A DNA stretch of 49,514 nucleotides from the IMG/VR virus record IMGVR_UViG_3300037847_004728, positions 1-49,514 of that record; one strand, given 5' to 3'. Shown in pieces: positions 1 to 49,514 of the stretch; within the stretch, counting starts at the first letter, position 1; each line of letters starts with the position of its first letter. A program made the translations under genes and the position numbers. Under the pieces are notes generated by a model. That model had not been told where the DNA came from. It did not search any database and saw nothing but the letters and a program-made list of their open reading frames with translations. Source of the stretch: a virus.

Positions 1-206
1 CTCGCTGATTTGTCTTTGCCGAAAGGATCAACATCAACACTGAGTTGTCCGAAGTTACCCAACTGAACATTTCCTTGGGCTAACTTTTTTAGCGCATCTC
101 TTATGTCAGCTCTTTTCTTCATTACGGGATCGGCAAGTGGGGTCGTAGAAGGGGTTGAATCTTCTTGGTTTGTTGTCTCGTCTTCTTGGACTTCTTCTTC
201 AAACAT
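1..206 (-). CDS. Hypothetical protein, 3' end outside window
   Basis: Open frame starting at an ATG at 206 and running off the left edge (68 complete codons visible). The start is supported by an AGGGGTG ribosome-binding site a few bases upstream and by its place 9 bases after the stop of the gene before it. The N-terminus is acidic and rich in Glu, Asp, Thr and Pro (MFEEEVQEDE...), followed by a more basic helix-like stretch (KKRADIRDALKKLA). No family is recognised. It is the last visible member of the minus-strand terminase/portal operon, so a virion or packaging-related role is possible but is only inferred from position. Confidence 0.6.
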   Translation of the reverse strand, partial: MFEEEVQEDETTNQEDSTPSTTPLADPVMKKRADIRDALKKLAQGNVQLGNFGQLSVDVDPFGKDKSA

Positions 207-215
207 GCGTCACCC

Positions 216-416
216 CTATTTTTTCGCGATTGCGATGTCAGTCGTGCTACGTAGCTTTGTGCCCACACGATGATCATCGGGTAAGTTTGGCTGACCTTCG
301 GGTTCGACATGAGTAGTCTCACCAACTTCAACGCCACGAATAGCTTTTAGCTTAGCGCTCAGTGTTGAGCGTAAAGCTTGTCTCTTTTGACCAGGACTAA
401 AATCGGTGAGCTTCAT
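216..416 (-). CDS. Small hypothetical protein, 66 aa
   Basis: A 66-residue basic protein beginning MKLTDFSPGQKRQALRS. Its ATG overlaps the TGA stop of the preceding gene by four bases (ATGA), indicating translational coupling. The N-terminal half is Arg/Lys-rich and likely helical; the C-terminal half has a short polar section with Pro, Gly and Glu. I recognise no domain. Small coupled genes of this kind are common beside phage portal genes, but their function is generally unknown. Confidence 0.6.
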   Translation of the reverse strand: MKLTDFSPGQKRQALRSTLSAKLKAIRGVEVGETTHVEPEGQPNLPDDHRVGTKLRSTTDIAIAKK

Positions 417-652
417 CGTTTCTTCCCTTTGTGTAAGCCATGTTTGGCGTGTTGTTTACCCTCACGAGTCGCCTTTCTTTTTGCTCGTGTTGCTGCAGCG
501 AGCTTTGATCGCTTAGTTGATTTGATCGTTGCCTCTGGCGCGTAAACCTCTCCAGTAGCTTTTGGTCCTTGAACACTTGGCTTACCTGATGGTGTACGCC
601 ATTTTTGTTTCGTCCAAGTCTTGAGCGACTGTTGTGGTTTCTTGAGTGCCAT
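413..652 (-). CDS. Small basic phage protein, DUF5872-like
   Basis: A 79-residue, very basic protein. The central pattern SLKTWTKQKWRTPSGKPS followed by QGPKATGEVYAPEA and a Lys/Arg-rich end resembles a widespread family of short proteins in marine phages and environmental virus contigs, which I know as DUF5872-type; the family name is from memory and unverified. The start is fixed by a TAATG overlap with the gene before it. The high Lys/Arg content suggests nucleic-acid contact, possibly packaged with the genome, but no activity is known. Next to it lie two more small basic proteins of similar style. Confidence 0.65.
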   Translation of the reverse strand: MALKKPQQSLKTWTKQKWRTPSGKPSVQGPKATGEVYAPEATIKSTKRSKLAAATRAKRKATREGKQHAKHGLHKGKKR

Positions 653-837
653 TAGTTCTTGTACCCGCCACCACGAGCTTTGTATCGCTTAGCCAGCATT
701 TGTGCTTTCCGTGCAGACCATTGACCAGGTTTACCGCCTTTGCCACCAGCCTTAATACTCTGAAAAATTTGTTTACGCATACCAGGCTTGGTGTAGTTGC
801 CTGCTTCGTTTACCTTACTCTTTTTCTTTTCAGCCAT
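652..837 (-). CDS. Small basic phage protein with GKPGQWSARKAQ motif
   Basis: A 61-residue protein starting MAEKKKSKVNEAGNYTKPGM and ending with Gly-rich and WSARKAQMLAKRYKARGGGY segments. This conserved layout (VNxAGNYTKP, GGKPGQWSARKAQ, GGGY) is one I have seen repeatedly in small proteins of marine phages, with no known function. A longer frame extends upstream to 888, but the ATG at 837 overlaps the previous stop as TAATG, the junction used throughout this operon, so I use that start. Likely a virion-associated or DNA-contacting accessory protein, by position only. Confidence 0.65.
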   Translation of the reverse strand: MAEKKKSKVNEAGNYTKPGMRKQIFQSIKAGGKGGKPGQWSARKAQMLAKRYKARGGGYKN

Positions 838-1259
838 TATGCTTCTGCCTTTCCTGCCCAAATGATGCAGACTCTTTGAGACGCACACTTAAAGTCCAGA
901 GCAGAGCAGTATCCTAACTCGCCTGCGTCTACGGCTTGTTCAGGATCACCCTCTTCTCCGATGCCCATCTCAATGCATTCTTTCATACTGTCCGACGTAT
1001 CAAAGAAGCTGCAGTTCCCGCATCGCATCGTCATCACGTTCTCGACGGTATCGTTGAATCGATCCGCGTAACGTTGCCAGAACTCTTGGTTCCCACCCTC
1101 TTCGTCTAGTCCAGGGTTAGCGGGTCCGTACTCTTTAGTGTCGAGTGCTTTTTGTCGATTCTCGAGGTTAAGTTCGACATCTTGCGTAGCTACGGGACAG
1201 TTCTCAGCCTTCTGACCTTGCTGTCTCAACTCGTTCATCATTTCTTCAAACGTAGCCAT
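837..1259 (-). CDS. Cys-rich putative metal-binding phage protein
   Basis: A 140-residue protein with an acidic N-terminal half and a Cys-rich C-terminal half: MRCGNCSFF (CxxC), then a Cys in MKEC, then GYCSALDFKC and QRVC, six cysteines within about 60 residues. The spacing resembles small iron-sulfur or zinc-binding modules such as high-potential iron-sulfur proteins, but the match is by eye only. An in-frame ATG at 1265 would add two residues; I chose 1259 because it makes the same TAATG junction as its neighbours. It sits among small basic proteins near the portal gene. The role is unknown; metal binding is an inference from cysteine spacing. Confidence 0.6.
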   Translation of the reverse strand: MATFEEMMNELRQQGQKAENCPVATQDVELNLENRQKALDTKEYGPANPGLDEEGGNQEFWQRYADRFNDTVENVMTMRCGNCSFFDTSDSMKECIEMGIGEEGDPEQAVDAGELGYCSALDFKCASQRVCIIWAGKAEA

Positions 1260-1567
1260 TACCATTTCACCTTATCTGCCCAGTAAGCAGCGCTCAGTTT
1301 GCCCTTGGCAATGTTCTTTCGATGCCTGGACTTGAAGCTCTTGCGCTTCTTCTTCATCTTTTCAGACTCGCCTGACTTAGGCTTACCTGCAGTCTTTGCG
1401 CCCTGCTCACCAAAACGAATCAGTTTGATGGTGTCACCCTCTTGTGCGAGAACAATATGGCTTTTCGTGGGGTGGTCAGGCGTACGCTTGGGTATGTTTA
1501 CGCCTTTGAGTCGATGCTTCTTGAGTAGTGAAGCCTTACGAATTTTATCGCGTTTAGATAAAGCCAT
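1259..1567 (-). CDS. Small basic phage protein, DUF6321-like
   Basis: A 102-residue, strongly basic protein. Key sections are RTPDHPTKSHIVLAQEGD, KLIRFGEQGAKTAG and the C-terminal RHRKNIAKGKLSAAYWADKV. This arrangement matches a family of short proteins found next to portal or terminase genes of marine podoviruses, which I associate with DUF6321; name from memory. The start overlaps the stop of the portal gene by one base (TAATG), so the two are probably translated together. The function is unknown; a charge-rich RFGxQG core and a basic tail fit DNA or capsid-interior binding. Confidence 0.7.
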   Translation of the reverse strand: MALSKRDKIRKASLLKKHRLKGVNIPKRTPDHPTKSHIVLAQEGDTIKLIRFGEQGAKTAGKPKSGESEKMKKKRKSFKSRHRKNIAKGKLSAAYWADKVKW

Positions 1568-3354
1568 TAGCCTTCACCCTGCCTAATCGGCGTTCCACCA
1601 CCTGCGGCAAGTGCTGATTCAGGTAACGGTATGTTGACACCTGCCTTCTCTTCCAAAGCGTCCTTGATCGCCTTGACTTGTTCGATAGGCATAGTCTTCA
1701 TTGCTTCGGTTAGCTTATTCATCATCTGGGCTTGGATATACGGCTCACCGCCCGCAGCACCACCCATAGATGCTTGTTGCTCTGCCTGCATCATGGCTTC
1801 TTGTGACGCGGCTTGTTCTTGCGCCATTGCTTCAAGCTCAGCCTCAGGAATAATGATTCGACGTGACAGTCCCATTCCAGAGATGATTTCTTCTGTCAGC
1901 TTCCGCATGTCGACATTCGGGTTCTCTGCGAGGAACGGAATCATCTGCAGTAGACTTTCGATCATCACGCTTGGGTTCTTTCGAAGTGGGTTGTATGACA
2001 CCATTTCGAAATCCATTTGGATGTCTCTCAGGTCTTTGTGCGCCAACTCAGCCCACCGACGATCACCCGAAATACGTACGAGACGAGGTTCCCGCATGTA
2101 CTTTTTACTAAGGTAGAAAGCTTTTTTCGCGACGTCTTCGATGGCGTCGTTGAGGTGACCTTCTCGCGTTGCAAGTCGTGTTCGCATTTGGGCGTCAATG
2201 ATTGCCATTTCGGTTGCGGTTCGAGCACCGACAACCTGGCCTCGGGCGGCCTCAGCAAGTGCTGAAATAAAAGCAGCATCGTCTTCCTGGCGGGCGACAA
2301 ACTCTTGTACGCCAGCGGGGTTTTGAGGTTGAGGCATCTCGTAGAACAGAGTCGCCAGTGTGCGTAGGGTTTCGCTGTTAGAGGGGTTGATTCCGATGAA
2401 CGATCCTGCGCTAGCCTCGACTGCCTTGTTGAGGTCTTCTTCGGTGATTCGGCCAGAATCGTACAGGATCCTCGGAATTTGCAGATACGTGATCTGCTTC
2501 ATGTGAGTTAGCAGGTCATTGATTGTTTCTTGTTGTTTGAGAACAAGCTGCACCTCACTCAGTCCAGTACAATCAATACCTGATTGGTTGAGACTGAACA
2601 TCGAGTACGGGATGTAGTCAATCTTATCTTCGAACACTACTGCATCAGCTTGCTTGACGTAGTGTTGGATCATGCCACGTTCACGATCGTAGTATTCGTA
2701 AATCGTTACCCACTGAAAAGCATCACGGACTTGTTGTGTGTTGCTTTGTTGGTTGCGATCCATCAACCACTTGGGGTATCGGTCAGGCTCGACATCCTCA
2801 ACCAACTCTGCTTTGTACAATCCTGATCGAACACGATCTTTGAACTCTTCAAACGAGATCACAGTAGCTTCAATCCAGTAACGAATGTCGTCTGGATCGC
2901 GGGCTGTGAGGTCAAAGAATACCGTCGATGGGTTGACGGCGCGTACAATCGGCATGTCACGAGCAGCATCCCAACCTGTTTTGAAGATACCCCGCTTGCA
3001 CAAAACCGCATCAATCAATGCGGTAGCGGCCTTTCGACGAAACTTGTTTGTCCTAAAGATATATTCGAGTAAGCCTGTGACCGAAGATGCAGAATCTTGT
3101 GACCGGGGCGTTCTTGCAACAGCCGCAACAGTTGGGTTGGGTCCAAGCAATGCGCTAACAGCGGTATCCGCGATAGCGTAAATTAAGTTCTTAGAACACA
3201 GAAACGAATCCATCCGAGAGTTAGATAGATCTGAATCAGCACTGTTAAAGAAGTCACCCCGGTAAAACCGACGCGCCTTATCGAATTGAGTCTTCTCTGA
3301 TCTTTTGTAGTAGTCGAGATGACGATCAATAAGTTTTGATAGCTTGGATGACAT
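1567..3354 (-). CDS. Portal (head-tail connector) protein
   Basis: A 595-residue protein with the features of podovirus portals: an N-terminal helical segment with aromatic/basic residues (LDYYKRSEKTQFDKARRFYRGD), a central region with short beta motifs (RDMPIVRAVNPSTVFFD), long helices typical of the portal stem and wing (QLVLKQQETINDLLTHM; ARTATEMAIIDAQMRTRLA) and a flexible Gln/Met/Ala-rich C-terminal tail. Length lies between T7 gp8 and P22 gp1. The dodecameric portal forms the DNA channel, nucleates capsid assembly and docks the terminase. It is separated from the terminase gene by one small gene and is followed by coupled small basic genes. The C-terminal domain could reach into the capsid like the P22 barrel, which is inference. 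Confidence 0.85.
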   Translation of the reverse strand: MSSKLSKLIDRHLDYYKRSEKTQFDKARRFYRGDFFNSADSDLSNSRMDSFLCSKNLIYAIADTAVSALLGPNPTVAAVARTPRSQDSASSVTGLLEYIFRTNKFRRKAATALIDAVLCKRGIFKTGWDAARDMPIVRAVNPSTVFFDLTARDPDDIRYWIEATVISFEEFKDRVRSGLYKAELVEDVEPDRYPKWLMDRNQQSNTQQVRDAFQWVTIYEYYDRERGMIQHYVKQADAVVFEDKIDYIPYSMFSLNQSGIDCTGLSEVQLVLKQQETINDLLTHMKQITYLQIPRILYDSGRITEEDLNKAVEASAGSFIGINPSNSETLRTLATLFYEMPQPQNPAGVQEFVARQEDDAAFISALAEAARGQVVGARTATEMAIIDAQMRTRLATREGHLNDAIEDVAKKAFYLSKKYMREPRLVRISGDRRWAELAHKDLRDIQMDFEMVSYNPLRKNPSVMIESLLQMIPFLAENPNVDMRKLTEEIISGMGLSRRIIIPEAELEAMAQEQAASQEAMMQAEQQASMGGAAGGEPYIQAQMMNKLTEAMKTMPIEQVKAIKDALEEKAGVNIPLPESALAAGGGTPIRQGEG

Positions 3355-3375
3355 ACCTAAACCCTGTGTTCGTTA

Positions 3376-3612
3376 CTAATCTTTTGGCGTACCATCTGCG
3401 TTAAACATTCCCCGAATCAGCGCAGAGCCTTCGTAGACTTTCTTAAACTTGGCTAACTCTTCGCCTTCGAGTGGGGTTTTTCCTTTCGCGGCCTTAGCCC
3501 CACTTTCTTTAAGCTTGTCTTCGGCTTTTGCCATAGGCTTAGCGTCTTTTACAGCGTCACCTGTTTTTGGGGGCACCTGATTTAGTTGAGCAGTGCTTTT
3601 TGTTCCCGGCAT
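3376..3612 (-). CDS. Small charged protein between terminase and portal, 78 aa
   Basis: A 78-residue, Lys/Ala/Glu-rich, low-complexity protein (MPGTKSTAQLNQVPPKTG...) with a better conserved-looking C-terminus (VYEGSALIRGMFNADGTPKD). I chose the ATG at 3612 over one at 3624 because GGAG lies seven bases before it and the upstream start would overlap the terminase gene. No family is recognised. Since no scaffold-like gene is visible between portal and capsid, this charged protein is one candidate for a scaffold or packaging cofactor, but only its place supports that. Confidence 0.6.
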   Translation of the reverse strand: MPGTKSTAQLNQVPPKTGDAVKDAKPMAKAEDKLKESGAKAAKGKTPLEGEELAKFKKVYEGSALIRGMFNADGTPKD

Positions 3613-3614
3613 TG

Positions 3615-5264
3615 TTATCTCCAAGTTTGTGATGCGGGTGAAAACGGAGAGCTTGCAACTCGTCGTTTTTGTCGCTTGTGATCGTCAAGCTGCCTGATTG
3701 TAACTTGTCCGCTAGTATATGTGTTATCCGTTTCTTTTGCGGGCGCACTAAAGCGTCGTTTTGATAGAATATCTGCAGCCATAACGGCAGTTCGAGCCCT
3801 GTCAAAGTGGTGGAGAATGCCATCCTCTCCACGTACGCGCTTCTTTTTAGAGCCGTCGTAGTTGAGTAGTTGATGAAGTGTGCCTCGACTTTGAATTCGA
3901 ATATCTCCTTCGCGGAGCATTTGAACAAGTCGGGCTTCGGCTTCTTGGATTCTCTTTTGTGTAGCGTACCAGCCAGGATGGTTACGGTCAGTCCACAGTA
4001 GATTTCGTGTGCCCTGGTCTTTCAAGATCGCAATACACGCAGTCGCATTAGACTCCACGGCAAGCAATGCTTGATTGTATCTAAGCTGTATCTGTTTGAG
4101 TCTTTGTGCGAATCGATCGGGCGTCTCTCGATCTTCCCAGAAAGCAACTTCTTTCCAGTCTACCGTGTCCCACACGGTGAGTGCAGACTTATCACCTGTA
4201 CTACCAAAACCTGCGGGGTCTGCTGTGATCAAGTAACTGCGACCAGGTTTAGGCCCCTCAAACTCGTGACACCCCCACGAAGACATCTCCGGGTCGGCCA
4301 ATGCCTTTGCTAACCAAGGCTTCAACACCTCCGCAGGCATGACAGGGTTCGTTGTTCCCAACCACCCATCGTACGGATCCGACGGATACTTGCACGAAAA
4401 CAGTCGCGTATCACCGACAAACTCTGTATTCAGGCCACGTCGACGGAACGCAAGGTTGTGGTTGCTCATCCCATCATGACGCCGCAGGTACTCCTTTTCC
4501 GCTGCCGTTGCCTCAAAGTTCTCCACCACTTCCCGACAGCTATCGTCTTCCCACCATTCGAGGAACAACGGATAGAACCTACTGGTTCCTTCCAACGCTG
4601 AACGCCACATCTGTTCGTGATGAGATCCCGCTCTACCAGGAGTGGACTCTAGAATGACTTTTGCGTTGGGTCGTTTGTTTACCGTCGGGAAAATATTAAT
4701 CGCAGCTTTTCGTTGCCATTGAGCTTCACCAAACTCAGTTATGACGAGTCGGTCAATGGAACGTCCGATTGCAGGGCTTCGACCACCTGCGGTCAAAACT
4801 TTGATTCCCCCGCCGTGGATAAACTGCATTTGCGTAGCGCCAGCCTTTCGACCAGGAGCCAGAGGCATGCGAACATCATCGGGTAGTTTGTTGTAGGCAA
4901 ACAAGATGCGCTCAAAAATGTCTTCTGCTGTATCTTGACGCTCTGCGATGAGAAGACCTTTGACACCGCTAAGGTACATACAGTCTCGTAGTAAAAGCAT
5001 AACCGAAACAGTTGTGATCTTAGCTTGTCGAAACTTGTTTACCATGATCCAACGATTTTCATCGTAGGCTTTCAATAGTTTCTTTTGCGTATGCGTAGGC
5101 TCCATGTAGCCTGTAGACTCATCTTCTCGGACAATTTGACACATTGAAACAAATGCATCGGGCGTCGAAAACAATGCCCTAATTTTGCCTTGATGAAGTC
5201 CTGGGGCGTGCGCGTATTCCGCACCGCCAGTCTCAACCGTTTCTTTAGTTTGTGCATTAGCCAT
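3615..5264 (-). CDS. terL: Terminase large subunit (packaging ATPase/nuclease)
   Basis: A 549-residue terminase motor that pumps and cuts DNA at the portal. The ATPase domain has a non-classical Walker A-like loop KFRQAKITT (77-85), as in terminases with a KxRQ motif, a Walker B strand DRLVITEFGE (171-180) with the catalytic Glu, and a coupling motif ESTPG (206-210). The C-terminal RNase H-like nuclease shows SYLITADPAGFGSTGDKS (343-360, first Asp at 349), LLAVESNATA with a second acidic residue, and a later DRARTAVMAADI segment. The gene stops two bases before the next start. No good ribosome-binding site precedes the ATG and a promoter-like -10 ends six bases before it, so leaderless translation is possible. 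No small terminase subunit is seen in the window. Confidence 0.88.
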   Translation of the reverse strand: MANAQTKETVETGGAEYAHAPGLHQGKIRALFSTPDAFVSMCQIVREDESTGYMEPTHTQKKLLKAYDENRWIMVNKFRQAKITTVSVMLLLRDCMYLSGVKGLLIAERQDTAEDIFERILFAYNKLPDDVRMPLAPGRKAGATQMQFIHGGGIKVLTAGGRSPAIGRSIDRLVITEFGEAQWQRKAAINIFPTVNKRPNAKVILESTPGRAGSHHEQMWRSALEGTSRFYPLFLEWWEDDSCREVVENFEATAAEKEYLRRHDGMSNHNLAFRRRGLNTEFVGDTRLFSCKYPSDPYDGWLGTTNPVMPAEVLKPWLAKALADPEMSSWGCHEFEGPKPGRSYLITADPAGFGSTGDKSALTVWDTVDWKEVAFWEDRETPDRFAQRLKQIQLRYNQALLAVESNATACIAILKDQGTRNLLWTDRNHPGWYATQKRIQEAEARLVQMLREGDIRIQSRGTLHQLLNYDGSKKKRVRGEDGILHHFDRARTAVMAADILSKRRFSAPAKETDNTYTSGQVTIRQLDDHKRQKRRVASSPFSPASQTWR

Positions 5265-5270
5265 ATGGTA

Positions 5271-5279
5271 AGTGTATCA
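5271..5279 (-). promoter_or_regulatory. Candidate extended -10 promoter for the terminase/portal operon
   Basis: On the minus strand the bases read TGATACACT followed by TACC, an extended -10 form (TGn plus TACACT). The same TGATACACTTA string lies at 7042 on the plus strand, and related TGTTAyAnT strings precede genes at 15530, 28972 and 48097. No clear -35 is seen. The expected start site would fall at or next to the terminase ATG. Confidence 0.4.
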
Positions 5280-5318
5280 TGTAAAGACTTTTTAGCCGAA
5301 AGTGTTTGCATTTTTACA

Positions 5319-5330
5319 TACAGTACTGTA
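5319..5330. repeat. Perfect 12-bp palindrome in divergent control region
   Basis: TACAGTACTGTA is a perfect inverted repeat midway between the divergent terminase and capsid genes, in an otherwise non-coding gap (5265-5443). It has the half-site form CAG/CTG of many repressor operators. No second copy was noticed nearby. It may bind a regulator or be chance in an AT-rich gap. Confidence 0.3.
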
Positions 5331-5443
5331 AACCTGAAACACGCACCTAATTTGCGGTTGGGTAGCTCTTTTGAGTCCGACAGAACGCACCAGGCAGGCG
5401 TGACCAACGTTTAAATTCTTCTAACAATTTATGTGAGAACACA

Positions 5444-6499
5444 ATGACTATCAGTACTGAACTGCTGAATACTACGTTTGCGGATCTTCGCGGACCTCTA
5501 GTAAACTCGTTTGTTCGTAGCAATGAACTGTTCGAGGCACTTAACTCGAAAGCACGTATGCCTATGGAAGGCGGGACCAAGATTGAGCGGTCCTTCTCCG
5601 GTGGTGCTCCTGCTCGCGGTGTTGGTGTCTATGTCGGTGATGAGCTACTGAACATGACCCGTCGTCAACAAATTCGGAAGTTTGAGGTTGAGCCTCACCG
5701 TCTTGTTATGGCGATTAACATTCCCAAGCGTGAGCTTGCTCAAAACTCTGGTAAGTTGGCGATTATTCGTCTAATTGAAGAGTACCCGCAAACCTCAATG
5801 GAAGCTGCAAAGGCTGACCTGAACAAGTTCCTTCTTACTGGTGTGAGTCGCGGTCTTGCTTTCAACACCTCTGAGCTTCAAGGTTTCTTGACTCTTAACG
5901 GTCAACACAACTCCGGTATCGGAACTGGTGTGAAGAACGGTCTTCTCGACTTCATCGCTCCAGGATCACAAACTGACGTTGTCCAGTCTGTTAAGAAGAG
6001 TAGCAGCTACTTCCACTTCAACCAGTACAATGACATTTCGTCTTTCGCTGCTGACGGTATGACTCAGCTTCGTAAGACCTATCGTCAGTGTGCTCACTAT
6101 GCCGGTGGAATTGGTAAGGGTCCAGACATGATTTACATGGATGATGACACCTACACCAACTTTGAGGATGCTCGAAGCGAGAATGTTCGCGTGACTCTCG
6201 TTGATGACAAGATTGATAAGAGCAACACCCTGGGTCTTAACCTTGGTCTTGCTTCTGTTACCTCGTCCATCGACCTGGATCGTGCTGACTTCACAGCAGC
6301 TACGGCTCCACGCGACGGTGTTACTTACATGCTCAACACGGACTACATCGAGTTCCCAATGCTTGAAGCCCCGAACGTTTCGGAGTTCAAGGAGCGGGTT
6401 GGCGATCAAGACGTGGTGACTGCAATCTTCGCAATGCAAGGCAACCTGATCTGCACCAAGCTTGTGGCGCAGGGCTGTGTGTCTGGCGGCGCGGTCTAA
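5444..6499 (+). CDS. Major capsid protein
   Basis: A 351-residue structural protein at the usual position for a capsid gene, first in the plus-strand head and tail module. Features fitting an HK97-fold capsid subunit are a helical N-terminal arm (MTISTELLNTTFADLRGPLV), a glycine-rich loop region with ERSFSGGAPARGVGVYVGDE, a long spine-like helix with basic residues, and an A-domain-like C-terminal half (GPDMIYMDDDTYTNFED; LLGLN-like strands; GDQDVVTAIFAMQGNLICTKL). Codon use favours C/T-ending strong codons compared with neighbours, as expected for a highly expressed protein. The ribosome site is weak (GTGAGAACACA before ATG). No protease or scaffold gene is adjacent. The protein is divergent; the call rests on context and general pattern. 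Confidence 0.8.
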   Translation: MTISTELLNTTFADLRGPLVNSFVRSNELFEALNSKARMPMEGGTKIERSFSGGAPARGVGVYVGDELLNMTRRQQIRKFEVEPHRLVMAINIPKRELAQNSGKLAIIRLIEEYPQTSMEAAKADLNKFLLTGVSRGLAFNTSELQGFLTLNGQHNSGIGTGVKNGLLDFIAPGSQTDVVQSVKKSSSYFHFNQYNDISSFAADGMTQLRKTYRQCAHYAGGIGKGPDMIYMDDDTYTNFEDARSENVRVTLVDDKIDKSNTLGLNLGLASVTSSIDLDRADFTAATAPRDGVTYMLNTDYIEFPMLEAPNVSEFKERVGDQDVVTAIFAMQGNLICTKLVAQGCVSGGAV

Positions 6500-6510
6500 G
6501 GAGGTACATC

Positions 6511-7029
6511 ATGGCACAAGGAAATGAATTTGTTACTAGTGGTAGCATTGCCGCTGATGGCAGCTTCACTGACGCATTCAACCAAACTTATGATTCCGAG
6601 CAGTACCCCGTCGGTACTCTTCGGTATCAAGCGGCTGATGAAGTGACTGCTTCTGATGCTTCTCTGGGTGGTGATCGTCTTTGGATGTTTGTCAAGGCAA
6701 GCTCTGCGGGTGTATCGGCTAACGACTTGCTTGAGCGTGATTCCACGTCGACAGCATTTCAGGTCAAGACATCTTCCGCTACCAACGATCTCGCGCGCAT
6801 TCTCGTTGTCGGGGTTGCTCAGAACGACATCGCAGCCGACGAGTTTGGTTGGGTAGTTGTGAAGGGTGAGTGCGTAGTCAAGAGTGCTAGCGTTTCTGCT
6901 GGAAACCTTCTGGCTTCGAAGGCAACTGCAGGTACAGCCGAAGGTTCGACGACTGCGGGGGCGATTTTCGGATACGCTATTAGCGATACTGGTAGTGGTG
7001 TCTGCGATGCTTACGTGGACCTGCACTAA
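6511..7029 (+). CDS. Capsid decoration-like protein (DUF2190-like)
   Basis: A 172-residue, Ala/Ser/Gly/Val-rich beta protein directly after the capsid gene. The C-terminal part (ARILVVGVAQNDIAADEFG, then VVKGECVVKS, AGNLLASKATAGTAEG, IFGYAISDTGSG) has the repeated short-strand and small-residue pattern of head-decoration or DUF2190-type proteins that bind the outside of HK97 capsids. The ATG follows a perfect anti-16S match (TAAGGAGGT), eleven bases after the capsid stop, implying high expression like the capsid itself. Decoration proteins stabilise the shell after expansion. The assignment is by composition and place, not a decisive motif. Confidence 0.6.
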   Translation: MAQGNEFVTSGSIAADGSFTDAFNQTYDSEQYPVGTLRYQAADEVTASDASLGGDRLWMFVKASSAGVSANDLLERDSTSTAFQVKTSSATNDLARILVVGVAQNDIAADEFGWVVVKGECVVKSASVSAGNLLASKATAGTAEGSTTAGAIFGYAISDTGSGVCDAYVDLH

Positions 7030-7041
7030 GTAGTTTTACCG

Positions 7042-7050
7042 TGATACACT
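7042..7050 (+). promoter_or_regulatory. Candidate extended -10 promoter after the capsid genes
   Basis: TGATACACT followed by TAGG, the same core as the minus-strand motif before the terminase gene. It lies between the decoration-like gene and the next tail gene. A start at about 7057 would put the following hairpin at the very 5' end of the mRNA. No convincing -35 is visible. Confidence 0.35.
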
Positions 7051-7052
7051 TA

Positions 7053-7090
7053 GGGGGCGTAGCTTTCGGGTTACGCCCCCTTCGTCTTTT
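7053..7090 (+). terminator. GC-rich hairpin with T-rich trailer (terminator or 5' leader hairpin)
   Basis: GGGGGCGTA (7053-7061) pairs perfectly with TACGCCCCC (7072-7080), a 9-bp stem with a 10-base loop, followed by TTCGTCTTTT. It can end transcription from the capsid genes. Because a promoter-like motif lies directly before it and GGAGG directly after, it could instead be a protective 5' leader hairpin of the downstream mRNA. Confidence 0.6.
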
Positions 7091-7099
7091 GGAGGTTTC

Positions 7100-8911
7100 G
7101 TGAACGTTTCTTTAGGTATGCTTCGTCGACAACTTTACGCTATGCGGGCTTGGGATTCGTCCGGTAAGACTCAAGACTCACGCATTCGAGATTCATTGAA
7201 CGCGGCTCTTGCGCGTATGGCGAGTGACGTACCTCAAGCGATTATTCCCGACGAGGAACACGTCGTTCTACGCCCCGATGTATTGGGTACGAGTGAGTCG
7301 GTTGCATCAAAAGTTGTTTCATTCGACAACGACAAAAGACTTTTAAAGTTTGTTGATAGTACCGGTCTTGTAAGTATCGCAGATTCTGCGAGCGCGACAA
7401 CCTGGCGTCCCACTGTGACTGGTGAGTGGGACATGATCATGCACATTGAAGTGACTGATGCGGATGGTCGGATTCATCGTCGTCAATGCCTTGAGTTTTT
7501 TATTGATTCGGTAGCGGCTAATCCGTCACCAGAAATTACGTATGCGGTCACGTTAGATCGACCATTTAATTATTTGATTACAGCCGACAACCAAGGTGTA
7601 GGTGCTTTAGACTTTAGGCTTCATCAACCTGAGTTTTTTGTTGACGCTGATGTCATGGAGATTCAAGAGCCTGCACGCATCTTTGATGGTTCACGCCAAC
7701 AAGTATGGAAGATTGACACTGCTGGTGCTGGTCGCCAAGACATGTTGGATTTTGAGGGTAACTCTACGGGTAGGCCGTATCGTTGTTGGCGGGGTAGGCA
7801 CGTTCAGTTACCCGCGCCGACGGAAGCTCCCAGGGTTATGGAGGCGAACGCGACAACGGTCACGACGACACGAACGACTATCGCTACAAACGAACAGGGT
7901 CAGGCTTTCGAAGTTGAGATTGAAACATCTTATCCTGCACCTTTACCGGAGGCTTACAAGTGGTCCGATACTTTGGGTTTGAGGCGCGGTAAATTTGCTT
8001 TGTGCTACACGTATGTCATGGGTCGTAAGGATGAAGAGTGGCAGTTGGCCCCATCCGTTACGCCTGGTGGAGACGTAGAACAAGATAGTTCGTACGGTTT
8101 AACGTGGGCGTACAACAAAGATTCTGCCCCACTTACAGGTGAGAATATCTATTCTGGTATTCACGATCCCCAGTTTGAAAGTGCCCCATCACCTATTGCT
8201 GTGTACCAGCAAAGTACAAAGTATGATCCAGGTGCTTTAATCTTTTCAGCCACAAACATTGACGCAATGCAGGGTTTTGGTGACAGCGCTTACAAGCGGT
8301 ATGGTCGGTCAGGTTACCGAATCAGATACTACATCGCTCAGTTAGACGCTAATGAGCGTGGTTCTGGTAGGTTAAACGACGTTGAAACAAACCTACGATT
8401 CCACTTGTTGTGTGAAGTGGAACCTACGTTTGATATGGTCACGAAATTATCTGAGACGGGCTTGGCGGGTGTACCTGACGCTATCTTAAGTCTCGGAGAA
8501 GATGATAAGACTTCGGCACGAGTCGTTTGGACGGGCAGAGAGCTTTACGACTATCATCGACCTTTGCGCCACAGCACAGGGTACTATGCGTGGAAAGTTT
8601 ATCCTCACCAGGATGCGCGATACGAGTTGGACTTTCGAGTGCTTCGGTTACCCAACAAGTATATCGACGATCAAGACACGGCAGCAATTCACCCAGAAGC
8701 TGTGCCGACGCTTATCGAATTAGCTCTGTACTACGTCAGCTTGGTTGATGGAAATGACCAGTTGAGTGCCCAGGCTCACATGGAAAGATACCTACAATTA
8801 GTCCGTGTTTTCCGTGACCGGTACGGTAATCCTGGTGGAATTGTCGAACCGGTATCGATTTTAGGTTATTCTCATAGGCACCGTTACGGTACATTTAGTT
8901 CTAGCGAATAA
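7100..8911 (+). CDS. Head-tail adaptor/tail structural protein candidate
   Basis: A 603-residue protein starting at GTG, supported by GGAGG five bases upstream. The N-terminus (LGMLRRQLYAMRAWDSSGKTQDSRIRDSLNAALARMASDVP) is helical and resembles the helical core of adaptor proteins that bind under the portal; the C-terminus is again helical (ELALYYVSLVDGNDQLSAQAHMERYLQLVR). Between them lies a long beta-rich region of about 450 residues. In podoviruses this slot holds the tail tubular A/gp4-like adaptor; this one is much larger than T7 gp11 (196 aa), so an inserted beta domain is likely. It is followed by a small gene and then the nozzle candidate, consistent with tail order. Function is inferred from position and end-helix pattern. 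Confidence 0.55.
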   Translation: MNVSLGMLRRQLYAMRAWDSSGKTQDSRIRDSLNAALARMASDVPQAIIPDEEHVVLRPDVLGTSESVASKVVSFDNDKRLLKFVDSTGLVSIADSASATTWRPTVTGEWDMIMHIEVTDADGRIHRRQCLEFFIDSVAANPSPEITYAVTLDRPFNYLITADNQGVGALDFRLHQPEFFVDADVMEIQEPARIFDGSRQQVWKIDTAGAGRQDMLDFEGNSTGRPYRCWRGRHVQLPAPTEAPRVMEANATTVTTTRTTIATNEQGQAFEVEIETSYPAPLPEAYKWSDTLGLRRGKFALCYTYVMGRKDEEWQLAPSVTPGGDVEQDSSYGLTWAYNKDSAPLTGENIYSGIHDPQFESAPSPIAVYQQSTKYDPGALIFSATNIDAMQGFGDSAYKRYGRSGYRIRYYIAQLDANERGSGRLNDVETNLRFHLLCEVEPTFDMVTKLSETGLAGVPDAILSLGEDDKTSARVVWTGRELYDYHRPLRHSTGYYAWKVYPHQDARYELDFRVLRLPNKYIDDQDTAAIHPEAVPTLIELALYYVSLVDGNDQLSAQAHMERYLQLVRVFRDRYGNPGGIVEPVSILGYSHRHRYGTFSSSE

Positions 8912-8927
8912 TAAAGAAGGTGTTTTT

Positions 8928-9422
8928 ATGTCTGAATTGTTTTATCCAACACTAACCTCCATTCCCCGCGTCCAAGTGGGTGATTTGATGTTTCGTCGTA
9001 CGCTTGTAAATCAGTACGAAGAAGCCATGGTGGTAAGTATTCTGAGTCCCGATAAAACGTCTGAGAGTTGGACGGCGACTGTGATGACAAAGAATGGAAT
9101 CGAGTTTGTCAGCGGCACCGTTGAGCATCGTTCGATTCATGATTGGATGCCCAAGGGCTGGGTGTTTGATGAGGACAAGGTTGGTTGGGTTCCACCGAAG
9201 AGTATCTTGCGTTCTGACGACGCTGAGATCGAAGATCCTGTTGAGGCTGAACGAGTTCATGACGAGGTTCGACTTGCAATTCCGGCTCCGTGGAATGACG
9301 AAAAGTACATGTCTTGGCGTTCTCGTGTGATGAAGTCTCAACCTACTTTGAAGGGAACACAGGGAATCTATGATAAGTTGTCTGCAGCGTGGAAGCAGAA
9401 AGAGTATGAGATTACGCTCTAA
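8928..9422 (+). CDS. Hypothetical virion-module protein, 164 aa
   Basis: A 164-residue protein with a beta-type first half (RVQVGDLMFRRTLVNQYEEA; SWTATVMTKNGIEFVSGTVE) containing aromatic clusters (HDWMPKGWVFDEDKVGWVPP) and a charged helical C-terminus. AAGAAGG precedes the ATG. No known domain is recognised. It sits between the adaptor and nozzle candidates, so a tail-completion or chaperone role is possible, from position only. Confidence 0.6.
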   Translation: MSELFYPTLTSIPRVQVGDLMFRRTLVNQYEEAMVVSILSPDKTSESWTATVMTKNGIEFVSGTVEHRSIHDWMPKGWVFDEDKVGWVPPKSILRSDDAEIEDPVEAERVHDEVRLAIPAPWNDEKYMSWRSRVMKSQPTLKGTQGIYDKLSAAWKQKEYEITL

Positions 9423-9435
9423 ATGAGGTGATTCT

Positions 9436-11898
9436 GTGGGTGGTCCAACGGAGCAAACGACAAATACGATCTTCATCCCACCAGGAGAAGGACGACAAGC
9501 CTTTGCACCGTCACCGCTTGCATGGTTGGTTGAGAACATGGAGCTTGGGTCCGAGGGCACTCTTGAGAGTGTCGTCGGCCCATCTATTTTACGTATCAAA
9601 GCTCAAGTGTTTGATGGTGACGCCGACCTTGATTTAGATAATCCAACATTCACGCCTACCCTACCGGACTTTTCTCCTGCGTATGGGTACAAGTCAGGAA
9701 TACCGTTTAGTATTTACTCAAGTTCTTTGCTTAGAGGCGGCGCTCGAACTTTACTGTACCGAATCGGAGATCGACTTTATCGGTTCAAAGGCAGTCACGC
9801 GGATGCTGATGAGGTTTTAATCTCAGGTATTTCGGTTAATCCTGAGTCTCGAAACTTAGATCAGTACGTCACTATTGGTGACAAGATCATTTACTATAAC
9901 GGAATCGATCAGGCTCAAGTCATTACCTATGATGGAATGGTTGTGCCTTTGGGGTTTGACGTTCCTGCAAGTGTTCCTGGAGTGTCTTCTCCGAGCCAAC
10001 CTGACTATGATGAGATTACGAACTACTACCCCAATTCAAGGGGGTACAGTTGGCAGGGTAGAATCGGAACTCCTGGTGATGAGCTTTCGGGTCAAAAGGC
10101 GTCACTTCTCAAAGGTGCTTGGTACTATTATTTTCAGTACGAGGACATTCACGGCAACTTGTCTGAGTTTTCAGGTCCGAGCGATCCTGCAACAGTCCAC
10201 ACAAATCAGGCTGATCCGATCTCAGTTATTGGAATCGCTAATAAAGCGGGCGCGGCTACTGGTGTGTCGACTCTTGTTGGGCAAGTGCTTACTGCGGGAG
10301 CGTCAATTGCACCAAAAGCTTTGCCATTAGGCACAGAAATTGATGATTTGACTCGTCGGTTTTTGGTCAAGGCTACAGGTGATTTACCTGAGCACGCCGT
10401 TGCAACTAGAATTTTTAGAACCGCCGACACATTTCACAAGGATTCGGTCCCTAAATTTTTAGCTCGTGTGCCGGGGTCGGGTCAATTTGTATTTGACGAC
10501 AACCACTCAGATAGCGAACTTGGATTTGATTGGACTGAGACTGTGTCCGTTCCTGTGTTCCGCACAGCTTGTAGTCACAAAGGTAGATTGATTATTGGTA
10601 ATGTTGCTGGAGATCCTGGGATTGTTCGTCAGTCTCAACCAGGGTTTCCGGGAACTTTCGAAGAGTCAGACTATATTTACCCTGATAGCAACGGACTTGA
10701 GATCACTGCGTTGCGATCTCATAACGGGAACTTGCTTGCGTTTACTGAGTCGTCAATCTACTTAATTGGTGACGACTTTGCATCGTACTCACCGGTCTCT
10801 ATTGGGATTGGTTGTGTCGCACCTAAATCGATTCAGTCTCTACGAGATGGTTCTTTGGTTTGGTTAGGTGCAGACGGGTTTTACGGTATGTCGGTCTCAG
10901 GCCAGATTGCTAAGATTAGCGTACCTATACAGAAGATCATGGACCAGGAGACCAATAAGAGTCAGTTTTTTCGTGCCGTTTCTGTGGTTGATTATGACTC
11001 AGGTGAGTATCGTTGTGCGCTGGCCAAAAAGGGTGAGTCTCGTAATCAATTGATTGTTTGTTACGCAGATGGTTTCTGGCGTCGAATGGACTATGGGATT
11101 GATATAGCTGACATGTGCTCTCAAGAGGACCACGAACATAAGACTTTGTTTGTGGGGTCTGATCCGAGAGAGGACACGATTTACTCGGGACGTAAGTTCT
11201 TCAATATGTCTCGGGTCTTTATCATGGGCCGTCAATCGACGGATTATTTTGGGCCTCCAAGGCGTGTAAGGTATCGATCTACTTGGATGCGTTCAGGAGA
11301 TTTCGGTCTTGTGCCGACTAACGTTCGCAACTTGTATGTTGGAATGTTGGACGCCTGGGTGGGAACCGCGACCGTTAGGCTTTATCGAAACGGTTCGTGG
11401 AATCCGATTGCAGAAATGAATGACGTTTTACTTCATGGCCCCGATGATGAATCGGGTATCGTTGATCAGGTAGCATCGAAAGCTGTACTTAGTAAATCTA
11501 AAGCGCGGCACTCAAGAGTGTTTTGGCGGCAGATTCCAGTAGATATTCAGAACGCAAACTCATGGGCGTTCGAGATTGAAATTACAGGTAGCCCTGCACC
11601 ATTAGCTACTCGAGGGATACGAGATGGTACGATCAGAAAGTTAGCCGGTCCCATCCTTGAGGCTCCAGCTTTCTACGCGGAAAAAGCAATGTTAAGTGCG
11701 TCTAAAGAATTTGATGCGTGGCGAAAGGTATATTCTCAGATGTCGACGAAGGAATTTTCAGAATTGTTTTCGTCGATAAAGTCTCGGCCTATGGACTGGG
11801 AATTAGGTCGTTTAAAAATTCACGCATTTGCGTTTGATGTCAGCATCGCTACGCAAGGTACGCCTCTGGGTCGAGTACCTTTTAGGCAGGACAAATAA
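9436..11898 (+). CDS. Tail nozzle-like beta-propeller protein (T7 gp12 / P22 gp10 analogue)
   Basis: An 820-residue, beta-rich protein. Starts at GTG with GAGGTG five bases upstream. Repeated propeller-like strand segments include TLLYRIGDRLYRFKG, DQYVTIGDKIIYYNG, LLAFTESSIYLIGDDF and SLVWLGADGFYGMSVSG; the last pair is a pattern I associate with podovirus tail-tube nozzle proteins. Nozzle proteins form a hexamer below the adaptor and close the DNA channel. The C-terminal part (from about residue 590) has another beta section (RVRYRSTWMRSGDFGL...). It is much like T7 gp12 in size (794 aa). The stop overlaps the next start as TAATG. The family call is from pattern and position. Confidence 0.6.
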   Translation: MGGPTEQTTNTIFIPPGEGRQAFAPSPLAWLVENMELGSEGTLESVVGPSILRIKAQVFDGDADLDLDNPTFTPTLPDFSPAYGYKSGIPFSIYSSSLLRGGARTLLYRIGDRLYRFKGSHADADEVLISGISVNPESRNLDQYVTIGDKIIYYNGIDQAQVITYDGMVVPLGFDVPASVPGVSSPSQPDYDEITNYYPNSRGYSWQGRIGTPGDELSGQKASLLKGAWYYYFQYEDIHGNLSEFSGPSDPATVHTNQADPISVIGIANKAGAATGVSTLVGQVLTAGASIAPKALPLGTEIDDLTRRFLVKATGDLPEHAVATRIFRTADTFHKDSVPKFLARVPGSGQFVFDDNHSDSELGFDWTETVSVPVFRTACSHKGRLIIGNVAGDPGIVRQSQPGFPGTFEESDYIYPDSNGLEITALRSHNGNLLAFTESSIYLIGDDFASYSPVSIGIGCVAPKSIQSLRDGSLVWLGADGFYGMSVSGQIAKISVPIQKIMDQETNKSQFFRAVSVVDYDSGEYRCALAKKGESRNQLIVCYADGFWRRMDYGIDIADMCSQEDHEHKTLFVGSDPREDTIYSGRKFFNMSRVFIMGRQSTDYFGPPRRVRYRSTWMRSGDFGLVPTNVRNLYVGMLDAWVGTATVRLYRNGSWNPIAEMNDVLLHGPDDESGIVDQVASKAVLSKSKARHSRVFWRQIPVDIQNANSWAFEIEITGSPAPLATRGIRDGTIRKLAGPILEAPAFYAEKAMLSASKEFDAWRKVYSQMSTKEFSELFSSIKSRPMDWELGRLKIHAFAFDVSIATQGTPLGRVPFRQDK

Positions 11899-14513
11899 TG
11901 CCTCATATTTTCCCAAGACGATTTCTGCGTACTCGAGACTTAGTTAGTCCCGAAGGTCTAAACGATGATATTCATCCCGTATACGATGCGTTGTCGGGAC
12001 GATTAGATCGAACAAATTTTAGTGACTCCAATCTAAAAGCTAAGCTTCGACCTCACCCTGATAGTGCGCTGCCGGTAGACACTGGGGCGTCAGTTTCGCA
12101 GGGCGCATACTACAACATTCATACGTCTCAGATTGAAAGCAAGTATCGCTTTTACACTACAAGAACGTCAGACGATTACGGACCTCACCAACCTAATCGC
12201 GTTCCCCCAAACTTTGTTAAGTTAGATGGGGCGACGACGCGATGGACTCATAACGGTGGTGGCGCACCTTTTTATGACGACCCTCCGTCAGTCGTTCCTA
12301 ACAACGGCGCGTGGGAGGCAGTAAGGAACGAAGACCTTAGTGGACCTCAACAACTAACGTTTACTACGGGTCAATCTAGAATTTGGATTTCTGCTTACTT
12401 GCAGTATATCTGGCAAGGGTTCTACGAATACAAGTCACCTTACATTCCTGGATCGCGCAAGTTCAAGGGTGTCGAGGCACTAAACATTCCCGAACCAGGA
12501 GAGTCGTATTTGATCAAAGTTGACGAAACTGGGTTGTCTGCGTCGTACAACAAATTCCTGGCCTTTGACGAACGCCAAATCTTAAACTTCCTGGGCCCCG
12601 CGTCTATCCACGAACACCTGCCCGACTCTGAGACGGTGAACCTAACCGAAAACGTTGTCACCTCATCAGCCGAATACGCCTTTCCTCTCAACGAGATGCC
12701 GGTTTACCAAGAACGCACACGCCCCAATCGCTGCGGTTTCCATCACATCTCCCAAGGCTTCTACCCGTGTCTGGTGCAGTTTGCTCTTCGTGTTGACGGT
12801 AAAATTATAGAAGAGACAATAACAGGTAAGAAGCTACCATTCGAAGAATCGGCACATGGATTGACGGTAACAGATAGTGTTCGAATAAAGGAACCTGACG
12901 AAGAGGATTCTGACGAAAGCGTTCTGAGAGAGTTTTTACCGTTTTTCACAACGGATAACACGGTTTTTGGTCAGCGATCTGCAACTGTAGCCTCAGCTTA
13001 CGGTGATTCAGACGACTCTCGACCAGGACAGAAGGTTAAGTCAAGTCGAGCCGTTAGCTGCGGGCCTGAGGTTATGCCGGTGCGTATCGGTGCCGTCGTC
13101 GAGGTTCAACCGGGAACGCACACGATTGAAATTGTGGCTCGCAGATTGCAGCGAAAGGCCGGTAAATTCTTGGCGGGTGATTTTGTCGGTGTGTTTTCAC
13201 GTAGGATTTTGGCGTTCGACTTACCGGTAACTAGTCAGCGTAATGACCTTAACTACGACAAGTTGGCTAAGACAGCGGTTGTCGGAGGTACGAGTGTTAT
13301 TGAGGATATTCCCTCCTTTAAAACAGAAGACCTTTTGACGAGAGAAAACATTTCTGCTTCGCGTCAAACACTCGCCAATGAAATCAATAATCTGACGGAG
13401 CAAAATTTAGATACCGAGATCTTTTCTCACGAGTATCTACCAAGCAAAGTTACTTTCCACAGATCAATTACAGTAAGACCTCAGCTACACGTAAACAAGA
13501 TTAGTGGTGAGTACGGCGACGTTGATAATGAGGCTTTTTCACAGGCGATTTTTGCGGGATTTACTAATCCTCGAATTGATAGCGAGGTGACAAGCAACTT
13601 AGATGGGTGGACTCGACCAGGTGCTTGGTTGGCCTCTGATCGTGCTGGCTGGTATCCAATTCAAGCTGCGCCAGGTAGTAGTACATCTGCTACAGATGAC
13701 GGTGAAATACTTAAGATTAATACGTCTCAGACAACAGATAAGTACCCCGAAGGTTTCTTACTTAGACCTAATGAAGTAGTTATCGCAATGATGGATGTTG
13801 AGTTGCGCGGTATTGAACCACTCAACTCTGAGGCAGCAGATAGAGTTTATGGTGCCGTTGATCTCCTTACTGATGGTACAGTCGCCGCCGCTCAGTGGCG
13901 TAACTTTGGTAACTACTTATTGACGGAAAGATACTTAGATCTCTTTGCTTTGTTTGCGATTGGGTACGTAGTTGACGGAACCCGAATCATCGCTTCACAA
14001 AGCACCCCAGCACTCGTGAATTCGTATAACTGGGTTAATCGTACAGCGTTTTTTAACTCAGGTCCGAGAGCGGTTATTCCGTTTTCGGCATCTTCGGCTC
14101 ATAGACAAGAACCATGGGATATTAATCCTGGCTGGGAATATTTTTCTGAGGATGAGCGTAGAGCACTGTTCAACAACGACTACGCGGGAGAAACACCAAG
14201 ACTACTCAGTCGCGGCGGAAATTTGGCCCATAGTAATTTGGGAATCACAGTTCCAATCATGCAAGTGATTGAAAACAAAACGGGCGTGGATCAAGTGATT
14301 TCTGAGTACGCGGGGTATGTATCTACGATGGTGCCCTCAGATTGGACCGACGGCTACGACCCTGATTTTCCCCGAAAGATTGTTCGTGCTGACGGTTCTT
14401 GGTTTACTCTTCCGGGCCAATGGGCTTCACCCAAGAATGGTCGAAATATTTTATCGGGATGTCGAGTTCATTTTGGGAACTCAAGATTAACCATCATCAA
14501 AACGTGGAAGTAA
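11898..14513 (+). CDS. Large virion/tail fibre-type protein, 871 aa
   Basis: An 871-residue beta-rich protein, coupled by TAATG to the nozzle-like gene. Near the N-terminus the segment YDALSGRLDRTNFSDSNL (about 29-46) matches a short motif in the next gene (GRLGTPNFSPNAEIQDYHI), a form common in phage tail fibre and virion attachment proteins. Many short strands rich in Tyr, Asp, Gly and Pro follow, with the aromatic motif QSRIWISAYLQYIWQGFYEYK that also has a counterpart in the next protein (MQWSFFISYNSWRGHYKDME). It is likely a peripheral tail component. No enzyme motif is seen. Exact role and receptor are unknown. Confidence 0.55.
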   Translation: MPHIFPRRFLRTRDLVSPEGLNDDIHPVYDALSGRLDRTNFSDSNLKAKLRPHPDSALPVDTGASVSQGAYYNIHTSQIESKYRFYTTRTSDDYGPHQPNRVPPNFVKLDGATTRWTHNGGGAPFYDDPPSVVPNNGAWEAVRNEDLSGPQQLTFTTGQSRIWISAYLQYIWQGFYEYKSPYIPGSRKFKGVEALNIPEPGESYLIKVDETGLSASYNKFLAFDERQILNFLGPASIHEHLPDSETVNLTENVVTSSAEYAFPLNEMPVYQERTRPNRCGFHHISQGFYPCLVQFALRVDGKIIEETITGKKLPFEESAHGLTVTDSVRIKEPDEEDSDESVLREFLPFFTTDNTVFGQRSATVASAYGDSDDSRPGQKVKSSRAVSCGPEVMPVRIGAVVEVQPGTHTIEIVARRLQRKAGKFLAGDFVGVFSRRILAFDLPVTSQRNDLNYDKLAKTAVVGGTSVIEDIPSFKTEDLLTRENISASRQTLANEINNLTEQNLDTEIFSHEYLPSKVTFHRSITVRPQLHVNKISGEYGDVDNEAFSQAIFAGFTNPRIDSEVTSNLDGWTRPGAWLASDRAGWYPIQAAPGSSTSATDDGEILKINTSQTTDKYPEGFLLRPNEVVIAMMDVELRGIEPLNSEAADRVYGAVDLLTDGTVAAAQWRNFGNYLLTERYLDLFALFAIGYVVDGTRIIASQSTPALVNSYNWVNRTAFFNSGPRAVIPFSASSAHRQEPWDINPGWEYFSEDERRALFNNDYAGETPRLLSRGGNLAHSNLGITVPIMQVIENKTGVDQVISEYAGYVSTMVPSDWTDGYDPDFPRKIVRADGSWFTLPGQWASPKNGRNILSGCRVHFGNSRLTIIKTWK

Positions 14514-14520
14514 CTTTATC

Positions 14521-15537
14521 ATGCCAAAAATTGTCCTTCCTACGTTACCTGGATCAAACGATGATTTGCTGACAACAAAAGAGTTTAGCGAACCTGGTGA
14601 TCCATACACATTGTCGACGTATGCTTCGTTGCGAAAAGAGAGTGAGGTCAACTCTGGTTTGATGTCTCAAATAAACGGTCGATTAGGTACACCTAACTTT
14701 AGCCCCAACGCTGAAATTCAAGATTACCATATTCAGCCGAGACAAGTCAATTTTGCCGGTTCTTCTGGGATGCTCCATAGCTCCACAATTTACGGTAACG
14801 GTATACCCGCAAATAGCGCCGACGCTAATTATGTGACCTTGCCTGGATGTTCTTTTCGTTGGTATCAGCCTTTCCCGACGACGGTATCTTTGATGCAGTG
14901 GTCCTTTTTTATCAGTTACAACTCTTGGAGAGGTCACTACAAAGATATGGAAGGAGCGGTTCAAATTGGTGCTGAGACTCCGATTTACTTACGTTGCCGC
15001 CTGGACAACGCTGATGTCACAGGAACGGCTCGACTGTTAGGTCAAAACTTTTTCCACCCGCAATCACCCGCAGCGATAGACAAAACAAATCAAACAGGTC
15101 CAGGCATAAGTACAATTGATTATTTGATTGATAGCTATGGTGGTGACATGCTTGGGTTTCCATCTGAATTAGATGAGGGATTAGAGCCTGATGGTATTAG
15201 TGGTTTGGGAACTGATTGGGATTTCTTAACGGCTCTTACTGAGGCGAAACCTACCACATCGGCCAACGACCAACGTGCTCGGGGAGGCAACCCTAAATAC
15301 GTTCAGACGGAAGCTCATTCTGCGACTCACTTTGACTTTCATCACTCAACGTCATTATCAAAGGGATTCCACGAGATAAGCGTGCAAGCATCGATCGTAC
15401 CTCCTGAGGGCGCAGGCGTTTATCTACAGAACTTGGGTCGATCAGACGTCACAGGTTTGACGGGTAGAGGTTACTTTAACCTCGTGGGTAAAATCAGTTT
15501 GGGTGTCCGTAACGCACGGGTATTGAATTTGTTATAG
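14521..15537 (+). CDS. Virion/tail fibre-type protein related to its upstream neighbour, 338 aa
   Basis: A 338-residue protein starting MPKIVLPTLPGSNDDLL. It shares with the 871-aa protein upstream an N-terminal GRLxxxNFS motif, a mid-region aromatic strand pair (FRWYQPFPTTVSLMQWSFF; SYNSWRGHYKDME) and a late HEIS-type strand with charged turns (FHEISVQASIVPPEGAGVYL; compare GTHTIEIVARRL in the other). The two look like an ancient duplication with the upstream copy enlarged. Likely a tail or head-fibre component expressed with the tail genes. An extended -10-like motif overlaps its stop and begins the next unit. Confidence 0.55.
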   Translation: MPKIVLPTLPGSNDDLLTTKEFSEPGDPYTLSTYASLRKESEVNSGLMSQINGRLGTPNFSPNAEIQDYHIQPRQVNFAGSSGMLHSSTIYGNGIPANSADANYVTLPGCSFRWYQPFPTTVSLMQWSFFISYNSWRGHYKDMEGAVQIGAETPIYLRCRLDNADVTGTARLLGQNFFHPQSPAAIDKTNQTGPGISTIDYLIDSYGGDMLGFPSELDEGLEPDGISGLGTDWDFLTALTEAKPTTSANDQRARGGNPKYVQTEAHSATHFDFHHSTSLSKGFHEISVQASIVPPEGAGVYLQNLGRSDVTGLTGRGYFNLVGKISLGVRNARVLNLL

Positions 15538-15538
15538 T
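15530..15538 (+). promoter_or_regulatory. Candidate extended -10 promoter for the ejection-protein genes
   Basis: TGTTATAGT followed by TACG, closely matching the TGTTATACT-TACC motif at 48089-48097 (minus). A start near 15545 would leave a short leader containing GAGG before the ATG at 15559. No good -35 is present. Confidence 0.4.
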
Positions 15539-15558
15539 TACGTTGGTTTGAGGTTTAG

Positions 15559-16416
15559 ATGGAAACACGAGAAAACATATTAATCCCAAAGTTTCACCCC
15601 GTTACTTGGGTTTGTCTTGTCGTTTACTACATTATCTGCGAGTTGTACGGCGGTGATCCTAATCCAGATATTGTGCGAGCAGAATTTGTTACCTTACTTG
15701 TAGGTGGTGCTATTGCTGGCGCGTCAATTTATGGTGCGGTTAGCGCGAACCAGCGTCAAAAGGAGGCTTTGGCTCAGAGCGAAGCCGCCATGAAGCTGCA
15801 GGCAGAGCAGGAAGCGCAGCGCCGCGAAGACGTAAAAGAGGGGTTCGGTGACGAGGCTGCTACCGCAGATGCAAGGCTTAAGAAAGGCAAGTACGGAGTA
15901 GATACTGCGCGGGAACGGGAAATTGGAGAGGAAACGACCAGGGCAGTTCAAGCGGGACTAAAGACAGGTCTTGCGGAATTGGAGCGTGGTAGCGAAGGTA
16001 GAATTTCTTCTGGTCGGCAAGAGGAAATGCAGCGAGACCTTATGGTTGCGGGCGCTGACGAGGCAGCTAAAAACGTTTTAGGTACTGCTCGGTTTAGCGA
16101 AGAGTTGGCTGAGAATCAACGTCAACGCGACATTGGCATCAAGCAAAACTATACGTCTCTTCTTGCCGGGTTACCTCCATCTCAACTACCTGGAATGATG
16201 CAGAACCAAGCAGCTATGTACGCTGGTATGCCCACAGCGGGTGAACGATTTGCTCAATTAGGTATGCAAGGATTGCAAGCGGCGGCAACCTTGGGCGCGT
16301 TTGACAAGAAAACACCTACGGCACCGGATACAAATACGGCGATTGATATAGCTGCAGGGACTGACCCAAACGCTCCAGCCGCAACTACAGCGATGCCCGC
16401 CGCGCCAACCGCATAG
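15559..16416 (+). CDS. Internal virion/ejection protein with membrane segments
   Basis: A 285-residue protein with two hydrophobic stretches near the N-terminus (VTWVCLVVYYIICELYG, about 18-34; FVTLLVGGAIAGASIYGAV, about 44-62) followed by a long Gln/Glu/Ala-rich coiled-coil part (residues 65-200) and an Ala/Pro/Thr-rich tail. This plan, a hydrophobic/Gly-rich start plus a helical body, resembles short-tailed phage ejection proteins such as T7 gp14 or P22 gp7 that leave the capsid first and form a pore in the host envelope. GAGG lies five bases before the ATG. It begins a run of five likely internal proteins. If the virion form starts later (around the VGGAIAGA segment), the first hydrophobic region would be absent. 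Confidence 0.6.
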   Translation: METRENILIPKFHPVTWVCLVVYYIICELYGGDPNPDIVRAEFVTLLVGGAIAGASIYGAVSANQRQKEALAQSEAAMKLQAEQEAQRREDVKEGFGDEAATADARLKKGKYGVDTAREREIGEETTRAVQAGLKTGLAELERGSEGRISSGRQEEMQRDLMVAGADEAAKNVLGTARFSEELAENQRQRDIGIKQNYTSLLAGLPPSQLPGMMQNQAAMYAGMPTAGERFAQLGMQGLQAAATLGAFDKKTPTAPDTNTAIDIAAGTDPNAPAATTAMPAAPTA

Positions 16417-16424
16417 GATTTTAA

Positions 16425-19400
16425 ATGTCTACTTACAACATGGTTACTGTTGCGGCAGCGATTCGAAACAGTCGAGATAGAGCCGAGCTTACAGCGAAAG
16501 AACTTACTGACTACGCGATCGAAGAAGGTCTGATTCAACGTACTCAACTCTTAGGTCAAACCGAAGCCCGCCTTCAAGCCGTACGAAAAGACATGTACGC
16601 AATGAACGTGGACCGGTTGAAGACAAAACTTCGATATAGAGAAAATCAATCCAAGCTTGCGTTTCAAATCACAAAACTTAGTGCGGACATACAATATGGT
16701 CGCAGAAAGGAAATTGCAGACGACCTCGACCAACACATACGAGACGCCAAAAAATTACTTGGGGAGCGAGACGCATTAGACGACGAAACGGTTCGTAACT
16801 TAAACCGAGCTTACAACGCTAAAATGGCGGGAACAGCTTCGCCTAACGAAGCTATGGCGAAGATACAGTCACTTGTTGATCTCAACAGATCAGGTGATTT
16901 TAAGGACATTGCCAAGCCAGGAATAAAGAAAGGCCATGCCAATGCCATGCGGAATTGGATGCAGGGGATTGAGATTGGAGGGCAAAAAGTCTTTGATATT
17001 GACCCGACAACGGACGTAATTAGAAACATTGATGCTTTGAGAAATTCCGAGGATCCAAACAACCCTCTTCTTAAGGTCATGGACCGGGGTCAAATTATCT
17101 CGGCTTTTGAGCCTAAGGGTAGTAATTTATTTGACCAATACAACAAGAACGCAAAAGCATCGTACGAAGCCTATACTGGGGTACAAAAAACCTTAGGCGA
17201 TCTCGAGATCAAATCGAAGGCAATACGGGAGGCGAAAAGTCCAGAAGATTTCACGGCGAAAATGGGCGAAATCAAGGATGAGCTAATCAAGAATGACGAA
17301 GCTATCCTTAAAGGTTCGGGGATTGATACCGCAAACTTAGAGCAGCTTACCGAAGAGATGCGAATCTACGACGGTATGAAGCGTTCAGAGAAGCGCTTAG
17401 AAGCCCAAGCAGCCGAGCTTGTCAAAAAGAACCCCAGCGTTGCCGTTCAGATTCGAAATGCTATGGCAAGGCGAATGTCGAGTCCCTACATTCGAGCGTG
17501 GGCAAAAGACAATGGGTTTGATGAGCTTGGTCATGTGACTGTGAAGGACGGTAAGTACGATCCAGACACTTACATTCCAGGTCGCGATGATCTGGCGGTA
17601 GTTGCGGCGTTCAACCGACAAGCCAAGCGCGGTGCTGGTCGGTATGGGTTCAAGAGCATTGGTACGGGAGACATGGTTCAGGTGACGGTTGATGGTGAGC
17701 CCGTCGTCGGAGAGCGTTTGAAGTTTCACGCAGCGGATCCGGTGGGTATGGTTCGGATTATGACAGAGTCTGGTGAGGTTGTGACGGTGTCACCGGGCCA
17801 AGTCGATCAGATCGTTGTGATTGAGCGTAGGCCAGATCGTATGTCTCCTTTAGAGCAAAGGGCAAAGGGTCGGGCGTATCGCATGGGCGATCAGATTCGC
17901 GCAGCGCGTGAACGTGCAGGTGTCGCGGTACCTGGATCAGAACTTGGTGCGAAGGTAATCAAAGGCGGTCCAAATGATGGCAGCTTTGTCATTGATCCCG
18001 ATAATGGTCGTTACATTGATACCGCAGAGTACAATCAAACCGTCGATGATTTTTTAAACGCAGACTCGATTGTCGGTAAGGTTGTCGACGGGAAACAGTA
18101 CTTGCAGAAGTCAGTGGACGGAACAACGTTTGAAGTTGTTCCTGGTGAAGGGCTTGTGCCAGTCAGTGACCCCCGTTTGAAAGAGGCAATAACTGCGGCA
18201 CCGGCACGCCGGGTAGTTGGGCAATTTGCTGTAGAAGGTCAAGAAGAGCCGCAAACTCGACTACTGAACCGCACGGACACAAGCGCCGAGGGTTTAGAGA
18301 TTGTGATGGAGCCTCTTCGAGGCGAAGAAAACTACAGCGAGGAAACGAAGCAGTACTTTGATAACGCAGAGTCTGCGAAGCGATCAGGCGTAGGTTTAGA
18401 AGACTTGGGCTACAAAGCCACGGATCAAAAGTTTAGTTCCCTTGCAGGTCAGACATACAAGAACGAATACAACATTGGCGGCATGAAGTTTGTCGAGTTG
18501 GACAAAGCTCCACCACTACCACCTTCGCCCTCAGAAGGGTTGACACCAGGTGTGGACGGGCCAGCAGAGCAACCAACAGGTATGCCAGGTATCACTGAGC
18601 AGATTGAAACCGCAGCAGCGCAGATGGAACCCCGCCCTGAAACACCAGAGACAGTTACAGATCAACCAACTGAACCAGAGCGTGTGGATAAGGGTGAGAT
18701 AGAGGTTGACCCGGTTGCGTCACAGTGGAACATGCAGGCACAATTAAATGCGGCCAAGGGTGAGCCGCCCCCAGCAGTACCCGAAGGGTATGAGGTGGTT
18801 CAAGGTGAGGGTCTACGGAAGATCACGGAGCAACCAGCACCTACGCCGCAACAACCTCCAACACCGCCCGCAGACGAACTCGACACCTCCGAGCTTGATT
18901 TAGAAGCAATCACGGGAACGCCGCAACCAACGCCAGCGCCGACGCCAACCGCTGCACCGCCTCCACCACCGGCAACATTATCCGACGATGAGTTGGATGC
19001 TATCTCTGCTCCTGAGTCAGACGAGGACCGCAAGCAAAGAGAAGAAGAGCAGGCGCGGAGGATCGCTCAAATCCAGGCACTGACTGCTCGGATCAAGGGC
19101 AAGGGCAAGGACGAGACGTCTGATGCTGAGCTTCCTGCTGAGTTGGAAGCAGCGTTATCTGCAACGCCTGAAAGTGCCGAGGAAGAGAAGCCTGCCCAAG
19201 AAGAGAAGACTGCCCAAGAAAAGAAGCCTTCTGATCCCGTCGGTGATCGACTCCAAGAGGTTGAGGAAGAAGATGAGGTTGCGGCTTCTGTGGGTACTTT
19301 AGCTGAACCTAAAGGTGAGATTGACGTACCTCCACTGACACCAGAAGAGAAAGCTCAACGCGACGAGCAAAATAAACAAGATCTTGGGGCGTCGGTACAA

Positions 19401-19727
19401 CGGTTAAAGGACGCAGGCGCTGGTGGCGCTAAGCCGACACCGACTCAGCAAGCTCAAGCTGATGCAGATGCAAATGTTCGAGCCGCTGCTAACGCACTGG
19501 CATTTATCAGCGCGGCTGAAAAGGAAACCGAAGAACCAGATGAGGTCAACAAAGACTCAGGTAAGGTGACTTCGGGTGCTGTGTACGGTCAAACACATGC
19601 TGATAGCATGAGTAAGTTAAAGGACATGGAAGAGAGACTAAAGCAGTTTAAACGTCAACAAGATTTAAACCAAGCAGTCAAAGAGTCAGGTGATCCACAA
19701 GGTCTCGGGACACCACCAACACAATAG
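16425..19727 (+). CDS. Large internal virion (ejection) protein, 1100 aa
   Basis: An 1100-residue protein. Residues 1-400 are alpha-helical and coiled-coil-like (RDRAELTAKELTDYAIEEG and similar); about 400-680 is a mixed section with beta strands (DGEPVVGERLKFHAADPVG; ESGEVVTVSPGQVDQIVVIE); about 690-1100 is Pro/Glu/Ala/Gln-rich and probably disordered, with 18-base tandem repeats in the DNA. Such long, partly unstructured proteins between the membrane-active ejection protein and a very large lysozyme-bearing one fit internal core proteins that are unfolded and ejected with the DNA. No catalytic motif is recognised. Assignment is from position, size and composition. Confidence 0.5.
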   Translation: MSTYNMVTVAAAIRNSRDRAELTAKELTDYAIEEGLIQRTQLLGQTEARLQAVRKDMYAMNVDRLKTKLRYRENQSKLAFQITKLSADIQYGRRKEIADDLDQHIRDAKKLLGERDALDDETVRNLNRAYNAKMAGTASPNEAMAKIQSLVDLNRSGDFKDIAKPGIKKGHANAMRNWMQGIEIGGQKVFDIDPTTDVIRNIDALRNSEDPNNPLLKVMDRGQIISAFEPKGSNLFDQYNKNAKASYEAYTGVQKTLGDLEIKSKAIREAKSPEDFTAKMGEIKDELIKNDEAILKGSGIDTANLEQLTEEMRIYDGMKRSEKRLEAQAAELVKKNPSVAVQIRNAMARRMSSPYIRAWAKDNGFDELGHVTVKDGKYDPDTYIPGRDDLAVVAAFNRQAKRGAGRYGFKSIGTGDMVQVTVDGEPVVGERLKFHAADPVGMVRIMTESGEVVTVSPGQVDQIVVIERRPDRMSPLEQRAKGRAYRMGDQIRAARERAGVAVPGSELGAKVIKGGPNDGSFVIDPDNGRYIDTAEYNQTVDDFLNADSIVGKVVDGKQYLQKSVDGTTFEVVPGEGLVPVSDPRLKEAITAAPARRVVGQFAVEGQEEPQTRLLNRTDTSAEGLEIVMEPLRGEENYSEETKQYFDNAESAKRSGVGLEDLGYKATDQKFSSLAGQTYKNEYNIGGMKFVELDKAPPLPPSPSEGLTPGVDGPAEQPTGMPGITEQIETAAAQMEPRPETPETVTDQPTEPERVDKGEIEVDPVASQWNMQAQLNAAKGEPPPAVPEGYEVVQGEGLRKITEQPAPTPQQPPTPPADELDTSELDLEAITGTPQPTPAPTPTAAPPPPPATLSDDELDAISAPESDEDRKQREEEQARRIAQIQALTARIKGKGKDETSDAELPAELEAALSATPESAEEEKPAQEEKTAQEKKPSDPVGDRLQEVEEEDEVAASVGTLAEPKGEIDVPPLTPEEKAQRDEQNKQDLGASVQRLKDAGAGGAKPTPTQQAQADADANVRAAANALAFISAAEKETEEPDEVNKDSGKVTSGAVYGQTHADSMSKLKDMEERLKQFKRQQDLNQAVKESGDPQGLGTPPTQ
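19182..19229 (+). repeat. 18-base tandem repeat inside ejection protein gene
   Basis: Two and two-thirds copies of an 18-base unit of the form GAAGAGAAGnCTGCCCAA, coding for EEKPAQ-EEKTAQ-EKKP. It marks slippage expansion within the disordered Glu/Pro-rich tail. Confidence 0.7.
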
Positions 19728-19735
19728 GAACAGTC

Positions 19736-20188
19736 ATGGCAAACGGCGAAAAGAAAAAATCAGACCCTACACAAACTTCGTACGGCGACTTTGTCAGAGA
19801 TAAGGTTGCAAAGACAAAGAAAAAGAAATCTGAAAAGGCTCCAGAAACCAAGTTGTTGGATCAAGACAAAGATAGTGCGTCTGAAAAATTAGCTAAGCGA
19901 CGAAAGAAGTTTAAGATCAAACCACCAAACTTGAGGCAGTTAGAGCCTGAGCAGTCTGAGGACTTGGCTGATGCTATTGGTGTGTTTACAGGCGGTTCTG
20001 GTGGTGAGGGTGAGGGTGAAGCCGGTAGTAAGTCTGCAAGCGGACCTAGTTTAGTGTCTGTTGCCGAGACAATTAAGGGTCGCAAGGAAGCGAAGGAGAA
20101 GCAAGAGTTGGCTCAAAAGCGGGCTCGAATTCAGGCTGAGCGTGACGCAAAGCTTGATATGCTGATTGAGAAGTCTTTAAAGGCTTAG
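19736..20188 (+). CDS. Small charged internal virion-type protein, 150 aa
   Basis: A 150-residue, highly charged protein: Lys-rich first third (KTKKKKSEKAPETKLLD; KLAKRRKKFKIKPPN), Gly/Glu-rich linker in the middle, and a helical Lys/Glu/Gln-rich end (RIQAERDAKLDMLIEKSLKA). It is nine bases after the 1100-aa gene. No family is recognised. Composition suits a DNA-contacting internal protein or an assembly helper of the ejection core. Confidence 0.6.
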   Translation: MANGEKKKSDPTQTSYGDFVRDKVAKTKKKKSEKAPETKLLDQDKDSASEKLAKRRKKFKIKPPNLRQLEPEQSEDLADAIGVFTGGSGGEGEGEAGSKSASGPSLVSVAETIKGRKEAKEKQELAQKRARIQAERDAKLDMLIEKSLKA

Positions 20189-20200
20189 TAGGTTTGATTT

Positions 20201-21196
20201 ATGGCTGGTCTACCCAAAGGTTTAAGCTGGACGTCTACAAGGGCTGTGACGCAAGTTCCTGCGGAGATTCCAGAGGGTGAGGTGTCAACGGTTGAAGGAG
20301 AACCGGTAGTGGTTTCTTCTGGGACACCAGAACAACCTATTGTAGATGAGCCACCTCAATCGACACCTACACCACCATCTCCCCCGCCTGAGCCTGAGTT
20401 ATCGGCTCCTTACATACCACCAAACCTTGCTCTGCCTGTTGGAGGGCAAAGGACTCCATTCTCGTTTATTCAGAGGGGGCCATCAGTGATCAAATCACCT
20501 GGTGGTGATCAGATGAAACGAGATGTCGAGACTAATCGGATTCTTCAAGCAAGAGACCGTATGCTACGTGCTCGAGGTATTGAGAAGTTAGACCCCCTCA
20601 ATACAGAAGCTGATCGGTCAGAGTTAGAAAAGTCACAACGTATTTTTGATGCGTTTGGAGCTATGCCGCAAGATCCTTTGAGGTCACTTGGTGTACCTGA
20701 AAACGTTTCTCGCGGACTCACATTCGCAGGTGGTTTCGACGTGACTGATGACGAGGGTAACGTTGTTAAGACGGTGCCGTTGTCACCCGCGTTGTTGCGG
20801 TACGGAATGGCAAACATTGACGCGAAGATGTCGGCACCCAGGAAAAAAGTTCGAGCCTTAGAAGATGAGTTGGGAGACACAACACAAAAGTTAGCTCGAA
20901 TGGACGAGATTAAAGATATTCCCCCAATGATTATTGGGTTTCGACTCAAAGGTTTCAGAAACGAAGAGCCTCTAAATCCTCGCCAGGAGGCGATTGCGCG
21001 AGAGTATGTAGATAAGCGTGAGGATGGCAGCACGTTTTTTAACAAGCCGCGATTTGAGGCTGATTACGAAAGATTGCAAAAGCAGTCGCAGCAGTTGAAT
21101 GAAAATCTTGACGTGTTCAAAGAAAACTTAAGGGGTAAGCAGGCGGCGAAAACTCGACTGGAGAATCAACTTCGAGTACTTTTAGGCCAGAAATAA
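20201..21196 (+). CDS. Internal virion-type protein with Pro-rich N-terminus, 331 aa
   Basis: A 331-residue protein. Residues about 15-85 are Pro/Glu/Val-rich and likely disordered (TPTPPSPPPEPELSAP). The middle contains short ordered motifs (RDRMLRARGIEKLDPLNTEA; SRGLTFAGGFDVTDDEGNVV) and the last 100 residues are coiled coil (YERLQKQSQQLNENLDVFKE). It lies between the other likely ejection proteins and has no recognised enzyme motif. Probably part of the internal core complex. Confidence 0.55.
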   Translation: MAGLPKGLSWTSTRAVTQVPAEIPEGEVSTVEGEPVVVSSGTPEQPIVDEPPQSTPTPPSPPPEPELSAPYIPPNLALPVGGQRTPFSFIQRGPSVIKSPGGDQMKRDVETNRILQARDRMLRARGIEKLDPLNTEADRSELEKSQRIFDAFGAMPQDPLRSLGVPENVSRGLTFAGGFDVTDDEGNVVKTVPLSPALLRYGMANIDAKMSAPRKKVRALEDELGDTTQKLARMDEIKDIPPMIIGFRLKGFRNEEPLNPRQEAIAREYVDKREDGSTFFNKPRFEADYERLQKQSQQLNENLDVFKENLRGKQAAKTRLENQLRVLLGQK

Positions 21197-21217
21197 GTTT
21201 GGAGTTAGACTTACATT

Positions 21218-24200
21218 ATGGCTGAAACAATTGTCCCAGCAGAGCAGAATTTGTCTAACGATTCTGAGATTGACGTCACGGATATTTCCGCGAACGAAGA
21301 TCTCGAGTTGCAAGAAGATAACATTGATTTGAAGCCTTATACTTTGGCTGAAACAATTCGGTCGCAACGAGCACTTGCTTTAGCCCCAGATCAGCGAGAA
21401 GACTTATCAGGTAGATTGCTGTCACTTCCTGAGATTGTAGATCTGCACAGCAAGCGGCTGGGTATTTCAAAGGCGCAACTCAACCGGGCAGCTAAGAATC
21501 AAGGTTTAGATCTAAACGTCATCGTTGAGGGTGTTGGTCGTCAAGGCCGTGACATTAATGAGATCTTCACAGAGTTACAGGACTTAGGTTCCGTAGCATT
21601 TGACCCACCTGAAACTCGTATTGAGAAGATGCGAGAGATTCGACGAAAGCGATTACTACCTCAACGTGAAATCGACATTGCTAAGTTAGCGAACAAGCGG
21701 ATTGATGAGGGCAAGAAAAAGTTTAACTTTAGTCCCGAAGAGCTTGCGGTCGACCGACCGCAAAAGACCGTCGACTTTAAGAAGATCAAAGATCCGTCCA
21801 AGCGTCAGGCCGCAGTCGCGGAGCTTGTTTATGACATGGGGTCTGACACGGGTTTGAGCCGTGATCAAATGATCGCTATTATTGCTAATGGTCTGGGCGA
21901 AAGTCAGTTGAATCCAACAGCCGTCAACCCTGTGAATGAAGACTCTCACGGTGTCTGGCAGTTCAACCGTCAAGGCTCAGGTGAAGGTTCTGGGTTTACG
22001 GTAGAGCAGCTTCAAGATCCTAAGTTTCAGATGGATAAGATCATCAAAGCTGTAGCTGATCGCGATGAACTTAAAGGATTTAGAGACACCAATCTGGATG
22101 CCAACCAACTGACCCTGGAGTTCATGCATCATTTCGAGAAGCCTGAATTTGGTAAGGGAAGCTCCAAAAAAGATATTGAAGCAAGAAAGCGTAGGTTGTC
22201 TTACCTACCTGCGGCTGAACGATTGTTCGATGCTGCGGAGAAAAACTCACCGAAAGCAAAGAACTTAGCTCGCGTCACCAAAGAAAAGGGTGAGCAAGTC
22301 AAGCGAATGATTAACGAGGGGGTCTCGCAAAAGTTTCGGGTCTCAACCGATAGCGAAGCTCCAGGCGGTAACGTAGAAAACGAAATCGCAAAGCCTGGAT
22401 CAAAGGCGTACCAAGAGATCGAAGAGGATCACGAGATTACGTTTAATCCTGAGGTCGCACGTAAGAAGGGTGGCGATGTCAAGCGTGCTCGGTACATGCA
22501 GCAGTTGTTAGCGAAGTATCAGTCGGGTGATTCAGGTGATCAGATTCGAAACTTGTTTGCGGAAGATGCATTTCAAGGCTTGTACTTAGGTGCGGTTAAC
22601 TACGACAAGGGTGTGGTTGCGGGCAAGCTTGGGATAAGTCCGGCTGAGTTTGAGTTGCGGGCAAAAGACCCGCGATCACGAGAGGGTCAAATCTGGCAAG
22701 AGATCCTTCGGGCCAACCGAGATCAAGCAGCTAAGTTCCAAACACTCAACAAGACAGGCGTTCCGGCATTTGTGTCTTACGAGTTTATGGACCCTGACAA
22801 CTGGATGGGTGAGAGCCGAACAAGTTCGGATGATCCATATTTAAGTCGTCTATTTGATGCGGCTGCAGGAAACCGTGTTGAACTTGTCGGTCTGGATAAA
22901 GACAAGATCCCCGTATTCCGAGCACAAAACCACCTGGACTCAGTCGCAGACAAGCTAGATATTTTGCTGAGTATGGGGGCGGGTACGCTTGAGCGGGCTT
23001 TGCGAGGTCCAGAAGGCGAGTCGATTGCAAAGATACTTGCGGAAGGTTCGATTCAAGGCGTAAGAGACGCCAGAAACTTTACTAAGTTTGCTTTGTCGAC
23101 GGAGCTTGCACGAGAGAACGGTATCGCTGCTGTTGGGTTGGGGCTTGTAGGTGTAGGTACTGATGTGATGGCTCCTGACCCCACGATTGGTCTGGCTAAA
23201 GCTGCATCCTTGGCCCGTAAAACAGCTAAGAAAGTTGGGCCTATGCTAAATGCCCGGAAGATTCCCAAGGCTTTAGACGAACTAGACGTAGCGGCAACAG
23301 AACTAATCGAGACCCAAAAGTTGATTAATCGTGCAGAAGAAGAGATTGCTGCAGGAAACTACGAAGAAGGTAAGGCTCTTTTAGATCAAGCAAAAGAACG
23401 AGCGTTAGCTGCGGATAATGCAGAGAGAAACGTAAACGGGCAGTTGCCTCTGCTAATGAAAGAAGTCGATCGAACTGATGGGGTAGTCGCACGAGAACTC
23501 GCACGCGATAACAATCTGCTGACTGGCGGTAAAGAAGCTGATGAGTTGACTAAGTCATTGGGTTTTTCTGACGTAGGCGCGAATCGAGACTTCGTGCATC
23601 CTGCGTTTGAGCGGATCGAAGTTCGCGGTAGCGGTCAAGATCAGTTGGCTCAACGGGCTGATTTCTTTGACATGAATCGAAAGATTGATCGATTGAAAGA
23701 TCTTGTGACAAGCGTACAAGAAGGAACCACAGCAAAACCTTATATCCCACTAGTAATGTCCGAATCATTGCGGCCCTTAGGGGATCAGTTTGCAATTGTT
23801 CTTACCTCTCGTGGTTTTACTCGTGCTCGAAAAGGTCAGCCTGATGAGGTGACTAACGCCGTCAGGGATCTGTTTGATTTCTTGGGCAGCGCTCGTGCGG
23901 CTGACACTCTCGCAAATGACCCAGAGCAGTTTCGAACCAGTCTCAAAGTATTGCTGGATCAGATACCAACCCAGAGACGCGGAAAATCTATCCTCGAAGT
24001 TTTAGACGAAGACATTGGCAAGGCAATAGATAGCGCATCTAAGATTGCTAAGAGTTCAGAGAAAGCGGAAGAGACGGTAGACCGAGCTAAAGAGTTGAAG
24101 GATGTGTTTAACTCTGTAGCGGCAATCGCAGAGTCTCGTGCTGCAGGACACGCGCTCACTCGAGGCGCGATTGCTGGTGAACGCGGGATTGATATTGTCC

Positions 24201-27200
24201 CTTCAATCCCTGAAATAGCCAGTCGTTACGATGAAATTGGCACCAACAAGATCTCTGCTGTCGCACTGGATTTCCGAAACGAGCTTGAGCGCGCCTTCCC
24301 CGCCCTCAAAGGCGATGCTGCAATGCACATCGCTCGCAATCTCGACGACCGATTAAAAGCTACCTCACGTCGAACCAACGAACCCATTGAAGTCATCTAC
24401 GAGACTCGCGACTACAACAAGATTATCCCTGACCTCCGACGTAGGCAGGCAGCAGAAACGGGCGAAGCGGCACCTGATGTTGAGTTCACACCGCTTAAGT
24501 TTGGCGAAGAGCAGCTTACGACAAAAGAAATAAGAGAGCTTGGTGATGAGATCGATACGGATCTTGAACCAGGCATGGTCATCAAAATTGAGGACGGCAA
24601 GCTTACGGTTCGATCTATTGAGTTGCCTGAGCAGCTTCGAAAGAAGGGCATTGCAACTAAGCTATACAAAGCAGCGCTTCGCCGAGCCAAGAGTGAAGGA
24701 CTTGAGTTTACAAGTGATGCTAATCCTGCGGTTGAGGTTGAGAGAATCTACGATCGGCTGATGGATTCTGGTATTCCAATCAAACGAGTCACACGTAACC
24801 TTAGTCCGGGTAAGTTTGAGACTCGCTACACAATTTCAAAAGACGATCTGGCAAAAGTGTCCGACGACCTTTTGACCGTTGTAGACGAAGCGGAACAATT
24901 TAAGCGGTACCAAGAACTTTGGATGCCCGATTTTGTATCTGATACACAGAAAACTGTTCGTGCAATGGAGGAAGCTACCACCGTCGAAGACTTTATGTTC
25001 GAGATCAACAAGATTGCTCGACATGAATTAGACGCAAAAGAGATGCAAGCCGTAGTTGATTGGCTTTCTACAAAGAAGATTAAGGTTGGGTTCAGGGGGT
25101 CTCAGTTTACTTCAACCGACCCCGCAGATATTGTCCAGGCAGAAGAGGCTTTTGCTAAAGCGTTTGCCGAGTACATGGATGGACTGCCGCCACCAACCGA
25201 TGAAACCGAAACTGTGTTTGATCGTGTGGGCAATCGAATCGCAGATTTACTTTTCTCTGCAAAGAATGCGCGGGCTGAGGGGGCTAACTTTAACCCCACA
25301 CCTGAAATTGAGAAAGCTTTCGACAGCTTACTCATGAGACAGAAACCAAGCAGTAAAAATGCACCCAATCTATTCCGCGCTATAAAAAGAGCTTTGATTG
25401 ATGACTTACCCAAGAACTCATCTAAAGATTTCTTACTTAGCATTGCGAGGGAAACTGATCGATTGGGTCAACCGATTTCAGTTGATGAGCTACAGAAACG
25501 TGTATCTGATGCTGTTAAGCGACACATGGAGTTGTCTCTTAAAAAGGGCGAAGAAGTTTCGGCTGATGAGATTCGAATTGAGTTGCCTGTAGCTGTTTCA
25601 CTTGGTGGTTTGTTGTCCCAAACTGGACCCAAAAAATCATTTACATTGGCTGAGTTCAGTCAAGGCGCTTTAAATTACGGTCAACGTAAGCGTCTTGCGA
25701 GCGTTTCTGCGACTCGAAACATCGCAGCCGATAGTGAAATTAAAGCCATCCGAGAACTGACACCAACTCAAATCATAGATCAATACTTAGTTGAGACTGA
25801 TTTGTTTAGAAAGTTTATCGCACGAACTTACTTGGGGTTTGATGCCCTTGAAAACATGCGTGAACTACCGCCAGAAATTCGACAAGCTGTTCTCGCAGGT
25901 ACTCGAATGACTCAACAAGCTGTAGGCGATGCTGTTGCGCTTGTGTCTGACGGTGACTTGAACAACTTGCTTCGATACTTGACAGGTGACCCCACAGTAA
26001 AACTCAAAACAGGCCGACAAATATTCAGTTCTGGGCATAACCATGTGTCTGACGGATTTGATTCTTTCAGTAGATATATTTTGGCTTGGGGCAAAAAGAA
26101 TCCAGTAGCTTACAACAAGTTAGTCGAGTACTTTGAATCAGGTAAGCTTGGCACTAAGGTTGCGCTTGGAGGTCAAGCGCCAGATATTGCTGAGGCTACA
26201 AGGTCTTTTATACTTAGTGACCAGGGCAATCGTTTAGTCAAAGACATTTTTAGTTCTTTGAAACTGGGTCGGTCGGTAAAGACTAGCAAGGATGCGATTC
26301 GTCCTGAACATCTACAAGTATTGGAAAATATTTTTTACTACTCAGGCGAAACTCGACGAAAGGGTAAGTATTTTGAGGGTACCAATCGGCGTAAGTTTCA
26401 ATCATTCTATGACTCGCTGAATCGTCTGTTCCCTGCAAAAACCGCAAAGGATGATCCAGTAGCAAACCGTACTGCAGTTTTGTTTGCGGCACATGGTATG
26501 GCATCCAAAGCTCGAAAGGAGTGGGTCAATTTAGGTGTCGCTGTTGACGCGCAAACAGCCGCTGATTTTAAGAAATGGATTATCGGTGAGGGTCTTGAGA
26601 CACCAGAACAAATGGCGAGAGTTCGTCAGGCGTTTCAAGTTCATGGTTACAACCCAAGGTTCCTGGAGGCTGTAGAGCTTGAAGGTCTTGATGTTTGGGT
26701 TCCGCAAGCTGCTAGAGACAAATTAGGATTAGCGATGGAGCAAGCAATTGACAGGACTACCCAGGCAAGGGGGATGGACTTGTTTGCGAGAATTGCTAGT
26801 GGTGTCGAGGAAGGCAAAACATTTAAAGACATTTCAGTCGCGTTTACTTTCCGGTACCTAAAAACAAAAATGGTTCGTGGCCATTTCCTCTTGAAGACAA
26901 GGTACTTCTGGATGAACACGTTGGACCACTTCAATCAGATGAGTCAGATTGTAGGGTTCCGTCCAGCGTTTATTTCTACCGTGCGCTTAATTCCTCAGTC
27001 GCTCGCAACAAACCCACTGGTTCAGACCGCTTTGCTCGGCGTTCAGAGCAGAAGTAAGGAAGATGCGGGTGAGTACTTGCGCGGGCTTTTGTCTAATGCA
27101 GGAGACAAGGGTGCTGAGGTAGCGTCAATGATTACGCGAGCAGGTAAGTGGCACGGTTCTCTTGATGCCATGATGGACGGCAGAGAGGGTTTTGTGTTGT

Positions 27201-28963
27201 CGGCAGGTGTGCCTTATGCCAACAGAGACCTCCGTAGAATTGGTGTCGAGGAAGGGTTAGCTGCTTCGTTCCAAACGGCTGAGTTGAGCACGAAAATTCG
27301 TCGGCAAGGCGAGATGTTTTTGGAGGACTACAAAAAGCAAACAGGGGTCAGCAAGATTCTTGGTGCCGACTTAGCGCGTGACTTAGCTAAGGTTGCCGAA
27401 GACTTGGCTGAGGGTTGGAGTGAGCGCGAACGTTTTGGTGCCTACCTCACATTAGTCGAGATGGGTGTAGAGCCAAGGAAGGCAGCACGTCTCGTTATTG
27501 ACGCGCTCTATGATTACGCAGGAACCATGTCGCCTGCGGATAGAAACTGGTTGATTCAGATATTCTTCCCATTCTGGGCCTTCCAAAAGAACGCTAACCG
27601 TCAGTTGGTGGATGTCTTGTTCAGCCCGCGTGGTGCGTATCGTTTAGGTGTTTTGCGCCGAAGCTATGATCGGCAAGCTGAGTTCGCATCAGAAATTGCA
27701 TTCCAAGACATGGTTGATCCGCTTGGAATCAACACAGACATCATGGATGAGAACGAGGTCGAGGCTTACGAAGCGTTGAAAGAAACCTTAGCTGATCACT
27801 ATGGTATGCCTGTGTCGCAACTGCCCGAAGATTTACGGCGGCAAATTCGCTTAGTCGTGACTGGTCGATCAACAATTTTTGAGAATGGTCGATTGTATCG
27901 ACAAGACGCACAGGCTGACTTTATTTCAAACCTATCGTATGTTGATCCAAAGACGGGAGAAGAGCTACCTCGATTCTTCAAAGGTCGATTCCCACGATCA
28001 CTTGTAGAAAAACCATCACGATCAACGATGCCTACCTGGGCGGGAACCCGTGATGCCGGTTTACTCCCATACGCCGTTACCGAGCAAAACAAGATCTGGC
28101 ATGACTTAATGTCAGCCACCTACGGGGGTGACCGAACGTACACCGCGTTGATGTACCCGGAGCAAAGCTACAAAGCCGCCGCGAACTTTGGTTTTAATCT
28201 AGCGTCTTCATACTTCGAAATCGGACGTCAAATTGTTACTGGTGGGGCGTCGTACTTTACGAATGATATTTCAAAGGGCGGTGAACTGTACACATGGGCG
28301 TACCCAATGAAGGAGTTGTTACGACCAGAAAGTGCTTTGTTTGTAAGTGACGCGGCTCGAATGGTGGGTATTGCCGATCCCGGTATGCCTTACGAGGTTG
28401 CGCCGGTTATGGCTGGACTGCTTCGGTGGATGGACATCGAAGTGTTACCCGTTGACGGAAGAGATGATCCATTCAAAAAGCGACTTGCGTACAGCGAATT
28501 TAAACGTCAATTGGCCGCAGGAGAGATTGAAACCTATCCTGATGACCTGTATTTGGACGGTAAGACTTTAGTGCCCGAAAGACGCTACTACATCAACGGT
28601 GGTGTTGCTTCATTTGTTATGCGGAACATGTTCCCTGCTTTCGACCAGATAAACACAATCTTTAAGCAAATGGAAAAGTCGCAACCAGAAGAGCTTGCGG
28701 GTCTTCGTGGAGACCTACAAAGAACGTTCCGGGTTGTTACGGGTTTGAAAGTTCAAGACATTAACCCTGACAAGGTTGCTCGTGGTGCGGGCTATGAAAA
28801 GGCCGATGAAGTTGATGCTAAGCAATTGTTGAAACTCAAGCAGAAACAAAACCTTGATTACCTCAAGCTTGATTTGATTCAAGCAATAGAAGACCCTGAG
28901 GTTAGGGAAACTTTGGAGCGGCTGAAAAAGTCTGATCCAGGTGACCAGGAGATCGACCTCTAA
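21218..28963 (+). CDS. Giant ejection protein with lysozyme-like and GNAT-like domains, 2581 aa
   Basis: A 2581-residue protein, the largest in the window. Residues about 205-350 resemble phage tail-type lysozymes: LSRDQMIAIIANGLGESQLN with the expected catalytic Glu at 228, then SHGVWQFNRQG and a late FMHHFEKPEFG segment typical of this fold; it would cut peptidoglycan during DNA entry. Residues about 1090-1190 contain a GNAT acetyltransferase-like motif A: VRSIELPEQLRKKGIATKLY (1131-1150) with the RxxGIA acyl-CoA loop. The rest is mostly helical, with an aromatic WLIQIFFPFWAFQKNANRQ segment near residue 2110 that resembles C-terminal parts of polyvalent phage proteins. It ends the ejection-protein run. 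T7 gp16 and P22 gp16 are functional analogues; the GNAT activity is unproven and the Glu228 role is inferred. Confidence 0.7.
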   Translation: MAETIVPAEQNLSNDSEIDVTDISANEDLELQEDNIDLKPYTLAETIRSQRALALAPDQREDLSGRLLSLPEIVDLHSKRLGISKAQLNRAAKNQGLDLNVIVEGVGRQGRDINEIFTELQDLGSVAFDPPETRIEKMREIRRKRLLPQREIDIAKLANKRIDEGKKKFNFSPEELAVDRPQKTVDFKKIKDPSKRQAAVAELVYDMGSDTGLSRDQMIAIIANGLGESQLNPTAVNPVNEDSHGVWQFNRQGSGEGSGFTVEQLQDPKFQMDKIIKAVADRDELKGFRDTNLDANQLTLEFMHHFEKPEFGKGSSKKDIEARKRRLSYLPAAERLFDAAEKNSPKAKNLARVTKEKGEQVKRMINEGVSQKFRVSTDSEAPGGNVENEIAKPGSKAYQEIEEDHEITFNPEVARKKGGDVKRARYMQQLLAKYQSGDSGDQIRNLFAEDAFQGLYLGAVNYDKGVVAGKLGISPAEFELRAKDPRSREGQIWQEILRANRDQAAKFQTLNKTGVPAFVSYEFMDPDNWMGESRTSSDDPYLSRLFDAAAGNRVELVGLDKDKIPVFRAQNHLDSVADKLDILLSMGAGTLERALRGPEGESIAKILAEGSIQGVRDARNFTKFALSTELARENGIAAVGLGLVGVGTDVMAPDPTIGLAKAASLARKTAKKVGPMLNARKIPKALDELDVAATELIETQKLINRAEEEIAAGNYEEGKALLDQAKERALAADNAERNVNGQLPLLMKEVDRTDGVVARELARDNNLLTGGKEADELTKSLGFSDVGANRDFVHPAFERIEVRGSGQDQLAQRADFFDMNRKIDRLKDLVTSVQEGTTAKPYIPLVMSESLRPLGDQFAIVLTSRGFTRARKGQPDEVTNAVRDLFDFLGSARAADTLANDPEQFRTSLKVLLDQIPTQRRGKSILEVLDEDIGKAIDSASKIAKSSEKAEETVDRAKELKDVFNSVAAIAESRAAGHALTRGAIAGERGIDIVPSIPEIASRYDEIGTNKISAVALDFRNELERAFPALKGDAAMHIARNLDDRLKATSRRTNEPIEVIYETRDYNKIIPDLRRRQAAETGEAAPDVEFTPLKFGEEQLTTKEIRELGDEIDTDLEPGMVIKIEDGKLTVRSIELPEQLRKKGIATKLYKAALRRAKSEGLEFTSDANPAVEVERIYDRLMDSGIPIKRVTRNLSPGKFETRYTISKDDLAKVSDDLLTVVDEAEQFKRYQELWMPDFVSDTQKTVRAMEEATTVEDFMFEINKIARHELDAKEMQAVVDWLSTKKIKVGFRGSQFTSTDPADIVQAEEAFAKAFAEYMDGLPPPTDETETVFDRVGNRIADLLFSAKNARAEGANFNPTPEIEKAFDSLLMRQKPSSKNAPNLFRAIKRALIDDLPKNSSKDFLLSIARETDRLGQPISVDELQKRVSDAVKRHMELSLKKGEEVSADEIRIELPVAVSLGGLLSQTGPKKSFTLAEFSQGALNYGQRKRLASVSATRNIAADSEIKAIRELTPTQIIDQYLVETDLFRKFIARTYLGFDALENMRELPPEIRQAVLAGTRMTQQAVGDAVALVSDGDLNNLLRYLTGDPTVKLKTGRQIFSSGHNHVSDGFDSFSRYILAWGKKNPVAYNKLVEYFESGKLGTKVALGGQAPDIAEATRSFILSDQGNRLVKDIFSSLKLGRSVKTSKDAIRPEHLQVLENIFYYSGETRRKGKYFEGTNRRKFQSFYDSLNRLFPAKTAKDDPVANRTAVLFAAHGMASKARKEWVNLGVAVDAQTAADFKKWIIGEGLETPEQMARVRQAFQVHGYNPRFLEAVELEGLDVWVPQAARDKLGLAMEQAIDRTTQARGMDLFARIASGVEEGKTFKDISVAFTFRYLKTKMVRGHFLLKTRYFWMNTLDHFNQMSQIVGFRPAFISTVRLIPQSLATNPLVQTALLGVQSRSKEDAGEYLRGLLSNAGDKGAEVASMITRAGKWHGSLDAMMDGREGFVLSAGVPYANRDLRRIGVEEGLAASFQTAELSTKIRRQGEMFLEDYKKQTGVSKILGADLARDLAKVAEDLAEGWSERERFGAYLTLVEMGVEPRKAARLVIDALYDYAGTMSPADRNWLIQIFFPFWAFQKNANRQLVDVLFSPRGAYRLGVLRRSYDRQAEFASEIAFQDMVDPLGINTDIMDENEVEAYEALKETLADHYGMPVSQLPEDLRRQIRLVVTGRSTIFENGRLYRQDAQADFISNLSYVDPKTGEELPRFFKGRFPRSLVEKPSRSTMPTWAGTRDAGLLPYAVTEQNKIWHDLMSATYGGDRTYTALMYPEQSYKAAANFGFNLASSYFEIGRQIVTGGASYFTNDISKGGELYTWAYPMKELLRPESALFVSDAARMVGIADPGMPYEVAPVMAGLLRWMDIEVLPVDGRDDPFKKRLAYSEFKRQLAAGEIETYPDDLYLDGKTLVPERRYYINGGVASFVMRNMFPAFDQINTIFKQMEKSQPEELAGLRGDLQRTFRVVTGLKVQDINPDKVARGAGYEKADEVDAKQLLKLKQKQNLDYLKLDLIQAIEDPEVRETLERLKKSDPGDQEIDL

Positions 28964-28971
28964 TAAAAAAG

Positions 28972-28980
28972 TGTTACAAT
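28972..28980 (+). promoter_or_regulatory. Candidate extended -10 promoter for fibre/lysis genes
   Basis: TGTTACAAT, an extended -10 (TGn plus TACAAT), with a weak -35-like TCGACC 16 bases upstream inside the end of the giant gene. A run of A residues lies in the spacer. The hairpin at 28981-28997 follows immediately. Confidence 0.45.
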
Positions 28981-28997
28981 GGACGCAGCTTTGCGCC
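28981..28997 (+). promoter_or_regulatory. Small 5' leader hairpin before the ribosome-binding site
   Basis: CGCA pairs with TGCG around a GCTT loop, with two more G-C pairs after a bulged A. It lies between the -10 motif and the AGGAG site of the gene at 29010. The loop sequence CGyAGCTTT is shared with the hairpin at 7053-7080. Confidence 0.4.
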
Positions 28998-29009
28998 AGG
29001 AGCTAAAAA

Positions 29010-29444
29010 ATGATTAGACAATTTACTAAGTACGGCTACTCGTGCATTGCTCAGCAACAGGCAATCGGTACGAGCAAAAGCGTTATTTCTGTGACCGGTG
29101 AGTCCGACAACAAGAGATCTGCAAATGTGCCGGACGATTGTTTTCTAGAGTCGATTGAATTTGAACTTTCAAGTATCGCATCGACTGACACAGTTACGAT
29201 GTTTCTTGCTCGAGACTCGGCAGGTAAGAACCCGTTGACATCAGATCAACTCGCTGGCGCGACACAAACTGTAACGATGAGTTCTGCCGGTGGAGCTACA
29301 ACTGGTGGTGTCGTGTTCACAATTAACAAAGATTATCATTTTGATTCAACGACCACGAACGCAACCAGCGGCACATTGTATGTAGTTGTGAAGGCAAGCG
29401 ATGCTTGTGACGCGGATTCTATCCGTTTGAACTGGAGAGCATAA
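29010..29444 (+). CDS. Small beta-type virion protein, 144 aa
   Basis: A 144-residue protein starting MIRQFTKYGYSCIAQQQAIG, then a Ser/Thr/Val/Ala-rich beta pattern with long strands (ESIEFELSSIASTDTVTMFLA; SGTLYVVVKASDACDADSI). Composition resembles fibre-associated or head-decoration proteins. AGGAG lies eight bases before the ATG. It is coupled by TAATG to the tail fibre gene, so it may be a fibre cofactor, cap or adhesin subunit. No known family is recognised. Confidence 0.6.
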   Translation: MIRQFTKYGYSCIAQQQAIGTSKSVISVTGESDNKRSANVPDDCFLESIEFELSSIASTDTVTMFLARDSAGKNPLTSDQLAGATQTVTMSSAGGATTGGVVFTINKDYHFDSTTTNATSGTLYVVVKASDACDADSIRLNWRA

Positions 29445-31579
29445 TGAGTGGTGGATCTAGCACAGTACCGAATGTCTTTGACTCATCTGTTCATGCGAAA
29501 GCTGATGGAAGCGTAACTGTTGCAGGAGACTTGACGGTTGAAGGTACGACAACCAGCATTGAAACGGTAAATCTAAAGGTCGAAGACAAGCTCATTGAGT
29601 TGGCTAGCGGTAGAACCGGAACTCCTTCGGGCGATGCCGGTATTATTATCGAGCGTGGGTCGGCGACTAATGCAGGTTTAATCTGGGATGAGAGTAGTGA
29701 TACTTGGGTCACATGTACTACATCAGCTACAGGCGCAAGTACCGGCGATCTTACACTTACAGACGCTGCGTTGAAGACTGCGGCGATCACAGCATCGGGC
29801 AACATCAGCACTACTGGCGACATTATTCTTGACGACGGTGGTTCGTTAAAAGAGGCTGGAGGCACCGCAGCGTTCACATTTGACGGGTCGGGTAACGTCA
29901 CAAAGATTGGTGTCGACACCCAAACTAGCGGTCACTTTCTAAAGTGGAACGGGAGCAAATGGCTTGCGGCAGAAGTTACTGGTACTGTTGCGGGCTCTGT
30001 TGCTGCCGATGACATCAGTACGGGCGATGCTGCCGTTACTATTGCGACTACTGCGGGCAATATTACGATTGATGCTCAAGGCAACGATACTGACATTATC
30101 TTCAAGGGCACAGACAACAACGCCGACACAACCTTCCTGACCTTAGACGGGTCTGCTGCGGGTGCCGCATCGTTCAACAGCACGGTTACGGCTACTGGTT
30201 TCATTATCGGCAGCGCCAACATCAACGAGAACGATCTCGAGTCAATCGACGACGTAACCGCAGGCACCGTTTCTGCATCAAAAGCCGTTGTCGTTGACAC
30301 CAACAAGGACGTTACCGGGTTCCGCAACATCACTCTCACAGGCGAACTGGACGCTGCTTCACTCGACGTGAGCGGCGACGTTGATATTGACGGTACATTG
30401 GAGGCAGATGCCATCACTGTAAACGGCGCGGCTCTCGCAACGTCAGCGACTACGGATACCACAAATGCCTCGAACATTGCTTCTGGTACGCTCAACGCAT
30501 CGAGAATGGCGGCGGCGCAGACTGCGATCACATCAGTCGTAAATAGTAGCCTTGAGATTGGTCGAGACGCGGACAACCGCATCAAGTTTGGTACCGACAA
30601 CCAGATTATTTTTGAGGTTGATGGCGGCGACAATGTCATCTTTAAGGCAAGCGGCGAGATCGAAGCCACAAGTCTCGACATCAGTGGTGATGTGGATGTC
30701 GATGGTACGTTGGAAGCTGACGCTATCACGGTGAATGGTGCGGCCCTGGCAGCTTCGGCTACGACTGACGCGACTAATGCGTCTAACATTGGGTCCGGTA
30801 CATTGGCCGCAGCGCGAATGTCCGCAACACAAACTGCTATCAATTCTCTTAAGAATACGAGTCTCGTAGTTGGTCGTGATGCAGACAACTTGATTGACTT
30901 TGCAACCGACAACGACATTAAGTTGCGCGTTGAGGGTGCTGACCTGTTCAGCTTTACTGGTGGTAGCGCACTCCCTAAAATGTCTGCGATTGCTCAGAGC
31001 GGGACCAACACAAACGGAAAAGCCATCAGCATTCAAGGTGGTTTGGGTACAGGTACGGGCGTTCCAGGGTCTGTTGAGATCCTGTCGGGTATTCCAACCA
31101 GTAGTGGATCAAACGCACACACATCTACACCAGTAGCGATCTTTGACACATTCGGAGTTACCAGTAACTTTGGTGGTGTAGCTAACCTTGCGAACGACAC
31201 AGGTATTGGAGAGATTGTTTACTTCGGTACAGAGGACAGTAACGATACGCTTGCGGCAGGTCGATTGATGTACCTGGCCAGCGATGGCAACTGGAAGTAC
31301 GCAGACGCCGATACAGAGGCGGCTACAAACTCATTGATTGGTATTGCATTGGGTGATGCCGTGACCGCAGGGATTCTGCTCAAGGGATTCTTTAAGTTGA
31401 ACAACTACATCGAGGGTAGCTTTGCAGTCGGAGCGCCTTGCTATGTAAGTGAGGCGGCATCAGAGATTGATTTTGCGCGTCCTACAACAGCGGGTGATTT
31501 TGTTCGCGTTGTTGGGTTTGGGACAGCAACAACCAATGTCATTTACTTCAACCCTGACAACACTTACATCCAACTCTAA
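29444..31579 (+). CDS. Tail fibre protein with internal duplication, 711 aa
   Basis: A 711-residue fibre. The N-terminal part contains DGSVTVAGDLTVEGTTTSIE followed by VEDKLIELASGRTG and IIIERGSATNAGLIWDES, a series I know from many marine phage fibres. The body alternates short beta motifs (SGDVDIDGTLEADAITVNGA) and ends with a beta-rich knob (DGNWKYADADTEAATNSLIG; GFFKLNNYIEGSFAVGAPCY). Two tandem units of 104 residues lie at about 303-510. Such fibres bind cell-surface receptors. Its stop overlaps the next start as TAATG, joining it to the Asp-box protein. Confidence 0.8.
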   Translation: MSGGSSTVPNVFDSSVHAKADGSVTVAGDLTVEGTTTSIETVNLKVEDKLIELASGRTGTPSGDAGIIIERGSATNAGLIWDESSDTWVTCTTSATGASTGDLTLTDAALKTAAITASGNISTTGDIILDDGGSLKEAGGTAAFTFDGSGNVTKIGVDTQTSGHFLKWNGSKWLAAEVTGTVAGSVAADDISTGDAAVTIATTAGNITIDAQGNDTDIIFKGTDNNADTTFLTLDGSAAGAASFNSTVTATGFIIGSANINENDLESIDDVTAGTVSASKAVVVDTNKDVTGFRNITLTGELDAASLDVSGDVDIDGTLEADAITVNGAALATSATTDTTNASNIASGTLNASRMAAAQTAITSVVNSSLEIGRDADNRIKFGTDNQIIFEVDGGDNVIFKASGEIEATSLDISGDVDVDGTLEADAITVNGAALAASATTDATNASNIGSGTLAAARMSATQTAINSLKNTSLVVGRDADNLIDFATDNDIKLRVEGADLFSFTGGSALPKMSAIAQSGTNTNGKAISIQGGLGTGTGVPGSVEILSGIPTSSGSNAHTSTPVAIFDTFGVTSNFGGVANLANDTGIGEIVYFGTEDSNDTLAAGRLMYLASDGNWKYADADTEAATNSLIGIALGDAVTAGILLKGFFKLNNYIEGSFAVGAPCYVSEAASEIDFARPTTAGDFVRVVGFGTATTNVIYFNPDNTYIQL
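30350..30973 (+). repeat. Tandem duplication (2 x 312 bases) in tail fibre gene
   Basis: Two consecutive units of 312 bases code for two 104-residue copies, each holding SGDVDxDGTLEADAITVNGAAL, then TTDxTNASNIxSGTL, RMxxxQTAI and GRDADN. The codons have diverged between the copies while the protein remains similar, so the duplication is old or the copies are under protein-level selection. Confidence 0.75.
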
Positions 31580-32715
31580 TGGCATACACGAAAGTCAACG
31601 GTGTCGCAGAAGGTAGTATCGTCAAAGTTGATGGTATTGCCAAGTCATCTATTGTAAAGATTAATGGGTGCGATACGCCATCGTCTGGTGTAAGCAGGGT
31701 GTTCATCGGACTAGCTGACGCTCGTGTGGGTCAGGTGCCCATCGCAGACGTAGACGATGTCACTGTGTGGGAAGCAAATACATACCAAGCACGCACAGGT
31801 GATAGCTGGGATCTGACAGATATTGCAGTCGGAAAAGATGGCAGCGGAAATAAGATTTATGCAGCCGTAGTCAATGGTAACAACCCAGAGATTATCCACT
31901 CCAGCGAGTCTAATTTCTTAGCCAAAAACCAGTGGACCGAGGTCAATGTCACACAAAGGCAAAGAACTATTCTTTGGGGCAACGATGTTTGGGTGACAGC
32001 GGGATTGCTGGGTAGTCAGTCAGCTAACCAGCATATTTATCGCAGTACAAACGGGTCAACCTGGAACGAAGTTGACATTTCTGGGCTCGGTAACGTTAGT
32101 TCTCTCTATGCAAACGGTATCTATGCTCTCACGTCAGACGGAAACGGTACGTGGTTCATGGCCCTTAAAAACGAGATTTACAAGAGCACCGATGATGCGT
32201 CTTCATGGTCTCTCGAGCACACAATAAGTAGCGTTGGCGACAGAATCTGGGATCTAGTTATTACCAACAACACTCTCGTATGTCTGTATCAATCTGGTGG
32301 ACCTAAGCTCATCAGCGCGGCACTGAGCGACACTACAGATTGGAGCAGCGCTGTAGTAGTTCAAGGTACGGACAACCTTTCTCTCGGGGCCACAGCCAAA
32401 CGTATGGCTGGTGGAAATGGGAGAGTTGTTGTTATCGACACTTCCAGATCAGTAGGTTTTGACGTAAGTGGCAAAACTATTACGGCACAGACCGATAGAA
32501 TACAATTACCCGACGAAGGAAACCTAAATTGTATTTGTACTGACGGTCAGGGCAACTGGTATGCAGGTAGCGATGGTGGAAACACTGGTGCTGATGGTGG
32601 AGATATTTGCCGAAGCACTGATAATGGCGCGTCCTGGACTCGTATTGTTCACGGGATTACCAATTCGACGTACAAGATCGAAGGCATCGGCGTTGACCTT
32701 TACTTACCTCTTTAG
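31579..32715 (+). CDS. Receptor-binding candidate with Asp-box beta-propeller, 378 aa
   Basis: A 378-residue protein. Residues 1-31 carry a doubled motif, VNGVAEGSIVKVDGIAKSSI plus VKINGC, seen at the start of many marine phage structural proteins and probably an attachment region. The remainder is a beta-propeller with Asp boxes: IYRSTNGSTWNEV (153-165), IYKSTDDASSWSLE (200-213) and ICRSTDNGASWTRI (343-356). Asp boxes are typical of sialidase-type and BNR propellers, but no catalytic sialidase residues are evident. The gene is coupled to the fibre upstream. A tip adhesin that binds surface glycans is the likeliest role; the ligand is unknown. Confidence 0.65.
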   Translation: MAYTKVNGVAEGSIVKVDGIAKSSIVKINGCDTPSSGVSRVFIGLADARVGQVPIADVDDVTVWEANTYQARTGDSWDLTDIAVGKDGSGNKIYAAVVNGNNPEIIHSSESNFLAKNQWTEVNVTQRQRTILWGNDVWVTAGLLGSQSANQHIYRSTNGSTWNEVDISGLGNVSSLYANGIYALTSDGNGTWFMALKNEIYKSTDDASSWSLEHTISSVGDRIWDLVITNNTLVCLYQSGGPKLISAALSDTTDWSSAVVVQGTDNLSLGATAKRMAGGNGRVVVIDTSRSVGFDVSGKTITAQTDRIQLPDEGNLNCICTDGQGNWYAGSDGGNTGADGGDICRSTDNGASWTRIVHGITNSTYKIEGIGVDLYLPL

Positions 32716-32723
32716 GAGAAATC

Positions 32724-33110
32724 ATGAGTAGTGATTTAAAAACTGCGAATTTTGACAGCACTGTTCTAGCGTACAAGATTATCGACGATATTAAGTTAGC
32801 TAATGTAGCTGTTGTGGATGTTACTCAAGGTAGCGGCACACTTTACTTTATTGAGGTTGACGCTACGGGTACTCAAAACCATCAGTACTTGAAGCTAAAG
32901 TTTACCACTAGCGAAATCACAGTAGGTACAACGACACCTGACTTTGTTGTTATGTGTGCCACTAATCAGAGGTTTGCAGTTAGCATTCCTGGCGGCGTAC
33001 CATTCTCAAGTCTGAGCGCTTGGCTAACATCATCTCAAGAAGATAGCGCAACGGCAAATTCAGAAGCTACAGCACAAAGATTTACCAAAGTTCGGTTTAT
33101 CACTACCTAA
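32724..33110 (+). CDS. Tandem small beta-sandwich paralogue 1, 128 aa
   Basis: A 128-residue protein whose core follows the plan N-x-GTLYFIEVD (strand), then a variable loop with LKLKF, a central region, a strand with the shape RFAVSIPGGVPFSSLSAWL and a final RFTKVRFITT strand. The same plan recurs in the genes at 33120, 33728 and 34094, so this is the first of four divergent tandem copies. It lies after the Asp-box protein, preceded by AGGAG. Likely a fibre-tip, head-fibre or surface-adhesin subunit; no named family is recognised. Confidence 0.65.
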   Translation: MSSDLKTANFDSTVLAYKIIDDIKLANVAVVDVTQGSGTLYFIEVDATGTQNHQYLKLKFTTSEITVGTTTPDFVVMCATNQRFAVSIPGGVPFSSLSAWLTSSQEDSATANSEATAQRFTKVRFITT

Positions 33111-33119
33111 GGAGTTACC

Positions 33120-33527
33120 ATGCCAGGTTTAAGCACACTATCAATTCCTAAAAGATTAGCTGAAACCGTACTTATTGATACGACAACAGACTCTACGGCA
33201 GAGAATAATGTCTTTGATGGGATCACTTTAGCCACCAAGATTTACTGCCTTAAGATAGACAACTCTGCTATCAACGCGGTCTCTTACTTAAAAGGTCAAA
33301 TTAGTAGCGGTCAATCATACGATACGGCAACTGCACCAACGATTCGCCTATACGCACCAGCTAACCAAGTTGTTGAATATTATTTTCCGACAGGTTGGCC
33401 TGCGAATGAGCTAAGCGGAAGCGACAAGTTTCATTTCATCGGAACATCGACGGACTCAAGTACAGGCACCCAAGCTGATCCAATTGCACCAGGAACTCTC
33501 AAGGTAACCATACTCGCAGGAACTTAA
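33120..33527 (+). CDS. Tandem small beta-sandwich paralogue 2, 135 aa
   Basis: A 135-residue protein with the same order of elements as the other copies: KIYCLKIDNSAINAVSYLKG, RLYAPANQVVEYYFPTGWPA and a terminal KVTILAG strand. A good AAGGAG ribosome site precedes it. Sequence identity to the other copies is low but the alternation YxLxID...(loop)...hxxxxxFPxG...(aromatic/Leu)...KVxhh is retained. It stands directly before the holin-like gene. Confidence 0.65.
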   Translation: MPGLSTLSIPKRLAETVLIDTTTDSTAENNVFDGITLATKIYCLKIDNSAINAVSYLKGQISSGQSYDTATAPTIRLYAPANQVVEYYFPTGWPANELSGSDKFHFIGTSTDSSTGTQADPIAPGTLKVTILAGT

Positions 33528-33528
33528 A

Positions 33529-33720
33529 ATGAAGAACTTTATCGACAAACTTTTTTGCTCTCAAAAGCGTGTCTCTTGGCGACGACTTGCTGTTTTGTCT
33601 CTCGGAACCGCATTGCTGGCAGCAGGTTTGCTTAGCGCTGAGCAGTGGCTCTATCTTAGCCTTGCTTATATTGCTGGCGATTCCGCAGAAAAAGCAATGA
33701 GCGCACTCTCTAAGAAGTAG
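33529..33720 (+). CDS. Small two-segment membrane protein, holin candidate
   Basis: A 63-residue protein with basic ends and two hydrophobic segments (AVLSLGTALLAAGLL, about 21-35; QWLYLSLAYIAGDSAEKA, about 39-56) split by a short polar turn with a Glu. Size, charge and topology fit a class II holin or another small lysis membrane protein. It is preceded by AGGA with a seven-base spacer and lies close to the cell-wall enzyme and spanin-like genes downstream. Its position between two copies of the tandem paralogue family is odd. Alternative: an unrelated small membrane protein. Confidence 0.5.
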   Translation: MKNFIDKLFCSQKRVSWRRLAVLSLGTALLAAGLLSAEQWLYLSLAYIAGDSAEKAMSALSKK

Positions 33721-33727
33721 GTGATTA

Positions 33728-34087
33728 GTGGCGATAGCCTTATCGAGCACAGGATTCCAGGACGCGGTTGACTACAAAGTCATCGTATGCACTGGTATTG
33801 ACGCGATCACACCGCAAGTGAACGTAGCTAATACGTCAGGCACATTGTACGAGATTATCCTCGACTCGACGAACTCATCGGACAATGTGAGCTTGCACGT
33901 TTATGATGCTCAAGTTTCGTCTGTTGGTCAGATTGCAGTGAAGGGAAAAGCTGGTTCGATTAAAACGTTCTGTATCCCTCAAGGCTTTGCTTTCACGGAG
34001 TTAAAGTTTTACGTCAGTCTGATTAGTAAAGCTGCAGATAACACAGCTTTTGCGGGTAGTGTTGATGTTCGTTTGGTGTGTGGGTAA
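33728..34087 (+). CDS. Tandem small beta-sandwich paralogue 3, 119 aa
   Basis: A 119-residue protein starting at GTG (33728), with AGGTG just upstream. The shared elements are NTSGTLYEIILDSTNSSDN, VSLHVYDAQ, a strand-turn SIKTFCIPQGFAFTELKFYV and the terminal VDVRLVCG. It is closest in length to copy 4 and follows the holin-like gene. Predicted to be a small secreted-type or virion beta-sandwich without enzyme motifs. Confidence 0.65.
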   Translation: MAIALSSTGFQDAVDYKVIVCTGIDAITPQVNVANTSGTLYEIILDSTNSSDNVSLHVYDAQVSSVGQIAVKGKAGSIKTFCIPQGFAFTELKFYVSLISKAADNTAFAGSVDVRLVCG

Positions 34088-34093
34088 AGGGCT

Positions 34094-34477
34094 ATGGCTG
34101 TAACTAAAACAACTACGATCACAGCATTAGCGGGAAATCTGGTAGTTGATTTTACGGCTGACGCTACCTCGGAACCCAACATTACAGGTAACTCGTCAGG
34201 TAAGTTTTATCTGATTGAGATCGACAATACCGCAAACGCAAGCAGCCTTGCTTATGTGAAGATACGGGATTCAGGATCAAACGCTGTTCCAGGTAACGCA
34301 TCAACGGGTATTCCGACCTGGCAGTTTGTTGCTCCCAAAGGCGCTAAAATTACATACACATTTCCCGAAGGGCAGGATTATTCTGCCGGTTTAAACATGT
34401 GGTGTGTCACGAGCCCCGCACATCAGAACACAAACCCCCCGTCAAATTCGGTTGTGGTGAAGATTATTGCTTCGTAG
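34094..34477 (+). CDS. Tandem small beta-sandwich paralogue 4, 127 aa
   Basis: A 127-residue protein with the same plan: EPNITGNSSGKFYLIEID, NTANASSLAYVKIRDSG, WQFVAPKGAKITYTFPEG and a final VVVKIIAS strand. The segment SSGKFYLIEIDNTANASS matches KIYCLKIDNSAINAVS of copy 2 best. Six bases separate it from copy 3. It is the last copy of the array and precedes the lysis-type membrane genes. Confidence 0.65.
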   Translation: MAVTKTTTITALAGNLVVDFTADATSEPNITGNSSGKFYLIEIDNTANASSLAYVKIRDSGSNAVPGNASTGIPTWQFVAPKGAKITYTFPEGQDYSAGLNMWCVTSPAHQNTNPPSNSVVVKIIAS

Positions 34478-34494
34478 GTATGAGGATGTTGAAC

Positions 34495-34878
34495 ATGGAA
34501 CCAGTGACATTAACGGTTATCGCAGTTGTAGCTTCTCTGGGTGTGGGGTTCGGTGCTGGGTGGGGGCTCAAGCCTGACGCAGGTGTAAAAGCCTTAGAAG
34601 CGCAAACAGAAGCGATTGAAGCATTGAATGATGGCAACCAAGCGCTCGTCGATAAGGTGCAAGAGGTTGCTGTGGAAGAGGCAAAAAGAGAAACTGTTAT
34701 CGCCAACAAGCTCACGGACCTGCCACCTCCATGCATCAAGGAGGTTGGGGGGGATCCCATGTCTCTGCAATGCATGTGGGCATTGTGTATTCGTACTGGT
34801 GAAACAGACAAGCAACGATGTGAGCCGTCTAAGTTGACGGATAAGCTACTCGGGTCTTATAGTTGTTCTGAGCAGTAG
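34495..34878 (+). CDS. Membrane-anchored coiled-coil protein with Cys-rich tail (lysis region)
   Basis: A 127-residue protein: an N-terminal hydrophobic anchor (TLTVIAVVASLGVGFGAGWG, 5-24), a helical coiled-coil section (KALEAQTEAIEALNDGNQAL) and a C-terminal Cys-rich part with LPPPCIKEVGG, LQCMWALC and RCEP, ending SYSCSEQ. In-frame ATGs at 34480 and 34486 exist, but TGAGG is correctly spaced only for the ATG at 34495. The plan resembles an inner-membrane spanin or an exported lysis accessory protein; disulfides are possible if the tail is periplasmic. Not a definite family match. Confidence 0.55.
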   Translation: MEPVTLTVIAVVASLGVGFGAGWGLKPDAGVKALEAQTEAIEALNDGNQALVDKVQEVAVEEAKRETVIANKLTDLPPPCIKEVGGDPMSLQCMWALCIRTGETDKQRCEPSKLTDKLLGSYSCSEQ

Positions 34879-34892
34879 TTTAAGGGGGTACA

Positions 34893-35183
34893 ATGGAACT
34901 TAAAGAACTAGCTGTACCTGGCGTGACTTTAGTTTTTGCTGCGGGTATTTCTTTCGCTTCTTTTGAGTCTGCTGCTCAGGACGTTGATGATCTCGACAAA
35001 AGGGTCACAGTGCTCGAGGCAGGGTCGAGCAAACAAGAGGTAGTCGATGTCAAGATTCAGGGCGTGGAAAAACGTCTTGAGAAGATGGAAGATATTGTTC
35101 AGAAAATGTTGGAGAACCAACAGCAACAAGCGATTAACATCGCGCAAATCTGTCAAGCCACCAACGCTGACTGTAGTTCCTAA
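34893..35183 (+). CDS. Signal-anchored coiled-coil protein (spanin-like), 96 aa
   Basis: A 96-residue protein with a hydrophobic N-terminal segment (VPGVTLVFAAGISFASF, 8-24) and then a long heptad-like helix (VDDLDKRVTVLEAGSSK; GVEKRLEKMEDIVQKMLENQ), ending in two cysteines. AAGGGGG precedes the ATG. TACAAT overlaps the start codon but this fits the ribosome-site context better than a promoter. The topology matches small Rz-like lysis proteins, though such a form is also common for other membrane coiled coils. It is joined to the cell-wall enzyme gene by a one-base gap. Confidence 0.5.
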   Translation: MELKELAVPGVTLVFAAGISFASFESAAQDVDDLDKRVTVLEAGSSKQEVVDVKIQGVEKRLEKMEDIVQKMLENQQQQAINIAQICQATNADCSS

Positions 35184-35184
35184 G

Positions 35185-35760
35185 ATGCGTCCAATACTTC
35201 TCGATTACGTTGAATCTTTAGGGTACGCTGTTTTTGAGTCGGGTGAGTACAACCTGAACATTATCGGCATACGAAGCAAAGATCACAAAGCAAATAGCTT
35301 TGACGACCGCATCTGTGTTGTGTTTCGTGATGAGCAAGGGTGGATTACTCGGACGTGGGAATGCACAACCGAGCCAGGTAAATACTGGCTAGAGAATCCC
35401 ACGAATGTGAACGGAACTGCTATTCTTGTGCCCGGTCAATATCGATCTGTTTGGAAGATTGATAAGCACCAAGGAAAGTACGATGCGCTCTGCCAGAGGA
35501 ACGGCACGGTCAAGACTTACCGGGACAGCAATAAAGACGACATTATTGATCTTGATGTACAGTCTATTACTGAGGGCTATTATGGCATCAATATCCACAA
35601 GGCTGGATCAGCGTCTACGCAAATAGATAGATGGTCTGCGGGATGCCAGGTTTTTAGCCACAGTTCGGACTTTGAAGAGTTCATGAGCATCTGCTATGCG
35701 GCGCGGGAGAAGTGGGGTAACAGCTTTAGCTACACGCTTATTGATGAACCGGAGTTCTAA
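35185..35760 (+). CDS. L,D-transpeptidase-like cell-wall enzyme (lysis candidate), 191 aa
   Basis: A 191-residue protein with the motif GINIHKAGSASTQIDRW-SAGC: His138, then 15 residues to Cys154 within SAGCQ. This matches the H-x(14-17)-S-x-G-C catalytic pattern of the YkuD/L,D-transpeptidase fold, in which Cys attacks peptidoglycan stem peptides. Preceding strands (DRICVVFRDEQGWITRTWEC) fit such a domain. In a phage lysis region it may act as a peptidase or carboxypeptidase rather than cross-linker. A longer frame begins at 35047 but lies wholly over the upstream gene; the ATG at 35185, one base after the upstream stop, is preferred. It has no strong ribosome site and is probably coupled. 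Confidence 0.55.
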   Translation: MRPILLDYVESLGYAVFESGEYNLNIIGIRSKDHKANSFDDRICVVFRDEQGWITRTWECTTEPGKYWLENPTNVNGTAILVPGQYRSVWKIDKHQGKYDALCQRNGTVKTYRDSNKDDIIDLDVQSITEGYYGINIHKAGSASTQIDRWSAGCQVFSHSSDFEEFMSICYAAREKWGNSFSYTLIDEPEF

Positions 35761-36068
35761 TGGAAGCGTTAGTCGAATCATTGTTAGACGACGGCCACTT
35801 AGGTGTCTTCGCGGCGTTTCTGATCTATCAGTTCATCACTATGCAGAAGCGATTGGACAAGCTCGTAGAAGGCTTCCAGGAGCAGATTGAAGAGATTCGT
35901 AAGGATTATGACGATCGCACTGAGAAGATGCGAGAGAGGTACGACCGGGTAATTCAGGAGTATCGTGACACTAACGACAGTCAGTCCAAAGACTTTTTGA
36001 TTGCTCGAACCAAAGTACACAATGACATTGTGTCTCGACTGGACCGAATTTTAGATCGAGACAAGTAA
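35760..36068 (+). CDS. Membrane-anchored coiled-coil protein (i-spanin-like), 102 aa
   Basis: A 102-residue protein with a single N-terminal hydrophobic segment (LGVFAAFLIYQFITM, 14-28) and a strongly charged helical body with heptads (KRLDKLVEGFQEQIEEIRKD; DRTEKMRERYDRVIQEYRD). This is the layout of inner-membrane spanins of Rz type, which link the membranes in the last lysis step. No separate lipoprotein outer-membrane spanin is evident. It is coupled to the cell-wall enzyme by TAATG. Confidence 0.55.
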   Translation: MEALVESLLDDGHLGVFAAFLIYQFITMQKRLDKLVEGFQEQIEEIRKDYDDRTEKMRERYDRVIQEYRDTNDSQSKDFLIARTKVHNDIVSRLDRILDRDK

Positions 36069-36079
36069 GGAATACAGTC

Positions 36080-36568
36080 ATGCCATCAACAGCAGAAACA
36101 CCTGAGCCTGTCGACATCGCCAATCTTGATATAGGGCCTGAGCCGCCGCAGCTTTCAGAAACGCTGGGTGTCGCGTCGGACATCACGGCTGCTGCTGATG
36201 CGGCCAAGTCGTTGGGCGGTGACCATGCACCCGTGGTCGCAATTGCTTTGGCAGGCATGGCTGTGGCTGGTGGTTCAAAGGCTTTCAAGCTGTACCGTGA
36301 CTGGGCTGAGCAGAAGCACGAGCGGGAGATGAAGAAGCTGGAGATCGAGTCTCAGAACCAAGGTCTCGAGGGTCAACAACCTCCCCCGTGTGCAGCTAAG
36401 TGTGCTGCTATGCAGGCAGAGATTGAAGCCCTTAAGGCCAAGCTGGCAGGCATTGAGAAGAAGACATCCAGCATCTCTGCTGACTTCGATGGCGACGATG
36501 TTGATCGTAAGATGAAGCGGATGAAGAAGCGCGTTGATGAACTGTTCGAGATCGTTGAAAAAGCTTAG
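36080..36568 (+). CDS. Membrane/coiled-coil protein with Cys motif, last gene of the late operon
   Basis: A 162-residue protein. It begins with a Pro/Asp/Glu-rich section, has an Ala/Gly-rich hydrophobic segment (APVVAIALAGMAVAGGSKAF, about 50-69), then a charged helix (KHEREMKKLEIESQNQGL), a PPPCAAKCAAM Cys motif and a final coiled coil (MKRMKKRVDELFEIVEKA). PPPC also occurs in the 127-aa protein at 34495. Position after the i-spanin-like gene suggests a lysis or membrane role. No family recognised. It ends two bases before a very strong hairpin. Confidence 0.55.
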   Translation: MPSTAETPEPVDIANLDIGPEPPQLSETLGVASDITAAADAAKSLGGDHAPVVAIALAGMAVAGGSKAFKLYRDWAEQKHEREMKKLEIESQNQGLEGQQPPPCAAKCAAMQAEIEALKAKLAGIEKKTSSISADFDGDDVDRKMKRMKKRVDELFEIVEKA

Positions 36569-36650
36569 CCCCCCACCCACATCGCTTGTCCCATTCTCGG
36601 GGCGTGAGCATGGGCGATTCCCACCGGGTGGGGGGTCCACTTTTATTCGT
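36569..36650. terminator. Nested hairpin terminator between converging operons
   Basis: The outer stem CCCCCCACCC (36569-36578) pairs perfectly with GGGTGGGGGG (36626-36635). Inside, ATCG/CGAT (36581-36584 with 36615-36618), CCCAT/ATGGG (36590-36594 with 36610-36614) and CTC/GAG form an inner arm with a five-base bulge. TTTTATT follows on the plus side. It separates the plus-strand late genes from the minus-strand regulator operon and probably ends transcription from both sides. The 47-base loop makes it more complex than usual terminators. Confidence 0.7.
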
Positions 36651-36951
36651 CTCTGATAATAACTCGATACGAAAGATCTAATCCCTCTTCTTCCTGTAGA
36701 CGATTGCAACCCATTGCAGCAATCAGAAAGAATGATTTTGCATCCATGTTCTTAGGTTTCAAACTTGCCGAAGTTGAGCATCCCAAGGACTCTCGAATGT
36801 CATACACCGAGCAAACACCAATCGCTCTACCCTCACTGTCAGTCGAGTCAATTAAGTAGTCGCAACGACCAGTTTCATCGTGCGGCAACTTTGATTCAAT
36901 TGTGTTCAGACGACGACAACAAACACCGCACATAGTGCATGGGTATTTCAT
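36643..36951 (-). CDS. CxxCxxCC-type metal-cluster protein (YkgJ-like)
   Basis: A 102-residue protein beginning MKYPCTMCGVCCRRL, the CxxCGxCC signature of the YkgJ-type zinc/iron-binding cluster family, followed by the typical later Cys positions in GRCDYL, GVCSVYDIRE, LGCS and MGCNRL. Family members are thought to hold metal or Fe-S; the enzymatic role is unknown. The ATG at 36951 overlaps the TGA of the gene before it (TGATG). It is the last gene of a three-gene operon led by an XRE-type regulator, so it may sense redox or metal state or modify host proteins; that is speculation. Confidence 0.7.
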   Translation of the reverse strand: MKYPCTMCGVCCRRLNTIESKLPHDETGRCDYLIDSTDSEGRAIGVCSVYDIRESLGCSTSASLKPKNMDAKSFFLIAAMGCNRLQEEEGLDLSYRVIIRDE

Positions 36952-37211
36952 CAAGCTTCTGGGATGTCGTGATAAAACAAGTCCGCAGTGCGGTCTAAAA
37001 GATTCTCTGATGCTTCTGCAGGATCGTCACCTACACCCACCGCAATACGGACCCCTCCGATAAACAATGCAAATCCACCGTCGACTGTACCGACCTCGAC
37101 ATCGTCGAAGCCCAAGTCTTCTAAAGCAAGTATGAGTTGTGCGCCGTTAATCACTACAGTGTTGTGAATCTCAAGTTCTGCGGTAAAGTCCATGACGCTA
37201 TTGTAACTCAT
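36951..37211 (-). CDS. Small acidic alpha/beta protein, 86 aa
   Basis: An 86-residue acidic protein starting MSYNSVMDFTAELEIHNTVV with a regular alpha/beta pattern: strand, helix (GAQLILALEDLGF), strand (DVEVGTVDGGFALFIGG), strand (VRIAVGVGD), helix (DPAEASENLLDRTADLFY). No recognised family. Its ATG overlaps the stop of the regulator gene by four bases (ATGA), and its stop overlaps the start of the CxxCxxCC gene, so all three are co-translated. Possibly a small partner or antirepressor of the regulator. Confidence 0.6.
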   Translation of the reverse strand: MSYNSVMDFTAELEIHNTVVINGAQLILALEDLGFDDVEVGTVDGGFALFIGGVRIAVGVGDDPAEASENLLDRTADLFYHDIPEA

Positions 37212-37516
37212 CTCTTAGCCCATCTTCCAGGCCCTGTACGCGCATTGATTCGAACACGCTCCCCTAGATCAACTAAACAGGCCACCCAAGCTTCATAACG
37301 GACAGGCTCGTTGAAAGATTTTTTTGTCGACGACGAGAAAGCTTCCGACAAACCCTTCACGATTCGCATTGTCGGTAGTCGTTGGCCGGATTCGATTCGA
37401 CTAATCTCTGCTTGAGTTAAGCCCGACTCTCGAGCTAGATCTGCTTGGCTCCAATTTCGAGCATCACGATACTTTGCAATCGTCTTCGAAAATTGATTCA
37501 CTAATTCTGTTGGCAT
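37208..37516 (-). CDS. XRE-family helix-turn-helix regulator
   Basis: A 102-residue DNA-binding protein. Residues about 9-60 form a Cro/CI-type HTH: KTIAKYRDARNWSQADLARE, then SGLTQAEISRIESGQRLP with the classic SQADLA and ISRIESG positions. The C-terminal 40 residues are basic and short, without a peptidase domain, so it is not a LexA/CI-type cleavable repressor. A frame extends upstream to 37660, but the ATG at 37516 has GGAG eight bases upstream and lies next to the -10 motif. Operator-like repeats overlap its promoter, indicating autoregulation and control of the divergent helicase operon. Confidence 0.8.
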   Translation of the reverse strand: MPTELVNQFSKTIAKYRDARNWSQADLARESGLTQAEISRIESGQRLPTMRIVKGLSEAFSSSTKKSFNEPVRYEAWVACLVDLGERVRINARTGPGRWAKR

Positions 37517-37529
37517 AACAACTCCAATC

Positions 37530-37540
37530 ACCGTTACGGT
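37530..37540. promoter_or_regulatory. Operator-like inverted repeat
   Basis: ACCGTTACGGT is a perfect 5-1-5 inverted repeat. It overlaps the -10 of the minus-strand promoter for the HTH gene. A related but imperfect site, ACGTAACGGT, lies at 37577-37586 inside the spacer of the plus-strand promoter. These two sites are the natural candidates for binding by the divergent HTH protein. Confidence 0.5.
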
Positions 37541-37564
37541 AGCACGATTAACACGATAAATCAA
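37536..37564 (-). promoter_or_regulatory. Promoter of the regulator operon
   Basis: On the minus strand, TTGATT (37564-37559) and TACCGT (37541-37536) are separated by 17 bases. The -10 overlaps the operator-like repeat, so binding would shut off the regulator's own synthesis. Confidence 0.4.
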
Positions 37565-37576
37565 GTATTCCACTTG
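37562..37576. repeat. Inverted repeat CAAGT-N5-ACTTG in divergent control region
   Basis: CAAGT and ACTTG form a 5-bp inverted repeat about a 5-base centre, overlapping the -35 elements of both divergent promoters. It may be a second regulator site, distinct in sequence from the ACGGT-type repeats. Confidence 0.35.
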
Positions 37577-37602
37577 ACGTAACGGTAAGCCCACCATAAG
37601 AT
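37574..37602 (+). promoter_or_regulatory. Sigma70-type promoter of the replication operon
   Basis: TTGACG (37574-37579), a 17-base spacer and TAAGAT (37597-37602). The expected start near 37609 leaves a short leader with GAGG before the ATG at 37621, and rules out the in-frame ATG at 37606. Operator-like ACGTAACGGT lies in the spacer. Confidence 0.6.
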
Positions 37603-37620
37603 CGAATGAAAGAGGTCCAG

Positions 37621-39549
37621 ATGATTGACCAACCCGAATTAGAATACGTAGTAAGAACATTTCAGAACGACGAACAATTCATGGGCGAAGTGGAAGCTTT
37701 GATTCCTGGATGCATGGTCTACTTACGTCGCGACGGTAAACGTTGGGCGCGACTTAAAAACGTAAACCCAGACTATCTTGATGCACGAGATGAGTGGCGA
37801 ATCAAATCACCGCTACACGCTGCGTGGCTTGTTGAGCGAATGCTGAACCACTTAGGGGTTCGATACTGGTGCCAAGCAACAACAGGGTCAATGATTGTTC
37901 AGCCCTGGTCTAACTCACCAGAAAGTCGCCTTGAGCTTCAAGTTGAGGGTGAACGGTTACTGGACCAGTCTATTAGCCGAAAAGAAGTTCGTGAGTACGT
38001 CAGAGACCTCGCAACACCGTATCAACTTATGGGTGTTGCTTGGGCACATTCAAGGCCATACGCGATGAATGTCTGGGCTTGCGGGTCAGGTAAAACCTTG
38101 GGCGCTATTATGTCCTCGACTGCGAGAAAGGGTGACATTGTAGTTGTTTGTCCAGCCAAAGCACGTCATGTCTGGTGGAGCCAAGTACAAGAGTACACAA
38201 ACATAAAGCCATTTCGAGTACGGCCTAAAGCTGAAATACGAAAGAAAGATCAGACCTTTGCGGAGTACACCCAAGAGTGTCGAATGGAAGGACGCCGTCG
38301 CTTCGTGATTGTTGGAGCCGAGTCTATCGCTGATAACGTAAACCTTATTCGAGGCATGGAACCCCGCATAATTATCTTCGACGAGATCCACACCCACGGC
38401 AATAGTAAACGTTGGAAGGCTGTACACAACGCTAACGGTACCGTTCGTTTTGAGAAACGCAAAACATCTGCCAGCAACAACCCAAACTCTGCCGTCAACC
38501 GACACGCCCGCGCCGTCTCCATCATGGAGGTATCGCGAATCGCAAGCGTTCAACTACGCATCGGACTGACAGCAACGCCACTCGACGACGGTCGACCCCG
38601 CCGCCTTTGGTCCCAACTTGATCTCCTTGCTCCTGGTGGGTTCTCACACAGCTACTCCAACTTTGCCCGCAGGTACTGCGCTGCACGTCCTGGCACCTAC
38701 GGTGGCCTCGACGATGGAGGATCTTCGAACATAGAAGAACTCAAAGCTCGATGCTCATTCATGGTGCATGAGGTTCCATACAGCGAGTCACACTCGAGCC
38801 TACCCAGCACACGAGTACAAGTCGACTACCTGACAAATTCAGAGTTGAATCGAGCCGACAGGTTTAGCGACGACCAAACATTCACTCAAGCAGTGCGGCA
38901 AATAAACCGTGAGACGGGGAAAAGTCATGACGGTCGGGAGCGCGTCGTTGAGGTTCGTCTTGCGGAGGCTTGTAGCCGCAAGCGTAAGTATGTGATTGAG
39001 GAAGCTATTGAGGGTCTAAAGGGCGGGGGTAAGGTGGTAATCTTCACTGCTCGTAGGCGAGAGACGGAGTTGTGGGCGCATCAATTGCGTAACCAACTAT
39101 CGAAAGGTGATGAGGCGCAGAAGGATGTGCCTGTATGGATGGCTCATGGTGGTGTACCCGAAACAGAACGCGATGAAATGGTTGATGCTTTTCGTAGTAG
39201 CGATGGGGCTTGTTGTCTGGTGGCTACAGGACAGAGTGTGGGTACTGGCGTAGACGGTATGCAAACAGCAAACCTGGCCATCTTTGCGATGCTTCCGTGG
39301 AAGCCTGGTGACTTTGTACAGTGGAAGGGACGGTTTGATCGTCTCGGTGGTAGCCCCACACTACTCAAGGTTGTGGTCGCGCAAGGAACATACGACGAGC
39401 GTGTGGTTCAGATTCTTGTCGACAAGTTTGGCCCTATCGAGACCTTCTTGAAAGCAGACGAGCTTGATGGTTTGGGGGAGAAACTATTGGGTATGGAAGA
39501 CGAAGATGCCCTTGTAAGCAGCATTATCAACAAACTGGAGGTAGCATAA
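37621..39549 (+). CDS. Superfamily 2 helicase/ATPase
   Basis: A 642-residue SF2 (SNF2/DEAD-like) helicase. Motif I is ACGSGKT (153-159), motif II IIFDEIH with DEIH at 254-257, motif III GLTATP (315-320), and motif VI QWKGRFDRLG (567-576); VVIFTARRRETELWAHQL is motif IV and LVATGQSVGTGVDGM motif V. The Q-motif side begins TPYQLMGVAWAHSRP. Residues 1-125 form an N-terminal extension. It probably remodels or unwinds DNA at forks or recombination intermediates. The ATG at 37606 would lie before the predicted transcript start, so 37621 is used (AGAGG upstream). First gene of the replication operon and coupled to the next gene by TAATG. Confidence 0.82.
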   Translation: MIDQPELEYVVRTFQNDEQFMGEVEALIPGCMVYLRRDGKRWARLKNVNPDYLDARDEWRIKSPLHAAWLVERMLNHLGVRYWCQATTGSMIVQPWSNSPESRLELQVEGERLLDQSISRKEVREYVRDLATPYQLMGVAWAHSRPYAMNVWACGSGKTLGAIMSSTARKGDIVVVCPAKARHVWWSQVQEYTNIKPFRVRPKAEIRKKDQTFAEYTQECRMEGRRRFVIVGAESIADNVNLIRGMEPRIIIFDEIHTHGNSKRWKAVHNANGTVRFEKRKTSASNNPNSAVNRHARAVSIMEVSRIASVQLRIGLTATPLDDGRPRRLWSQLDLLAPGGFSHSYSNFARRYCAARPGTYGGLDDGGSSNIEELKARCSFMVHEVPYSESHSSLPSTRVQVDYLTNSELNRADRFSDDQTFTQAVRQINRETGKSHDGRERVVEVRLAEACSRKRKYVIEEAIEGLKGGGKVVIFTARRRETELWAHQLRNQLSKGDEAQKDVPVWMAHGGVPETERDEMVDAFRSSDGACCLVATGQSVGTGVDGMQTANLAIFAMLPWKPGDFVQWKGRFDRLGGSPTLLKVVVAQGTYDERVVQILVDKFGPIETFLKADELDGLGEKLLGMEDEDALVSSIINKLEVA

Positions 39550-39719
39550 TGGACCTGAATGACGCCCGATTTCACCGCAAGGTTATTCCTTGGAGAAAGC
39601 TTGAGGCTGAGGGAATCGAGCCGCGCAAAGTAATGAAGGAAGCCCAGAAGCAGAAGATGTGGGTACTGGCTCGAAAGGCTGAACACCGCTGGCAAAACAA
39701 CTTGAGGTTGGCTGAATGA
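39549..39719 (+). CDS. Small basic protein, 56 aa
   Basis: A 56-residue open frame, MDLNDARFHRKVIPWRKLEA..., filling the gap between the helicase and nuclease genes. Its ATG overlaps the helicase stop (TAATG) and its TGA overlaps the next ATG (ATGA), strong evidence that it is translated. It is basic, helical, with several Trp (WRKLE, MWVLARKAEHRW) and no known family. It may be a helicase or nuclease partner, by position only. Confidence 0.75.
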   Translation: MDLNDARFHRKVIPWRKLEAEGIEPRKVMKEAQKQKMWVLARKAEHRWQNNLRLAE

Positions 39720-40705
39720 AAAAGATTCTCATTGATGCAGGTCGTTCATCACGAGGTTGGTCACGTATCGGTACCTTTTCTCGATGTCCGCAGTTGTTCG
39801 CTTACGGTCAGCGACTCAATCTGACTATGATCCCCGCTCACGCTTTGACTCGTGGCAGCATGGGACACATCCTCCAGGCGCATCAACACGCCATCTGGGG
39901 GGCTGCTTCCGAGGAAGGTGTCTGGGTTGATGAGACATGGCACGATGATCCCACTGTGTTTCTCGAGCCGGAAGAAGCCGTACAGATGTGGTGCGATACC
40001 AATGGTGGGCATGAGCACTTGGAGCGAATGCTTGAGACGTTTGAGCGGTACATGTCGGAGCATCCTGAGCCTCCGGGTAATGTAATTAAAGTCGAGTACC
40101 CAGTGACTGCTGTGCTGGGCAACAAAGATAACCAATGGGGTTTGTGGGTTGTTCACCTGGACGACGCTGACTTTGATCGCCGCGCCGTAAAAGTGAAAGC
40201 TTGGGATGGCGGCATCATTCAGCCTACACCACTGAACTGCCCTGGTCATCCAGAATCAGGACAAGCGTTGGTTCTTACCAGAAGACTGGACATGGTGACA
40301 AAAGAGAAGAGCGGTCGCACATTTATCTGGGATCACAAACATCAGGCAAGAGTGCAAGCCAACAAAAGCGTGGACGGCTACGCGATTGATGGTGGATTCG
40401 CTGCATTCAGAATCATGGGTAAGCAGATGTACGGATCAAACTTCGGCGGTCTGGGGCTCAACCTGATTCAAACGCAGTCGCCCTGGAGGGTAGCGAGACC
40501 TATGGTTCCAGCGACACCTCATCGAGACGCGCACTTTGCTGAGATGCTTTGGAGAGAAGAGCACCGACTGGCTCGGCTTGAGGTAGACTCGCCAAGCTTC
40601 TGGGACTGGCCCAAGGTACAGCACGAGACTTCCTGTATTGGAAGGTACGGCGCGTGCCCAGGCATTAAGTTTTGTTTCTACGGCGATGCTGCCAAGACCA
40701 TTTAG
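39716..40705 (+). CDS. Cas4/RecB-like PD-(D/E)XK nuclease with Fe-S cysteines
   Basis: A 329-residue protein. Cys24 in FSRCPQLFAY and the C-terminal trio Cys307, Cys314 and Cys320 (SCIGRYGACPGIKFCF) follow the one-plus-three cysteine plan of the Fe-S nucleases AddB and Cas4. Between them lie RGSMGHILQAH (GxxxH, His51), Glu127, LDMV (Asp192) and WDHKHQ (Asp206, Lys208) for the PD-(D/E)XK active site, and a QxxxY-like QANKSVDGY segment. Such enzymes resect DNA ends for recombination. It lies directly before the Sak4-like ATPase. The spacing C-x6-C-x5-C is looser than in classical Cas4, so cluster binding is likely but unproven. Confidence 0.75.
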   Translation: MKKILIDAGRSSRGWSRIGTFSRCPQLFAYGQRLNLTMIPAHALTRGSMGHILQAHQHAIWGAASEEGVWVDETWHDDPTVFLEPEEAVQMWCDTNGGHEHLERMLETFERYMSEHPEPPGNVIKVEYPVTAVLGNKDNQWGLWVVHLDDADFDRRAVKVKAWDGGIIQPTPLNCPGHPESGQALVLTRRLDMVTKEKSGRTFIWDHKHQARVQANKSVDGYAIDGGFAAFRIMGKQMYGSNFGGLGLNLIQTQSPWRVARPMVPATPHRDAHFAEMLWREEHRLARLEVDSPSFWDWPKVQHETSCIGRYGACPGIKFCFYGDAAKTI

Positions 40706-40713
40706 GAGAGGTC

Positions 40714-41691
40714 ATGATTACAACTAACGAACATCCACATGTGATGATCACCGTATACGGTAAACCCAAACAGAAGAAGACCAGTGATGCACTGGCCGCA
40801 TTTCCGAGAGCTTTGTTTCTTGGTGTGCCGTCAGCGATAACGCTGGTCGCACAGAACGAGTTGGGGTTCACACCATCAGTTCACTCGGACTCACCAAAGA
40901 ATTTGACTGAGCTTGTTAGTATGCTCAAGAGTTTTACGGAGATGGACCAGACTGACTACGACGCCTTGGTCATCGACGACACGAGTCACTTGTGCCAACG
41001 CTCCATGGTTGAGTGGCAAGAAGCGGCCCCAACTGGGCGAAGCGGCAAGAAAGACAAGTTCTTTCCGTACCAACAATTGAGTCAACATCTACTGGAGATC
41101 GCACACACTGCGCGGTACCTCAATGTTCACTTGCTTATGAACTTTCACGAGCGCACACCGGGCACAAATGCGGAGGGTAGATTTTGCCCTGGTGGTCCTG
41201 ATGTGCCTTCGCGTAATCAAGTTGAGACCTTACCGTCATGGTGTGATATAAATGTTCGCTCTATGATTGATCCTACGTACCCAGATCCTTGGTTCCCAAG
41301 CATTTACTACTGCGATCCGACTAACCCTGAATGGGTGACGGGGGATCGAACAGGCACATGCTCGGCCAAGACACCGGGTAACTTGAGAGAGATTCTGCGT
41401 GCCAGCGAAAGCAACTATCAACTGAGCCGTCTTCCCGGTCTGGAATGGCAAGATGAGGTTGCAGAATCTGTAGCAAACGCTATGATTGAAGGTGCTGCTG
41501 TTCAGGAAGCTATCCAGTCAGCAGTGTCAGGTCGGACTGACAATCGGTTGCATCTTCGTTGGGCGTGTCAGGATGGCATTGCTCGTGGCGTTTTGAGGCA
41601 GCAGAGCACACAGTCTTTATTTGACTTCTCGGAGCCTGAGACAAACAAAGCTTCATCTCCGAGTCTTCCACCGCCACCACCAACTAAATAA
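40714..41691 (+). CDS. Sak4-like RecA-fold ATPase (recombination)
   Basis: A 325-residue protein with a degenerate Walker A, VYGKPKQKKTSDA (14-26): Gly16, Lys22 and Thr23 match but the second Gly is Lys21. Walker B is ALVIDDTSHL (84-93). The following HLLEIAHTARYLNVHLLMNFHERTP resembles the RecA-like core of phage Sak4/AAA_24 single-strand annealing ATPases. The end is a Pro-rich tail. GGAGAGG precedes the ATG at 40714; an earlier in-frame ATG overlaps the nuclease gene. Located with the Fe-S nuclease and an SSB-like gene, as commonly seen for phage recombination modules. Confidence 0.65.
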   Translation: MITTNEHPHVMITVYGKPKQKKTSDALAAFPRALFLGVPSAITLVAQNELGFTPSVHSDSPKNLTELVSMLKSFTEMDQTDYDALVIDDTSHLCQRSMVEWQEAAPTGRSGKKDKFFPYQQLSQHLLEIAHTARYLNVHLLMNFHERTPGTNAEGRFCPGGPDVPSRNQVETLPSWCDINVRSMIDPTYPDPWFPSIYYCDPTNPEWVTGDRTGTCSAKTPGNLREILRASESNYQLSRLPGLEWQDEVAESVANAMIEGAAVQEAIQSAVSGRTDNRLHLRWACQDGIARGVLRQQSTQSLFDFSEPETNKASSPSLPPPPPTK

Positions 41692-41705
41692 ACAAAGGAG
41701 TCACA

Positions 41706-42284
41706 ATGACTATCAAGGTAGCAGGCAACGCATTTCAAGGTATTAGCGCTCTGGGTTCTTCGGTTCCCGAAGCAGGGTTCTACGAGGTTAGTATCGTAGG
41801 ACTCGAGCGTACTGGAAATGACAAGCCAACAACACGACGAGTGTACGTACAATTCGAGAACGGATTCAAGATGTTCTCGTTCATCAGTGTTCCGTTCGAC
41901 GATAACGGCACTATTCTTTCCGACTTGAGCGAGAAGCAGATCCGTGGTCGCATGGCTGTGCTTCGCTCGATTCTGGAGTCATTGGGTTACAGTGCGTCAG
42001 ACATCGAAGGCGCGACTGAGATCAACACCAACTGGTTCCTGACAAGCCAAAACCAAGGCCGCAAGGCTTACATTGAGTTTGTCCCTGGCCAGAAGGGAGT
42101 TCAAGGCTCTTACAATGAAATTGGAAAGTGGCTCAACAAGCAACAGTACGAGGCTCTTAAGGGTGCCGACAACAACACAGGGACAACTAACGCTGCACCT
42201 GTGGTTTCCAACGGTGCTCCAGTTCCTCCAGCGGGTGTTTCCTTGCCCCCGCCAGCCAGCGCAGCGCAGGGCATTGTGAGCTAA
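41706..42284 (+). CDS. Single-stranded DNA-binding-like protein
   Basis: A 192-residue protein with a beta-rich N-terminal domain (AGFYEVSIVGLERTGNDKPT; RRVYVQFENGFKMFSFISVP), a central helix (GRMAVLRSILESLGYSASDI), more strands (KAYIEFVPGQKG) and a Pro/Ala-rich flexible tail. This order matches small phage SSB/DUF669-type OB-fold proteins found beside Sak4 ATPases. The C-terminus is not acidic as in bacterial SSB. AAAGGAG precedes the ATG. The role in coating single strands in replication and annealing is inferred from context and fold pattern. Confidence 0.55.
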   Translation: MTIKVAGNAFQGISALGSSVPEAGFYEVSIVGLERTGNDKPTTRRVYVQFENGFKMFSFISVPFDDNGTILSDLSEKQIRGRMAVLRSILESLGYSASDIEGATEINTNWFLTSQNQGRKAYIEFVPGQKGVQGSYNEIGKWLNKQQYEALKGADNNTGTTNAAPVVSNGAPVPPAGVSLPPPASAAQGIVS

Positions 42285-42302
42285 CTCAAGTCGTGTAACC
42301 AA

Positions 42303-42368
42303 GGGCACCTGTGCCCTAAGGGCCGAGCAGGAAGGCATGTCGGTGGTTGAATAGATGCCTTACTTTTT
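42303..42368 (+). promoter_or_regulatory. Structured leader of the DNA polymerase gene
   Basis: GGGCAC-CT-GTGCCC (42303-42316) is an inverted repeat, and AAGGCAT (42332-42338) pairs with ATGCCTT (42355-42361) around a 16-base loop, followed by ACTTTTTAT. No ribosome site precedes the polymerase ATG at 42369. The second hairpin hides an AGGAAGG site and two overlapping mini-ORFs. It can act as a partial terminator, a translation control element, or both. Confidence 0.5.
42337..42354 (+). CDS. Leader mini-ORF 1 (MSVVE)
   Basis: ATG-TCG-GTG-GTT-GAA-TAG with AGGAAGG just upstream (42329-42335). The stop is directly followed by the ATG of mini-ORF 2. This may load ribosomes that then re-initiate downstream. 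The spacing from the AGGA core is short (four bases), so real use is uncertain. Confidence 0.3.
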   Translation: MSVVE

Positions 42369-42372
42369 ATGA
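42355..42372 (+). CDS. Leader mini-ORF 2 (MPYFL) overlapping the polymerase start
   Basis: ATG-CCT-TAC-TTT-TTA-TGA. Its start abuts the stop of mini-ORF 1 and its TGA overlaps the polymerase ATG (ATGA, 42369-42372), the same overlap used elsewhere in this phage for coupling. It offers a route to translate the polymerase without its own ribosome site. Confidence 0.3.
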   Translation: MPYFL

Positions 42373-45110
42373 CCAAGAATCCAAAACAATGCGGTGCCCG
42401 TTGCGATGAGTGTCCTCTCGGACCTAACGGCGCACTGCAAAAAGATGAGTGGCGTCCAGTTACCGGTGAGTTCCATCCAGGAGCAAAGATACTTGCACTG
42501 GGTGAGGCACCACGGGCCGAAGATGTTTTGGGTGGTAGACCCATCATGGGTAGCGCAGCCCCTGAGTGGGCAAGGTTTCTATCTTCCGCAGGATGGAACA
42601 GAACACACGTAGATCTGGACAACGTCATTGCGTGCAAGCCACCGGGTAAAGAGGGTGGAGCTTGGAACCGAATGGAGAAGTCTCTTGATCGGTTGAACAA
42701 GAAGCGCATCGCGAAAGGACAAGATCCGTTACCGCATCCGATTGATTGTTGCAGACCCCGACTTGAGTCAGTGATCAATCAGTACAGCAACTTTATTGCC
42801 TTTGGTAAGACCGCAACTCGAGTGTTGTCCGGTCAGTCTTCGAGCATACACGCTATGCGTGGTGGTCCTATGTACATCGATGACAACTGGCAGTGGTCTC
42901 TTGAGCCAACGACAAAGAAGATGTTGGCTACCTTTTCTCCTTACTATGTGACGAGAGCCCCGAACTGGAGGCCCGTCATTGAAGCTGACGTATCCAAGGC
43001 CCGTCGCTGGTTCGACGACACACTCCGTTGGACGGAGCCAGACTCACAGATGAACCCGACGCCAGAAGAGCTTGAGGCATTCCTGGCACAACCTGCCCCA
43101 TTCTGGGCATACGATGTTGAGACTGACGGCATCGAACCACTGGAGTGCAACCTCCGCACGATCGCCATTGCTATCCCCGACCTGGACGCTGAGGGCAAAG
43201 CTGCACGCTCCACCCCTCACCAGGTTTCAAAAGCTATTGGTGTTGGTATCCTCTCAACTGATGGGGTCACTCGCATCTACCCACCAGAACAAGAACGCCG
43301 TATCCGTGAGATTCTACGCAAGGCTTTCACTGACGGTCGAGTCTGGGTAGGTCACAACGCTGGCTACTACGATCGAATGGTTGTCGAGACACAGTTTGGT
43401 GTCACACCTGCACCTTTGGTAGACACACTATTTCATGCCCGGTTTAGATCTCCTGACTTACCAAAAGGTTTGAAGACGATTGGCTCTGTACTCACTGATG
43501 TTGAGCGTTGGGAAACAACTGAGAAAGGGACGAAGATCTCAACGGGCAGTCAAGACGATACAGAACTACTCAAGTACAACATCATCGATACAGTAGTGAA
43601 CGCACGAATCACGGTGCCATTGATTGATGCATCTGTTGAGATTGGTGCATTCAATGATTTGAGTCACCAGTTTAAACCGAGTCACTGGGGCATAGAGAAG
43701 CCGTGGAACTTGAACGAAGTTGATCACGCTACACAAGAGATGTGCGTTGGAATGCACAAGGCGGGCGTTTGGATTGACCAAGAACTACGAAGCTCGCTTG
43801 AGTGTGAGTATGAAATCTCAGTCCGCAAACGACGCAAAGAACTACAGCGGCATGTAGGCGCTGACTTTAATCCTGGTAGTGTGGATCAGATTCGCAAGCT
43901 TCTTTATGACGATTGGAATCTGGGGATTCCTGCTTCGATGTCAGCGAATGAGTTTTATACGGAGACAGGCGCTCCAGGTACAGGTGACGCAGTAATTCGT
44001 GGGCACCTCGCATCGGGTCAGTTGAGCAGTAATCAAGAATCATTTTTGAAAGAGCTTCGCTTGTATCGTCGGGAAAAGAATAAGATTTTAGGTACCGTGT
44101 TGGTTCCGCTTAGGCGCAGAAGCCAAGACCCTAAGAAGGGTTTGGTACCTGAGGATGGTCGCGTAAGGTCCACCTGGAATGCTCACGTTACCAGTGTAGG
44201 AAGGCTATCAAGCTCCGGTCCAAACCTCCAGAACATCGGAAACAGAAAAGGTCAGGGGCGATTGAAGTCTGTGTTCGCCGCGCCTCCTGGACGCATACTC
44301 GTTGGTGCTGACTTGGATCAAGCACATCTGCGAATCACGGCGTGCTACTGGAAGATACCGCGACTACTGGAATGCTTTGCTACAGGTAAAGACCCGCACA
44401 ACTTGCTCGCTTACGACGTTTTCGGAAAAGACTTTAAGAACGCAAGTGGGTGGGGGCCTGATGGTTTTAGCCTAAGTCGCAAGCCTTCGGGTGGTGAAGC
44501 CAAAGCGATGCGAGATGTCATGAAGACTTTCAGATACGCATCTATCTATTGGGCAGATCCGATGACGGTCTGGCAGGTACTGACCAGCACAGAAACTGAT
44601 GACGGTAAGATGCCTTACTTGAAGTTCGAGCCGAGGGAAGTCCGTCACTTTCACAACAAGTGGTTGAAGGCTGAACCCGAATGGATGGATGCGTGGAACG
44701 ACATGCTGAACTTGTACAGCCGACAAGGGTTTATGGAAGAGCCAATCTTCGGTAGGCGATCAGGTCCATTGTCTGACGGCAAGAAAAATGAGGTCGTGAA
44801 CTTTCCTATCCTTGCGGCTGAGTCGTCCATCATGAGACTGGCTGAGCAAGCTGTGATCGGACAGTTTCCATTTGACTACGCGGGCAAAGGCACCGGCATG
44901 ATCCATCAATGCCACGACTCGATTGGCGTTGAAATACCACTGCCTGATTATCTACCACCAGACTGGAAACCAGTGAAGGGAGAGCCACTGCCTCCTGAAC
45001 TAGAAGAAGCCAGACGAATAGTAGAAGAGTCAATGACTGTGACTGTCCCTGGATGGGATGTTAAGATGACTGCTGAGGGTGAAGTCGGACGCAGCCTCAA
45101 AGACATTTAG
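42369..45110 (+). CDS. polA: Family A DNA polymerase with N-terminal UDG-like domain
   Basis: A 913-residue replicative polymerase. Residues 1-215 resemble a family 4 uracil-DNA glycosylase: Cys12/Cys15 (RCDECPLG), GEAPRAEDVLGGRPIMG (45-61), Cys89 (NVIACKPP), Cys127/128, so a 4Fe-4S site is likely; but the motif-2 region reads TFSPYYVTR with Ser190 where His is expected, so glycosylase activity is doubtful. The 3'-5' exonuclease has DVETD (Asp249, Glu251), HNAGYYDRMV and YNIIDT. Polymerase motifs: A, GADLDQAHLR (Asp648); B, RDVMKTFRYASIYW (Arg715, Lys719, Tyr723, Tyr727); C, CHDSIGVEI (His849, Asp850). Tyr723 is the counterpart of E. coli Phe762. No ribosome site; see leader. Confidence 0.88.
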   Translation: MTKNPKQCGARCDECPLGPNGALQKDEWRPVTGEFHPGAKILALGEAPRAEDVLGGRPIMGSAAPEWARFLSSAGWNRTHVDLDNVIACKPPGKEGGAWNRMEKSLDRLNKKRIAKGQDPLPHPIDCCRPRLESVINQYSNFIAFGKTATRVLSGQSSSIHAMRGGPMYIDDNWQWSLEPTTKKMLATFSPYYVTRAPNWRPVIEADVSKARRWFDDTLRWTEPDSQMNPTPEELEAFLAQPAPFWAYDVETDGIEPLECNLRTIAIAIPDLDAEGKAARSTPHQVSKAIGVGILSTDGVTRIYPPEQERRIREILRKAFTDGRVWVGHNAGYYDRMVVETQFGVTPAPLVDTLFHARFRSPDLPKGLKTIGSVLTDVERWETTEKGTKISTGSQDDTELLKYNIIDTVVNARITVPLIDASVEIGAFNDLSHQFKPSHWGIEKPWNLNEVDHATQEMCVGMHKAGVWIDQELRSSLECEYEISVRKRRKELQRHVGADFNPGSVDQIRKLLYDDWNLGIPASMSANEFYTETGAPGTGDAVIRGHLASGQLSSNQESFLKELRLYRREKNKILGTVLVPLRRRSQDPKKGLVPEDGRVRSTWNAHVTSVGRLSSSGPNLQNIGNRKGQGRLKSVFAAPPGRILVGADLDQAHLRITACYWKIPRLLECFATGKDPHNLLAYDVFGKDFKNASGWGPDGFSLSRKPSGGEAKAMRDVMKTFRYASIYWADPMTVWQVLTSTETDDGKMPYLKFEPREVRHFHNKWLKAEPEWMDAWNDMLNLYSRQGFMEEPIFGRRSGPLSDGKKNEVVNFPILAAESSIMRLAEQAVIGQFPFDYAGKGTGMIHQCHDSIGVEIPLPDYLPPDWKPVKGEPLPPELEEARRIVEESMTVTVPGWDVKMTAEGEVGRSLKDI

Positions 45111-45118
45111 GAGAGGAA

Positions 45119-45550
45119 ATGAATCAATCAAGATGGTTCTTGGCGCACACTCGTCGCGAAGACCCGATAAACATTGAGCAGTGGTGTATGAAGATCGGAA
45201 GATCTTTGGTACAGAATGGCTGGGAAACCAAGGTGGTTGCCGGTCGGGACGACTACGACACTCGAGCAGCAGCACTTGGTGGTTGGAAAGCTTGGTGCCA
45301 TGACGTACCGCATGGGAAAGACTTTACAGGTTCTCCTATGTTTCATGGGGTAATTGTTCCTGTGTTCTCAGATGAGACTGAACCCACTGTAGGAAAAGCT
45401 ACAGCACAAATACTAGAAGGCTTTCTGTCTGCGGGTAAGCACGTATACTCATGGTGTCCTGCGACAGATAAGTTTAGTCAGATTGAAACAGTCGAGGTCT
45501 TACCTGATGAAGACTGGCTTGCATGGGCACGGTTAGACTTTAAGTGTTGA
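45119..45550 (+). CDS. Unknown alpha/beta protein, 143 aa
   Basis: A 143-residue protein with an alternating strand-helix pattern: WFLAHTRRED, helix (INIEQWCMKIGRSLVQNGW), strand ETKVVAGRDD, HGVIVPVFSDETE, helix (GKATAQILEGFLSAG), strand KHVYSWC. The GKATAQILEGFLSAGKHVYSW part resembles the nucleotide-binding core of nucleoside 2-deoxyribosyltransferase-like proteins, but key residues are not conserved enough for a firm call. GGAGAGG precedes the ATG, eight bases after the polymerase stop. A nucleotide-metabolism role is a weak inference. Confidence 0.55.
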   Translation: MNQSRWFLAHTRREDPINIEQWCMKIGRSLVQNGWETKVVAGRDDYDTRAAALGGWKAWCHDVPHGKDFTGSPMFHGVIVPVFSDETEPTVGKATAQILEGFLSAGKHVYSWCPATDKFSQIETVEVLPDEDWLAWARLDFKC

Positions 45551-45575
45551 CACACTGGTAAGACTGACATAACTT
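45547..45575 (+). promoter_or_regulatory. Sigma70-type promoter before the Rad50-like gene
   Basis: TTGACA (45547-45552), exact -35 consensus, a 17-base spacer and TAACTT (45570-45575). It overlaps the stop of the upstream gene and lies 31 bases before the next ATG, which has AGGAGG. Confidence 0.6.
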
Positions 45576-45606
45576 AAACTTGAATCAAGCGTAACTAGGA
45601 GGTTCT

Positions 45607-47613
45607 ATGTCTACGCGACCATACGTCGAGCACGTTCACAGTAACTTGAAATCGCCTCGACCCAACGGAGATGCATGGGGCATCGAACTTGGACCAAAAA
45701 CTCTACTTGTGGGGTCGAACACAAGTCACAAAAGCAGTGTCGTTCAATCGATTGAGCTTGCTCTTGCAGGCTCTGCCGATGATGTCATCGGTCGTAGTAT
45801 AGTTTCTGATGCGGCACTTCTTCTTACTCTTGCACCAGGAGATGAGCTTGGCGTTACGGCGAGACTTAGTGATGGCTCTACGGCGAACTACAATGCGCGT
45901 AGAGAAGACGGTAAAGTTAAGCGTCCTCAGCATGATGGCCCAGGCACAAACAGCCTGGTTCACCGCTCGGTTGCAGCGGCGCTGTCAGGATCAGCAACAA
46001 CAGCACGTAAAGCCTTCCTGGAATGGTCGTGTGACGACGTTACCCGTGACGACGTTTTACTCAGTCTACCAGAAGAGCTACATAATAAGTACGCAGACAT
46101 CGCAAAGCACCGAGGCAAAAACTTAGACGAGACTAAAACACTCATCGAAGTTTTGAACTACGCGAACTCACGGGCACGCGAGTTGTCCAAAGAGATCAAG
46201 GGCGCAGAGATTGTGCTCGAGAGTATCGGAGACACGCTTGATGCGAAGCCATCAGATAAAGACCTCGACAAACTGAGGTTCGCTGTTGCCGAAGCGCGTG
46301 AGATTCTTGATGTCTCTATCGCTCAGTCAAATGGTGGTCTGACACTCGAAGACAAGAACAAGAAGATTGCTGAGCTTACAGAGAAACGAGACGCTTGGAT
46401 TGACTACAAAGCTCAAGCGGAGTTCTCGATTCGAGATCTTAAGTCTCAGCTTCCTCACAAGGGAGAGAACGTCGATGGTGCGATTGCTATCGTTGATGTT
46501 GCGGTCAAGCATGAGTTGGCTGTGTGTCCTGTGTGTAGTTCTCGTGTTGGTCTCGACCACTTGAAGAACTGCCAAAGCTTCTACCAGGAGCAAAGCAACA
46601 CATGGGAATCACAATCGAGACAGTTGCTTGAGTCAATCAAGGCTGCGGAAGAAAGGTCTAAAGGTTGCGACAACAACATCGTTGCGTTGGATCACGAGCT
46701 TAGAGAGATCGAAGACACACCACTCACAAAGGTAGACTCTCGTGTTCTCCCCGTGCGTGATGCTCAAGATCGCTTGGAAGTTGCAATGACTGCGCTTCGT
46801 AAAACAGAAACCATCAACGATCGCTGGTCAGATTTGATTGGTGCTCAAGAACGGATTCAGTCTTTTCGTGTGGACCAGGAGAACTATCGGGCACTACGCA
46901 TTGCGTGTGAGCGTTCGATTGGATTCTTGCTCGGTGAGAAGGCGCGGACATTCAGTGAGTTGGTTCAGCGGTTCTTGCCTGACGCATGGAAGTTCAAGAT
47001 TGAACTAATGGATGGTGACCGAGAAGTTTTCCGTATGGGCTTTGTACGTCACGGCAAGCTTCATTGTGCGTTGTCAGGTGCTGAGTGGGCCACGGTGATC
47101 ACTGCCGTTAGCATGGCTGTTACATCGAAGATGGCTAAGGATAAGCCTGCTGTCCTGGTTCCTTACGATAGAGCTTGGGACACTCGGACACTGTCTGCAG
47201 TCATGCGGGGCTTCCTCAGCTTCGACGGCCAAGTCGTCATCGCAAGCACCGTTCGACCAATGGGACGTCCTCCAAAAGGATGGACAATCATTGACATGGA
47301 CGAAGTGAGTAAGTCCTGGGTCGAAGGTGAAAAGAAAGTCGAAGAGAAAGCGAAGCCAAAGAAGGCAAAGAAAAAGCCTGAGCGACGTAAAGTTCGTAAC
47401 GAAGGTGGCCTGAGCGTCATCAGTCGAAGCGCACGGAAGCTACAGGAGATGGGCTACGCAATCTCAGACGTACTCACTATGAGTAAGGAAACGGCGCAGC
47501 ATTTGATTAGCAACAACATTCAGCCTGAGCTTGTTGAAATCCAATCTGATGGTGGATTCAAGATTATCAAGGCCGATAATGTGTTGCCGATCTCGCTGCC
47601 GCCGAGTCCGTAG
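45607..47613 (+). CDS. Rad50/SbcC-like zinc-hook ATPase
   Basis: A 668-residue SMC-type ATPase. N-terminal P-loop GSNTSHKSSVVQSI (36-49) has His41 in place of the second Gly. Central coiled coils flank a zinc hook CPVC (Cys307, Cys310). The ABC signature is LSGAE (489-493) and the Walker B-like strand VLVPYDRAW has Asp521 but no following catalytic Glu. The last 110 residues contain a Lys-rich linker (KKVEEKAKPKKAKKKPERRK) and an extra domain. Rad50-type proteins bridge and process DNA ends with an Mre11/SbcD nuclease, none of which is seen here; the Fe-S nuclease upstream might serve instead. Closest analogue: phage T4 gp46. Own promoter and AGGAGG site. Confidence 0.75.
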   Translation: MSTRPYVEHVHSNLKSPRPNGDAWGIELGPKTLLVGSNTSHKSSVVQSIELALAGSADDVIGRSIVSDAALLLTLAPGDELGVTARLSDGSTANYNARREDGKVKRPQHDGPGTNSLVHRSVAAALSGSATTARKAFLEWSCDDVTRDDVLLSLPEELHNKYADIAKHRGKNLDETKTLIEVLNYANSRARELSKEIKGAEIVLESIGDTLDAKPSDKDLDKLRFAVAEAREILDVSIAQSNGGLTLEDKNKKIAELTEKRDAWIDYKAQAEFSIRDLKSQLPHKGENVDGAIAIVDVAVKHELAVCPVCSSRVGLDHLKNCQSFYQEQSNTWESQSRQLLESIKAAEERSKGCDNNIVALDHELREIEDTPLTKVDSRVLPVRDAQDRLEVAMTALRKTETINDRWSDLIGAQERIQSFRVDQENYRALRIACERSIGFLLGEKARTFSELVQRFLPDAWKFKIELMDGDREVFRMGFVRHGKLHCALSGAEWATVITAVSMAVTSKMAKDKPAVLVPYDRAWDTRTLSAVMRGFLSFDGQVVIASTVRPMGRPPKGWTIIDMDEVSKSWVEGEKKVEEKAKPKKAKKKPERRKVRNEGGLSVISRSARKLQEMGYAISDVLTMSKETAQHLISNNIQPELVEIQSDGGFKIIKADNVLPISLPPSP

Positions 47614-47617
47614 TAGG

Positions 47618-47700
47618 TGCTTGGAGCGGGAATCGAACCCGCATGGCTAGTCGCCGGGAGATTTTAAGTCTCCTGTGTCTACCAGTTCCACCACCCAAGC
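47618..47700 (-). tRNA. tRNA-Leu(UAA)
   Basis: The minus strand folds as a class II tRNA: acceptor GCTTGGG with TCCAAGC (last pair G-T), D-arm GTG/CAC, anticodon arm GGAGA-CTTAAAA-TCTCC with anticodon TAA, a variable arm stem GGC/GCC, T-arm GCGGG-TTCGATT-CCCGC and discriminator A. The 3' end reads ACC-T, so CCA is not fully encoded. It would decode UUA/UUG, which are frequent in this phage. It lies 15 bases after the histone-like gene on the same strand and converges with the Rad50-like gene. Confidence 0.93.
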
Positions 47701-47715
47701 AGGGGCTGGGCACGA

Positions 47716-48063
47716 TTAGTGCTCAGTCACCTTGTAACTAGTCACCGAAGTGAACCCGTAGCCGTCAATCTCAAATGTCGGAGGGGTTCTCCACCCACCT
47801 GAGTCAGAAGGCGCAGACTTGATAATGTCCATTGCAGCATTGAAATCCTTGTCGCCGGTAAACACAAAAGTCTTTTCGCCTGAGTTACTGAGTAAGTATA
47901 CCGAGCGAGTCTTCGGTGGGGCCGGTGGCTTTGGTGCAGGCTTTGGTGCAGCTTTCTTTGCTGGAGCTTTCTTGGGCGCTGCCTTCTTAGGTGCAGCCTT
48001 CTTTGCAGCAGGTGCTTTCTTGGTTGCGGCTTTAGGTGCCGCTGTTTTCTTCGGTGTCGGCAT
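47716..48063 (-). CDS. Histone H1-like Lys/Ala/Pro-tailed protein, 115 aa
   Basis: A 115-residue protein. Residues 1-51 are repeats of the type AAPKKAAPKKAPAKKA, like bacterial histone H1/AlgP-type DNA-binding tails. The rest is a small folded part (RSVYLLSNSGEKTFVFTGDK; FEIDGYGFTSVTSYKV). The start at 48063 has AGGAGG six bases upstream and an extended -10 promoter. The tail would bind DNA non-specifically; possible roles include packaging the phage DNA or altering host nucleoid. A longer frame reaching 48297 has no support. Confidence 0.7.
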   Translation of the reverse strand: MPTPKKTAAPKAATKKAPAAKKAAPKKAAPKKAPAKKAAPKPAPKPPAPPKTRSVYLLSNSGEKTFVFTGDKDFNAAMDIIKSAPSDSGGWRTPPTFEIDGYGFTSVTSYKVTEH

Positions 48064-48088
48064 GGTTCCTCCTATTGCCTTGAAGGTA

Positions 48089-48097
48089 AGTATAACA
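48089..48097 (-). promoter_or_regulatory. Extended -10 promoter of the histone-like gene
   Basis: Minus strand reads TGTTATACT followed by TACC. A start near 48082 gives a 19-base leader carrying AGGAGG. It is the best example of the TGnTAyAnT motif repeated in this genome. No -35 consensus is visible. Confidence 0.5.
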
Positions 48098-48240
48098 GGG
48101 TGTGCAAGATCGTGGTTTGACACGGGGTGGTGCAGGCCGATAGTCTTGTCTGGTTGGTGCTTCGCACCAGGAGTCTTCATCTCATCTTGGGGTGAATTGT
48201 TTTTTGTTTGGAATTGATGTTGCTTATGTAGGTGGTTCGC

Positions 48241-49514
48241 ATGGAAACAAATGGCACAGTGGGGATGGAGAGCCCCGGTGGCCAAACCGGAAACCAAGAA
48301 CAGGTTTCCGTCGTTGATCGCGCAGTTGAAATAATTCGTAGTTTAGTAGAGCGTTTGAGTAATGGTGGTCGACCAGAGCACCGTGCTGCCTGGGATTCGA
48401 TGCACGATCCCGAAACGATCAACACACTTGCAGAAGCTTGGTTGCATGATGAAAGTCGACTCATCACCAGCATTGCACTTATTGAGATGGTGCCGCGACA
48501 AGTACAGCGCGCACGACAACTCAGACGCACGATCCAAACACTTGCTAATGAGGTTCAGCGTAGGCGGTCGGATGAGATCCTGGCTGACCTGGAAGAGCAA
48601 CTGGGTGAACTGCCAACGCTCGAAGTCATGCTGGGCGGCGGCGCTCCATCTCCCGACATTGTCTCTCGTCAGGTGCTTGCAAACCTACGCGCACCGCGAG
48701 GCTTCGAAGTAGACTTCAACGGCGTCTACAGATTGACGGCTCAGGTAGACGGTACGATTGCACGAACACGTATCGCCCTGGCACCCATCTTCATCGCGGG
48801 ACGAACCATTGACGTGCTCAGTGGTGAGGCCAAGCGACTGTTGGTATGGCGGGGAGCTAGTGGATGGCGCTCTCGTGTAGTGAACCGACGCACGATTGTA
48901 GACGCTTCAAAGATCATTGCACTATCGAATCTGGATGCTCCGGTAAGCACAAACAATACACTGCACATGGTTTCGTACCTGGCAGAGTTCGATGCGGAAA
49001 ACGCGCACAGGTTTCCAGTTGTGCAGTCAGCTTCGTCGATGGGATGGCAACCCGATGGTGGTTTCTTGTTGCCTGACATGTACTACTCAACAGATCAGAA
49101 TCGACAACAGGACTTTGCGCTTACGCCTCCATCTGGTCTCGAGACTTTGTCTGGTGGATGGAAAGCTAAGGGAACTTGGGGTGAGTGGTTGAATGCCATG
49201 CACCTGGTCGAAGACTTTCCATACATGTTCATCGCTGTGTATGCGAGCGCAGCAGCCCCGCTGCTGGAGATACTAAGGATTCCAGGATTTGTTTTAGACT
49301 TTAGTGGTGAGACGAGTGGTGGTAAAACTACTGCTTTACGGTTCGCAGCCTCCGTCTGGGGGCGTCCAGCCGAGTCTTATCCCACGGCAATGTACTCCTG
49401 GGACGCGACAAAGGTATGGATTGAGCGCACGAGTGGCTTTCTCAAGAACCTCCCACTGGTCCTGGACGAGACGAAACGAGCGCGGCACCCACGGATTGTA
49501 CGCGATGTGATCTA
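48241..49514 (+). CDS. DUF927-type P-loop ATPase/helicase, cut by window end
   Basis: Open frame of 424 complete codons running off the right edge. ATG at 48241 has AGGTGG eight bases before it; a stop lies in frame just upstream. Residues 25-160 are helical and charged, followed by a mixed domain (FNGVYRLTAQVDGTIARTRI). The ATPase has FSGETSGGKTTALRFAASVW (Walker A Gly356-Thr363) and LPLVLDET (Walker B Asp409, Glu410). Gly-Trp segments (SMGWQPDGGFLLPDMYY) and YSWDATKVWIE between the Walker motifs match the DUF927 family, found in phage replication and mobile-element helicase/primase proteins. Likely the replicative helicase or loader of this phage; the C-terminal part is not visible. Confidence 0.75.
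   Translation, partial: METNGTVGMESPGGQTGNQEQVSVVDRAVEIIRSLVERLSNGGRPEHRAAWDSMHDPETINTLAEAWLHDESRLITSIALIEMVPRQVQRARQLRRTIQTLANEVQRRRSDEILADLEEQLGELPTLEVMLGGGAPSPDIVSRQVLANLRAPRGFEVDFNGVYRLTAQVDGTIARTRIALAPIFIAGRTIDVLSGEAKRLLVWRGASGWRSRVVNRRTIVDASKIIALSNLDAPVSTNNTLHMVSYLAEFDAENAHRFPVVQSASSMGWQPDGGFLLPDMYYSTDQNRQQDFALTPPSGLETLSGGWKAKGTWGEWLNAMHLVEDFPYMFIAVYASAAAPLLEILRIPGFVLDFSGETSGGKTTALRFAASVWGRPAESYPTAMYSWDATKVWIERTSGFLKNLPLVLDETKRARHPRIVRDVI

Follow-up and report, generated by a model that had tools for sequence, protein, structure and literature searches.

The polymerase gene and its surroundings

The window, that is, the whole stretch of DNA analysed, is a 49.5-kb IMG/VR virus record; the longest records among the relatives of its polymerase reach 65–76 kb. 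An open reading frame of 913 aa (42369..45110, + strand) codes for a family A DNA polymerase made of a UDG-like domain, a 3′–5′ exonuclease domain, and a polymerase domain. In profile searches this frame matches PHROG_17 DNA polymerase (E 2.4e-65), Pfam DNA_pol_A (PF00476) at residues 477–857 (E 1.1e-28), and Pfam UDG at residues 33–198. The polymerase domain (43659..45107, +), delimited with PF00476, contains Asp648, Arg715, Lys719, Tyr723, and His849-Asp850, all invariant in relatives where sequenced. The exonuclease domain (43041..43658, +) has a weak match to PF01612 (E 0.00058, under the cut-off) and contains Asp249, Glu251, Asp335, Tyr403, and Asp407, which are kept in 73/73 relatives. 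The UDG-like domain occupies residues 1–222 (42369..43034, +), as defined by Pfam PF03167, an AlphaFold model, and VIA. An earlier note on this sequence had correctly placed it at the N-terminus and had ended it at residue 215 (43020), whereas it runs to about residue 222 (43034).

The gene lies in a replication block with five other open reading frames. These are, in order, a helicase (37606–39549), a PD-(D/E)XK nuclease (39716–40705), a Sak4-like recombinase (40672–41691), and a 192-aa protein with no assignment, then the polymerase, followed by an SbcC-like protein (45607–47613). The window also has matches to portal and head-tail adaptor (phrog_156/332), terminase, and internal virion proteins, a context that fits the short-tailed phage proposed by the earlier note. 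A frame of 2,581 aa (21218–28963, +) contains a part resembling phage tail lysozymes at residues 200–312 and no further clear match beyond it; it likely codes for a giant virion protein. A scan of IMG/VR for relatives of Rctr197k found none.

Fold and pocket residues of the N-terminal domain

Taken in isolation, the domain matches the Pfam UDG profile (PF03167) with E 5.7e-10 (39.9 bits, cut-off 24.3). It matches NCBIfam UDG_fam4 (TIGR00758) with E 4e-16, at 59.2 bits, which is below the curated 125.3; the fused domain of SPO1 likewise falls under this cut-off. Family 4 UDGs in the PDB also match residues 1–222 by sequence. Structure prediction, which the earlier note had proposed, gave a family 4 UDG fold: the AlphaFold model of the domain, built from 20 natural sequences (pLDDT 81.6, pTM 0.82), has its best VIA matches among family 4 UDGs (Z 18.2 to 4ZBX of Sulfolobus tokodaii and 17.9 to 1UI1 of Thermus), on which about 175 residues superpose at 2.7–2.9 Å. 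UdgX (Z 16–17) and MUG/TDG (Z 11–12) come next in the rankings of Foldseek and VIA. The profile and fold matches place the resemblance far beyond chance, and the fusion of a UDG-like N-terminus to a family A polymerase is thus confirmed. The model of the full-length polymerase has a pTM of 0.58 and its interdomain arrangement was left unused; pockets were compared by sequence alignment, not by model coordinates.

Residue equivalences come from the HMMER alignment to TthUDGA (1UI0), which pairs 'IKVFPMFHPAYLLRNPS' of TthUDGA with 'KKMLATFSPYYVTRAPN' of the window and so sets Ser190 opposite His155. Motif 2, identified by alignment and in relatives, reads TFSPYYVTR (residues 188–196, 42930..42956, +), and the Ser190 codon, TCT (42936–42938), stands where the catalytic His of HPxY is expected, as the earlier note had read it. 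The motif 1 region, GEAPRAEDVLGGRPIMG (residues 45–61, 42501..42551, +), is supported by the alignment to 1UI0 and by relatives. It reads GEAPR and not GE(A/G)PG, with Arg49 at the position of Gly44 of TthUDGA, again in agreement with that reading. Glu46 and Ala47 align with Glu41 and Gly42, and Ile59 with Phe54. The ED pair is shifted by one residue towards the N-terminus relative to family 4, so that Asp52, not Glu51, lies at Glu47. Hence, the GEAP and ED elements noticed earlier are present, but the spacing is GEAPxxEDxxxGRPxxG and not GEAPxxEDxxGxPxxG. By the same alignment, Asn85 in DLDNVIACK (42621..42623, +) corresponds to the uracil-binding Asn80 of TthUDGA, and Lys94 (42648..42650, +) takes the place of the water-positioning Asn89.

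The cysteines follow the CxxC...C...CC pattern of family 4, as had been noticed. The putative [4Fe-4S] ligands are Cys12 and Cys15 in the CxxC (42402..42413, +), Cys89 (42633..42635, +), and one or both of Cys127-Cys128 (42747..42752, +); all five cysteines are kept in 73/73 relatives. In conclusion, the fold and the cysteines agree with family 4, whereas motif 1, motif 2, the Asn89 position, and the curated score do not, and for this reason the domain should be called family-4-derived and not a family 4 UDG. The spacing ahead of the last cysteines is also longer than in family 4 (38 residues). This insertion carries a basic patch, N110-K111-K112-R113 (42696..42707, +), recognised by its conservation: N110 and K/R111 are found in 73/73 relatives and R113 in 71/73. 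HMMER aligns the segment KKRIAK (residues 111–116, 42699–42716) with the R-loop of UdgX, KRRIHK, and Arg196 with UdgX Arg184, which lies at +6 of motif 2 and touches the DNA phosphate backbone (PMC10359453). Position 196 is R or K in 73/73 relatives, and residues that would be expected to face DNA are therefore conserved. The UdgX-type covalent chemistry is ruled out: the nucleophilic His109 of UdgX corresponds to Ala115, and none of the 73 relatives has a His at this position.

Pocket loss and constraint among relatives

Two scans of IMG/VR provided 73 distinct polymerases with a UDG-like domain. His190 is present in 53 of them and Asn85 in 37, being gone in 36, and the two occur together in only 19/72; to judge from these residues, about a quarter of the relatives may still excise uracil. 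The invariant positions of the domain are the cysteines, R57-P58, R164-G-G, P191, R/K196, W200, D207, and K210. The pocket positions, Glu46 excepted, are of middling variability within the domain (percentiles 39–69).

The clade of the window was defined by Arg49 and includes 18 rows. Arg49, Asp52, and Lys94 are present in all 18, Asn85 and Glu46 in 17 each, and the equivalent of TthUDGA Phe54 is Ile, Leu, or Val throughout. Position 190 is Ser in 16 members and Ala in two. Since these come from separate contigs and the Ser190 codons include both TCN and AGY, Ser190 is not a sequencing error. The use of both codon classes, seen at 5/38 conserved Ser positions, weakly suggests that Ser at this position is selected and not merely tolerated. 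The nearest sister group of the clade has retained His190 and mostly has a His at position 85.

A tree was built from the exonuclease and polymerase columns only, excluding the UDG domain. The only distant homologue on a cellular contig (L137) has a branch too long for rooting, and changes were therefore counted on the tree without it. Parsimony requires at least three losses of His190 and at least eight changes between Asn and non-Asn at position 85. The pocket has thus been damaged differently in different lineages, while the putative cluster ligands remain untouched. The domain itself is not decaying, as its median dN in the window clade (0.099) is close to those of the exonuclease (0.081) and polymerase (0.085); dS is near 2 and saturated, which makes absolute dN/dS unreliable, and only relative dN was used.

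Fusions of this kind are known. The same order of UDG-like domain, exonuclease, and DNA_pol_A in one chain is found in SPO1, PaBG, phiLo, and vir526, and some of the known fusions also have degraded active sites. The precedent of SPO1-type polymerases invoked by the earlier note was found in gp31, which has a family 4-like UDG domain N-terminal to an exonuclease and a family A polymerase. SPO1 gp31 shows the reverse pattern of the window: it lacks the cysteines and has Ser for Asn, but keeps the His (MIHPNTVLK). The DNA polymerase I of the PaBG/Lu11/Erwinia jumbo phages, also of family A with an N-terminal UDG domain, shares with the window the lack of the motif 2 His (TLSLNTL in PaBG), but the cysteines and GEAP are missing from its domain as well, and the sequence is highly divergent. 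The active site of the window is indeed altered, as the earlier note said, but less unusual than it implied. The family A polymerase of Thermus phage phiLo (phiLo_158, MH673673; structure PDB 9QHS, released 2026-03-25) has its domains in the same order, and VIA gives a Z of 13.0 against the solved chain, but its pocket is canonical (CxxC, GEAPG, LTNV, NHPSFVLR); canonical pockets are also found in vir526, ctfzr933, and the Proteobacteria-MAG contig L137. As far as the literature was searched, what is new is the clade-wide Ser/Ala190 with cysteines kept, and the repeated loss of the pocket in a domain that remains constrained. Canonical, half-lost, and lost pockets occur on the same polymerase, so that natural variants can be compared to test what the domain does.

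Possible roles of the domain

The substitutions of the window have partial equivalents in published mutants of TthUDGa (PMC5387724). The H155S change reduces k2 from 2.3e-1 to 7.2e-5 per s, a drop of about 3,000-fold, and leaves Km unchanged (7.6e-7 M vs 9.7e-7 M); N89A, F54A, N80A, and E47A each reduce activity, F54A by about 17-fold in k2/Km. Family 4 UDGs (TthUDGA 1UI0, S. tokodaii 4ZBX, T. maritima TM0511) share with the window the fold (Z 17.4–18.2), the CxxC...C...C cysteines, the GEAP of motif 1, and the Asn80 equivalent. The domain departs from these enzymes at His155 (Ser), Asn89 (Lys), Phe54 (Ile), Gly44 (Arg), and Glu47 (Asp), and in its fusion to a polymerase. Since the substitution that lowers k2 most is present, alongside others, a normal rate of excision is unlikely by comparison with the homologue, and the domain very probably no longer works as a glycosylase. 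The loss of glycosylase activity proposed by the earlier note is thus strongly favoured by the H155S kinetics, to the extent that the homologue is a guide.

The reading that we prefer, with a probability of about one half, is that the domain is a module that holds DNA and has lost excision in this lineage. The replicative polymerase of a phage would have acquired a family-4-type UDG, which would then have lost base excision in the lineage of the window but kept its fold, its putative [4Fe-4S] cysteines, and the residues that contact DNA. Close to the exonuclease and polymerase domains, it would bind DNA non-specifically, as template or as duplex, and so help the enzyme to stay on. The UDG subunit D4 serves the poxvirus polymerase in a comparable way that does not depend on catalysis: replication requires the UNG protein of vaccinia but not its catalytic site (PMC2630940), and this protein attaches to undamaged DNA by way of the backbone (PMC4450493). 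The analogy is of function only, because D4 belongs to family 1 and is a separate subunit, still active as a glycosylase, which acts through the bridging protein A20. Besides Ser190, the further departures at Lys94, Ile59, and Arg49 from an active pocket are in agreement with a DNA-holding role, as are the conserved R/K196 and basic NKKR patch, the repeated loss of the pocket, and the constraint on the domain. UdgX shares the fold (Z about 17) and the basic stretch with the domain, which differs from it by GEAPR instead of GEQPG, by Ala115, and by the absence of the motif 2 His. Against it, the near-constant retention of Asn85 and Glu46 and the presence of Ser190 across TCN and AGY codons hint at selection on a feature of the pocket. 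Should the domain be a DNA module that does not cut, then phages have repeatedly converted a base-excision enzyme into an accessory of the polymerase, in parallel to poxvirus D4 and from another family of UDG. The annotation of fused domains as active glycosylases needs a check of the active-site residues; for PaBG, where such activity was suggested, the UDG domain of the polymerase was described and uracil removal discussed (PMC7412058).

The same retention of Asn85 and Glu46 (17/18 each) and of Ser190 can be explained otherwise: the domain of the clade might flip out and bind a template uracil or related pyrimidine without cutting it, and pause or redirect the polymerase. As H155S does not raise Km and Asn85 is kept, such a reader is conceivable for the clade, but we consider it unlikely. 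The equivalent of Phe54, whose mutation is costly in TthUDGa, is aliphatic in the entire clade, and the sister group shows the opposite pattern, with His kept and Asn changed to His, so that reading uracil is not a shared function. The sensor of uracil suggested by the earlier note cannot be the function of the whole family either, the recognising Asn being lost in 36/73 relatives; only within the clade may the suggestion hold. The Fe-S sensor that it named as the alternative is a conjecture for which the cysteines, at least, are conserved. Genes for ThyA, Thy1, dUTPase, and dCMP deaminase were found in none of three long relatives of the clade, whose records are possibly incomplete, and there is thus no sign there of uracil- or hmU-rich DNA. 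They are absent from 11/12 long relatives overall, with the same caution about completeness, the exception being one outside the clade (L035), which has Thy1 and a deaminase. The idea that pocket loss resulted from a phage with uracil-DNA or modified bases was rejected, the genes being seen in 1/12, with absence counting weakly. Archaeal family B polymerases stall at template uracil by reading ahead. A natural trap of the H155S type, in which an uncut, flipped uracil or pyrimidine in the template gates the fused polymerase, is a more speculative proposal to which we give little credence; if true, it would be a counterpart in bacterial viruses of the archaeal read-ahead, built from a dead repair enzyme.

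The domain could instead position the exonuclease–polymerase core or bind proteins of the replisome, with no role towards DNA or bases. It lies in the same polypeptide as the polymerase, and many residues outside the pocket, among them W99, W200, R213-W214-F215, and L219-R220-W221, do not vary across the 20 aligned sequences. The vUNG of MHV68, which is also a precedent for a part in replication apart from catalysis, binds its own polymerase without the catalytic residues (PMC10312458). However, the retention of R/K196 and of the basic NKKR patch suits contact with DNA better, and such a docking role is doubtful.

An altered glycosylase, acting through a different residue on some other base or slowly on uracil, is very unlikely. 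Families 2 and 6 are active without the motif 2 His (PMC5387724), MUG and TDG are among the fold matches, and 15/18 clade members read SPHY, with a His192. But the window reads SPYY, with Tyr192, two members read APSY, and Ala47 and Lys94 stand respectively at the catalytic Asp/Asn position of families 1 and 2 and at Asn89. The only His of the window domain are at positions 36, 80, 123, and 161; an intact catalytic His elsewhere in the pocket, which the earlier note had allowed for, was sought by sequence, and none is conserved near motif 2, nor is any alternative catalytic residue. That the domain is a relic being lost, as the free variation at pocket residues might suggest, is highly improbable given its dN and its presence with invariant cysteines in 73/73 relatives, even though these were found partly by that domain.

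Among other phages, UDG-fused polymerases of Pseudomonas, Serratia, and metagenomic phages (L146, L147, L148, and L149) adjoin genes for thymidylate synthase, dCMP deaminase, or dUTPase, a proximity that might reflect a connection with modified pyrimidines in the phages concerned. In the polymerases of some relatives (L053, about 9833–10885, and also L047, L048, and L123) an insert of roughly 300 residues interrupts motif B at residue about 722. It matches an HNH endonuclease in L053 (PF13392, E 5.4e-9) and is probably an intein. A second intein site is probably represented in another relative, L049 (about 9018–10160), where an insert at residue about 335 of the exonuclease domain has a LAGLIDADG match (PF03161, E 3.7e-7). 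Finally, Caulobacter phage Kuura has a UDG-like protein with extra C-terminal sequence (L124:3453–4562), separate from the gene annotated as its polymerase; this looks like the UDG–polymerase architecture in split form.
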